Shown here: one piece after another, positions 1 through 64,000 of the stretch | Position numbering within the stretch: position 1 is the stretch's first letter | How the letters are laid out: the number at the start of each line of letters is the position of its first letter | NCBI GenBank assembly: GCA_903813345.2 | Contig: CAIIXF020000006.1 | Location: 33,145,524-33,209,523 of the forward strand | Length of the DNA: 64,000 nucleotides | From: Owenia fusiformis | Taxonomy: Eukaryota; Annelida; Polychaeta; Sabellida; Oweniidae | Direction of reading: 5' to 3' | Notes under the pieces: generated by a model | The model's database searches: none | The model's input: the letters and a program-made list of their open reading frames with translations, nothing else | What the model was told of the DNA's origin: nothing | Made by a program: the position numbers and the translations under genes

Positions 1-1033
1 GGTTTTTATGTCACCACCAGAAATTGCTATAATTTCAAATTTTTTTGTGGATGGTGTTCGGTGATTGGTGTTAATCTCGGTATTCGGCATCTGTAACAAA
101 TGGTAGGAGGTGATGACATTTTGCCTGTAATGCCTTGTCATTTACTTATCACCCCCATAAAGAAAACTTTTGAAATAGGATACCATTGAGTACTGAAGGT
201 TCAAGGTTACTGAGATTTCAACATCAGTCATGTACTAATAGATATAATGTGCTTTTGGCATTTGGGTTGCACTAGGTCTAGGAGGGTCATGGTTAGTCAA
301 TGTCATATTAAAAGGTCAAGGTCATTAATTTGTTCAACCTTTTTACAGAAGCAACAAAGGATTAAGAACATTTGCTTTATTACATGTGGCCATTTTGAAT
401 TTTTCTTTGAAACTTCTATAAAACAAAATCCCAGGAAAACAGCTTTTCTATTCAACTTGATTTTGATATCTACTGCAGGGTTCTCACTATGCTTTTAGAC
501 TCCGGAGATTCTCCGGAGAGTCTACAGTGTTTTTCACGGAGTGTTATTTTATTTTACATTTGTGTCACATTATTTATGGTAAAACTATTGAGAAAATACA
601 TAAAACTGGATACAAACAAGGAACAGGAATTGTGATTAAAATAGGAAGATAATCTTGAGTAGTATTTTGGAAAGTATCCCTTTATAGGATATCTCTGATC
701 TCACATAGGGGAGGAGTAGTCGTGATACCGCGAAAAAACTGGGGTCTAAATATTTCCTGGTGAGAACCCTGTACTGTTTTTATTAGCTCCCATTGTGAGC
801 TATTGGACTATGTCAGTCCATTGTCCGTCTGTCTGTCTATCAACAATAGTGCCATATTTTAAAACTTCTGTAGATAGAATTCTCGTTTTAAGTAATTTTT
901 GTTCAATATCATTAGAGAAAAACCACTATTGACTCCTGGTTAAAAAGCTTGCCTATTTTCAAAATGGCAACCATGTCACTGTCAGTTTTGATCACTTATT
1001 TAACTTTAATTCAGCACTTTTGTTATTTTCCAG
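1..1033. other. Intron upstream of first visible exon; no gene seen
   Basis: AT-rich non-coding sequence ending in a pyrimidine-rich acceptor (ttgttattttccag) at 1033. It holds a short perfect-arm hairpin at 498-524. A degraded fragment at about 780-1000 resembles the TCCG-containing dispersed repeat family (GTCCGTCTGTCTGTC and an AAAATGGC track). The 83-codon ORF at 247-498 has no coding character. Confidence 0.6.
498..524. repeat. Short inverted repeat (hairpin) around TCCGGA
   Basis: AGACTCCGGAGA is followed almost at once by its complement TCTCCGGAGAGTCT, which carries a 2-base insertion, so the strand can fold into a hairpin of about 12 bp. It lies in the intron and no function is evident. 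Confidence 0.6.
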
Positions 1034-1768
1034 ACTATTACAACTACAAAGACAGAAGTGGGGAAGGAAGGGCTAGATGATCTTTTAGGAGGATTTACTA
1101 CAGAGCAAACTAATGGCTCAGACTCCCTTCTTAACATGTCTTCCAATGACCAAGCTGTAGACCTGCTTGGAGGAGCATTCATGGTAGAAACCACCAACAA
1201 GCAACCAGATTTACTGGCTGGTAATGTTGATATGAATACTGCAGATAGTCCCAATGCTAGTAGTCCCACAACTGCTGATTTACTCGCAGATTTTGGAAAT
1301 GGTGCAAATGTTGTTGAAACAACAACTACAAAAACTCTTGATGGTGGGGTTGAAGAGACAGTAGTCACAACAACTACAGTTTCAGATGGAAATTCAGATA
1401 TTTCAGTCACAAAAACCACCACCGAGACAACAGTTGTAGAGAGTAATTTACTCGATGATTTCAGTACCCAAGAAAGTAGTCCCATCGTAGAAAGTAGTCC
1501 CAGTACAGATATTTTTGGTGCTAATGAGGAAACAACAGTTACGACCACAACTACAGAGATTACCAAAGATCCTGTTTATGAAAACCTAGATTTTCTGGCA
1601 TCAACTGAGCCAAAACAAGATTCAACAAAATATGAAGACCTTTTGGTAGATACTCAAGCAACAGGCGAGCCTGGTATGGTTGAACTGACTGAAACACGTA
1701 CAAGTCCAGATGGTGAGGTATCCCAACAGATAGAAACTACTAGTGCAGATGATACATCAGTGACTATG
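1034..1768 (+). CDS. LIMA1-like: Exon: Thr-rich, DLL-repeat segment of the LIMA1-like protein
   Basis: 735 bases, phase 0 at both ends. Acceptor ttttccag|ACT at 1032-1033; donor ACTATG|GTATGT at 1769. It encodes 245 residues starting TITTTKTE, with no Met needed because the exon is internal. It contains at least six Leu-Leu motifs of DLL/NLL form (LDDLLGG, VDLLGGAF, PDLLAGN, ADLLADF, SNLLDDF, YEDLLVD) spaced through the exon, alternating with runs of Thr (TTTTKT, VVTTTTV, TVTTTTTE). DLL is a known clathrin and AP2-appendage binding motif in proteins such as AP180, so an endocytic link is possible but inferred. A loose repeat T-x-T-x-x-DG-x-V occurs twice (TKTLDGGV and TRTSPDGEV). The segment looks disordered with no folded domain. 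The minus-strand ORF over the same bases is a shadow of the Thr/Val codon bias. Confidence 0.85.
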
Positions 1769-2860
1769 GTATGTACCACATAAATTTTTAATTGTATCTT
1801 CGCTTGATGTAATATGTACCATATACTGTTTACTAAAGCATTTTGATTGGATGCTTTTTATATATGGTTTAATCTTTCACTCATTTAGATCCTGTACCCT
1901 CTGTAAATATAAAAGGTACATGGGATGGTCATAACTTTTTGTTATTTGTTATACATAACTTTTCTAGGTACAGCTACACCATTGCTCATATGTACGGAGT
2001 ATTTTCCAATTTACTGATTTCCTCGTTTTCAATGGCCTCTCAAATTTTAAGGAATGGAGACTTTTAAATATCTTTTCATAGACTGGCCAGGAAAAATCAA
2101 CCAAACATTCAATGAAAATGTAGAAAAAGTTGTTCAAGACATTATCTCTGCAAGATTATTATTTTGGCCATCACCTAATCTTATACCTTTCTAAGTTGCA
2201 CATTTGTTTGATGTGTGTGGAATAAGAGATTTGCTGAATGTAAAATTGCAAGTGAATAATTAACAGAATATGTCATTTAATTCTGTGATGTTACCATAAA
2301 ACATATGTTTGGTAGCACGACAAGTGACTTCAATTAAAAATGTCATTTAACTTCTATTCCATTAAAATATAATTTTTTGTCTTTACATCTAATGTGTAAC
2401 ATATTTGAAATAAATTGTGTGGATGTGATTCTCTAGTAAATCATATAGCATCTGTGACACAGAAAATCAGCCAAATCTACAATTTGAGACACCAGATCTA
2501 TGTTTTATGGACACCTATGACACAATTATAGATCATACATTTGTGAGTCAAGAACATCTGTTACACATGATCAGACATTTATATTTAAACACACCCAGTC
2601 ATTTGAATTAATACCATAGATATAACACATTAATTTTCATATCTGACGTTGTCAAATCAATCTTTGATGTAACCAAATTTGTCATCCTAAGTTGGCATTG
2701 GATGGATATATGGTACAGGTTCAAACAAGTATTTTAAGACAAGTTGTTTATTTATTTAGTTAATAAGGATTGATGTGAGATGTTTTGCTTGCTATCTAAC
2801 AGAGAGAAAAGAGGATTTTGATAACAATTTGTGTTCATAAATATTCAAGATATCATTCCA
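1769..2860. other. Intron; possible promoter region of the alternative first exon
   Basis: Non-coding AT-rich sequence between the 1034-1768 exon and the alternative first exon. The last few hundred bases would be the 5' leader and promoter of that isoform, but I see no convincing core promoter element. Confidence 0.4.
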
Positions 2861-2908
2861 TAGACTAGTTTGTTTCATATATTTTGGGGAGTATACTTAG
2901 GGATAAAG

Positions 2909-3880
2909 ATGAAGGACTTTAGATGTGTCTCAGATGCGCCCCTGCTATACAAATTCAGAAGAGACAGCAATGAAAAATCTGATGATTCAGACAGCGATGA
3001 AGTTCAACAAGAACAACTTCATAAAACATTGGAGGAATTTCATAAAAACTTAGAACATTTTGAACAATCGTCAGTTGAAACTTGTGACAATAGAAATTAT
3101 GTTCGTAACACTATTCGCCGTGTATTTTCTGATACAGCTGCAATGGAAACTAAAAGACAAACCCCCATGCAGGCAATAGACCTTGTGAAGCCCTACAGGA
3201 CTAAACCAGTGAAGAAAACAACTCTGAAAAGAATGGAGAGCTGTCCAGCTCATATGACAACCATTGGGCATGCTACAGGGAAACGTGTGTCATTGTTCAA
3301 ATCCCAATATTTAAATGGTTTACATCAGAGTGATTCCATGACAACCCCAAAGGGAAATCTTACCAATATTAACGGAACTTATGACAATCTGGAGTGTCCC
3401 TCTTGTAACCAACCATTGTGTACATCATGCAGTGAAGAAGTTCAACAATCAGAAGGTGTCAAGGAACAAGCATATGGATGTATTAGAAGACAGAACAGTA
3501 CTAGTCTTATTGAAATGTTTAACAAACATGGTGATAAAGGAGTTGGATCAGGCAGCAACAACAATAGTCAAAAAGACATTAAAGAAGACATTATTGACTT
3601 AACCAATATGGACTTAATCAAAAGGGTTGCTAGCAAAATGGAACAAAATGGGACACATAAAAATGGAATGATGAATGGTAAACATTCCTTACATGAAATC
3701 CAAAAGTCAAGACTTAGGGAAACAAGAGAACTTAAGAAAATATTTCCTACAATTGATAATGTTAAATTGTTCACATATGGAAAACATGACAAGGGAGTTG
3801 CTAGAAAAATTAGGATGGATTCTTTTGCTTTACGTAATGGTTCAAAATGTAATCTTTCTGTAAGGAGACCAGATTGTTTG
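2909..3880 (+). CDS. Alternative first coding exon (324 codons), N-terminus of a second isoform
   Basis: The open frame starts at ATG 2909 (context aaagATGa; upstream in-frame TAG at 2861) and stays open to donor gattgtttg|GTAGGT at 3881. It ends in phase 0, matching the next shared exon at 4105. An internal exon is unlikely: the only nearby acceptor (AG at 2899-2900) would give an immediate stop when joined in phase 0. The protein starts MKDFRCVSDAPLLYKF. It has an acidic Ser patch (SDDSDSDE, about residues 18-26), a Gln/Glu/His helix, basic Ser-rich stretches, a Cys cluster CPSCNQPLCTSC at about residue 162, and RRQNSTSLIEMFNKHG at about residue 191. That last segment resembles the short S-x-hydrophobic-x-E-x-F-x-K helix near the N-terminus of vertebrate EPLIN. 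No full domain recognised. Spliced onward it would give a 1521-residue isoform. Confidence 0.7.
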
Positions 3881-4104
3881 GTAGGTAACACAGTGATTTC
3901 TTGCATCATGCTTTGATATTGATACTGGTTTTGAATTCATCCTACTATAACTGAGTTTGTTCTCCTTTGTTATGAACTGCACTTAATGAAATCTAGTGGC
4001 ATTTTATATGTAATATTTATAAAAGATTTTTCAGTGCAGTTCTTTGCATCCGTTTGTTTGATAATTAAGGCATGTATCTAAAGCATGTAATAACTTCATA
4101 CTAG

Positions 4105-4497
4105 GTTACAACAACAACAACAACCACTTCCATAGCAACGGATGATGTTGAACACATTGATGACAAACAAGATATTGAAGAATCAGATATTCAGAATGAG
4201 TCAATATATGTCAATGTGGAGCCAAACCATCAGAATGAGATATTAAACCAAGATGACCCTATTCAACAGGAAGATGAGAATAAAGAGAATGTCCCCGAAG
4301 CAGAACAAGAAGAGGATGATGATACAGAATATGTCTTAGTACAGACAGATGATGGAGAATATAGGGTGCCATTAGATGTTGCTCAAAAAGAATTTGGACT
4401 TTTCATGGATGAAGGTGTTGAACAGGAACTAGGTGTTGATGAATCTGGTCAGGAATATGTCATTGAGTACATTGAAGAAGAAGATGCTCCAACGAGT
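4105..4497 (+). CDS. LIMA1-like: Exon: Thr run plus very acidic segment
   Basis: 393 bases, phase 0 to 0. Acceptor cttcatactag|GTT at 4103-4104, donor AACGAGT|GTGAGT at 4498. It encodes 131 residues: VTTTTTTTS at the start, continuing the Thr character of the preceding exon; then a Gln/Glu/Asp-rich stretch including QEDENKENVPEAEQEEDDD; then a more hydrophobic repeated pattern, EYVLVQTDDGEYRVPLDV and GQEYVIEYIEEED. No known domain. Both the upstream exon and the alternative exon at 2909 end in phase 0 and can join here. Confidence 0.82.
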
Positions 4498-4897
4498 GTG
4501 AGTTTGTTATTTGATCATCTACTTTGGGACACTGAGGTGGAGGAGTTATAATAAAAATATAATTGTTGTCATATGCTGGTGTGGGACTCTAATCTATCTT
4601 TGTTAACCCATCATAATGTCACATAATTAATATACTATTTTGCCTGGATTAGTTTGGCTATATTTATATTTAGCTTGTAGCGCATGCATGGGAATTAGGT
4701 AGAATGCATGCATAGATCAAATTGCATTTATGTAGTATTGAATGCTTTTATTTATTTTTATTTATTTGCTTTTATTTCACCCATGTATGTATTATAGATA
4801 GGTATCTTTGGTTAACCTATTAACGTCAAATAACCAGCCGTTCCAAAAAATTAATAAATGAAGAACTGGTAACCAATCATCAAAAATTATTTTCTTT

Positions 4898-5006
4898 TAC
4901 AAAGTTGTTGATTTTCTTTCTCAGAGATATTTCTTTTTCTTTTTGACGTTTCGTAGGATGTCCATCCTAATTACATTTAATGTAAAAGAAAATCAACAAC
5001 TTTGTA
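4898..5006. repeat. Foldback repeat with 22-bp arms
   Basis: ACAAAGTTGTTGATTTTCTT at 4898 pairs with the complementary AAGAAAATCAACAACTTTGT ending at 5006. The spacer is about 65 bases and contains the small palindrome GGATGTCCATCC. It is probably the remains of a short inverted-repeat transposon. Confidence 0.65.
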
Positions 5007-5110
5007 TATTACTACCAGAGAGATGAACATTCATAGAAGTATTTTCTTTTATTTCTTGTATGTGTTCGTCTCATATGCTGGTAAGAGTATACCAAAATGC
5101 AACAAAAATA

Positions 5111-6134
5111 CGAGGGTATATCATAAAGTTCTCATAATATCTCTCTAGTTTTTTTTATTTTTCAACATATTCTCATGAAATTTTCATAGAATCTGCAGTA
5201 TAGAATACTGTATTAATCTATCAAGAAATATTTGGTATAACAGAAATATTAGATAAGTAATGGTTGCCATAGTAACCGGAAATCAAGGCACCCGGGGCAA
5301 ATAAAAATAATTGAGATATAATGAGCTTTATTAACCTTGTTTACATACATAAAAACTCTCATAAATTATCAAACACATTAAAATGTTATATTGAATATGT
5401 TGTTAAATGCTTTTACTATAAAATAAATTGATCATGTGAATTGTGTGATGTCATAGGGGATGCTTACATGCTTCATTAGATGTGATACCAGACTCTGAGA
5501 ACCAAAGCTTAATTATCAGAAATGACTGAGTTAGATAATGCATAGATGCAGGGGTCATCAGAAAAATAATATTCATACTGATAAAAAGTTAAGTTTAGTT
5601 CGAAAAATCCTTTGCTCATACTTAAGATGATCTAAAACAAATATGTTGCAAAGATATCAACACAATTACACCCTATGCGTGGTCTATTATTTATTTAAGA
5701 TGAACTGAAGTGGAATCGAATTTTCTTGGAATAATTGACAAAACAGTTGTAGTGTCTGACATCACTTCTAATGAGACATTACAATCATCCATTATGAGAT
5801 CACAAAATTCACATGACCATTATAATAGTTCAAAACAGTCAAGAATACATGGTGTTTAACAATTTGATGTGTTACATAGCTTATTTGATAACTTATTATG
5901 CATTTAAACATGGTTAGTTGGGGCTATTCTTGCACGATTTTTTATTTGCCCCGGGTGCCTTGATTTCCGGTTACTATGGCAACCATTTTATAAATAATAT
6001 TTCTGTTATACCAAATATGTTTTGATAGATTAATGCAGCATTGTATACTACACATTCTGTGAAAAATTCATCAGAATATATTGAAAAATAAAAAAATTAG
6101 AGAGATATTATGAGAACTTTATGATATACCCTCG
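5111..6134. mobile_element. Non-autonomous DNA transposon (MITE) with about 200-bp terminal inverted repeats, TA target
   Basis: The left end CGAGGGTATATCATAAAGTT and the right end AACTTTATGATATACCCTCG are complementary, and the match continues inward for about 200 bases with some divergence, including the CCGGAAATCAAGGCACCCGG block at 5277 and its complement at about 5950. The element is flanked by TA on both sides (5109-5110, 6135-6136), typical of Tc1/mariner-superfamily insertion. No transposase frame is visible in the interior. Confidence 0.75.
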
Positions 6135-6699
6135 TATGTTGAAAATGCCATTACTCAGTATAATTCATTAATCTATCTAAGCTATGTATTTCCAAAAGTG
6201 AAACATCACAAAATGTATACTTGCAAATTATTGTTATTACATGTATATGCTACAACATGGAGTCACCTATTTTTAAATGATTTTTGTTAAGTCATATAAT
6301 GATAGTAAGTCAACAGTGAGGATTTTACGCTAATCCAATAGTTCAAGAAAGATTAATACTTATAGTTGTAATTTTGCTTCTCGTATGTATATTTTTGTTG
6401 CATTTTGATTAATCAAATATTAGAAAGAAGTATGGAAAAATGAAAAATTCTTCATTCAGAGAACAAAAAAAATATTCTTCTGCAATTAATTATGATTATA
6501 AAAGCTATCTGATGTGATGAGTGAACTTGAAAAATTGTATTTTAGTTTTCACGATAATAAACATTCTTAATCCTCTGCTCTACTATACCCGAACACGAGG
6601 GATCAGAATTTTCCAGCCTCATGAAAAATGGTTGTATGAAGGCTACTGTATATACTCAGGGAAAATAAAAGAGATTGTCTTTCATTGACCATGTTTATA

Positions 6700-7210
6700 G
6701 ACTTCATAAGATAGATGATGTTTACATGCTTTATTACATGTGATACTAGACTCAGAGACTCGATGATCTAAAATGTTTGATTAAGATATGCAATAGATGC
6801 AGATTTTATCAAGACAACCACATAAAATGACTATATAAAACAACTATATGGTGATATTAACAAAATCACACGCCTTGAGTCAGGTCTGGAATCAAAAAGC
6901 AGTCAAGGAGTCTCGACATCACATGAAGCATGACAAATATCCTTTGTAACATCACACAATTCACACGACCATTATAATACATAAAAACAGTTAACAGCAC
7001 ATAGTATTTAACATTTTAATCTGTTCTATAGCTTATTTGATATTTATACATGGTTAATTTTGGTCATTCTAGTAAGTTTTTGTTATTTGCCCCAGATTCC
7101 CTGATTTGGGGTTGCTATGACAACCCTTCTAATAAGACATTTCTGTAACACTAAATATTTTTTGCTGGATTAATAAGTGACTGTAAGTTGCACATTCTTT
7201 CAGAACTTTA
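6700..7210. mobile_element. Decayed partial copy of the 5111-6134 element
   Basis: Blocks in the same order as 5455-6080 recur with many substitutions: TTACATGC..ATTA.ATGTGATAC.AGACTC, then CACATGACCATTATAATA-like, then ATTTGCCCC.G..CC.TGATTT..GGTT.CTATG.CAACC, then TTTCTGT.A.AC.AAATAT. Only the interior and right part are recognisable; the left end is missing. Confidence 0.55.
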
Positions 7211-7654
7211 TATAGTTTTATATGCTAACTATTCTAATAAACATTGTAACAGCATGCACGAGTATGTAAGATGACTTTTATATATTTTGAAACAGCATGG
7301 TTTGCAAGGGTGTTTCTGGCACTGACATGTATGTGTAATTAGTTGTTATGTCTTCATGGAACAATCTTATCAATTTTGCATGAAGCATTCCTATGCATGA
7401 AACCTTTGTGCTCTATCTTTCACTCAATTCGAGCTGATTCTTACTGCAACTTAAGGAAAAATAGGATTTAGTTTTGGAAGTATGGGGAAGATATGGAAAA
7501 CTGTGCATTTTTGGATGGTAGTTGAACATTATTTTGGATGTCTATATATTCATGTGAACCTTCTGGTTTGGAAATGTTGTACAGATTTATGGTTTATTGT
7601 ATGTTAGTATGTAGAAGAATGAAAGTTAATATGATGTTTGTTTGTTCTTTGTAG

Positions 7655-7703
7655 ATTAAGGAAGCATCAACAGAACAATATGAGCATGTTACTAAGGATC
7701 AGG
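7655..7703 (+). CDS. LIMA1-like: Micro-exon (49 bases)
   Basis: Acceptor ttctttgtag|ATT at 7653-7654, donor CAGG|GTGAGT at 7704. Phase 0 in, phase 1 out. It encodes IKEASTEQYEHVTKDQ plus the first base of a Glu codon completed by the next exon. It is too short to recognise alone; the evidence is the good splice sites and the exact phase fit on both sides. Confidence 0.7.
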
Positions 7704-8262
7704 GTGAGTATAAACCCTTCTTTTGGAATTAGGTTTTATGGGAATGATTCACATGTAGACCAATTATGATATTAATATCATTTGTGTAAGAAATATTAAG
7801 ACAAGCATCGCATTTTCCCTAGTTAGATATATCTACCATGTATATAAATATTTAGACCAGTGCCACAATCACCCAAATGGGATCTAAAGAGATACACCTT
7901 ACTAGAATATTATAAAATGAGAAGTAATGTTAATATCTTTTGTACAAATTCATCATTTTGATTTTCATTGATGAAGTTTTAATTTAATAAAGGATCATTG
8001 AATATGAGTTGATTTAAATCACAAATGTCTTTTAGCTAGACTTTGAATGGTAATGGCAGCCTGAATTAGAAGATATCATGTGCATTAAATTATATACAAT
8101 TCATTGAGTCATATGCTTTATTTATTTCTACATTTAGCAGTGTATTTTGATATGGGTAATCTAACTTAGGGCAACTTGTCCATTTAATATGACCAGTCTC
8201 TGTTTTCCACTTAATGACCCCTGGATGTCAATAGATTCAGTTCATATGATTCTCTTTTGCAG

Positions 8263-8546
8263 AAGCCAGTTCAGTTGCTGAAGAGAAGCCAGTCCCAGTG
8301 GTCCAGGCAGAGATTGCTGCAGATCCTGAACCACAACTCCAGTTGCAACAACCTGAAATCCAATCCAGGGAGCCAGAGGTAGAGACAAGGGAGCCAGAGG
8401 TGCAAACAAGGGAGCCAGAGGTACAAACCAAGGAGCCAGAGAAGCCAGTTGAAAGTTTTGAAGATTCTCTCCCTGATTATGTTCCACCCAAGCGCTATGT
8501 GAAGCCAGAGGAGAGTGACAATAAGGGGCCTTCTGTGTTCATCCAG
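8263..8546 (+). CDS. LIMA1-like: Exon: Glu/Pro heptad-repeat linker
   Basis: 284 bases, phase 1 in, phase 0 out. Acceptor attctcttttgcag|AA, donor TTCATCCAG|GTTGGT. It encodes a Gln/Glu/Pro-rich start, then four tandem heptads REPEV[EQ]T / KEPEKP (nt about 8367-8450), then ESFEDSLPDYVPPKRYVKPEE. The heptads look like a 21-base DNA repeat and should be disordered or extended. An alternative donor 4 bases downstream (GTTG|GTAAAT) would break the phase with 11423, so the upstream donor is chosen. Confidence 0.8.
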
Positions 8547-8830
8547 GTTGGTAAATTGCATATAACTGACCCTCTGTCTTGCATTGAATGCTGAATATAT
8601 TGATGTTTTTAAAGACCTTGTTTGGGTGTGTGTTGCAATTTGGGAAACCTTTGACTCTGCATCTGAACTGTTCTTCTATTTTGTTTATTTTGAATGGCAT
8701 GAAATTGATGTTGATAATTGTCAAAAGTATTATTACTAGGAAATTTATCTTCATTTATTTATTTGCTTCAAAGGTTGCTGTGAATTTTCCAAACTCTTTA
8801 GCCATGGGAGTAAGTTTTCATTTTGGTGCT

Positions 8831-9437
8831 TTAAAGGAATATTCCTTGTCAGACCCTTTCTCTCTTGATATGGTAGCTATCATATATATAGTTTCCATAT
8901 TTAGCATAACATGGGAAAATGTTTTAATATGGTCAATATTGATCATTTAAAAATCTAGTGCTTATTTCCAGTGAGCTGCCATCTTTTAAGGTTTCTTGCA
9001 GGAAGTGATGTCATCAACTCTCAACTTCTATAACCTTGCCCATAACAGTATAGGAAAGTAGCACAAAATCACTTCTAGACAAGTGATAATTACTTTCTGT
9101 ACAAAAATATTTTCAGGGCTTGTCAACTTAGAATAAAAGAAGAGATTTTCAGAAGGATTAAATAAGATACAAAGTTGAAAAAAAATATTTAGCTGGTTTT
9201 GTAATTCTTAATAGCTCCTCACCTAATGCTATATGCAAAGTTGAGAGTCGATGACATCACTTCCTGTGTGAAATTTTAAAAGATGGCAGCTTACTGGAAT
9301 TGAGCATTACATTTTTAAGTGATCAAATTTGACCATATCAAAACATTTTTGCATGTTTTGCTCCACATGGCAAGCATATATATGGTTATAGCTACCATAT
9401 GAGGAGAGCGATGGTTTGGCAAGGAATATTCCTTTAA
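8831..9437. mobile_element. MITE with about 190-bp inverted repeats and TTAA target site
   Basis: Starts TTAA-AGGAATATTCCTTG and ends CAAGGAATATTCCT-TTAA. The arms continue as imperfect complements (for example GCTGCCATCTTTTAA / TTAAAAGATGGCAGC, and GAAGTGATGTCATC / GATGACATCACTTC) to a spacer of about 200 bases. TTAA at both ends is the target preference of piggyBac-type elements; that family assignment is inferred. No transposase. Confidence 0.75.
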
Positions 9438-10304
9438 TACAACATTTATAAGTTCACTGTGATTGTACTGATAGTCACCATGAAAAGCTTTATCTGTTGC
9501 AAGACTTTTAATTTCATATGCATTTATGTTAATGTATCAATTTCATTAAATAGATATTTCAATATTACGTCTACACATTTACAATTAACCAAGTGCGACA
9601 TGTTTTTTAGCCTCCAATTTATATATTTTGAATCAATACATATGTTTTAATCAGTGATAATGTTATGCATTCAATACTAGCATTTTCCTACAAAAAATAT
9701 TTGATAAGAAATTATATGAACCATTCTAAAATTGAGGCAAATTGAGACAAGGTTATTTTGGTTCATATGAATCACATTTATATATTCATGATCTAATGTT
9801 TTGTAAAAGTAATGTGAATCTTTATCAAAAGCAGATTCTACATCAAGAAAGGTTGCACAGAGGATTTTGCACACTAACCTTTTGCAACTACAGTAATCTG
9901 ATATTATAACATATATGCATATAGTCATGTTGATTTGAAACATCTTAAATTTTTCAGTGCTTCAATTCTTTTCTATAAGGTTTCAATAGATACATAGGAG
10001 GACCTCTATTTACTTGAACATTATTTATGCCTCTTAACTAAATAAGTTCAAACCTCACTGGTATTTTCAGATTGGATTGCTTGTTTTCAAGTATCAAATT
10101 GTCCTTTTGGAATATTCAGATTTCTATTATATTGATTCTGTTTGAATCATCTAGATATAATGCTTCAAACCTCCTGTTGTAGCTTTAGTGATATAACTAT
10201 TATTAAAGTTTTTTCTGGCAGCCATTTTAGAAGTTTTTATAGATAATTTTGTCATCTCCATTCTAGGAAAACTGCTCATCTGATTTCCTTCATTTTGCAC
10301 ATTT

Positions 10305-10366
10305 GGGATGACACCAATTTCGACTGTTCATTAATGGGATGGTACCAATTTCTACTGTTCATTAAC
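10305..10366. repeat. 31-bp tandem duplication, two copies
   Basis: GGGATG[AG][CT]ACCAATTTC-type units (10305-10335 and 10336-10366) each end CTGTTCATTAA, with a few substitutions between copies. Intronic. Confidence 0.7.
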
Positions 10367-11422
10367 TTTTGGGTGGCTACTTGGTGGTGTGACTTTGATT
10401 ACAACATGAGTTCAATATTTGGTTGCATTTTGAAAACAAGTTTCCATTTGATGTTTGTTACTCTCAATATTTGATGAACCATCTTTGTTGTAATATTGAA
10501 AGTTGAACTGTCATTTTACATTTCGACTACTTAGTGGAAAGCAACGAGTGATCTTGTTGATGTTTTATAGGTATATATGCCTAATCAGCAGAGAATTAAA
10601 AAGCAATGAATTCGATTAATGTCTGCTGGTTAGGACGAGATAATCAATTTATTACATTCTTATTGTCTAATATTATTTTGGAATGGAGGGATATATTATA
10701 GTGAATATTCTGTTGTAAAGCTTCGCAATTAAGTTCACTATAATTATTGTAGATAAGAGTTAAATATTATCTCTTTTAGTTTAGTTTATTTATGCAAATA
10801 CAAATCTACACAATTTGCTCTGTATGATGAAAAAATGGATTGATTCAGAATATATTAATATTATGACATCAAGTATTTGCATTCTTAAATGGATCTAGCA
10901 GAATATTTCAATTGATTCATAGTTTCAAAGACCAGTGTTTCAAAATCTTCAGCCAAAACTACAAGGAATATGAAAAATAGACTTGTATAAAAGTATTTTA
11001 AATTCTCTTAGCATGAGTTTTTTCTTAATTTCTATTTGTTGTATGTGGCAGACTGCATTGTTTCTGCCTGAATGTTGTTGAGTTAGTGTTTAGATTTATA
11101 GTTATTACATAGTAGTAGTGCATCTATCCACCCATATAAAGGACCTGCTAAAACATACACTTTATTTTCACATGCAGTTTCACATAAGTGGGTGATATTC
11201 TTAGATAATTTATGGAAGATTCAAATACATTAATATTTATTTTCTGTTTTATTTGGGGACATTTAAAGAATTTCATTCATGCATTTCAAACTGATGCAGG
11301 GTAATAAAAGTTGGTACAATCATTCAAAAAATAGTTTCAAGCAATAAACCCTGCATGTTGCAATAAAGTGTATGTGCAGTGCCCTCTATTAGTGTGAATT
11401 AACATCTTGTTTGTTAACCCAG

Positions 11423-11704
11423 GGGAAAAGCACGGAAACTTCTAACAAACCCTCCAAACCTGCCTCTCAACCAGTCTCACGTAAAAATGCAACTGTTGTG
11501 CCATCTGGTGAGAATGAGAAGGTGGAGGTCTCAAGTGGTGACTCTCTGACGGAGTACTCCAAGGAGCCTTCTCAACCTTTTGGGGGGCTCCTCCAGCAAT
11601 GGAAGTCGAACACAAAAATTGAGAGTTCTGTAAGTGACGAGCCTGTGACGTCACAAAAAACTATGGCTACTGTGACGCAAATTCAACCACCAAATTTGGC
11701 GCAG
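11423..11704 (+). CDS. LIMA1-like: Exon: first GLLQQWKS helix motif, Ser/Pro-rich
   Basis: 282 bases, phase 0 to 0. Acceptor ttgttaacccag|GGG, donor TTGGCGCAG|GTTTGC. It encodes 94 residues starting GKSTETSNKPSKP. Residues about 41-60 (LTEYSKEPSQPFGGLLQQWK) match the pattern of the C-terminal modules (P-x-x-G-x-x-x-x-LL-x-x-WK), so this is an N-terminal, pre-LIM copy of that motif. Vertebrate EPLIN also carries short W/F-containing helices flanking its LIM domain; any actin contact is inferred from family. Confidence 0.82.
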
Positions 11705-12770
11705 GTTTGCACCCTCTTAGCTTTGCTGGTCTATTAAGGCCTCAACATATGATCACAAAGTCCCTTTATCATTTCAAACTGATTCTGATTCACATAAATT
11801 ATCTATTTATTTACATATATCTCGTATATACATGTATACATACAGGTAGAATGGCAAATGAATTATGTTTTGAGCCAGTAGCAGAAATATCAGTCTCATA
11901 ATATATCAATTTGTTTTTAGACACATAAACTTACCACAAAACACAAAGAATATGATATTTCACCTCTCATTTAATGCTAATTTCTGCTTCAATGTGGTGT
12001 TTGAAGCTGAGGCTTAAAGCTATGTCTGTGTAGCAATCATTTTTAAGATTTTTCTCACTAAATTTTAAAACAGAGAAATCAAAAATCTCATGCTTTTTAA
12101 ATTCCAAATGATCCAAATCCCAGAATGTAATTCTCACCCTCAATTACCTTAACTTTTATACAGTTGAACAGAGTTTGGGAGATATATATCTCTGTTTTAT
12201 GTGAGGACAAGTTCTGTTCAAAAATTTGGAAGTAATACAATATATTCATTGATGTTTTTTGTTTTAAAACATGCAAATTTTGGCAATACATTGGTTGTGG
12301 CCATTTTGAGACATACTCCCCTGTAGTGTTGTCTGACACTCATTAGATGTTAGATGGGATTTGCTTTGCCTTTGCATTGCAGTTATCTTGTTAATGTACA
12401 CATATAAATAACTTGTGAAATTTGTGAATTTGCATTAAATGTCACTCAAAATTGAAACTTCTGGTTTGGATTGAGTCAGAGTCTTGTGAATTGGCCAGAT
12501 ATGTCAATTTTTGGTTTTCATTTATAATGATCTTTGGCTCAGACCCTTTCAGGATGAGAATTACAGAGACTTCTCTTTTAAGCTTGCTTTAAGTTATTTC
12601 CAAGCTTTGTGATCATTTGTTGATAAATAAATGTAATAAATGAAAATGTGATAAATAATCAATTTAAACTTTAATTTAATTTATTTAATTTTTAATGGAT
12701 GCAATCAAAGTTTTGTGAGGACAGAAGACATGTGCCATGAACACATTGTTGTATATCACTGATCAACTTA

Positions 12771-12826
12771 ACCCTCTCAACACGACCTTCTCAACACGAC
12801 CCTCTCAACACGACCCTCTCAACACA
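12771..12826. repeat. 14-bp tandem repeat, about four copies
   Basis: The unit ACCCTCTCAACACG is repeated about four times, with one C-to-T variant. It is a simple intronic minisatellite. Confidence 0.85.
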
Positions 12827-13700
12827 CTACACATCAATTCTTTCCTGTCTGAATCTGAAATTCTCCTAATTTTGATAGTCTATAAGTAGCCGCAAATAAC
12901 AGACTTTCAAATGTTTGAAGCAATCTTTTAACATGCCAGTGTTTCCCATATAATCATAATTATCACATCGAACGAAGTTTACCTGCTAGTGTTTATGTTT
13001 ATGTTTATGTTTATTTATTATTTAAAATACACACGAAATACAATATATGAACTGGGTGACACTTTAAAAAGTGTATATTCCCAATATTAGGCAAAAATAA
13101 TACATGTGTGTTGTCATACCTATTAAATGCAGTTGGGGACCTGCCTATGTATTCATCTATTTGAACGAAAGTATTGATTTGTCACATCATAATAGACCAA
13201 ATGAGATAACGCTTTGGCATAATGTCAAAAGTGTTCTTGAATACAAAAATACCAATGAGTGCAAATATACTTACAATGTAGTTTGAACATTATTTGGAAC
13301 AGAGGCAAAATCAGGGGGTACAGCAGAGCTTAAAGGAAATATAAGTCAGTTTAGTAAAAATAAACAACAACAACAAAAAACACAAAAACAACATAACTGT
13401 ATGTGATTGAAATGTTACCATATGGGTCAGATATACTGAGCAATCATATTGAGAGCAGTTTTGTTCTTCGAAGAAACCAAAAGAGCATCCAAAAGAGCAT
13501 ACACGAGAGAAAGCATGATAAGGGCAATGGGTGATAAAGAGAAAGCAAAATATCAATTGAGTTAGTATGTTTCCAAAAATAGTTTTTTTAGTTCTCTTTT
13601 AAATGAATAGAGGCTTTTTATCTGTTTAAGTCTTTCTGGTAATTTGTTCCAAAGCTGGGGTATTGAAATGGATATAGATGATTTACAGTGTAAACTCTGT

Positions 13701-13796
13701 GGTATATATCACTATAATATTCAAATACTTTAAGACAAAGATGCGTTGGTATATATCACTATAATATTCAAATACTTTAAGACAAAGATGCGTTGG
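13701..13796. repeat. 47-bp tandem duplication, two identical copies
   Basis: Two identical 47-base units (13701-13747, 13748-13794), each starting GGTATATATCACTATAA and ending AAAGATGCGTT. Perfect identity points to a recent duplication. Confidence 0.9.
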
Positions 13797-14597
13797 CTTA
13801 TTTAGTTTTCCCCCCATCTCCTCAACTCCAAGCAAACTCTTTCAGAGAACAGATGCACCTAGAAAAGTACCAAGTTTCTTCCTTCCTATGATTAATTCAT
13901 TGCATTTCTCTCATCTGATATAACTTATTTTATTATTCATCACAAGTCATGTAAAATCTGCAATATTCTCATGCTATAGTAATTGCATGGCTGGAAATAA
14001 TCAACAAACCTAAACTTATCATTTGCGTAATGGATGGTTATAAGAAATATATGTGCAATATATATCAGGTATTTGTTCAAGAAACTAAAATATTGAAATT
14101 ACTGTATTAATTGTTGTCTAATAGTGACATATTGATTTGGTATAAATATTTTTACATTGCTTCTCCCCCTGATATAGAAAATTGCCTTTGCATGGGTATC
14201 TATGCGTATGTTCATTAGCGATATTTTGGTATACATAAAATTGCAACTGTTGTCCATGCTATAACTACAAAGTTCAATTAACTGAAATTACATTTTGCTT
14301 TAAACATGTAAAATCATCATATACTGTATTCCTGTAAAATGAAATAGATCAATTCAAGTAGAGATAATTACTTCTTTATTTATATTCCTTCTATATATTG
14401 TTATGGAAATCACAATGTAACATCAGGAGATTTATAAATATGCTACAGTGTATTAGATTTTTGTTTTAAATCTGTATTTTAGTTATTGCTTACATGGTAG
14501 TTAGATCACTCACCAATAACATCCATTTTATAGATGTTTGTAGTTTATACAGTACAACTAGGACTAGGGATTTGACTATACAGCAATGTGTTGTCAT

Positions 14598-14778
14598 GAA
14601 TTCTTCCAAGGAGGATTGATTCCCAGCATTATTTTATGATCTTTTTTTGACTGGCATGGAACAATGCTTGGTAATATTACTATAATGTTCATATCCAGAC
14701 AAAGTATTTTGTCAGGAGATGAACATTATGGTAATATTTTTGCTTGTCAATCCTAGGATCAATCCTTCTTGGAATCCA
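14598..14778. mobile_element. Small foldback element (about 180 bp)
   Basis: GAATTCTTCCAAGGAGGATTGATT at the left is complementary, with mismatches, to GATCAATCCTTCTTGGAATCC at the right. A second inner pair (GGTAATATTACTATAATGTTCAT / GATGAACATTATGGTAATATT) continues the stem. Probable MITE; target duplication not evident. Confidence 0.6.
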
Positions 14779-16263
14779 GCTAAACATTTGATATCTTTAT
14801 ATCTTTCAAATTTAGACTTTGATTTATTATTCTTTAATTAGATTATATAACTATACATTGCTGATAATCATTTCCCTGAATATTCTATTATACTAAATGC
14901 TTTTGCTTAGTCCTCAATGTGTCTTAGTGGTATTTTGTTTCAGTTGATAACCATGCATTTATTCTGAATTTGCATCTTTTAAAGGGTATATCAATTTTAC
15001 TGGGTCTCAACATATAGGAATTTATTACACAGCCACTAACAATACTTTTTTGTTGAAACCCAATGCTGTTTTGGGCAAAGCTAGTATTATGTAACAAAAA
15101 CAAAAAATGAACAAGTAATATTGCAGCCTGATTATTAGCTCACGACTAATTAATACTCAGTAATAAATATTGCTCATGCATGCTTGCACATTTGGAAAAC
15201 TGATACTGCTTCATTGCATATTGCAACAATAGTAATGGAAATAACAGTTTCATTTCAGTCTATTCATGGGTAGTTTTCAAGGGATTACAGGCACTGTGTG
15301 CTTTTGCACACAAAGTATACAGTGAGGAGCTGTAATCTCTTGGCTACTGCACATGTAATATTACAAAGGTTCTACCAACTGCATTTGGCTGCTGAATGTA
15401 CATGGTATGGTACAAGAGGCAAGGAAATGGAAAGAAATAAAATATTTTCCTTTTTTCTCAAACATTTAGTCGTCTTTTTATTTCACTTTTTTATACTAAC
15501 TTTTTATTTCTGTATGAACATCTTAACATTGCACTTAATGGGGGTTGTCATGGTTTATTTTGTATACACTCCAAAAATTCACTTTAGAGAGTGCTATTTT
15601 TGCATTTCACAGTTATTGCACCTTACAGTTTGGACCATAAATGAAGTGAGGATTTTCCATGTTAAAAATAAGAGAATTTTCAGGAGGCCATACATCAGTG
15701 GATGAGAGTATACAAAATGTAAATAAAATATACAAATGTTTGGGGACATGTATCTAGACAATATTAGAAACTATGAACTTTCAAACCACCATGGTTTGGA
15801 AATGGTGATAGAAAATTGATTTAAATCATTTATTTATGGTCCAACTTGTAGTTCACCTCAGTGACAAAGCTGAAACTCATCACCGAAACATCACTGCGCA
15901 TACTGCCACTTTTCATTTCCTTTTATAGTCTTTTACTTGTGCACAAACGTCAAATTCAAAAGAAGTCCCACATACTTTCTAATTTTTGCCATTTCTGGCA
16001 AACAGTTCTATTAATATTGATTCTCATGTATATTGTGATATATTGGGAATTTGAAAGTGGTGGATTGAACGATGAAGATGGTGTACTGCAACTTATCTCT
16101 ATTTTTCATAGATATCATGGTGTCTGCAGTTGGGTAAAATATTTAAAACATATTTATAAAGTGAAGCTGACCCAGCTACTCCTTCCCTATCATGTTTGGG
16201 GGTAAGGAATATTCAATGTGTCACATATTTGTTGGTTAACAGTGATTTAATATGTTTATCTAG

Positions 16264-16385
16264 GGAGGAGACAGCATGTGTAAGGTTTGTGGTAAAAGGG
16301 TCTATGAGATGGAGAAGCAGATAGCAGACAAAGCAATCTACCACAAGTCTTGTTTCCGCTGCAACCATTGCCACAGGGTGTTGGG
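16264..16385 (+). CDS. LIMA1-like: Exon: LIM domain, first zinc module
   Basis: 122 bases, phase 0 in, phase 2 out. Acceptor tgtttatctag|GGA, donor TTGGG|GTAAGC. It encodes GGDSMCKVCGKRVYEMEKQ and onward to HRVLG, giving C6-x2-C9-x17-H27-x2-C30 (first zinc site) and then C33-x2-C36, the first half of the second site. Spacing is canonical for LIM. The V-Y-x-M-E sequence after the second Cys matches EPLIN-class LIM domains. LIM domains are protein-interaction zinc modules; in this class they act in actin-associated scaffolds. Confidence 0.95.
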
Positions 16386-17463
16386 GTAAGCAGCCATTAC
16401 TTCAAAAATAAACAGGCATCTTATCATTTCAACTGTCAGCATTGTAAACTAAAAGCAAAATGTTCATTACTTTCACATTGAAAATACAATTTTAAATTTT
16501 AGTGGTCTACAATTGAATAAAATAAACTTAATACATTACCACTAACAGTAGATGTCTTACAACCATCGATACAGGAAGATATAGTTAAGTCCTATGTCTG
16601 TCAGTATTTCCTGTATAAGATGTGTTTTTGGTCTGGCCCTAGGGGGTGTGTAAGGGATGGATAAAAGAGGAACTTCTGTTATTTTGAGACCTCCATGAAA
16701 GAGTAGGTTGCAAATATTATACCATTTTTCAGATGAAACATTAATTGTATCTTTTTTTCAACCTATGACCCAGGTTTTGTATTTTCTGCCTATTCAACAG
16801 TTTTTGACAGGTAGATTTTGAATATCAACAGGAGATTTTAAACATTACCTACCTGAGTATTATGGTGTAGGGGAACAATCGATGCCATGCATTATGGATA
16901 TACATATAGCATGTGAAATATCTGAGCATATGTAGCTGATAAGTTTTTTTTTATTATTATTGTTAGAAAATGTCATGCTGATTTCTATATCAAAAATAAC
17001 CATCATACAGACAAGATATTAATCTATTAGTGTATTATAATAAATCTGTGTTGAATGGTATAAAAATATTTAATTCTATTGAGGTGAATACCTATGCATC
17101 TTTCACAAGCAATATTGCCCAAAGCCTGGAAGGCTAGGGGAATATTCATGTCAACACAGGTATTCAGCAAAAATAGAATGAGATATATGTTTTATTATTC
17201 ATTGTTAATATTCCTCTTACCATTAAATGCAAATCAGCTTACCTTTTATGGCAGAGTTGTGGGAGAAATTTGAATTAATGCCAGGTGATTCGCTCCTGCT
17301 GCTATATCCATATACATGTATTATATCCATTCATGGATAAAAATCATATTACTCAGAAGTCATAGGATATTATCTATTTATTTCCTAGTCATATGTATTA
17401 CATAGACCAATCAGAGAGTGAGAGTGAATATGACAGTGATATTATAATCATCTCTATTTTCAG
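16386..17463. other. Intron splitting the LIM domain
   Basis: AT-rich, phase 2 intron of about 1.1 kb. Nothing else recognised. Confidence 0.7.
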
Positions 17464-17537
17464 ACTGGGAAACTATGCCTCATTGGAAGGACAACTTTTC
17501 TGCAAGCCTCACTTTATTGAAATCTTCAAGTCGAAAG
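17464..17537 (+). CDS. LIMA1-like: Exon: LIM domain, second zinc module
   Basis: 74 bases, phase 2 in, phase 1 out. Acceptor ctctattttcag|ACT, donor AAAG|GTATGC. It encodes [20 protein letters not shown] and onward to FKSK. C54 and H57 (CKPH, numbered from the exon at 16264) complete the second zinc site with x17 from C36, so the domain is complete: C-x2-C-x17-H-x2-C-x2-C-x2-C-x17-C-x2-H. GNYASL..x..FCKPHF followed by FKSKGNY is the EPLIN-family signature. Confidence 0.95.
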
Positions 17538-18075
17538 GTATGCTGCTTTTGATATAGATAAGCAAAGAATAGTAAATGTGTCCTACTTTGCAGTTTGTTC
17601 CTGCATTAAGGACTTAATGTTCTCATAGACATGTATAAGATATTTAAGCTTATATAATGTGCATTTTATGCGATATGATTTCTGGTGGTTTTACGCTTAT
17701 TAAGCTTAAGAAGCAGTGGAATTGTTATTTATATTGAATGATGCTTTTACTCTCATGATTTCAGGCAATTATTCCAATGAGGGATTCAGTAGGCAACTTT
17801 TTAGTAAATCTCTTGAAATGAAAAGTAGTACTAGAAGAATCAAGATACCCTCTGTAAATAAAAAAAATAGTGCATGGTCCTTTATCAGTCATAGCATTTT
17901 CAACATTCTGTTTAATTATAGTAAACTCTTAGAATTGTATAAACATGTTTAGTACAAGTGGCTTGAAACTTGAAATGAAGAAACAGGTTTATAAATGCAA
18001 CTTAATCGTAAGATTGAAAATTGATGCATATTGGTCAACTTTCACAATACAATTGTGTGATCATGCGTGTATCTG

Positions 18076-18111
18076 ATCCCCCATAGTGGACAATCCCCCA
18101 TCGTGGACAAG
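18076..18111. repeat. 17-bp direct duplication
   Basis: ATCCCCCAT[AC]GTGGACA occurs twice in tandem. Intronic, no function evident. Confidence 0.7.
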
Positions 18112-18450
18112 AATTTTTAACATTTCAAAAAAAATTAAAAAGACCCCAAAACTCTAAGTCACATTAGTACTACAAGAGTTGTGATGAAAACATAGGTCGT
18201 AATCTAGGCCTTATCAAATTTTTTAAATTTCTGACACTACCCTTTTTTTATTTTTCTTATCCATGAGGTCCATGATAAACAAACAGTCACACTAATGATT
18301 CAAACCTTTCTCACTTTCACCATGTTATGTTTGGTCAAAGTATCCATATTTATTATGCACCTCATTAAAATACTCAAATCTGATTGGTTCTTAGTTGCTT
18401 GTAATTTGGCAATACTCTGCTCTTTTCTGAAAACTGCTGGATATTTTTTT

Positions 18451-18486
18451 AATATCTGACCCTTTCGAGAAAAAGGGTCGGATATT
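18451..18486. repeat. Small hairpin
   Basis: AATATCTGACCCTTT pairs with AAAGGGTCGGATATT across a loop of about 6 bases, with one mismatch. Confidence 0.75.
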
Positions 18487-18842
18487 TTTTCAATGTTTTT
18501 GCAACATTCCCACTTCAGAGTTTTATTTCTTAATAACTGGAGTACTACTTAAAGCTTACATCTGAAACTGGCGAAAAATAGAAGAAAAAAATGCACTTAA
18601 TCAATCACAATTACCCTTATCATTCAAAAGTTACATATAATTCTGCAAGAACGTCTCGAATAAATAAAAATTAAATTCCCGGGGCAAATATTTTCGTCCA
18701 GTGTAGCGAATAAAGTGGCTGAAAGTTGTCTGAGTTTTGAAAGAAAAAATAAATAAATGTCAAAATAATGTCAACTAAACGACAGTTTAAGCCTGTACTC
18801 CAGTAAGTACTCCACTTAACTTTGATTGGGAGGTGCATAATA

Positions 18843-18987
18843 AAACAAATACTGGATGATCAGGAGCTGGATATGGCCAGAATACCTATCCTCGAAAAAA
18901 TATTGGGCTCGGCTGCCGCCTCGCCCAATATTTTTTCTCGAATAGGTATTCTGCCATATCCAGCTCCTGATCATCCAGTATTTGTTT
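18843..18987. mobile_element. Long near-perfect hairpin, probable foldback/MITE
   Basis: The left arm 18843-18908 (AAACAAATACTGGATGATCA ... AATATTGGGC) and right arm 18923-18987 are near-perfect complements of about 65 bases, with a 14-base loop TCGGCTGCCGCCTC. Weaker complementarity continues outward (GAGGTGCATAATA before, TATTATACCTC after). The transcript of this intron would fold into a stable stem. GGTGCATAATA is also inverted at about 18351 (TTATGCACCTC), suggesting a larger original element. Confidence 0.8.
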
Positions 18988-20508
18988 AATATTATACCTC
19001 TGAATGTTTTGATTGGATAATGTGAAAAATGATTAATCAAGCACCATAAACCCTTTTCAATTTACAGAGGGTAGTCCATATATGCCATATTAAGCACAGT
19101 GTACTTCAAACTTTGAATACATCCCAAGGTCATTTGAATAAGCACCTGTATAATATGCAAGAATTTTATATCATCAAGGATAGATACAATATGTGGTGTA
19201 AAAATATTGCCCAGAGTATAGTGGTGCCTAATGTGGAGTATATGGTACTCGAAAATTTGAAATTGCATGTAAGGACAATTATTTGTACTCAAATTTTTTT
19301 CCAAAGATTACGTTTGTGCATTGTCGAAATGAGCTGTAAAATAATGAATTAAGTCACTGAGTGGTGAAATGTCTTTCAGAGAGAAACATTTTCAAAGAAT
19401 TATCACATTCTTAATTTATAAGTTTTATTTTGGAGAAATCCATAGTTTACAATCAATAGATCTAGTTAATTTTTTTTTAATAATTTCCCAATTTGATGCT
19501 TATCATAGATCTACTTTGAGTTGATTTTGTAACCTGTTCGACCTAAGTATGTATATAGGCATTTGCTGACAAACAGTTTCTAAGACATTTCATCCATGTG
19601 CATGTTGGGATTCCAGGCCTAAGGTACGCAATGCAACATGTCGAACAGGAGAGAGGAAAAACAGATGCTGATTGGTTTCGCTGGTCACTACAATTTGTCA
19701 AAACTCCAAGTATATCTCAGTCTTATCTTGCTGAAACAAGATGCATTGAAATCATCGTTTGATTTGAACTGAAAATTTCATCGCAGTTGTAATATTTTCT
19801 CAATTCATTGTCTGCTTTGGTTACGAATTAATTTGACGTGTTTGACATTTTTTGTGTAATGATGTTCCTCACATTGTTCACAGTGTAAAGCCTTACCGCA
19901 CCGGGGTTTAACCCAATTTTAACATCAATCAGTTTGGAGGAATATAGAGAATCCCTCTGCAGTCTGTACATCTGTACATCATTTTTCCATCTCAATACTG
20001 TTGGTCTGGTGTTGCTTTTGCTTTAAACAGACATGTTGACATGTTTTGTACATTAATGATTTTTGAACTTCAGTACCACAATGTTCACAATGTCCAGTTT
20101 CTCCCTCCAGATTATTGTCTATGTATTAGTGTGAAATTTTAAAGTTAATTATATAGAACTACTTGAAAGCACAATACATTGTCACCTGACATTTTCCTTG
20201 ATAAGTTGGCCATTTTGAAAAAATGGTGGCAGTTTTTATGTTTGTAATTTTACATTTTTTCTACAACTCAAAAGGTAATACTTATTCTTCTCTTGTCTTG
20301 AATTAAAATTTTATCGGCACCTAAAATTCTTAGCTAATAGCTACCTACTTTTTCAACTCAATTATTCTTTAAAAAGATCAAAAAATTATGACAAAAAATT
20401 GTGAAATTCAAATTTCAAAAAGTAGTTTTTGTGAAAGAAGGATTTTTGCTGCTCTGGTGCGATTTTAATGTGTCAAGAACTAGGTAGAATGCAGTGGGTT
20501 GAAGCTGG

Positions 20509-20630
20509 GAACGTTACGGCTATACACTGTGTTGTTGAAACAATCATGGAAATGTTACGGGTATACACTGTGTTGTTGAAACAATCATGGGAACGTTACG
20601 GCTATACACTGTGTTGTTGAAACAATCATG
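20509..20630. repeat. 41-bp tandem repeat, three copies
   Basis: Units at 20509-20549, 20550-20590 and 20591-20630 share [GA]AA[CT]GTTACGG[CG]TATACACTG and GTTGAAACAATCATG. The middle copy has three substitutions. Confidence 0.9.
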
Positions 20631-21362
20631 CACTTTCAAACCTTTATGTGTTATATTCCAACTAAACATGTGAAAGCTGAATCCTTGGCTGCAATCCTTT
20701 CATGTATCAAAATCGCTTTTTGAACATCCATTGATGCTTCGCTTTGTATCCCTACTACTGGATAAAGTATGTATAGTGATTGGTGATACTGTTGTCTTAG
20801 TCATATCTGATCATAATAATAGAGACAACAAATTGCCAAAATTGTATTTGACCATTTAACAAATACAAACATATATATAAGTATTTATTAAATGTCATAC
20901 TATGCATTGTATTCTAACCATATATAAGATTGCATTATGATTTTGCAGGACCTTTTGAATGTCATACATAGGTTTCCCAGTAATACATGAATTGTAAAAT
21001 TACATGCAAGGAAAAAATAATTAAGAATTTCATGTATCACTAATTATCCCAACGAACGTAGTTTAAGTAGGGATATAGAAAAGCCATCCATCCTGTCCAA
21101 TCAATTGTCCTTCCGTATGTACGTCTGTACAAACATCTGTCCAGATGATAACTTAAATATGTTTGATGGATTTACTTACAAGATCTCGTTAAACTATGGC
21201 TTTATTATACTGAAATTGAAGTATTGCAAGTTATTCGTTTGTTGGGATTGCCACTCAGTGGAGTTTTCTAGTTTATGTATGACATTCTGGATTAAGATTG
21301 CTACAGCCATATGTAATGCAAAACTTGCATGTTTATTTGTGTGTTTTTACTAACAACTAAAG

Positions 21363-21455
21363 GTAATTATGACGAGGGGTTCGGTCGTGCTAAGCATTCA
21401 ACACACTGGGTAGAACCTTCTACTAATAAAGAGGATGTAGCAGATACGAAATCTG
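21363..21455 (+). CDS. LIMA1-like: Exon: EPLIN-type NYDEGFG extension after the LIM domain
   Basis: 93 bases, phase 1 to 1. Acceptor actaacaactaaag|GT, donor AAATCTG|GTGAGT. It encodes (G)NYDEGFGRAKHSTHWVEP then STNKEDVADTKS. NYDEGFG..xH...W directly after the LIM domain is the strongest single family marker in the window and is shared with vertebrate EPLIN. As a phase 1 to 1 exon it could be skipped in frame. Confidence 0.93.
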
Positions 21456-21533
21456 GTGAGTAATTCATGAATTCAGTCATGCAGAAAGTGGGAAAGCTGG
21501 ATAACTAGGTTACATATTGATAAGTGCCATGTA

Positions 21534-22109
21534 CAGGGTGGTCAAAAAAAATGGAAACCCTGCATTTTCCTTATATCTCTGTCACTTTAATAAAATTACT
21601 CTCTGATATTTCATACATTTGTACACCATTCATTTTCCTACCACCCTACCACATTTCATGACCATCAGACTGATAGTCACAATTTTACAGCACTTTGAAT
21701 AACATGCTTCAGATTTGGCCATTATCGCGCTGTAGGCAAAACAGCACTGTTGTCAATGACCCGAATGCATTCCTCAGCAGGTATGGCCTGAATGACATAA
21801 ATGATCTCACTTTTGAGGTTTGCAATTGTCCTGGGGTCATTCTCATATACTCTATCTCTGCCATATCCCCACAGGTAGGGACATTTTAGACGATGAGTAC
21901 AGGTTTCCCCACAACGCAATAGTGGCCACTGGGCATGTTCTTTAAAGTACTGTAACATTGTGACTATCAATCTGATGGTCATGAAATAAAGTAGGCTCGT
22001 AGCAAATTAAATGATGTACACAAGTGTAAAATATCAGGGAGTTATTTCATAAAATGACAAAGATGTGAGGAAAATGGTATGAGGGTTTCCACTTTTTTTG
22101 ACCACCCTG
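21534..22109. mobile_element. Tc1/mariner-type element, internally deleted, inserted in satellite DNA
   Basis: 576 bp. The left terminus CAGGGTGGTCAAAAAAAATGG and right terminus CCACTTTTTTTGACCACCCTG are inverted repeats flanked by TA on each side (21532-21533, 22110-22111). Further inner inverted blocks occur (CATGACCATCAGACTGATAGTC at 21658 and its near complement at about 21962). The interior carries a fragment of a DDE transposase C-terminus on the minus strand. The TA target lies in a satellite monomer (GTGCCATG-TA). Confidence 0.85.
21722..21982 (-). pseudogene. Remnant of mariner-type transposase, C-terminal part
   Basis: The minus-strand frame of 86 codons contains LWGYGRDRVYENDPRTI followed by ANLKSEI..VIQAIPAEECIRVIDN. 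The L-W-G-Y-x-x-x-x-V-Y-x-x-x-P-x-T-I-x-x-L-K pattern is typical of the region after the last catalytic Asp in Tc1/mariner-superfamily transposases from invertebrates. The catalytic core upstream is absent, so the copy is dead. Confidence 0.75.
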
Positions 22110-22111
22110 TA

Positions 22112-24632
22112 GGAGTAGGCCGGTAGGAAGAGGGTTAATGATAATTTGTGCCATAAAGGAGATGTTTACTGAATAATGATTAGTGCCATATAGGGGTATG
22201 TCTGTGGGTGGAGGGATTACAATGATTAGTGCCGTGTATTGGAGGAGGGTTACTTGATAAATAGGGCATACAATGATGAGTGCCATGTAGGGATATGTCC
22301 ATGGGATAGGGATTACAATGATGAGTGCCATGTATGGGAGGGTAACTTGATAAATAGGGCATACAATGATAAGTGCCCTGTAGGGATATGTCCATGGGTT
22401 GGGATTACAATGATGAGTGCCATGTATGGGAGGGTTACTTCATAAATAGGGCATACAATGATAAATGCCATGTAAATATGTCCATAGAGATATGTCCATG
22501 GGATAGGGATTACAATGATGAGTGCCATGTATCGGAGGAGGGTTACTTGATAAATAGGGCATTCAATGATAAGTGCCATGTAGGGATATGTCCATGGGAT
22601 AGGGATTACAATGATGAGTGCCATGTATGGGAGGAGGGTTACTTGATAAATAGGGCATACAATGATAAGTGCCATGTAGGGATATGTCCATCGGATAGGG
22701 ATTACAATGATAAGTGCCATGTATTGGAGGAGGGTTACTTGATAAATTAAGGGCATACAATGATAAGTGCCATGTAGGGATATGTCCATGGGATAGGGAT
22801 TACAATGATAAGTGCCATGTATTGGAGGAGGGTTACTTGATAAATAGGGCATACAGTGATAAATGCCATGTAGAGATATGTCCATGGGATAGGGATTACA
22901 ATGATAAGTGCCATGTATTGGAGGAGGGTTACTTGATAAATTAAGGGCATACAATGATAAGTGCCATGTCGGGATATGTCCATGGGATAGGGATTACAAT
23001 GATAAGTGCCATGTATTGGAGGAGGGTTACTTGATAAATAGGACATTCAATGATAATTGCCATGTAGAGATATGTCCATGGGATAGGGATTACAATGATG
23101 AGTGCCATGTATGGGAGGAGGGTTACTTGATAAATATGGCATACAATGATAAGTGCCATGTAGGGATATGTCCATGGGATAGGGATTACAATGATGAGTG
23201 CCATGTATGGGAGGAGGGTTACTTGATAAATAGGGCATACAATGATAAATGCTATGTAGAGATATGTCCATGGGATAGGGATTACAATGATGAGTGCCAT
23301 GTATGGGAGGAGGGTTACTTGATAAATAGGGCATACAATGATAAATGCCATGTAGAGATATGTTCATGGGATAGGGATTACAATGATAAGTGCCATGTAT
23401 GGGAGGGTTACTTGATAAATAGGGCATACAATGATAAGTGCCATGTAGGGATATGTCCATGGGATAGGGATTACAATGATGAGTGCCATGTATGGGAGGA
23501 GGGTTACTTGATAAATAGGGCATACAATGATAAATGCCATGTAGAGATATGTCCATGGGATAGGGATTACAATGATGAGTGCCATGTATGGGAGGAGGGT
23601 TACTTGATAAATAGGGCATACAATGATAAATGCCATGTAGAGATATGTTCATGGGATAGGGATTACAATGATAAGTGCCATGTATGGGAGGGTTACTTGA
23701 TAAATAGGGCATACAATGATAAGTGCCATGTAGGGATATGTCCATGGGATAGGGATTACAATGATAAGTGCCATGTATGGGAGGAGGGTTACTTGATAAA
23801 TAGGGCATACAATGATAAGTGCCATGTAGGGATATGTCCATGGGATAGGGATTACAATGATGAGTGCCATGTATGGGAGGAGGGTTACTTGATAAATTAA
23901 GGGCATACAATGATAAGTGCCCTGTAGGGATATGTCCATGGTATAGGGATTACAATGATAAGTGCCATGTATTGGAGGAGGGTTACTTGATAAATTAAGG
24001 ACATACAATGATAAGTGCCATGTAGGGATATGTCCATGGGATAGGGATTACAATGATAAGTGCCATGTATTTGAGGAGGGTTACTTGATAAATTAAGGGC
24101 ATACAATGATAAGTGCCATGTAGGGATATGTCCATGGGATAGGGATTACAATGATAAGTGCCATGTATGGGAGGAGGGTTACTTGATAAATAGGGCATAC
24201 AATGATAAGTGCCATGTAGGGATATGTCCATGGGATAGGGATTTCAATGATAAGTGCCATGTATTGGAGGGTTACTTGATAAATAGGGCATACAATGATA
24301 AATGCCATGTAGGGATATGTCCATTGGATAGGGATTACAATGATGAGTGCCATGTATGGGAGGAGGGTTACTTGATAAATTAAGGGCATACAATGATAAG
24401 TGCCCTGTAGGGATATGTCCATGGGATAGGGATTACAATGATAAGTGCCATGTATTGGAGGAGGGTTACTTGATAAATAGGGCATACAATGATAAGTGCC
24501 ATCTAGGGATATGTTCATAGGATAGGGATTACAATGATAAGTGCCATGTATTGGAGGAGGGTTACTTGATAAATAGGGTTTATGATGATTAGTGCCATGT
24601 AGGGGTATGCCTGTAGGAAAAGGATATGACAC
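22112..24632. repeat. Satellite array, 96-bp unit, about 25 copies
   Basis: Core unit: AATGATAAGTGCCATGTAGG / GATATGTCCATGGGATAGGG / ATTACAATGATGAGTGCCAT / GTATGGGAGGAGGGTTACTT / GATAAATAGGGCATAC. Each unit contains two diverged half-copies of AATGAT[AG]AGTGCCATGTA. Length variants come from loss of GGA in GGAGGAGGG or from TAAATTAAGGG (plus 2 bases). First and last monomers are the most diverged, as usual for arrays homogenised by unequal exchange. A further fragment at about 21512-21533 lies left of the mariner insertion. Because 96 is a multiple of 3, both strands show long open frames (for example 22908-23900 plus, 23047-23910 minus); these are not genes. Confidence 0.95.
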
Positions 24633-25243
24633 GAACTGAGTTGGTCAGTTGGTAATATCTCACTTAAAGAGTCATTCTATATTAGCACATGGCCTTGGTA
24701 TTTGTACTTTCAATAACTAGAGGCTTTTATTTTTTACAAGTCTAGTCTCTATGGAAAAACATCGATTTTTATAATTATATGTGGTACTAGACATTCTATG
24801 AATGCCACCAAGAAGTACTGGCATAGTTGTAACCTACAGCATCTAGCATCGGTGAAGGTGTTTGTATTTGTTACATTATTTAATATGTTTGTGTATAATC
24901 GCAACCACATTTTGTCATTTTGCCTGTTTATGTCTTGTTTGCTTTTGGATCATTCAGTTGCATTTTAGCATAAGTCATCTAATTGTGTTAATATAAATAT
25001 AAGTATTAATCATTAATTTTTATGTATATAAAAACACTTGAATATATACAAATATTTAGACTTATTTACACTTTTCAGGAATTGTAAAAATGTAATATAC
25101 TGATCATAAACATTACCTTGCTTTGACAATTGATTATGGAAAGGTTGAAAGAATTGAAATCCCTTTTTATGTGATAAAGAGTCTATTTAGCAAGAAAATA
25201 CAATGAAGTGGTAGTTTAAAACCTGTTCTTTGTTGTCTTGTAG

Positions 25244-25300
25244 AAAATGTGCCCAAACCGCAAGCGCAGGAGGAAGAAGAGGGCAAGGTAGTCTTCCGTG
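25244..25300 (+). CDS. LIMA1-like: Exon: short acidic linker
   Basis: 57 bases, phase 1 to 1. Acceptor tgttgtcttgtag|AA, donor CCGTG|GTAAGT. It encodes (E)NVPKPQAQEEEEGKVVFR. It is the last shared exon before the 21.8-kb intron that contains the alternative first exons. Its phase 1 donor fits the exon at 47119 (giving VVFR-A-EDKVEED). Confidence 0.85.
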
Positions 25301-25770
25301 GTAAGTAGCTATTGAAATACTCTGTTTTCTTTATGTTAAGGCTCCATCCTTTTCACTGATCTCAACCGCATAAACATGAAGACACTTTCACATAATGGTG
25401 GCATTTAGGTTGGTAACCAAACTCTCTCAGAACTGAATCTGTTATTGAATGGTCATGGAACCATAGATGTAGCTAGAAACATTGACCGGAAAGATGAAGT
25501 CAATCTCTCTATTGATGTACTCCAAGTTCAAAGGTTATAAGTCATAACCATTTGCATGAATATGCATGCGCAAAATTAACCCATTTTGTAACCAAGGCGT
25601 AACAAAATTGCCAAGTTGATAACCTGAAAAATCGACATTTATGATTTAGTCACTGTCAAGTGTGATGTCGTTAACCTTAGGACACAACTTTTTGGAGGTT
25701 GCAACTGGCGAAACAAGCACAGCCTATATAACATCATACTCATATTCATTTCATAGATATCACTGCAAGT

Positions 25771-26218
25771 TAGTGTTGTCGCGATGTGCCATAATCGTAC
25801 ATCGATGCATCGGCAATTTTCAGTAGTAAACATCGATGCACATCGCGATGTACATCGAGAAAAAGTCCAAGAAAAGTGCACTGAAATACCGAACGCTAAT
25901 GCACTAAAATACCGAACATCTGGTACATCCGGGAACTTCTAGAAAGGTGAAATGAAAGTAAAGTAATTCTTTTAGATTAATGGTTCATTACGAATAGCTA
26001 AAACAGTTTTAAAGCGAAAGAATATCAGAAAACATTGGAAAATGAAATAAGACATGAGAAAGGTAAGCGATTTGCGTGAAAATAAGATAAGAAAGGGTGA
26101 TTTTTAGCAAATTAATTTTTTTCAAAAACATCGATGTTTTGTTTCAGACATCGATGCATCGCCAGAATCAGCTTTGGCGATGTATATCGCGATGTATCGA
26201 TTAATCGCGACAACACTA
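25771..26218. mobile_element. hAT-type MITE with perfect 8-bp target duplication
   Basis: 448 bp. Ends TAGTGTTGTCGCGAT... and ...ATCGCGACAACACTA, with further inverted CATCGATGCATCG / CGATGCATCG blocks inside. CTGCAAGT is present directly on both sides (25763-25770 and 26219-26226); 8-bp duplications are diagnostic of the hAT superfamily. No transposase. A spurious 80-codon minus-strand ORF overlaps the left end. Confidence 0.9.
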
Positions 26219-26916
26219 CTGCAAGTACATCATATATCATCAAATAATTGATCAAACTACTGTCAATCTGGAGCTTATAGAGAGTATGTCCATTATGTTA
26301 GTCTTTTTGTTAATATGAGATTCTATGATGGTCTGATTTTATTCAAGGATTTTAGTGCTGATTTAGGGTAATTCTTTTTGTAATTAAAAATAGATACCAT
26401 TTTTATTACATGATGAAAATCAATTTTGTTGATAATTTTCTCACAAGTCCTCTTCTATTTAGATTGGGATTTGCAGTATCTTAGAATTGCAGTTTAGTTT
26501 GAAATAGAGTTAACCAACTAAAATCAACACAACATGATGCTGCTGACACTTTGTATTGACAGACTGGGTTTCAAAAATAAGCTGTTAGCATAAACACTTT
26601 CAAGTTTTATCAGTTCAGCTTTTTCAAATGAAGTGGCTTTTGGAGTGACATAATTGTGTTCCTATATTGATCCCTGAGAGAATACTTCACTTTTGATTGC
26701 AGATTAAACAAAAAGTGAGTTGACATTATAACTGGTGTAACTTTCATGTTGATATCACATTGGATGATATTAATGATTTGTCAGTTTCTAAAAAATAGGA
26801 CTGAAATACAATTTGCGTTTTGAAGTAAATATAAACATACATGGATTCAGACAATCTGATTAAGCTGATTGTTGTAAAATATCTCTAGATTCTGATTTGG
26901 AATTATTTTATTGACA

Positions 26917-27019
26917 ATGAAGACGCAGGAGATAGATGTGCTGGTTCCTGATAGGACCCAGAATGCCGTGTTGAAGATCTATATATGTGAACATGATCTC
27001 ATTGCAGTCAAGGTCAATA
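26917..27019 (+). CDS. Candidate alternative first exon (34 codons, phase 1 out)
   Basis: ATG at 26917 (acaATGA), preceded by an in-frame TGA at 26893. The frame stays open to donor GTCAATA|GTAAGT at 27020 and ends in phase 1, matching the acceptor of 47119 (Asn codon, then A+CT = Thr, then EDKVEED). It encodes MKTQEIDVLVPDRTQNAVLK and IYICEHDLIAVKVN. As an internal exon it would need an acceptor in phase 1, and the only candidate has no pyrimidine tract, so a first exon is preferred. Its VLVPDR is similar to IILPDR in the candidate at 32936. No domain recognised. Confidence 0.5.
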
Positions 27020-30000
27020 GTAAGTTTGTCAGCTCACAAGACTGCCTTAAATATCAATTAAATGTAATTCTTCAAAATATATTTGTATGGGATATTCGAT
27101 ATAATCAGATTTCATAACATGGTCATTGCATGGCAGGCAATAATACAAGAGACTAGTTCAAGAGAAACAATTAGCCTTCCATAAAAACAATATGGCAGGG
27201 GCCCCGGAATCAACTGGATCGATTTATTTTTTAGAATCAATGCGGGATGCTGGTAGAATTACTGTTAGTTATCCTAATGAATGGATTCCATAAGGAATAT
27301 AGACTGCCATCTATCCTTATTTTTCATATATTCCATGTATTTTGGTCCAACTCCCAGGGATCATGAACATGTATGACGTCATTGAATTTGCATAATACAA
27401 GCAGATTACAACATAGGTCAAAATGAAAAATTCAGGTAATGCTCTTTATATATGACTGTCATATAAATGTATATTATTTAGTGATTATCTCTTCAATTAA
27501 TATTTGGTATATATAACCTATTGATATTATACTAAAACACATTTCAATTTTCTCAGTGAATAGTTAATGTCTAAACTTATTTCGCAAGTGACCTCCGTCA
27601 TTTAAAATGCCTGGGAGAAATAGTGTTTCCAATTTCAGCATACATATGATAGCAGTATATAAACTGACCATATGTCAGCTGTATGTTTAATATTACAAAC
27701 TCTAATAATAGTAAAATTGTTTCAAATTATTGTATTGTATTGGTTGGAACACATATGATTTAGAGAACAATGTGCACATAAGCAAATGAAGATATAAGAA
27801 TGAAGTTTCTACAAACACCAACCTTAACCAATTTAATATATACCAGTATAATAGATACATGAAATAAAGATTTACATTTTCAAATCATCATTAAATAAAC
27901 TAAAATAAGGAAGTATGAATTGGATTATACTTAAGCAGTAGTAGATAAGTAGATCTTTTTTTTTTAAACTTAAGGAATCAATGAGCTTTCAGAAGGGGCA
28001 TTATTTCAGAAGCATTAGGGCTAACTTTGCAATGTGTGTATATCAGGTGAGGTATATGAAGCCTATCAAATACCAGTGAATATCCAAGTATGGGCTTACA
28101 AGAGAAAAGAAAAACTCTTGAAAGCCCATGTAATGGTCTAAGTCATGTAATGAAACAAAGATAATATACCTGTAAACTTAAAGACTTACACATATGGCAT
28201 TACCTGATGTCACTACAAGTGTTGTGTTTTCAGCTGTAAGTTCATAATTTCTTGATGACTTATATGATAATAACTACTTGTAAAACTTAATGTTATCCAC
28301 CAAATAATGTTTGAGTTGGGATATAGAGATGTCCATGTCATATATCTGTATGTACATCTGCCTATTCATAGTTCCTTCCAAAGCTCTAAGTTCAAATTTT
28401 TGATGTTTATCGTTTAAATTATTAAAAAAAAGTTTGACTGTAGGCGTTCTTCATACACAAAGTCAATAAAAGGTTTCAACAGTTCATCATGAAATTTTGA
28501 CTAAAAGCAGTATTTTTCTTGAAAAAGATAATTTGGTAACATATCACTGTGTGCATGGTATGGAGGACAACTAGATTGAAAGAAAGATCAGTAATTCGAT
28601 ATGGACAGATTGTCTACATGGAAAGTATCTAATATCTACTCTTTGTATCTAGAAGAGACTATAATCTCAAGAGATTAACAATATTGTGCTTGATACAAAT
28701 CCTTTGATTGAGATAAATATGAGATTAAATGAGTTTAATACATAGATAGAAACATATGCCATAATGGACCTGAAACCTAGAAATAAACACAGGTATACTA
28801 AACAGAACTCTTATTTAATGACCCTAATAGTCAACATAAACCAGACCTACAGCAATTTAAAAAATTCAGAATTAAATAAGTGAGTCATGAATAAATGCTG
28901 GGTGTAAATATTCATAAATGACAGTTAGATAAGAACTACTTAACTTTACTGTATACTGCCAACTACAGTGTTGTATTGCTGTATTTGCAAGTTGTTTATC
29001 AACAAAATTCAGTTATGAAAATGACACATTAAACAAACTATAAAAGATGAAACAACTAGTATCTAGAATTGCTAGTAAATTGAACATAAATTATGAACAT
29101 AAAATCAAAGAAACAAATGGATTACAGATAACAAATTATATAATTAAGCAACAAAACATACCATTAGCTTAGTTTTAAAGTAGCTGTACTATAATGGCAT
29201 AGATACAATCAGCTCAGAAATCTTTTTTTCTTTTTGCCTTACAATAGACTCTCAAGGGAATGTTATATTAGGAGATATTAGGGAAGGTGGAATTATATCA
29301 AGATGTAAAATTCAAATGAACTTAATCAGAGTAAAAAGAGATTGATCAATAGCAAAAATAAAAGATATGGAAGTATCAAGCGTGATGATATAATATAAGA
29401 TGCAATAGGAAATGTTGATATCTTACATCTCTGGTGAAAGGATTTACATTGTATATATGACTAAAGGGGAAGCCATGGAAGCCATACTTGCACCCCTGTA
29501 ATTTCACTTGCTTTTAATACATCTACAGTTTCGTATGTTTTTCTCTTAGTTCATTTAAGTTGTGTTTGGAGTTTTTGGGAGGTTAGTTATAAATAAATAA
29601 TAACTTATTGAGACATACATGTAATATTATATAATGTTATAAAGTGAACTTCAACTGCTCCAAACACAAGCTTATGTTGTGTTCATTGTATCTAATTTAA
29701 ATAAAAGGCGAAAGGGGAAGCCATGGAAGCTTAGTTTGTAAACATTTATTCACTTACTATAATACATTATTCAGACTGAACTGAATATCATTAAATTCTC
29801 TATGATTCACATGTGTCTGGGTAACTTTGGTGATCCATGCTTGTATATTATTGATCTGTGAGTACAACATTAATTTCTATGATATGTCACTGATATTCAT
29901 CTTTGAGCTGTTGACCTTGACCTTGATAAGGGTAAAAGGTCAGTGGTTCAATGTCAATGTTTTGTAAACATTCTGTTCTTTGAAACTGCTTTGTGCATGA

Positions 30001-30404
30001 ACAGAGGAAAAAGAGAAGGAAATAAGTAAAGTTAAAGGTTAGGTAAAAGTTACTGTTAATTTAGAGGATAAATAATAGCAATGGATTGGATAATTGAAAT
30101 AATCATTGTTGAATAATTTATGAAGCATCAGTGTTATATTAGCAGAGAGATTGGATGTGAATGTAAGCATATAACATATAGGACTATTACAATGCAAAGA
30201 TAGACAAGGTAGATGTTGTTAATGATGTTCATTATAGAAAAGTAGATGGAATTGATATTTCCTTATTTCATTTAGTATTTTATGATATAATCACTGATAA
30301 TATCTCAATATTAAATGTCACTTTGAACTAGATTGATGATAAAACTCTCAAATAAGCATAAAATAACAGACATAACTTGGATATCACTGTGAACTAACAT
30401 TAAT

Positions 30405-30485
30405 GAGGACTGCATACACTGTAAGGTATATGAGGACTATAATCACTGTAAGATATATGAGGACTACAATCACTATCTTAGGACT
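30405..30485. repeat. 27-bp tandem repeat, three copies, ending exactly at a candidate ATG
   Basis: Units 30405-30431, 30432-30458 and 30459-30485 each begin GAGGACT and contain ATCACTGTAAG-like sequence. The last unit is the most diverged. The next three bases are the ATG of the 30486 candidate exon, so the repeat would lie in its 5' leader. In that reading frame the repeat itself is open (YEDYNHCKI units). Confidence 0.85.
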
Positions 30486-30594
30486 ATGAGCCTTGGTGCA
30501 TCACCCAGGACCCCACCTTGGTACAAAGCTCTACATAATGTTCATTTCGAATATGCCTCTTTTACACCAGAAAATGGACATTCAAATGAAGTAG
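30486..30594 (+). CDS. Candidate alternative first exon (36 codons, phase 1 out)
   Basis: ATG at 30486 (ggactATGA); open to donor GAAGTAG|GTAAGT (full consensus) at 30595, phase 1, matching 47119 (G+CT = Ala). It encodes MSLGASPRTPPWYKALHNVH then FEYASFTPENGHSNEV. The segment is locally less AT-rich than its surroundings and has coding-like codon composition. A nearby acceptor (AG at 30480-30481) would require incoming phase 2, which the upstream exon does not supply, so a first exon is favoured. SPRTPP could be a proline-directed phosphorylation site. No domain recognised. Confidence 0.55.
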
Positions 30595-31120
30595 GTAAGT
30601 TGCATCAGTAATACATATAACAAGCAATCTTCAGTAACTTGTGTGATGTCATGAAATGTTATGAATCTATATCTTAATTATGTCTCTGTCTGTTAAAAAT
30701 TTAAGATAAGGTAAATATATTTGGCACAATAGACAATTGGAACCTTTTCCCTAAAATTGATGTTAATAAAATTACTCATCTAAAGTTGTAATCATGAAAA
30801 TTGTCAACCCTAAATCATCACATATTCATATACATAGGCTAATGGAAAATACCTGGTACGGTATGCTATATGTGGCATTATCCAAAGCATATACCTGGTT
30901 TTTCCAATTCAAATCATCTGTTCGTATAATTGAACGATTTGTGAATAATTAATGAAGCTTTCTACTGAAGCAATAATAATTCAAGCTTCATTGTTTTATT
31001 AGTGATATGCTCTTTGTGAAACCAGATGTTCAACTATATTCTTAGTTAGTTATTGACATAAAGATGGCAAGTAAGTAATCTCACTTATTGAGTTAGTAAG
31101 TTACTAAATCAGTGAGGTAC

Positions 31121-31960
31121 TTAAAGGCCCCATATAAAGTTTAAACCACTTTGGCTTATATTGTAGTCTTACCCAATGTTATCTAAGTGTGATATGTGAA
31201 ACTTTTTTTTTAAATTTCAAAAAGTGTTTTTTGATAGACTTTTGTTCCCAAATTTTCGAATTTATTTAAAACCAACTTTTAGAGGTCACTCATATCTTCT
31301 AATTAGCCATAATTCATACCAATGCATAGCATTCATCCTCCCATGTTTTTTACCGAAAAAATTAAGAAAATCGGTTCATAAATAAGTGAGAAATGAACTT
31401 ATCAGTGCATGAGAATGGTTCTGAGAAAAATACATTTCAAAATTTTAGTTCTCATAGAAACCAATGGTACAATGATATCTAAAACATAATTTATTCTTCC
31501 TTTTAACCTGGTTAGAAAATCAACATTGGTTTTTTATGAAAGTCTAGCATATTTAGAAAAGATTGACATCGAAAAAAAAATTTCAATTTTTTTCAAAAAG
31601 TTTTTGCTACCTTAGTGACATCACTAATGTTTCAAAATATTTTTGATATGCTAAAACATTGAAGTGGCCCATTAAATATGGCATTTTATTATTGAAATAG
31701 TGTGTCCTTTGTTCAATCTTTGCATTGGTGTTAAAAAGATAATCTTTTTTGAAATGCATTAAGAAATATTTGATGATTAAGAAATTTCAATTTTTTTTAA
31801 AAACTGGCGGGAAATTTGAATATTTGAGAAACGAAATGCTCACAACTTTTTTTTCAAAAAATCTTTTTTGTTCAAAAATCTCTAAAATCACTTTTTAAGT
31901 TCTGACAAATAGTAAATGAATGATAAAAAAATATTTTCAAACTTTAGACGGGGACTTTAA
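31121..31960. mobile_element. MITE with TTAA target site and diverged terminal repeats
   Basis: Starts TTAA-AGGCCCCATATAAAGTTTAAA and ends TTTCAAACTTTAGACGGGGACT-TTAA. About 20 of 26 terminal bases are complementary. It shares TTAAAGG ends with the element at 8831-9437. The interior is AT-rich with no transposase. Family (piggyBac-like) is inferred from TTAA only. Confidence 0.65.
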
Positions 31961-32935
31961 GGTATATAGTTAGCTCAAGTAAAGTTTTGATTTGAATTGC
32001 ACATTAAGTTACTAAATTAGTTAGCTAACATCTGTGAATATAACTGCCACATTAACCAATTGATTTGCATAACTTTAACTTGTCATTTTGAAGGCAAAAA
32101 TATTGAAATAGAGTGACTGGCTTCGATAAAATCAAATCAAAAGCTTTGATTTGACTTAGATTTTGACCTTGACCCTAAAAATGATTTTCTTTTAATTTAT
32201 TTAAGTAAATACATACCTAAAGCAATAATTGAATGAGGAATAAAGAAAAGCTAATAAAGCTATCAGAGGTATATTCAGAGGGCCTCCTAATAACTTCAAT
32301 GTAAATCTGGGCAATGTCTGTGTTGTTCATACAAATATCATGATGGTAAAGATGTCTCTCTAAAACATCACTTGGCTATCAGTTAATGTGGTTTTACTCC
32401 AGTAGTTCTAAAATTACTTTATGATAAAATCAATATTATGTTATATTTAAATATTCATCACATAGTTAAGACAACAAAGTTGGCACATTTTTTGATAAAA
32501 GCTATAATTCGAAAAGTAGTCGGCGATTTTGTTAATATTTAATATGTGAATAATTAGAAGATTTCTCATTTAGTTGGTATGAAAACTTTTCTGTTACTTT
32601 TTATATGTGATCTAAGCAAAACAATAATAGGTGACATCAAGCTGGTCCATATTGTTAAAATAACAACATCTATGTTCACAATGTTATTCAAGTTAACATC
32701 TTTCCATTATGAAACTATGGCTTTTGTCAAGTAGAGCAATGTATGTAATATATGATAGAAGCGTAAGATCTATGTTTAAATGTGTTTTGTCACTAGGACA
32801 AGACAATAACTGTCTCAGCTCATACTTCATTGTTCAAAGTCCTTGATTGATTGTTCAACTTAAAACATAGCTGCTTCACAATCTAACCCTGATTGATAAG
32901 GCGCAAAACATAACTTAGGCTCATTAACAATTAAA

Positions 32936-33014
32936 ATGTCAAGAAAAATCAGTAATAATTTAGTTACAGTGGAGATTATTTTACCTGATAGAATTCGCAG
33001 GAGTACAATACCTG
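32936..33014 (+). CDS. Candidate alternative exon (first exon, or 96-bp cassette exon from 32919)
   Basis: ATG at 32936 (taaaATGT); open to donor ATACCTG|GTAAGT (full consensus) at 33015, phase 1, matching 47119. It encodes MSRKISNNLVTVEIILPDRI then RRSTIPG. A second reading is possible: an acceptor at AG 32917-32918 would make a 96-base phase 1 to 1 cassette exon (32919-33014) in the same frame, joined after 25300. That acceptor lacks a pyrimidine tract, so I prefer a first exon. IILPDR resembles VLVPDR of the candidate at 26917. Confidence 0.5.
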
Positions 33015-35696
33015 GTAAGTTACCTTGGTTATCTTACAATATTGTTTATTGTATATTGTACTGAAAATATTGTTTATAATACACACCAAAAGCTCTGTAT
33101 AGGTTAAGTAGCTCTTCAAATATTCTACATTTATCATATGTATTGTTATACTTCCTTATAATGCAAAATATGCATTGATTGAAGACCTTGTCGGGTCTAC
33201 CTTTGATAAATATTGCATGGTCATATTGCAAATAAATTTTATTGTTACAGTAGTTAAAACATACCAATATCATATATGACCCTCTTCACTGATTTACAAG
33301 TTCAATCTTGAGCCTCCTTTTTGGAACAGTTCTTTGAATTTCCTGTTTGTAGATTTGACACTCTTCACTTCTTATATGTTTGCCCAGAATATCAAATCTT
33401 GTAAGATGGTCATAATTTTATGGTTCTATTATTTAATTATGGTTGATATCAGGCATATTTGTTGGTTACTGATGGGAGGATATATGGGAATTTATTTTGC
33501 TTTGTAACACCCCCCCCCCCCCATTGTTGTAGCCCAAGATAATCATAATTTTTTGTACTTGAAGGAATTGTAATACAAAAGGTTTGTAAAATATGCCTAC
33601 TTAATTTAAAATAATTACTTTTTTCATAAAAATATAATATTTGATTTTCTGAAATACTGGTTGACAGATTTAGATTTCAAAATAGCTTGCATCTTCAAGA
33701 AAAATGTAACTTTTATTATATAAATATTCTGGATTGAATTTTTCCATACATTACAGGCTAATGTCTGGTGAAAATAGGGCCTCGATGGAGAAGGAAACCC
33801 AATACATGTTTTGCTGCTTAATTGAAATGGCTTCCATTGTTCAGAAGAACTCCCAAAAATATTATCCACATTTTTAAGCCTTATATAGCTGAAGCATCTG
33901 GGAAAGACCTCTACTCAAGAAGTTTGATTCCTTGTGTCATCACTGTCAATGACTCATCTAAACAATAACGCAGATGCGAGTAGGTAGTTCCCAGTTTCAC
34001 CATCAGGTGGCTCGTTTGGGTCAGATAGCATGGCGGGTATAGTAGAAAGTTCCCTTTAACTTAAATAACATCTGTTTTAGTGGTTCAATTTTCATATAAC
34101 CCTTATGTATCTAATAGTTATGCAAATCAAAATATGTCCAGTAAATGAAAATGTTATCTGACCAATAAAAGAAAAAATATTTCACTTTTTGTGATTTTGT
34201 AACATGGGCTCTATGGAGAATCAACCCGAACTAGAAGTCACACTTTCAAGATAATTAAATTTTCAAACTTGATAAACAATTTTCGAAACCATATTTGTAG
34301 ATGTACTTTAACATGTAGATTTCAAATATAACATCGCTTTGACTGAATTTCGAATATTTAATGGTGTAAATCAAGATTTTTTCTACTCGCATCTAGTCTA
34401 TTCTGTATTAACTGCTGCTGTTGTTGTTGGACCTGAGGGTGATAAAGATACATGTACAACTATGTATACTGACAACATTTACTCTTATACTTCTATATAA
34501 ACTTGTTAATGCTGGGAAACCTCCATGAAGAGCTCTTATCTGTATTCTGATACCCTTCATATCTCATCTCAAAGTGAGATCTCCTCAATGGAAAAGGGAG
34601 CAGAGTTCTCCTTATCACCTGGCAGGCCTGGGAAATTGAGCCATGTTTTCAAGTTTGTATTGTCTGATAGATGTTGCAAATGTTCTACCTGACTGTACAT
34701 CAAAACAGTTGTGTGAGTCTTCACACATGAGGTAAAGCGAGGTGTTAACTCTCAGTTTTCTTTTCTAGAATGTTCCCTTATGTTTTGTTCTTATTATGGA
34801 GAAAGATGTTCAATTTACTACATGCCATGGAAAACCTCCCTCAAATACAATGTAAAATTCTGATCATGTATCAATCAGATTGTGAATTTGGAAATTCTAA
34901 TTTGGATTTCAATAATCATACCAATGTTTTTTCAACCCTGGTTCGCCCTATTCAAATTGTGTGCTTGATAACATGTTACTTGCAGAACCAACCATCATGG
35001 TCTGGGAATAAAACTTGAATGGATAAGTCAGGGAATGGGTCAGGATATCACGGGGTGGGATTGTCTAATTTTGGGAAGATCCCAGTGTCCTTCTTATCTA
35101 TTACCTATAGAGAAAACGAAAAAGAAATCCATGTAATGACTTATACATATCTTAAAGTGGTGTTAATGCATGTACATGTACTTGCTAGCTACCTCAGCTA
35201 TTTTGATTTGTGTCGCATTTTCTCATATTGAAATACTAGAAATTGTTCATGAAATTTCACCTTCATTTGACTCACACTATTGCTTGGCGGAGATGCTTCT
35301 GATGAGCAATGGTGTAAAACAGCAGTTTAAGAAGTTGGTTTATGAGAAATTCCTGTATAATGAGCTCTGCTTTTACCTGGCTGGATGTGGTTTGAGATTC
35401 CTGTGTTAACTCTTAACATTTGCTCTATCTTGCCTCTGTGGGTTGCTACAGCCTCAGTTTATCTTAAGAATTTATATTTTATCTTGGAGGAAAATATTTG
35501 TGCAACATAGAGAGTTTTAATGGGAGAAAATCCATATCTCCATAGATAATTTCTTCAAGTGAAACACATCAAGTAATCCAGGTGGTTATAAGTAAATAAT
35601 CTTCATACATTTACATAAACTTCCCAATTAATGAATCTTTTTTAAGAAACTGTAGAATGTGTGAACTCACATACAAGGTTCTCATTAAATATATTG

Positions 35697-35912
35697 TGTG
35701 ATCACTAATATTGAGTATATTGAATGACCTCTATGTTTTGTTATCTCACATCTTGAATGATATTTATGTTATGTACTCTTTATATTGAGTGAACTATGTA
35801 CAATATGATCTCAAATATTAAGTGATCTAAACATTGAGTGATCTCTGTATTATGTGATCTCTATATGAGTGATCTTTATATTGTGGGATCATCATAATGA
35901 GTGATCTGATAC
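35697..35912. repeat. Degenerate short repeat of ATTGAGTGATCT
   Basis: About ten imperfect occurrences of a motif like (AT)TGAGTGATCTCTAT over about 215 bases, with variable spacing. It looks like an old, decayed minisatellite. Confidence 0.55.
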
Positions 35913-35943
35913 ATGAAGTTTATGTTGTTTCACTGAAATGATT

Positions 35944-35975
35944 CCCCCCTTGACTGAAAGCTAGCTACGCCCCTG
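35944..35975. mobile_element. Terminal fragment of a hAT-like element
   Basis: CCCCCTTGACTGAAAGCTAGCTACGCCCCTG resembles the usual right terminus of many animal hAT elements (GCTAGCTACGCCCCTG). No matching left end was found nearby. Confidence 0.4.
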
Positions 35976-36801
35976 TTCATACAGTGATCAATTTTAGGCA
36001 TTTATTCTGGGAATATTTAATCACACAAGAACGTAATCTATTGAGATATTTAGATGAATTTTCACTCTGGTGACATGAATCTTGTCATTTAAATTCCTGA
36101 TCAAATGTACTTTAAATCATGACATTTTATCATGTCTTAAAGAAAGATAACTTTTTCATTTTATCATGTCTCAAACTGAGATTACTTTTCCACTGTACAT
36201 ATACATGTAGATACAAGACCACCCCATGAAGTCGTTTTCTATTATGAGCTTATGTACAATTATATATGTTATATATCCATCAATTACCATCACATTTCTG
36301 AACAGCATGTAAGGTTACCATGCATACCAGCCTCTTGCCATTTCATTATTCATAACTTGGGGATGAAAATAGAAAAATATCAACATGTTTATTTAGTAAC
36401 ATATAACAACTTGATGAGCAACCCTCACATACAGTAAGAAATCGTAACGGAATTACAAGTGGGACTCATTTTCTCCAAATTTCATCTAATCGTGACTTAC
36501 AATAAGAGAAATTGTGGAAGGAAGCGAATTCCGGAATATAAAGCTATATGTAGCAGTTGTTTTGTGTTTCTTAAGACCTTCAGTGCTGACATAATAGGTT
36601 CAGGTAAAATATCACCTCTCAACTCAACTCTGTTGTGATAACAGATTTAGAAAAAGTAGATAAGTATAGAAGATAATACAAAGTTGGGATCACCAAGTCA
36701 ACCAGAGAGGGTTTAATAATCATCTGGTGTTAATAAGCTGAGATCTGTGAATTGGTTATCTCATACAGCTGCCTTGCAAGCAGGCCTCTCAGTTACTCAC
36801 T

Positions 36802-39757
36802 ATGTGTAGTAGCATCTTACCACGGATATATTTAGATCCAATAGATGAGACATCAGAGGAAGAGAGTTTGGAGAGTGACTCAGACCACTCAGATACTTTA
36901 AATCAGAACTTGCACTCAGAGCAAGAACAATTTGAGATCATAACTAATGGTGATAATCTAGGTGCTGGCAGAAGACGACGCTCATCATCTTTTAATAATA
37001 TAGATATGGAAAATCTAACCGAATCAGGACATAGTGAAAATGTGAAAAGTAATAATCAGAATTCTGATACACAGGATGACACGGGTGATTTGTTGAATGG
37101 CATTGTCAATGCAGCAATGGAAGCTATAGATAAAGAGGATATTAAAGCAGAGAATAAAAATATGGCTGATACTGAAATGCGACCTGATGAGGACATGCCC
37201 CCTCCACCACCAGAACAGAATTTACCAGATTTGCCACTGGAGGAAATACCCCCAGCAGTCCCTGAAGAGATTTTGTCACCAGTTTCGCCAAATGAGGACA
37301 TTCAACCAATTGAATTACAAGATGAGGAGCTCCCCCCTCCCCCTACCCCGATAAAAGATATCTCTTCTCCTTTTAGCCAGACAGAGGATACGCCCCAACC
37401 TTTAGAAGAAGAGCTACCACCCCCCTACTGCGATGATCTAGCTTCTCCCACAGCAAAACAGGATGACCCTCCTCCATTTGATGAAAATGTAGCACTCCCT
37501 AACACAAACAAGGAAACAGAAGCAGAAGCGGAAACATCTTTACTGTCTGATATTGTGAGCACAGCACTTGATGTCCTAGATAAGCAGGATGACATTGCTT
37601 TGGCAGAAGCAGCCTTACCAGTTGATATACCAAAAACACCAGATGAAGTGCCAGAAACACCAGTGAATGTTCCAGAAACACCAGCTGAAGTGCCAGAAAC
37701 ACCAGTTGATGTACCAGAAACACCAGATGAAGTGTCAGAAAGACCAGATGAAGTGATAGAAACACCAGTTGATGTACCAGAAACACCAAATGAAGTGCCA
37801 GAAACACCAGTTGATGTACCAGAAACACCAGATGAAGTGATAGAAACACCAGTTGAAGTGATAGAAACCCCAGTTGATGTACCAGAAACATCAGCTGAAT
37901 TGCCAGAAACACCAGTTGATGTACCAGAAACACCAGCTGAAGTGCCAGAAACACCAGTTGATGTACCAGAAACAACAGGTGAAGTGCCAGAAACACCAGT
38001 TGATGTACCAGAAACAACAGATGACGTGCCAGAAACACCAGCTGAAGTGATAGAAACACCAGTTGATGTACCAGAAACACCAGCTGAAGTACCAGAAACA
38101 CCAGTTGATGTACCACGATCACCAGATGAAGGGCCAGAAACACCAGCTGAAGTGATAAAAACACCGGTTGATGTACCACAAACACCAGATGAAGTGCCAG
38201 AAACACCAGCTGAAGTGATAGAAACACCAGTTGATATATTAGAAACATCAGCTGAAGTGCCAGAAACACCAGTTGTTATGTCAGAAACACCAGCTGAAGT
38301 GATAAAAACACCAGTTGATGTATCAAAAACACCAGATGAAGTGCCAGTAACACTAGTTGAGGTGCCAGAAACACCAACTGATACATTCAAAGAGAATCCT
38401 GAAACACCATATGTAAAAATTGAAACCCATGTTGATTCTCCAAGGGAGGGTGACATTTTTGAAAAATCATCAGAAATCCTTGATAAACCTGAAGGAAATG
38501 TCACCTTGAGAAGCCCCAGCATGAGAATGCAGCCACGCCCTCTCTCTGATGTTTTTGAAGCACCTCCACCATCAAAGATAATTGCCCAACCAAAAAAAGT
38601 GAATGAACCTATCTCTAAACCAGACACTCTTAATGTAAATTCCAATGCTGATGAGTCAGGGATAGAACTGCATAGCCCTGTATCTGTAAAGGTCAAGCAG
38701 TATGGGGAAAGCGAGGCAGTAAACAACCAGCCTTCTAATCTCAATAGCACAGCTAAGTTAGGAATATCTCAATCAGAGCAGCTATTTTCAGGCAATACAC
38801 CAAGTATTTCTTCTACAAGCACAATGTCAGGAAATTTGACAAAAACAGTTATTAGTCAATCTTCATCAAGGAGAGTTTCATCCACATCTTCGTCAACTGT
38901 TATTGGAAGTGATGGAGTCATGGAAACAAAAGTCCAAGAATCAAAATTGGAGAAAAAAGCAGCAAGTGAATCTGAAACTAAGTCTAGTGGAGGTATTAGT
39001 TTAACATCAAAAACCTCATCCAGTTCTGAAAAACAGTCAGATTCAGAGTGTGTCAAAGATGGACAGGGACGTGTTATTTCTAGTTCAAAGTCAGAGTCAT
39101 TTGTAAAGTCAGGGGGTCCTACGGAGATCCCAATAATCAAATCAGATCCCCAAGCAGCAGCAGTGCAGTTGTCTAGTGCAAAGTCTACTGAACAGTCAGA
39201 CATTAATCTCCACAGTGCCCCAGGTCATAGCCCTACAACTCTTACCACCGTCACACCACACAGTGTCACATCACAAGCTGTCACACCACAGAGTGTCATG
39301 GCACAAGCTGTCACACCACAGAGTGTCCCATCACAAGCTGTCACACCCCAGAGTATCACGGCACAAGCTGTCACATCACAAGCTGTCACATCACAGAATG
39401 TCACATCACTTAGTCTGACATCACAGAATGCTACTTCAGAAAAGAATCTTGTTTCACAAAATATCACACCACAAAGTGTAACTAGTCAAAATGTTGCAGT
39501 TGAAAGTAATGTCACTCAACAGAACATTATCTCCCCAAATGTCACATCACAGAATGTCACATCACAGAATGTCACGTTACAAAATGGGACAGAGACAAAC
39601 TATGAAAATAAGCAAAATGCTGCTGCAATGCAAAATGTGGCTATTACTTCTCAAAATATTTCGACTAAAGAAGATAAGAATACATTGAACATTGAGAAAA
39701 GGGATGCTTTTAATGCAGAAGTTGACTCATCTAAGATTTTACCAGATGATCTGTCAA
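36802..39757 (+). CDS. Large alternative first exon (985 codons): acidic N-terminus, VPETPxx heptads, SQ-VT repeats
   Basis: ATG at 36802 (ctcactATGT), open for 2956 bases to donor CTGTCAA|GTGAGT at 39758. Phase 1 out matches 47119 (A+CT = Thr, then EDKVEED). It cannot be an ordinary internal exon after 25300: the nearest acceptor, AG at 36774-36775, would read into a stop in incoming phase 1. Layout: MCSSILPRIYLDPIDETSEE and an acidic Ser/Asp stretch (1-40); RRRRSSSF (about 56); Pro-rich runs (PPPPPEQ about 134, PPPPTP about 178, and PPPY, a WW-binding PPxY motif, about 207); 36 tandem heptads of consensus V-[PI]-E-T-P-x-[DE] (nt 37627-38382); a Ser/Thr-rich region; then SQAVTPQSVT and SQNVT repeats (nt about 39250-39590). 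No folded domain recognised; probably disordered. Spliced to the shared exons it gives a 1731-residue protein without LIM domain. The minus-strand 441-codon ORF is a by-product of the 21-base periodicity. Confidence 0.8.
37627..38382 (+). repeat. 36 tandem 21-bp coding repeats (VPETPxx heptads)
   Basis: 36 consecutive units of 7 codons, 756 bases with no length change. Consensus V-P-E-T-P-[VAD]-[DE]; units tend to alternate VPETPVD with VPETPAE/DE, so the DNA also shows a 42-base higher-order period. Degenerate variants (VSERPDE, VPRSPDE, ILETSAE, VPVTLVE) are mostly in the second half. Strict maintenance of the frame supports coding selection. T-P in each unit could be a proline-directed kinase site. 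Confidence 0.95.
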
Positions 39758-40938
39758 GTGAGTATCTTTTTTAAAGTTCATAATTTATAGAATTTCGCAG
39801 TTGAGGTTGCTTGTATAGGTACACAGAACTGTAAATTGTGATATATTTAGAATTGATTCATGCCTGTGTATGACGTACCTTAGTTTGAGATAGAGAGTCT
39901 AAGATAACATCAGGTTTCACCAGATGTTATGTTGTCTGTTTAGAAAGAGATAAGGTGAAGTGAGGAACACCATGGCCTGATTTAACTCAGGGAAAATGCC
40001 AGGCTCTATACTTCTTCCAGTGTATTCTATCTGGAAAACATTAGAAACAGCTAAAACTTCATCTTTAAGTTAGAGAAAGTTAAGTGTAATATGCCTAAAT
40101 TGCTAAAGCAACATCTATATCTTTTCAAGAAGTTTTATATTTCTCATACATTATGATTAATGCCCCCCCCCCCCAAAAAAAAAAATTGAAAAGTTAGTTC
40201 CAAGACTAGAACAAAAGTATATGGGTAAAGAAGCATTTACCCCTTCAGTCATCAAAAATATTGACCATTGTAGTTAAATGGCATTTATTGATGTTTTGAA
40301 TGGATCCCTTAATGCTGAAAGGATACTGGTCTAGACACAGTAATAGAAGATTGCTTCAGAAGCCACAGGAATAGAATCTTGATTTACACATACCACCTGG
40401 CTTATTTCTTAGAAGTTACTTTCTCATTTTGTATGTTTTGTCCTGCTATAATGTGCACCTTTGACTACATACTAGATTGCATAATTTTCCTGTTATAATG
40501 TGCTCATCCATCTCACTATATTTGTAATTATTGTGTAGTTTTGATTTTCTGAGGATTATTTAGGAATCACTGCTTCTCTCAGTACATGGCTATTAAGAAC
40601 ATGGAGAAATGACCAAATATTGAAGAATTATGAGAAAACAATCAATCTTTAAAAATGAAGTAAGTGATAATAGAGAACCTTGTTGCATAGCTAGATCTTT
40701 TAAGCTCCCGTCTGCCACTTCATTTGAAGAAATGTGTTTTTGTATCGTTTTCTGATTTAAACATCAGAAATCTAGAATGGCCACCCAATGTTCTAATGTT
40801 GGAATTTGCATTAATAATTTGAGATCCCTTCAAAGTATATATGGCTATATTATACTCCAATGGCGTCAAATTTCAATAATTTGAGATATTTTTAAAGCAT
40901 GGCTATGTTATAATTTGCTATGCTATAATTTGTTAATT

Positions 40939-41333
40939 ATCCCATCGAACGAAATCGAACGAAGTTCGGAGGGATATAGGGAACGCCTCCGTCCGTCCGT
41001 CCGTACGTACGTACGTCCGTCCGTCCGTCCGTCCGTCCGTCCGTCCGGGCAATAACTCAAATACCCTGGCCCGATTTTATTCATATTTTGTACACATATA
41101 CCCCATGGGGGTAGAAGTTCTGCTCGAAAGCCAATTTTCAAAATGGCCGCTCATTTAAAAATTTTAACGTATTTTACTATAACTCGAAAAGTAGTAGAGC
41201 GATTTTGTTCATATTTGGTATGTGAATATTATAAGCATGGCACACTGTCTAATGACACTTTTGGTAGAAGGTGCCCCTTTTGAAAAATGTTCGATGGGAT
41301 TCGCTACGCTTTGGCGTTGCCGTTGTTCTGGTT
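40939..41333. repeat. Dispersed repeat, TCCG-microsatellite family, young copy
   Basis: Starts ATCCCATCGAACGAA, then GGGATATAGGGAACGCC, a (TCCG/TACG)n tract, GGGCAATAACTCAAATACC, CAAAATGGCCGCTCATTTAA, and ends TTCGATGGGATTCGCTACGC TTTGGCGTTGCCGTTGTTCTGGTT. A second young copy is at 56153-56724; diverged copies lie at 56908-57633 and 58804-59361. Termini are partly inverted (CCCATCGAACGAA / TTCGATGGG). Family not identified. Confidence 0.8.
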
Positions 41334-43149
41334 GGGATTTGCTATTAGAGTTTCCATTTTCTAGTTGAATAGCTTGCTTCAGACATTATCCTTTGGTGCC
41401 ACTTTTAACCCCATGTTGTTTACCATTCAACATTCTCTCAAGATAAACACATACTATCAACAACATTTTTAGAATTTTAGACTCTGAAATTGCCAAAGCC
41501 TTTCACATATTGAAAGATATATCTATTTAACATGTAATATTCCAAGTTTGCTAAGATTTCAGACACCAGAGAAAGTTGCTAGTTGCTTTCAAAAAGCTGC
41601 ACCGGGGTTATGCAAAAGTTAGAATATAAAAACATTGCAAAAAACTGTGCTAAAATTCAAGGAGTTCTAGCAAATACACATCTTGATTCACAAGGTCTCA
41701 GTTACTCCAACTTTACCTTGATATTTTTAGTACAATTTCATTGGGTGAGCAAACAAACAAAATGCTAATAATACTCTCAATTTCACTGAGTCCTTTATGA
41801 TTAAACTAGGAAAACATCAATTCAATAGCTTCTTGTGATAGAAACCTCATTAGGGATTTGATAGAAACTTTATTAGGGATTACTCCACAGAGGGCCCTAG
41901 TGAAAAGGTAGAAGGCGCTAGTGAAAAAGTAGAAGACAAAAAATCTAAATTTAAAATTGTGATGATGGTTGATTGAAATCAAGATTTATCAGTGCAATCA
42001 CCAGTGAAAATGTACAGATTTTATATACTTTATTTTGTTTATCTTGTGGGTATATAATTTTACAAAAAGTATGACGAAATGATTCGGTTCACTTCAAATA
42101 TTTGACTTTTTGGTGATGGTGGTCTTGAGTTTGAAATCTATTGAAAATTGTTTAAAATTCAGAAAGATGGTAGAAAAAGTGGGCATATCTTTTTTTCAAT
42201 GTGTGATCTATGCAAGTTTTCTTTTGATTTGAAAGGGGACATAAAGGTATCCTGTGGTATATGGGGTTATATATTTCTTTTATTGACAATTGTATCAAAA
42301 CATGACATATTAGTCTAGGGTTATGTACCAAAAATCCTTGTTTTTTCATAATCAATCCAAAGATTTCAATGTTTTCCCATTGGATTGCATTAGAGCATTT
42401 GTCTGTGGAATTGTCCCTTAAGGGCCATTAAATTATCATTTATAAGTGTGAATGCTAGTGAAACAAATATTTGGACACTTTTAATTGGTTCTTGGAACAT
42501 CTTCCCAGATGACACACCACACAGTAAGAGGACAGAAAAATAAATATGCATCCAAGGTGTGTTTATAGCCACCTTGGAAGTCAACAATAACAAATACACA
42601 CTAGGTTAAGGGTAACAAGGCATTAACATGCAAAATGTCACCACCTATCATTTGTTACAGATGCTATTTCATATTCAGATTGTTAAGCCTTTAAACAAGT
42701 TCCATGCTCCCTAAATTGAAAGATACATTATTTCATTTTCACGAGAAGGAAAGTTTTAATCAATTTATTTCAAAAAGGTAGATTTGAGTGATGCAACTGT
42801 GAAATTTAGATAAATATGAACTACAAAACTGGCGTAAGATGCTGTAAGTTGCGCTGTTTTGCAAAAGTTGCACCTGGCAATGAAATTTGTGGGAAGTTGT
42901 TGCGCGTGCAGCCATACAACTTTGAATGGTATCTGAGATATTTCCAAGGCTGATACCTTTTGATAAGGTCAAAATTTGCTTTTAAAATTGTAATGTATAT
43001 GATTGTACTGTAAGTAATTATCAAATGTTGATGATGGGCATCTGAAAACTGGTCATCATTCTATTAAATGACAGTTTTATTATTGCCTGATATTAGTAAT
43101 GTCATGAGAAGCCATGACCTTCATATAGTTAAATCAATAACTGACCATG

Positions 43150-44941
43150 GCCAAACTGCCCTAATTCAGGTCACCATACTAGTCAATGGGCAAAAGGGCA
43201 AACGCCTGACTTTTTATCTCGAGTTATGGATTTATGTGGCCTCACTGGCCTATCTGAGGTTCTAAAGCTATGTCTAAGCTACATTTTGACACTAAACTCA
43301 ATAGGGGCCAACCATCTACTTTTTGAAATAATTGGTCAATTGTGACACTACCCCCTCTCTCTGCCGACACAAATTGAAATTCACAAAAATGAAGGCAAAA
43401 TTAATACGCCAGTTGACTCGAAAATTTCCTTCAGATAACCCAAATAAACGCATTTTCAGAAGAAATGGCATGTTGTCATTGCAAAAAGATGACAACTGTG
43501 CCTACATACTAGATTACTGACTCGGCATGATCACAATTGTGTTGGGACTACATTTATTTTTGAATACTACTTTTTTCTATTCAGCGGAAGTGACGTATTA
43601 GGGCATTTGGGCCTAATAGCAACATGGTTGGGTGATTTCTGGCTTGAAATTGCGTTTTTCCAATTTACTAGAGTTTTTCAGGTACTTTTGTGCAATTCAA
43701 GAATATTCTGACAGCAATTATGAAAAATATGGCTACTTTATTACCCCTGGGGTCATTTTCCCAAGAACCCAATGGTTTTCCTTTAAATTTGACTAGTTTT
43801 CCATTTACATCATGAAATCTACTACCTGATGGTGACATTTTACAATGTTGTGTCAAGAAATTGAGTATTTAATTGCATATTGCGATTCTTAGCCAAAATC
43901 ACTGAACCGTGAACCAGGAAAATTGGGCAAATTTGGCCTACTTAGGCAAAATTTTACTAAAATTATCATTCTTTTGATATTTTATTCCATTCAACAACCT
44001 CCTGATTTGAAAAATGATGACAAATTTGATCAGATTTGACTCTGGCCTGGAGAATTGGGACTTTTGAGATAGTTTTAGCTCGAATTTGGTCATTCAGAGT
44101 GGACAAATACATCAAAAATTGACACTTAACTGACCAATCTCTGACCGTACCCCTGATATGTACCTTCATTCTTTACTAAAAACCATAAGATGGAAAATTC
44201 AATCTTTATTATGAACAGCAACTCATTGGCTTGCCCATTTACGACAACATATGACATCTTGGGGTCATACAGGACGAAATTGTGGCCAAATATCGTCAAA
44301 ATCAGTGGTTTTTAGGGTTAAAAGCGAAAACTGCTTATTCAGCAAAAACTTTAAATTTGTTCAAGAAAATTCCCCTTTTTGCCCCGTCCAGAATATGTTT
44401 CATACTAATAAACTTCAATTCTTGGCGATTCTGAGTAGTTTTAAAAAAATTTTGGTCACTCTCACATGTGACTAATAGGCCAAACTGCCCTAATTCAGGT
44501 CACCATACTAGTCAATGGGCAAAAGGGCAAACGCCTGACTTTTTATCTCGAGTTATGGATTTATGTGGCCTCACTGGCCTATCTGAGGTTCTAAAGCTAT
44601 GTCTAAGCTACATTTTGACACTAAACTCAATAGGGGCCAACCATCTACTTTTTGAAATAATTGGTCAATTGTGACACTACCCCCTCTCTCTGCCGACACA
44701 AATTGAAATTCACAAAAATGAAGGCAAAATTTATACGCCAGTTGACTCGAAAATTTCCTTCAGATAACCCAAATAAACGCATTTTCAGAAGAAATGGCAT
44801 GTTGTCATTGCAAAAAGATGACAACTGTGCCTACATACTAGATTACTGACTCGGCATGATCACAATTGTGTTGGGACTACATTTATTTTTGAATACTACT
44901 TTTTTCTATTCAGCGGAAGTGACGTATTAGGGCATTTGGGC
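43150..44941. mobile_element. LTR-like element: two 463-bp direct repeats around an 866-bp non-coding core
   Basis: 43150-43612 and 44479-44941 are the same length and nearly identical (I see one difference, TTAATACGCC vs TTTATACGCC). CCATG occurs immediately outside both ends (43145-43149, 44942-44946), a plausible 5-bp target duplication. Each long repeat is bounded by its own inverted ends (GCCAAACTGCCCTAAT / ATTAGGGCATTTGGGC). The core has no gag or pol frame and no clear polypurine tract. A non-autonomous LTR retrotransposon (TRIM-like) fits best; a composite of two MITEs is less likely because the inner flanks do not duplicate. A 62-codon ORF repeats in both long repeats and is not thought to be coding. 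Confidence 0.65.
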
Positions 44942-45063
44942 CCATGAGTAACAGCCTTGATTCATCAAGGACTGAAGGAATACATTGGTTTAAAAGTACT
45001 AGTATATGTATGAATTGTAGTATCATCCTTCTTCAAAGGACTCCATTCATGCTTAATTCATAT

Positions 45064-45222
45064 AATATGAGGTTATATAATGGTTCATTCTGTATATCGT
45101 GTTTATACTCAAGTGAGTATATGATATATTCACAAGTGAGCGTAGCGAACGAGTGAATATATTATATCTCACGAGAGTATAAAATGCACGATATACAGAA
45201 TGAATCATTATATAATCTTATT
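45064..45222. repeat. Long hairpin with 70-bp arms
   Basis: 45064-45133 and 45153-45222 are near-complementary (GTTATATAATGGTTCATTCTGTATATCGTG / CACGATATACAGAATGAATCATTATATAATC in two blocks, plus GTGAATATATTATATCTCAC). The loop contains GAGCGTAGCGAACGA. It abuts the inverted-repeat element at 45225. Confidence 0.75.
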
Positions 45223-45224
45223 AT

Positions 45225-46236
45225 GCCACTCTAAGTTCAACTACAGTTGATTCGAACACAATCATAACGATTAAAAACCATAAAAATATCCCATAGCCAA
45301 CTCAATAATGCCGATGTTGATCTCGAACCATTTATGACGTCACTTGATTCTAGGAAATCATGCCGGAACCCATAGATCCCGGCCAGATTCTTTTGTAGCA
45401 GGATCAGTAGCTCAATAATATTTCCTCAAGATGAGACACTTCAGAAAAATTCAAATTTTAAAATGACGATTCTGGAGCATTTCTGAAAAATATGAGACAA
45501 ATCATACCTCATTCGAAGGGTCTTGTTATTCTTTACCTTTTTTATCACCAATGGCCGTTATTCAAGCAATACTGCGTTGATAAGAGGCCAAAACAGTGAT
45601 ATTTTATCGCCGGACTCTTGTCTGTCCAAATCTGAATGTTGCTCCCGTGGTTCCAGAAATGTGACGTCATCATTACAATGATATTTGGACACACAAGAGT
45701 CCGGATTTCGTGAAAAATATTCGCCGTATTGAAAGTCAAATAACTGCATCCATAGGTTATTTACTCGAACCAAACAAGTAGAAATAGAAAGATGAAGATC
45801 TCAGCTATAAAATAAGTGCAAAATCTGTCACGGGGAAACAGGTACTATTTTGTATAAGGAACGTTTTGAAAGGTGGTCACTTTTTTTCGAAATTTTCCAA
45901 TTCAGTGTCGTATCTTCTGTATTATTCTTTGAGCCTATGATCCTACTACAAAACGATCTGGCCAACATCTGTGCCGGAACCATTTAAGACGTCACTTGAT
46001 TCTAGGAAATCATGAAAATTTTGGAGCGTCGGAACTCCCTCATTCGAGGGACAGTCTGTGTAACAAAACATACACGTTGTTCTTCGCTCTATATTCATTA
46101 GTTCCCAGAATGCACTTCTACAGTGGTATACGCTGGAGTGTATACGGTGGAGTATATACGATGACGATATACCACTCTCCACTATATATCATTGTTATAG
46201 ACCCAAGTTATACAACTGTAATTTGACTTAGAGTGG
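45225..46236. mobile_element. Inverted-repeat element of about 1 kb with nested palindromes
   Basis: GCCACTCTAAGTTCAACTAC at the left is complementary to the right end (TTGACTTAGAGTGG) with about three mismatches in 25. Inside, GACGTCACTTGATTCTAGGA occurs twice in direct orientation (about 45338 and 45990), and GCCGGACTCTTGTCTGTCC (about 45611) is inverted at about 45690 (GGACACACAAGAGTCCGG). Several short ORFs on both strands are by-products. Class not identified. Confidence 0.55.
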
Positions 46237-46320
46237 TATAAAATACTATATACCCTTGCTGCAAGGATTTCATGGTATGGGATTTCATTAATTTCTAGGA
46301 TTTATCAGTTACATCCGAGT

Positions 46321-46376
46321 CAGTAGCCATCAGACATCAACACCCACTCAGTAGCCATCAGACATCAACACCCACT
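46321..46376. repeat. 28-bp tandem duplication, identical copies
   Basis: CAGTAGCCATCAGACATCAA plus CACCCACT occurs twice back to back without a mismatch. Confidence 0.9.
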
Positions 46377-47118
46377 CTTGCCTCTGGTTTTCCAACTGTT
46401 GAGACTTAGTTGAATTCTAAGTTGGAAATTACCATAGAGTAAAAGTCCGTACTTTATTTTCTAATTAAAATTTGTAAGATATTTAGCTCTCTGCCAAAAA
46501 CTCTTTGAGGCAAGATCAGAATTCATGTAAGTCAAAAACTATGATATCATCGCCAATTACCAGTCATGATGATGTATTCACATGTGAGGTCATAACGTAA
46601 TATTCTGTGGTAAATGACTGTATATCACCTCAGTACATGGTACATGTAGGTAAGATGAATAAGCTGCCCATCTGGTAGACACAAATGAATACCTCATATA
46701 TTAGAACTCTCATAATGAGGAAGTTCTTATCTTAAGCCTTATGGCAGTTTATTTTTATCCCATGTTTACTACTCAGCAGATAACGTATTATCTTCTGCTA
46801 CCTACATACACTGAATACTTTTACCATGGTAACCTTCCATTACCATTTATTATGTCTTGTGGAAATCATCCTCACAATTATTTTCTTTCTCACTCATGTT
46901 CATCGTCAAACTTTATTAAAGGAACATTCCTCACTAACCTGTTATTGTCTTTACCTGATTGCTATAATCTATTGTAAACTATCAATACATGTCAAGAAAT
47001 TATGGTAAAGTGAAATTTTACCATTTAGAAATGTATTGTTTGTTTCAAGTGCTTTATTCACAAATTAATAAATTATCTTATTTTAGTAAAAATTGATTTT
47101 TTTGTTGTTCACTTTCAG

Positions 47119-47266
47119 CTGAGGACAAGGTTGAAGAAGATATCAGTTTTGCTGGCTTGAAAAACATTCGCTCAAGATTTGAGGATGAGAATGAAAAGGA
47201 GGGGTCCCCTCAGGCTCAAGATGCCGGTCGACGTGTTCCAGGGAAGCTGAAGCAACAGTGGGGAAG
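47119..47266 (+). CDS. LIMA1-like: Exon: shared C-terminal part, first KNIRSRF helix motif
   Basis: 148 bases, phase 1 in, phase 2 out. Strong acceptor gttgttcactttcag|CT; donor GGAAG|GTACGG. It encodes (A)EDKVEEDISFAGLKNIRSRF, EDENEKEGSPQAQDAGRRVP, GKLKQQWG. FAGLKNIRSRFEDEN follows the same helix pattern as the later ARNMAQRFRQME motifs, and KLKQQWG resembles the WK variant. All four phase 1 alternative exons and the LIM-containing path converge here, so it is the entry to the common C-terminus. Confidence 0.88.
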
Positions 47267-49901
47267 GTACGGATCATTTCATATTTTATTATTTTCCCAC
47301 TGAAGTCATAAGAACTCTACTCATGAAGGAATTCCATATATGGTGTCAGATTACATCATGGGTGTAGATTTTACAAAAAGGTGACAATAGTTCTCTGGTT
47401 ATTTCTATTCTATAATGTCCAAAATGACTAGGGATTTGATAGAAATATGTTGTGTAAGGGCATGGGGGGTTGATACCCTGGGGAGTTGGTTTTGGGCAAT
47501 GCTTTTCTGTGGAGTTGCTGTTTTCTTGTTCAGTGTGCTTATATGTAACCAGATACCTCAGGAAGCACACCGGCTTAACACTAATCTAACATGTTTACAT
47601 ACCTGCTGGGCCTGCATTGGAAACCTTACAAATAGAAAGTTAAGATATCAACATTAATCCATTTAATGAATTTCAATATTACGTTAGTAATGCAGAATTT
47701 AGAAAGGACATGATTATTTCTGTACCTTATTTGGAGTGGTCATTTTTCCAAGTATACAACTTACTTATACACGAATATCCACTTGTATATGGTGCATTTT
47801 ATCTGCAACCATTGTATAAAGGTACGTGTGATCCAACATTAATTGGCAGATATTCTCATGCATGTACCTGTACTTCATTGGAATGACTTTGTATTTGAGT
47901 TATTTATTTGCTGTTGCACTGAGGATGGTTGCACTGACCAAGTCCTTGTTAGGTCTTGAAACAGAACCATTGAACAGGCTTGATTTGTTTGAGATGCATA
48001 TGTCAGTAGACATGTGTTCATGCAACAGAAGTCTATAATGCAAAAGATTTAGGAATTCCTGCCAGATACATCTTCACAAGAATCATCATCTGTTTGTTAT
48101 AAACAAAAACATTGAATAGATTAGATGAAGAGAAATGAGGGAGTGTTACCTCTGTTGGCCTATGGAGTTATTCTGATAACTTCTAAATATAGATAGTAAT
48201 AGATTTTGTTGACTGATTCATCCCTCAATTCCCGCATCACATACTTCTAAGCCAATGAAATCTCTTGGTAGACCATGGAAGACTTGCAGATGCATTCTAC
48301 ATAGTTCAAGGTATTAGTCAGCTTTATCCAACTGATAATGTGCAAATGAGTGACAAGATATGAAACACATCTTGCAGATATAGGAATAACTTACTTATAA
48401 CATGGATTTAGATAATAATGGCCAAAGATATTGCTAATTATTCCGTCTAAGATCAAGATCTTTGCAGTGTGGGGATCAATTCTAATGATTGTAACTTAAA
48501 CATGGAAGATGTTAAAATGGATTCTAACCAAGAAGATGATATAATGATGGTCAGTGATAGTGATAGTCCCATATGTACAGTTAAAAAAGCAAAGTACAAG
48601 ACAGACTACAGGTGAATATACACACACTCAGTTTGAATTCTTTTCTAACTATTTTCATTTTGTTATATTTGCCACTAAATGATCAGCAAGAATATGTGAA
48701 AAGTTAATTATAGAAGCACTGTATATGTTTTGAATTTTTAGGATATCTGGCAGTACTAATGAATTTGGACATTTGAGCATCTTAACCTTTAATAACTTCT
48801 ATATTTTAATTATTTGGTTAAACATCTTTTAAGAAAGCAGGATTGAAAAAAAACAAAAAACAAATTGCAGCCATTCTTATATGTGTGTTATTTACAGGGG
48901 GGGGGGCTTACATTTTTTCGGTTGAACTGGTAAAGTAATGAAGCGAGTTTTTGAAATTGGTATATGTGAATACTTGGAAGTGTATTACACTGTCTAATGA
49001 TGAATTGGCAAATAGGCAGCCATTTTCAATATGTTCTTTTATTTGCTGGAATACTGGAAAAGTGATGGAATAGTTTTGTTCCAGTAGCACCAGATGGTTT
49101 CATTGGGCCAATGGTATTATGTGATCTTCATTGACGACAGTCAAGATCTCATCAACCAGCTACATGGCTGGAATGGTGTTCAAGCACTTCTTCGAGAAAG
49201 GAGCCTGAAAAATTTATGATTGTCATTTTTTCATACATGTATGTTTACACCTCCTAGTGCCCAGATCTGACTGGGTTTTGGGCATGCTGGGTAAATTACA
49301 CTGTGTCCATTTTGATCTTCATATTGCAATCTTTATCACTGTGTGTAATGTTTTCTATTATGTCCTGTTTTATCAGCTACTTGTAGTTTAGGCAGTGTTT
49401 CCCTCTAATGGTCCTTTTTCCATATAGCTTTGAATCTCGTTAAAGTCTCCTTTTTAATGAGATTTTAGGAGATCTGCATTTTTAACCATTAAAGACTAAC
49501 ATTTCTTCTATTTGATGGCATATTTATCAAAACAACTTTGATTTGTACCATTATTTACCTTTATTCAAATTCTAAATCCCCATTGACACAATGTTGAAAA
49601 ACCTTTAAAAGTTCATTAACTCTTATAAGGATCACTATTGTAATGTGAAATCACAGTTCACATGTCAATAAGATCATATAGTTACATTACAATGGTGTTT
49701 TAAGCTGATCCAAATGGAATTACTTGTTAGATCATGAAATCAAGTGACTCTTGTCATGTATTCTAGCCCTACCAACACCCATGATGCCATCTATTCTTCC
49801 ATTTATATGGAAAATGGTCAATTCAACAAATGTGGTTCAAAAACATTTCAGAGTCCTTGCAATATGTTCATTTCTGATGCAAATGTTATTTGTTATTCTA
49901 G
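47267..49901. other. Intron containing a candidate cassette exon
   Basis: Mostly AT-rich. A strongly decayed copy of the dispersed CCCATCGAACG family is recognisable at about 48885-49090 (TATGTGAATA...ACACTGTCTAATGA...GGCAGCCATTTTCAA). The 144-base cassette exon is listed separately. Confidence 0.55.
48468..48611 (+). CDS. Candidate cassette exon, 144 bases, phase 2 to 2
   Basis: Acceptor aagatctttgcag|TG at 48466-48467 and donor GACTACAG|GTGAAT at 48612 bound 144 bases (48 codons) open in the correct frame when joined to 47266 (AG+T = Ser) and 49902 (AG+C = Ser). It encodes SVGINSNDCNLNMEDVKMDS, NQEDDIMMVSDSDSPICTVK, KAKYKTDY. It includes an acidic Ser patch (SDSDSP) followed by a basic patch (KKAKYK). 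An ATG at 48502 means it could instead be a first exon. Downstream of the donor the frame meets TGA at once, so coding ends where the donor is. Confidence 0.6.
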
Positions 49902-50010
49902 CACTGAGACGACTCCTGCAACTGCTGTGCAGCATGTCAATGGGCACTCCATAGAGAATGAACCAACCAAGAACACTAATGTTGTTAGGGAGACGGACAA
50001 AGTTGAGGAG
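49902..50010 (+). CDS. LIMA1-like: Exon: first ENEP/VVRETD module start
   Basis: 109 bases, phase 2 in, phase 0 out. Acceptor atttgttattctag|CAC, donor GTTGAGGAG|GTATGT. It encodes (S)TETTPATAVQHVNGHSIENE then PTKNTNVVRETDKVEE. ENEP...NVVRETD..EE is the start of the repeated module; the next exon begins APKVELGSLKSRYMAA, which supplies its helix part, so the module is split by the intron. Confidence 0.85.
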
Positions 50011-53000
50011 GTATGTAGACCAATCAAATTACAGCAAATACTTATATTTTGCTCAACTTTTGTCTCTATATAATAATATGATAAAATGAGCATTTATCTT
50101 TTTGATGAAATGATATAACTTATTGACTACTGAATTGTTAGTTGAATTTTGATGTACAGACAGTTTTTACACATTGGTTTCAGTAAATCTATAATATCAA
50201 TAATGTCAAATTAGAAAATATATTTAATTTAATTGTACACATATTTTTATCTCACTGTCATATTCCTCAATCTGTTGTGTCCTTTAGATAATTTCAGAAA
50301 ACATATTAAGTGTAGTACCCAAACTTGATTTGTCCCGAATTTTGACCTTGACATCAAATCTAGCTCAAATCCCTAGTTCAAGAATATAGTTTAAGATTAC
50401 AAAAAGCTAGCTGGAACTTGAAGAAAAAGTGCCAGGAAGAATGATAAGACTGGTGAAATGGAACATCTGTATTTCTGTATTTCTTCGAGTAAAGGGTAAA
50501 GCTGTGAGATATTTTTAGAAAACATCCACTAGAAGGAATGATATGAGACAGATGTTTAAAACTGTATTTGGAAATGCATGATAAATATGCACCAGTTGAA
50601 GGTCTTATTGTTAAAATACGGTTTAGCTCATTAATAGTGGCCTAATTAGAGTGGAGAGAATATGACAGTGAATAAAACATTTCACTCTATGAAGAATGAA
50701 ATATTTGTATGTTTTACAGTAAACTGACTTGTGCTTTTTGCATGTATGCTTAATCTGCCATGTTTAGTTAAGATGTGACTTATATGGTTTATACAACTTT
50801 TGCAATTGTATGTGCATAGTGTCTGTATGCAAGCTTAGACATATAGTGTACATGTTAATTAGATAAATTCTCCATTGTCTAATTAAAGTGTCGGTCAAAT
50901 TTCAATTTGTTACATTTAACATGTGAATATAAGTCTGTAAGTGATTTGCATTAATTGTAACAATTGGACTCACCATCCATCAATGGTTTTTCAACATGGA
51001 CATTTTGGTCAGGGAATATTTGGATTGCTATAGTATCCTTTCCAAAATATTATTGGAATATTTGGGGAATCAGTGTTTTCCAAAAACCTGAATTCACTTT
51101 ATATATACATGTACACTGTGTGTTTTAGCTCATATATTGTGTTTTGTCTGTTTATGCGACTTTTAAACTTAATGTACTGTAACTTTAAATACTATCGCTT
51201 TTCTTGAATTATGTAAATCTTGAACATGATATTGATATATGCTGTTAGAATATTCAAGCTCTCCCCATGGATTTTATTATATTTTCTGATATTTTCTATC
51301 ATTCCTCCCATGCTAGTTAATGTGATGGTGATACTTAATCGTTACTGTCTATATAAGCTTGCAGTTTAATTTAATGAAAATGGTTATTTGGTCCAAACGA
51401 CCAGGGTTGCTTTGGAGAATGATATAAGTCAGTCATGTCTTTAGCCCTGACTTTAACTACTTCTAATTAAGAAGAAATTTCCAATATGGCTGATCAATTT
51501 AAAATGGCTGGCTTTTTTGTTTTAAATCATAACTAATATAAATCCAATTGTTTTAGGAAAGTCAAATTTTTGTAAAACTGTAATTTTTGATCAAATAATA
51601 GTAATCTGATTTTGTGGGCAGTACTGCCTGGTTATTTCTTTTATAAATGTTCAAAATGAGAAGTGATTTAAAGAAATTTGTTTTGTTTGATGGATTTTGC
51701 TACTCCAGGAATTGCTAATTTTTTCTTTGCCAACTTTTGTTTGGTGATCGAAGCATTATTTTATTTAGTTTATAACCAGAAAATGAAATTCTAAGAAGGA
51801 AATCATATTCCATACATGTACTTATGTAATCTACCTTTAACAAATAAGAACATGTCTTGATTTTCATGTTGTCTAGAAATCAATGAAAATGTCTAGTTAT
51901 GAACATGTCATACTGTCTTTCATCACATATCTTTTTATCTAGAACATGCCTAATGGCCTATTTACATGAATTATGACAGAGAAATGGATGTATTGGTCTT
52001 ATAATGTACCATAATATGCAGATAATGCTTGCAGAAAAGCTCTGTGCAGATTTGATATGCATGTTTTTGAATTTGAATTCATAATATTTCATGAATAAGC
52101 TGAATTCGTATTACCTTAGAAAAGGGAAATATTTAATATTTAATAAAGCCTTTATACAGTATTGATGATCAAGATACCATGTTCATACAAAAAATTATTG
52201 GAAATTTTCTACCCCTAAACACTCTGTATGCATAAACATAATAAACTTGAAACTTTATAATTTAATTAAAAAATGACCATTAATTCTGACGCGTCCTTGC
52301 ATATATCTGCATGGAGTGTCTTCTGCAAGCACTGTTTGCATGGGGTGTATACCCCTAACATATAACTACATAGGTAGAGAAACACTTAACAGGAACAGGG
52401 TTTAGATGCAAAATACCAATATATATAACATGATGATAGTCATCTTGCTGAATCCTTAGAATTCCATGTATTACTAACAAAGTGATTTATTTGTTTTCAG
52501 TGTGTGTTTTTGTGTTTGTTGATTACGAAGAATGTGGCAAATGATAATTCAAGATATTCAATTCAACCAACTCTTTTTCATAAATCATTTTCCAAATGTA
52601 TAGCATAGACAGCTATGGCAGTCTGGCCCAAGCAAAATGAAGGATGACATCTATTATATAGAAACTATACAATTGTATGTTTCATTGAAAAGGGGTACTG
52701 AGGTTTAAGAATATTTTTAAGTTGATTGATCTTGACTATCGTTTGCCACAATCAACAATGCATGAACTAATTCCACCACATAAAACCAGGCATTGGGCAC
52801 AGATGCATGCAGATTAGTTGAGTCTTTCAAAAATGACTCTGGTAGGTATTGCTCCAGGAGGGTCTCTCAATATAATTCATTACCCTGAACCCCTTTAGTT
52901 CTCATTACCTATAATGCATGTCATTGCCTTCAAGTGAACTTTAAGAGTTGGAGGAAACCTAAACCCAAATATTTTCATGCTGCTATACTTAAACACGCTT

Positions 53001-53676
53001 CTTGTTTAGTTGTAAAATGGGTCTAATGTTTTGACCCATTTTAATGCAATATAACCATTTATGACTAGTTAATTGTCATATTAGCGACTTTCTTCTATTC
53101 AAAATGATTGCTTTCACAGCTTTCTTTAGTATGACAGGTACAATAGAAATTGCCAGATATCACATGACTATTCATTGTGTGGTATGATGTTTCAAGATTC
53201 CAGAATATTTGAAGCATTTTGCAGAATTTCTAGTATTCTAAATTTGATGTCTTATCTCACATACTGTCAATGATAGTGCTGTCGTGACAACTGTCCAGGA
53301 AATTTGAATTCAAAATGGCAGCCCAAGTTGGGTTCCTTATATTTTTGTTATTGCAACAAGTGAATTGGTACTCAATGGTCTGTCTTTTTATAATTCAGTT
53401 CAGAGAAAATAATTGGGTTTACTAATCCATAAAACTGAATAAATTGTTAAAGCCATGCTTGCTTCTTGTTTAAACTTTATTTATTTGATAGTAATATACC
53501 TGGTTCCCTTAGGATTAAGATAGAAAGATAGATCTGAGAGTTAAATGCCTCACAGTTATAATATACATAGGCGAGCAGTATAGATCCATGCATTGTGGTG
53601 GGGTTCAGGCTTGTGCATTTGAGATCTCCCCTCCATGTCTCCCAACCCTTGTTAATCAGCTTGGTTTATGTTTCAG
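50011..53676. other. Intron; AT-rich with one decayed dispersed repeat
   Basis: About 3.7 kb with no coding frame of note. About 51400-51735 resembles an old copy of the CCCATCGAACG family (AATATGGCTGATCAATTTAAAATGGCTGG ... GATGGATTTTGCTACTCCAGGAATTGCT, in pieces). Confidence 0.5.
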
Positions 53677-55023
53677 GCCCCCAAGGTGGAGCTGGGTTCT
53701 CTCAAAAGTAGGTATATGGCTGCTGCAACAGATGGGTTGCCCAAAACGCCCGGTAATAATCCAAACAATGCTGAATTTCAGGAGTCAATTGCTGATGTAC
53801 CCAGTCCAGAAACTACAAAAAATCTCTTAAACAAATTCCAAAATTATGGATTAGATGAGGATGTGGGTGATCGTCGTAAACCAGTGCGTAAAATTACACC
53901 ACCACGTAACGATCACCCTCACCTTATCCTCCAGGCAACTCAAGGGGTCTACGAGAATGAGCCAGAAGAGAGGACTGATGTTGTCAAGTGTGATGCCCTG
54001 GAGGAGGAGGTCCTACCCGCATCTGGCAGTGCCCGCAACATGGCCCAACGTTTCAGACAGATGGAGAAAGAGAATGCTGATACTGCCCCTCAAGAAAGCA
54101 AGGCCAACAAACCCCAACGACGATGGGGAAGCCCATCTCTGACTGAAGGAGGACAGAGAGTTGATGCCGGAGAATTTGAGAATCAACCAGCCCCATCACA
54201 ATATCGTGCTAAATCTCAGACGCCAGATAAGGGTGAATTTGAAAGTACCCCCTCTGGTCCTCGATTTGAAGAACATGTGAGCAAGGTAGAGTCTGGTGAG
54301 TTTGAGAGTCACCCAGAGCAGAGAGCTGATATAATGAGAGAGAGTGATGTGGTTGAGGAGGCCCTTCCTGCTCAAGGCACAGCACGTAGCTTACTCGCCC
54401 AATGGAAGCAGAAGGAAGCCAGCCCTGATCCAGATAATAGAGGGCCTAAACAAGGGACCCCCAAACGTTTCACCCCACCGAGAGAAGATGAGCGTGCTGC
54501 TAAACTATCACAGAGTGACGATGCAGTTGACAGTGGTCCAAGATTTCAGTACGAGAACAAAATTGATGGAGGTGTGTTTGAGAACACTCCTGCTGAAAAA
54601 CCAGATGTGGTACGAGAGACTGACTCCATAGATGAAGCTTTGCCTCCACCCTCAACTGCTAAAAATATGAGAAGCTTGTTTATGCAAATGGAGGCAGAGA
54701 ATAAGGAGGGAGCAGTTAAGCCAGTTGTGAAGAAAGACCCCAAAAGGTTCACACCACCACGCGATGATCAAGCTAATGGTGGTGTGTATGAAAATAACCC
54801 TGCACCATCCCCCATCATTAATGAACAATATGAAAGCAAGCCTCAAGGTGGAGTGTATGAAAATGAGCCAGACAGTAAACCTGATGTTGTTCGTGAGACT
54901 GATGAACAGGAAGAAGCCCTCCCTCCTCCTGCATTTGCACGATCCATGAAGCAGAGGTTCATGGAGATGGAGAACAAAGCCAAACAAGATGCCACCCCAG
55001 TGGTCATAGCCCCCAAGTCTAAG
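53677..55023 (+). CDS. LIMA1-like: Large exon: tandem [VF]-[YF]-E-N-x-P / RETD / helix modules
   Basis: 1347 bases, phase 0 to 0 (449 codons). Acceptor ggtttatgtttcag|GCC, donor AAGTCTAAG|GTTAGT. At least four modules, each with G-[GE]-[VF]-[YF]-E-[NS]-x-P, then about 5 residues, then D-[VI]-[VM]-[RK]-x-[TSC]-D-x-x-[ED]-E-[AV]-L-P, then a helix A-R-[NS]-[ML]-x-x-x-[FW]-x-x-M-E. Helices: SARNMAQRFRQMEKEN (about 54028), TARSLLAQWKQKE (about 54379), TAKNMRSLFMQMEAEN (about 54655), FARSMKQRFMEMENK (about 54934). Between them are basic K-[RI]-[FT]-TPPR motifs (ITPPRND, RFTPPRED, RFTPPRDD) and extra YENNP/FENQP/FESTP units without helices. No known domain; the F/Y-E-x-x-P core is loosely like the centre of a Xin actin-binding repeat. 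Probably disordered with short amphipathic helices. Confidence 0.92.
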
Positions 55024-56152
55024 GTTAGTCTCTACCCTTAGACATTTACATTCCAAATTATTCACAGCTCTCACCATTATATACTATAAAAGGGTATAGA
55101 TTCCATTCCTTTCAGAATTATCATTATTTTACACTTCTTTTTCGCATGGTATAAGGATTATAATTTAAGTCACTCTATTTTTGAACTTGGTGATTTTGTC
55201 TATAAGGATAGGTGATTTATAAATTGTATCTTTATGATGTATAAAAATATGTCATAAGGGACATTGATCACAGATTTATAAATGATGAAAATCAATTCTA
55301 GAAGGAATATCAATTACTCAAAGAATCATGTGACAATGTGCCTAAATATAATAGCCTTAGAAAATATACCACTATTATTAAGTTGGTACACAATGGTAAG
55401 TACCAAGAGCTTCAAGAATCTTTACTGACAGCTAAGATATTATTTATTATTAGGGATGGGAGCCTAAGGAGTGGAGACCAGAATAATCAGCAAACATACC
55501 ATAAATGTACATCCCATAATTTAGTAAGATGACCTAATTGACCTCTAGATGATTCCTTGAACAATGGTTGTGCTATGAATGACAGAGTTGTAGTGCTTAC
55601 TTTTTTTAGTTCAATTTGCTAGCATATTTACACATGTTTTTGGAGGCAGATTTCTATATTCAGAACTTTACATGTAGTTAAATAAACTAATCCAAACAAT
55701 TTTAGGTCTTTTCAGTTTGAAAGTGCATTTTGTTAAGTTGATATGCATGATATGTAGATATTATAGTAAACATGAAATTGAAAGATGTAATTCATGATTA
55801 AATTAAATTCAAAGTAGTCTGTATACGGAAATCTGCAATTGGAAATAGGATGGCTCCATGGATTTCATCTCGATAGTTTTGTAGAAAAACCTCAGTCAAC
55901 TGAACCTATTAGGTAGACTATAAACTAGTTTGCTGATAGATTTGACATGCCATCTATCAAAGTAGGTTCTCATCTCCCTCCACCTTTCTTTGGATTTTCA
56001 ACGTGTTTGCCAACATTATTACCCTTGTACTCCTTTCCTTTGACAACTCTACCCTTAGAATTTTATATTGGGAATTCAAGATGATGTGGAGGAGTAATTG
56101 TTGCACTGCCTCTGGTCACATTGGAGGATCATTTAATGTTCACATATTTTAT

Positions 56153-56724
56153 TATCCCATCGAACGAAGTTCGAGGGATATAGGGAACGCCTCCGTCCGT
56201 CCGTCCGTCCGTCCGTACGTCCGTCCGTCCGTACGTCCGTACGTCCGTACGTCCGTCCGTCCGGGCAATAACTCAAATACCGTTGGGCCGATTTTATTCA
56301 TATTTTGTAAACATATACCCTATGGGGGTAGAAGTTCTGCTGGAAAGCCGATTTTCAAAATGGCCGCTCATTTAAAAATGGTGGCCATTTTAGTGCCGAT
56401 TTTACAGTAATTTAGGTGCAATATGTAATACTGTAATAGCAATATGTTTTAAATGTAAAAAAAATTATATAGGACATTAATAAAGCTAGAAATGTAGATA
56501 TTAAAAAAGCACATGGCAGCCATCTTGAAAAATGGCGGCCTTTTCTCGTTATTTTACGATTTTTGCTGTAACTCGAAAAGTAGTGGAGCGATTTTGTTCA
56601 TATTTGGTATGTGAATACGTATAAGCATGGCACACTGTCTAATGACACTTTTGGTAGAAGGTGCCCCTTTTGAAAAATGTTCGATGGGATTCGCTACGCT
56701 TTGGCGTTGCCGTTGTTCTGGTTT
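56153..56724. repeat. Dispersed repeat, TCCG-microsatellite family, long young copy
   Basis: Same termini and order of blocks as 40939-41333 but longer: it keeps an additional middle portion (GTGGCCATTTTAGTGCCGAT ... CATGGCAGCCATCTTGAAAA) missing from the other copy. Ends GCGTTGCCGTTGTTCTGGTT. The long plus-strand ORF at 56003-56410 and its run of SVRPYVR residues come from the microsatellite. Confidence 0.8.
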
Positions 56725-56907
56725 TCAAAAGTAAAATCCTAGTTTCAGGTGTGATTCAGCCTATAGCTTAGATGGGTTTAGCTATTTCAATTTTTGTATG
56801 GAAAATATTCACTTGACAGTACAGTATATTGAAACATACCAGCATTTCATAACACTTATGTCCAAATTGTAATATAAGGTGGGCAAAGCACCCTCACACA
56901 CACTTGG

Positions 56908-57633
56908 TTATCCCAGCGAACTGAGTTTGAAAGGGATATAGAAAAGCTGGCTGTCCATTCGTTTGTCTGTCTGGGCAATAGCTCAAATACTAGTTGACAG
57001 ATTAGATATGGGGATATGACCTCTGCTCAAGAAGGCGTTTTCAGCATGGCCGCTCAATTCAAAATGGCTGCTAAAAATGTAAATTTTGATAACTTATTTA
57101 CTACTACGAGATAGATTTTCAACATGACTGCCGAATTTACAAAATGTGACCTTTGATAACTCATATACCAGTTCAGTCATCATGTTCAAATTTTATATGC
57201 TGATGCCTAGGAAGGAATTTTCAAGATAGCCTCTAAAATCAAAATGCAACCATTTTTTCATTCAAAATATAATCTATGATAAGTCGCATTCCAGTTGACA
57301 GATTTTGCTCAAATTTGATCCATCTTTTTTATGAATACTAGTTGTCAGATTTGGTTTAGATTGGATGTGCTGATGCCTCATAGGCATATAACTCTGCTCA
57401 AGAAGGATTTTTCAAGAAGGCTACTGGCTGCCATTTTGCAGCCTTATTGATCATATGATCTCAACTCAAGAAGGAATTTTTACTCTGAAATCATGTCACA
57501 TCATGGGTTTATTATTTATTATACTATTGCTTGGTTACATCATGCTATGTTCAAAATGATAAGCGTCAAGCGTTTGATAAAATGTTTTTGTTCGGTGGGA
57601 TTTGCTACTCTGGGAGTTGCTGTTTTTCTAGTT
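56908..57633. repeat. Dispersed repeat, diverged copy
   Basis: Begins TTATCCCAGCGAACTGAGTT and GGGATATAGAAAAGC, contains GGGCAATAGCTCAAATAC and repeated AAAATGGC blocks, and ends TTCGGTGGGATTTGCTACTC plus GGAGTTGCTGTTTTTCTAGTT. Same order as the young copies with many substitutions. Confidence 0.65.
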
Positions 57634-58410
57634 ACTCTGTATATTATATATGTATATTTCTGATCTACAAAGTTTAGGTTTCTTAGGAAGTGTGTCCAAA
57701 ATATGTGCCTTTGTAAAACATTATCGTTATCGTCATACTTAATGGGGACGAAATGATTATGAGATGTAGAACATTAATAACTTTAGCTTAGTTGTTTGTC
57801 ACATCCTGTCTTATATGGGTAATATTCTCACATAAGATGGATTCTCTTTGAAACTTATGCTGACATGTAGATCAGAAATAGTCTTAACGCATCTTTCTCT
57901 GTTGATGAAATTCTGCCATCTTATTTTCTTATTGACTTATATGTACAATGTATGTCCATGATTCCAGCATTGAATTCAGCAAATGCAACTAATCGTCACA
58001 CAACCCTGTAAGAAATAATTAAGTTTTGATCCATCAACAGCTGCATTTTTTTCTTTTTTTAGTTTGACATTTTTTATTTATTTCATTAAATCCTCTAAAT
58101 CCATATACATGTTTGTGTTATCATCCATGACCTAGCAGCTGAATGCGGTTTGGCTCAAGAGTCACCTTCATCTAACCATTAACCCTGATTCCTCTAACAA
58201 AACATACTTCTAAAGTTAATACCTGTTTTTGCAACTTCTGTGATGATTCCATGTTTGAATTCATCATGACGTTCTGACAGGATGTTGCAAAACAGGAAAG
58301 TAAAGTTAGATCAGTGATCATGAAAAACAATTTAAGGCCTATTAATGCTATTTGATGTAAATCTAAAATATACTTTCTAGAATTTTGTCTTGTACATGTA
58401 TGTTATCTAA

Positions 58411-58600
58411 CAATGGAATGTTTGTTCATCTATATAAATGCCTGAACTCTGAATTTGTTGTTTAGTTGATTCAGTTTGCATGCTATTTGATGTCTAACTA
58501 TTTCTTTCAATGGGATGTTTGTTCATCTTTGTCAATGCCTGAACTCTGAATCTGTATGTATCTGTTGTTAGCTGATTTAGTTTGCATTGTCCATGCTTCA
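58411..58600. repeat. 97-bp tandem duplication, two diverged copies
   Basis: Both copies start CAATGG[AG]ATGTTTGTTCATC, share ATGCCTGAACTCTGAAT, and include a TTGATTCAGTTTGCAT-like block. They differ by substitutions and small insertions. Confidence 0.7.
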
Positions 58601-58803
58601 TTAGTGTGCAGCATTTCATCTAACTTCATAATTACAATATATGATTGATAACCCTGCATGACAGTAACTCCTAAGGATCATATAGTAATCATTTTCTGCT
58701 TATAGGGAAGAAGGTTTGCTCAGTTTGGCTCTCAAAAACTTTGGTTTGTTTATAGATTACAATTTTTCCTTCATTGTATTTTGGCCTTTACCCTTTTATC
58801 AAT

Positions 58804-59361
58804 ATTATCCCAATGAACGAAGTTCACAGGGATCAAGTAGACCAATTAATTTCTGTTTGGTAGAAGGATGTATAATGCTAAATGGTTTAATCCAAAATAT
58901 ATATTTTACAATATAACCTCTGAAATAAAATTAGCTAAATTTTTTAGGGAGGAAACTGATTTTGCTCTTCTGATCTCTTTGTTAAATATGGCTGAGAGTT
59001 GTGTTCTCCATTTAGAAATTAAAAGTGTGGCAAAATTATCAAAAATGAATAAATGTTTGTAGCTCCAAATTATAAATCCATTGTAGTTATAAATTCAGTT
59101 GTTTGTGTCTCACATGATGAAATCATAGCCATAGTTTAACACTGTGGTGAAACTCTTCAAAATATTTACAAAAACATATTTGTTCCAGCATTTCATGTTT
59201 GAGGTAACCCCCAACATTGTTTTCATTGATATAATATTGTGATAAAGAATATTTCCATCTATTTAAAGCATGAAATATTCAAAATGACGATTTTGACAGG
59301 ATTTAGGAAAATGTTTTGTTTTTTGGGATATACTACTCTGTGTAGTTGCCATTTTCTAGTT
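58804..59361. repeat. Dispersed repeat, highly diverged copy
   Basis: Begins ATTATCCCAATGAACGAAGT and ends GGGATATACTACTCTGTGTA then GTTGCCATTTTCTAG, matching the family termini. The microsatellite is lost. Confidence 0.55.
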
Positions 59362-59440
59362 TGTCTAACTATATAATAATCTTTGTATTTATCAACCCAA
59401 CTGGACCTCTGAGCTTTATATTCTGGGATTCACTATATGC

Positions 59441-59636
59441 CATGGGCGTAGCGCCCGGTACGCTGGGTGCACACAGGCGTACCAGATGGTTGCAAATTTG
59501 CTCCAAATATAACCAAATTTGAAAATTTTCCGGGGGGAGAACCCCCAGACCCCCCTGAATGCTCGTTTTTTGATTCACTCAACTCTTGTTCCTGTGGTCG
59601 TGGCGTACTACTTGAAAAAATAGCGCTACGCCCATG
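59441..59636. mobile_element. Short hAT-like MITE
   Basis: The left end CATGGGCGTAGCGC and right end GCGCTACGCCCATG are perfect 14-bp inverted repeats. TATGC lies directly outside both ends. The interior has the GGGGGGAGAACCCCCAGACC block common in animal hAT-related MITEs. Superfamily is inferred from terminal style; an 8-bp duplication is not clear. Confidence 0.65.
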
Positions 59637-61087
59637 TATGCTGGTGCCTTTTAAAAATGTGCCAGTAAAATGTGTCATATAGTGTATTACCACCAATTTT
59701 ATAATGATCAAAATTAAAGCATTTTACCCTTATAATATCCCTGTTGATTAAAACTTTGTGTTTAAGTGTATTAAAATGTAAATGTCAAATCAAAATGTTG
59801 TTTGAGAAGTTGGGAAACCATTAGATCTTGGATAGAATGAACTTTTACCCCAAAAGTTAGAAGAGAATATATTACGTAGTATATTATATAGTTTAATTAT
59901 TTATGAGCAAAACCACTAACTGTTTTCTAGAAGATATAGGTATTTTAGAATGAATAATTTGAATTTTCATGTTGATGGGAGAACAAAAATAATTGATTGA
60001 GTTAGAAGATTGGTTCTTACCAAGATTTAATGGTCAACTTTAGTCTTGAAGTTCATGTAATATTAATGTAATAACTTAATGTATCAATTCTATAATTTTT
60101 ATAGATATCTTGTGCATGATATCAATATAATAGAAGACTTGACTGGAATAAGAACCTGTTAATTATTATACATATAGCATGTCCCGCTTTCAAGTACTCT
60201 TTCCTAGACTTTAAGGATTCTAGTTGAAATAAGATAACCATATTAGGTGTAAGTGGAAACGTTGTAGATGAAAGTAGCCAATCCTCAGGCTGAGTTTAAC
60301 CGACTTTTTCTCAAGAAATTCTTGTCTTATTCATACTTTGAAACATTTCCATTTGATTTCTGTGGACTATGCATGACATTTTGAATACAGAATACTTGTT
60401 TATATTGATGTCATAAATCATTGATTTTTCGGCTATTTTGATCAGTTTTTGCACAATTTGACTGTCATTATCAACATCTTACATTTGCCTAGTCCACATA
60501 AAAATGCAACATTTCAAAGTTTTTGGGAATACAATTAAAGTTTTAGAGCATACTCTTGTAAACTGTCTTGGAACAGAGTTTCTCTCAGGTAAGACAAATT
60601 TTTCTACAAATCATCCTCCATGGGTTTCCATCTCTCAAGAGTAAAATCAGTTTAACTTGAGCTTGATTGTGAACCAGCTTCACTAATTTACATTTCCACT
60701 TCCACCCAGTGAACCAGTATCTAAGGTTATATTTCTTACATGACTAACTCAGATTAAGCCATCTTAACCTCACAGTTGTCTTTCATCCTGAGCTGAAATT
60801 ACTTGTGACATGATTTACTTATATACAACAAAAAAATGGCAACTTAAACACTGTTGCTATGGGTGCCACTACATCTTTGACAGTTTGCTTTGATTTCATA
60901 ACAATGGACTTTATGTCTATGCACATCCAAGTATTGTAATGTCATAATAATGAAAAGAATAAAATTCCAATCATTAGGAAGTTGATTTTCACCCAAATTT
61001 TGCTTTTACCATATTTTTGATAAAAGGTGAAAATATAGTCATATGAGAAATACTCTCTTGTTTTCATAATTTTGAATTATCAAAGCT

Positions 61088-61210
61088 TATCAGTAATGGA
61101 CTTCAAACGAGACCCCCTGTATATGTATTATCAGGAATGGACTTCAAACGAGACCCCCTGTATATGTATTATCAGGAATGGACTTCAAACAAGACCCCCT
61201 GTATATGTAT
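61088..61210. repeat. 41-bp tandem repeat, three copies
   Basis: Units 61088-61128, 61129-61169 and 61170-61210 share TATCAG[TG]AATGGACTTCAA and GAGACCCCCTGTATATGTAT, with one or two substitutions each. Confidence 0.9.
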
Positions 61211-62283
61211 TGCACATTCTGAGCTATAGTTGCGGGCACAAACTAGCATTCCATTCGTATCAGAATGTTTGTTATTTAGCCATTATGTCAGGGAATGTGT
61301 TTATGTATTTTATTTTGCCATAAAAAGTAATTTCATGTAGGATCCGCCATTCCTTATAGAGTGTGAAAGCAAGATGTCATTGATAGCTCTTTCCTGTACC
61401 CTACCCTGCGGATATCATCTGAACAAATTGCTTCATTTATTCAAGCAGGATTTATAAAGTTTGGTGGCACATACATGTATATACTTAATAAAAATAATTG
61501 GTTATGTTGTGTTGTGTTGTAGTGTGATTTCAGTAATAACTCTATTTCAATAATGGTTTATACTCCATTTAGCATGTGCATGTAACCATGGAGATATGTT
61601 ATCTGGATACCTAACAAAGTGAAGTATCAGCTGTTGACTTGCTGAGAGAGGGAATTCCCTACCTGACCTACATTAGATGTGTGTTTCAGTAATGTTATAG
61701 CTATGCCAACATGGCTTCTTTTAGCAACATTGAAAAGCCTACAAGCGCATATCAGTTTGTTCCCAATGGCATCATTGACCAAAATGATGTCCGGTCTTTC
61801 CCAGGGGAATACATTTGATTACGAGACTCTCATTTTGATTCAAATATAGACTTGTCACATGACTGAAACACCCATTTAAAGTAGGTCAAACGGCTGTTGG
61901 GTATCCAGTGATACATCCCTAAAGTAACACAGAGAAAGTCTGATCATTTCTGTGGGACTTTAGGGATGAAATAAGTTTAAAATATTGATGTTAAATCACT
62001 TGATCACATTCTTGAATTTGATTTGCAATTGGAGTAAAATTTAATTTATTAAATGAAAAATATGTTTTAGAGCTGTTTGACATTCTATGTGCATATATAG
62101 ATGTATCCCTGCTAAAAGGCTTTAATTGATCATCTTACTTGACTTGACCAACTTGCATCACAGCCACACTCACAACATGGAATTTATCACTTGAATGGTT
62201 CTCTCATTGTGCTTTTCTTCTTCATGTACTTTTCATATGATGTCATTTTTAGCTTTTTTTATATTATTTATACTAATTTTCAG

Positions 62284-62919
62284 AAATCCACTACAAAGAA
62301 GAAAAGATGGACCCCTCCTGTTGCCCCAAGCCAAGCAGAAGAAAGCAAGCCTGCCTCTAGTGAACGTAAATCGTCACAGGCTGCCACACATAAGGCAGCA
62401 CCTTCTGGCCTCAAAAATGCACCCCTTCAAATTGTAACTAGCAATGTATCAGAAAGTGATTCAATTGATAAAGCCCCAGAGATTGTCAAATCCACAGATG
62501 AGCTAAATGATGACCGCCCACCCCAGGGGATCTCACGTGGCTTAGTTGCCAAATGGAAATCAATGGAGGATGTATCAGTTGGTGCCCCTACTCCAGAGAA
62601 AAGTGAAATAACTCGTAAAATGTCTACTAAGCGGGATCGCAATCCATATTTATCTAAGAGAATAAGCTCTGTGAAGGATTTTGATGATACATTTGAACGC
62701 CATGAGCCAGATGGTGTTGAACAAACAGAAATAGTGTCAGAGAAAACCCCTCAAGAAATGATGGGAGATGGAGGGGTGTTTGAAAGCAGTCCAAATGTCA
62801 ACCCAAATTTGATCAGTGAAAAAGATAGCCATGATGAAGCAGAGATGCCTGAGCATGGCATTGCTAGGAACCTGCTAGCAAAGTGGAAATCAATGGAAGT
62901 GATTCCTGGCTCAGAATAG
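62284..62919 (+). CDS. LIMA1-like: Terminal coding exon with two further WKSME modules and stop
   Basis: 636 bases including TAG at 62917-62919; phase 0 in. Acceptor actaattttcag|AAA. It encodes KSTTKKKRWTPPVAPSQAEE and onward, with a basic start and an RWTPP variant of the TPPR spacer. Two more modules follow: one ending PPQGISRGLVAKWKSMED (about 62520-62570), the other GGVFESSPNVNPNLISEKDS ... EHGIARNLLAKWKSME at the extreme C-terminus, ending VIPGSE. So the protein stops directly after the last helix. The upstream hydrophobic bases in the same open frame (62191-62283) are intron. Confidence 0.92.
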   Translation, partial: KSTTKKKRWTPPVAPSQAEESKPASSERKSSQAATHKAAPSGLKNAPLQIVTSNVSESDSIDKAPEIVKSTDELNDDRPPQGISRGLVAKWKSMEDVSVGAPTPEKSEITRKMSTKRDRNPYLSKRISSVKDFDDTFERHEPDGVEQTEIVSEKTPQEMMGDGGVFESSPNVNPNLISEKDSHDEAEMPEHGIARNLLAKWKSMEVIPGSE

Positions 62920-63340
62920 GTATTTCTTAAATAGATTGTCTATAGATTAAAATATAAAATATTATAATCAAGATGATCTCTTGAAACTGATCAAAATCAA
63001 GTGCATTCCATTTTCTGACACCCCTCCTTGCAATATGTGTACAGTTGGATTAGTCCATTCATAGGGGAGCAAGCATGCTCAGCGTACACTAGGGCGATAT
63101 TTACTGATATATAATATGTATAAAACTATGATATGCTATATAAACTGTATATACTTATACTGTATAAGTAGTTTGGACATTTTAAAGGTATGCAATATGA
63201 GGGGTCTATACTTTATATGAAATTATGTATATATATTTTAAATAATGATGCCAATCATATACTTGTATGTGTTAATTATTCAAATTATATGTTATTGTAA
63301 ATGTTTGCATTCTACAATAAATTGAAAAATTTGAGTACAT
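62920..63340 (+). other. 3' untranslated region
   Basis: Follows the stop codon; AT-rich with no coding frame. Candidate polyadenylation signals are AATAAA at 63316-63321 and again at 63363-63368. Exact cleavage site cannot be seen. Confidence 0.6.
63316..63321 (+). terminator. Polyadenylation signal AATAAA
   Basis: Canonical hexamer about 400 bases after the stop codon, with a second AATAAA at 63363-63368. A T-rich stretch follows. Confidence 0.55.
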
Positions 63341-63500
63341 GGGGATCTAGCTAACTGGCTGAAATAAAGGATGGTCATCTGCTCGAATCAATTGAAGCAT
63401 CACTATATGTTACTAGATTAATAGAAAACAAGTTGAATGTAGAAAGCATTATAAATGTGGTTAGTTTTATATTTATACGAATGTACAATTTGATAATTTA

Positions 63501-63694
63501 AAGGGTGGAAAAAGAAATGTCAATATGATAAAGTTTTGCACAAATGTGTTAAATCAAAAAATATAGAATTTCCTGGTGGAAAAAGTAGTTGTTATTCTCA
63601 TATATGAGATTGATGTTTAATATTGTGTTTTTCAATTTTTTCTATCTTATGTTACATGCAATGTTCAAAAATTGACAAATTTTGGCCCACCCTG
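63501..63694. mobile_element. Small MITE with mariner-like ends, TA target
   Basis: The left end (TA)AAGGGTGGAAAAAGAAATGT and the right end, read on the minus strand, (TA)CAGGGTGGGCCAAAATTTGT are similar over about 25 bases (both continue CAAT). The right end also resembles the CAGGGTGG terminus of the element at 21534, so it may be a related, shorter member. Confidence 0.5.
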
Positions 63695-64000
63695 TAGTCA
63701 CTCTATTCAGACAGTACTTGCAGAAAATGCTTGATGCTTTATATGTGGACATGGTGCAGAGTTAATGGTCAGTTTTACATTTGAATTTGTGATATTTTAT
63801 AAACCAAGCCATGTTGTGTATTCAGTTATATTCCATACAAGTGTATATTCATACCCAATGCAAAGGAAATAGTTGCGTACTTCATTCTTTAGGGATAGGC
63901 ATTAAACCTTCACTTTCACTAGTCTGAATAACAAACTTCAAATAACAAAATTCAAATGGCTCCAAACCACACAAACATCCTCACCAAGCATTTCTACAAG
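63695..64000. other. Sequence downstream of the gene; nothing recognised
   Basis: AT-rich, no open frame, no repeat recognised. Confidence 0.5.

Follow-up and report, generated by a model that had tools for sequence, protein, structure and literature searches.

Candidate alternative first exons between the LIM exons and the repeated tail of an EPLIN-class gene in Owenia fusiformis

Can a single EPLIN-class gene part its tail from its LIM domain by the choice of where a transcript starts? The question is raised by a locus of the annelid Owenia fusiformis, analysed here in a stretch of 64,000 nt (the window, whose positions are used throughout). A preliminary description of this DNA had proposed a ladder of alternative first exons inside one intron of 21.8 kb, all in the same splice phase and all joined to one shared exon.

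Thirteen plus-strand exons within the window were joined into one open frame of 1442 codons followed by a stop codon:

1034-1768, + strand, exon 1 of the 13-exon frame
4105-4497, + strand, exon 2 of the 13-exon frame
7655-7703, + strand, exon 3 of the 13-exon frame
8263-8546, + strand, exon 4 of the 13-exon frame
11423-11704, + strand, exon 5 of the 13-exon frame
16264-16385, + strand, exon 6, LIM exon (Pfam LIM and PDB EPLIN matches)
17464-17537, + strand, exon 7, LIM exon (frame, Pfam and PDB matches)
21363-21455, + strand, exon 8, with the EPLIN-type stretch GNYDEGFG after the LIM domain (alignment to human EPLIN)
25244-25300, + strand, exon 9, last exon ahead of the 21.8-kb intron (frame, splice sites)
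47119-47266, + strand, exon 10, common acceptor exon, phase 1 in and phase 2 out, where the repeated tail begins
49902-50010, + strand, exon 11, tail exon (frame)
53677-55023, + strand, exon 12, tail exon with repeated modules (frame, pattern search)
62284-62919, + strand, exon 13, last coding exon (frame)

Exon 1 opens at an acceptor; the gene's own start is therefore either upstream of the window or part of an alternative exon. The 12 donors of the main frame scored from 5.3 to 11.0 bits. The donor of exon 5, GTTTGC, is weak (5.3 bits), and an internal GTAAGT at 11629 may give a second, shorter form of this exon.

A single LIM domain spans exons 6 and 7 (Pfam LIM, 1.3e-10, above the family cut-off). 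Among 35 PDB matches, the best was human EPLIN (2d8y, 2.2e-27), followed by LIMD2 (2lzu, 5.5e-26). In the PDB alignment, the FKSKGNYDEGFG stretch directly 3' of the LIM domain was identical to the human EPLIN chain. According to excerpts of PMC3305314, the EPLIN class is defined by a LIM domain followed by a motif of 22 residues, and the motif was recognised here on the FKSKGNYDEGFG stretch alone out of those 22. These sequence features place the gene in the EPLIN class: it has a single LIM domain and a tail of repeats, and the EPLIN-type assignment made in the preliminary description was borne out.

From 47119 on, a pattern search of the tail returned eight starts of the form G-V/E-F/Y-E-N/S-x-P and four ends of the ARNLLAKWKSME type. 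By eye, about nine modules were distinguished, the first of them in exon 10. A PDB search returned no relative of exon 12, and its one Pfam match lay below the family cut-off. For the tail exon, no relative emerged from genome contigs, where 0 of 26 pattern matches were confirmed, or from viral contigs.

The intron ahead of exon 10 is 21,818 nt long and of phase 1, running from GTG/GTAAGT to TTCACTTTCAG/CTG (slashes mark splice sites). Four candidate first exons lie within it:

26917-27019, + strand, candidate first exon A1, phase 1 donor ATA/GTAAGT, beginning MKTQEIDVLVPDR...
30486-30594, + strand, candidate first exon A2, phase 1 donor TAG/GTAAGT, beginning MSLGASPRTPPW...
32936-33014, + strand, candidate first exon A3, phase 1 donor CTG/GTAAGT, beginning MSRKISNNLVTVEIILPDR...
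36802-39757, + strand, giant candidate first exon A4, 985 codons and one base, donor CAA/GTGAGT

All four segments (103, 109, 79 and 2956 nt) start with ATG, stay open and end at the GTAAGT or GTGAGT donors previously assigned to them. Each leaves one base, as the phase 1 acceptor at 47119 demands, and the frames joined to 47119 and the later exons stay open over 780, 782, 772 and 1731 residues, respectively. To this extent the proposed ladder was confirmed. The statement that most of its products lack the LIM domain was correct in placing that domain upstream (16264-17537) and too weak in its count, as all four products lack it.

The intron contains 17 GTRAGT sites. With a minimum length of 75 nt, six ATG-open segments terminate at such a site, five in phase 1 and one in phase 2. 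Simulated introns yielded on average 0.36, 0.485 and 0.605 phase 1 segments at Markov orders 1, 2 and 3 (200 runs each), and at least four such segments occurred in 0, 0.5 and 0.5% of them. The fifth phase 1 segment, 44944-45112, was not counted among the candidates: it has C at -3, and 76.8% of chance segments score as high in codon usage. The phase 2 segment, 28764-28879, was rejected as chance on codon usage.

The candidates differed in the strength of their individual signals. A1 has a weak donor (5.7 bits), and its codon score was equalled by 1.5% of 194 chance segments, a set that includes the short candidates themselves. The donors of A2 and A3 scored 10.2 and 10.8 bits, with codon scores equalled by 4.6% and 7.7% of the chance segments; A2 has a rival donor 4 nt upstream, at 30590, in the wrong phase (phase 0). 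A4 has a donor of 9.0 bits and a codon log-odds of 452.9 bits, the periods of its internal tandem arrays are divisible by 3, and its 2956 nt compare with 353 nt for the longest chance segment in simulations. This segment is surely coding. Pfam gave no match in A1-A3 and just one match, below the cut-off, in A4; A1 joined to exon 10 had no PDB match.

Two further introns of the gene hold candidates of the same kind:

2909-3880, + strand, candidate first exon A0, donor TTG/GTAGGT of phase 0, matching the phase of its intron (1769-4104)
48502-48611, + strand, candidate first exon A5, donor CAG/GTGAAT of phase 2, matching the phase of its intron (47267-49901)

A0 comprises 324 open codons, and its joined product of 1521 residues is open to the end and keeps the LIM domain. 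It contains a CPSCNQPLCTSC stretch, with a B-box family match below the cut-off (E 0.04), and has an acidic stretch in common with A4 (3 of 1000 shuffles as good). The codon score of A5 was equalled by 1.0% of chance segments, and its joined product of 733 residues, likewise open to the end, contains neither the LIM domain nor exon 10. All six candidates have A at -3.

The whole gene was then used as a control for chance. Under strict cut-offs (donor at least 5.5 bits, length at least 75 nt, A or G at -3, codon score at least -0.2), which were chosen after the scores had been seen, the 12 introns contained six candidates in the demanded phase, one and one in the two wrong phases, and 0 antisense in any phase. 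One of the wrong-phase candidates is A2 read through its second donor. Simulations under the same cut-offs gave means of 0.10, 0.18 and 0.18 and a maximum of 2 (120 runs at each of three Markov orders). With laxer cut-offs the excess in the demanded phase shrank, and with the laxest it was gone (33 in the demanded phase against 27 and 41 in the wrong phases; 81 antisense, all phases). Any test of this sort would admit A0 and A4 on account of their length, which leaves four short candidates among the six. In the intron scan, seven distinct segments lay above the codon-score cut, and for six of them at least one donor agrees with the phase of the surrounding intron; segment 21704-21780 lay above the cut in the wrong phase. 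Since the strict excess depends on cut-offs chosen post hoc and is lost at the laxest, the short candidate first exons are probably real, though unproven.

The reading that we favour, with a probability of roughly 0.65, is that the 21.8-kb intron holds several alternative first exons, placed between the LIM half and the tail and spliced to 47119, and that further candidates of this sort, at least two, occur elsewhere in the gene: an upstream one that retains the LIM domain and another downstream. A1 to A5 would each supply a start codon, presumably under a separate promoter, and would splice in phase to exon 10 or, for A5, to exon 11. Because the exons of the ladder lie after the LIM exons and ahead of the first tail module, their products would lack the LIM domain and carry different N-termini on the same tail. 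The N-termini would be short (26-36 residues) or giant (985 residues), and the predicted LIM-less products would comprise 780, 782, 772, 1731 and, from A5, 733 residues. By analogy with plectin, such N-termini may steer the tail to different places or actin structures.

Transcription, promoters and tissue use of these first exons are predictions. Within 600 nt upstream of the six candidates, one TATA-like site was found, at -541 of A4 (36802), and no CArG box. MEF2-like sites, a raw count, precede four of the six and were given no weight. Rfam and tRNA scans returned nothing.

The main competing account grants only A4, and perhaps A0, as a real alternative first exon and treats the three short segments as chance open stretches next to GTAAGT sites. 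Short length leaves little room for coding signal, the codon scores of A2 and A3 are slightly negative, the donor of A1 is weak, the fifth phase 1 segment at 44944-45112 resembles pure chance, and the lax scans show no excess. However, the demanded-phase excess under stricter filters came with 0 antisense candidates, and A0 and A5 fit two other introns of other phases. Furthermore, A1 and A3 have a common stretch (IDVLVPDR and VEIILPDR) that was matched by 3 of 1000 shuffles, this being one of 15 pairs tested. We consider this account unlikely, while giving it real weight.

Two other readings are far less probable. The frame at 36802 could be a separate, unspliced gene nested in the intron, and read unspliced it does end at a stop at 39772-39774, five codons past the donor. 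Against this stand the 9.0-bit donor at the end of the frame, in the very phase that the intron demands, and the same-phase pattern elsewhere in the gene, which make a nested gene very improbable. Equally improbable is that the segments are internal cassette exons of a long transcript rather than first exons. A simple acceptor test found eight same-phase acceptor-like sites in A4, all inside the frame from 37004 on, so that its 3' part could serve as a cassette, and the test misses two of 13 real acceptors. Nevertheless, no same-phase acceptor passed for A0, A1, A2, A3 or A5, and the start of A4 (36802-37084) itself has coding-like codon usage (0.13 bits per codon). In-frame stops also lie 21-93 nt upstream of all six ATGs (21 nt for A1, 93 nt for A2, 36 nt for A3, 51 nt for A4).

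The favoured reading, a first-exon ladder that follows the LIM exons, can be set beside several known systems, for which the publications are cited from excerpts. Human EPLIN (LIMA1), an actin-binding gene, has isoforms alpha and beta, both of which we take to retain the LIM domain. The gene is of the same class, and alternative promoters give rise to its two isoforms (PMC12053001); in contrast, the candidate ladder here, of four to five members, is placed 3' of the LIM exons. XIRP2, also of the EPLIN class, has a short form with the LIM domain and a long form with the exon 7 repeats that does not include it (PMC10259482). There, as proposed here, RNA processing parts the LIM domain from the product of a large exon, but by inclusion or skipping of exon 7 with a change of reading frame, whereas here separate starts would be used and the giant exon follows the LIM exons. 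In plectin, alternative first exons attach no fewer than nine short N-termini to a shared body, and these N-termini target the isoforms to different locations (PMC8466646). Its alternative first exons resemble those proposed here, but its actin-binding domain (exons 2-8) is encoded downstream of them and retained, whereas the LIM domain here would be left out. In dystrophin, the internal starts are spread along the gene; the protein is unrelated, and here four candidate starts lie in one intron. The internal promoters of dystrophin give N-terminally truncated isoforms (PMC1790709), and promoters downstream of a main domain are thus already known.

The preliminary description had also called the arrangement unusual and not known to be described for EPLIN-type genes. 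This holds only in part: alternative promoters of EPLIN (PMC12053001) and a LIM-less long XIRP2 (PMC10259482) are known from the excerpts cited, although in neither case do the alternatives form a ladder 3' of the LIM exons. Judged on titles and abstract starts with partial coverage, the literature yielded no description of a first-exon ladder after the LIM exons of an EPLIN-class gene. Titles and abstract starts of the mollusc, oyster and invertebrate EPLIN-LIMA1 literature and of that on molluscan alternative first exons likewise contained no such ladder.

If the ladder is real, promoter choice lets an invertebrate-type EPLIN gene uncouple its LIM domain from its tail. Together with XIRP2 splicing, as described in the excerpts of PMC10259482, this would amount to two routes to the same split and would point to separate use of the LIM domain as an ancient requirement of the class. 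The ladder would also provide a natural set of N-termini for asking what steers such tails in the cell.

A further element bears on how the LIM half might be made alone:

17765-17952, + strand, possible alternative last exon (E8') in the intron after exon 7, diverged copy of the exon 8 start

It has an acceptor at 17765 in phase 1, continues with GNYSNEGF... and reaches TAG at 17950-17952. When the 2656 AG-led readings of the window were ranked, only exon 8 itself scored above it (E8' 31, third place 25). If E8' is used, which is possible, the protein would end just past the LIM domain, and ladder and E8' together would allow separate production of the LIM half and the tail half. We tentatively entertain a bolder view, more doubtful than not, in which the locus is two genes in one: LIM proteins terminated by E8' and resembling LIMD2, and ladder-started LIM-less tail proteins with exchangeable N-termini, with only some transcripts joining the halves. 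Were this so, a single gene would make LIM domain and tail apart or together.

Several repeats were observed in the window. An array of a 96-bp unit occupies 22175-24609 (about 25 copies, 93% matches), with several open frames on both strands. Segments 43149-43618 and 44478-44947 are near-identical copies, 1329 nt apart with 4 mismatches in 470 nt, and probably represent a mobile or segmental repeat. Two TCCG microsatellites, at 40988-41047 and 56192-56263, lie by eye inside the same dispersed repeat. Exon 4 (8367-8441) and the giant exon A4 (37617-38381) both contain in-frame tandem arrays with a period of 21 nt or multiples of it, which encode seven-residue repeats rich in E, P and V.
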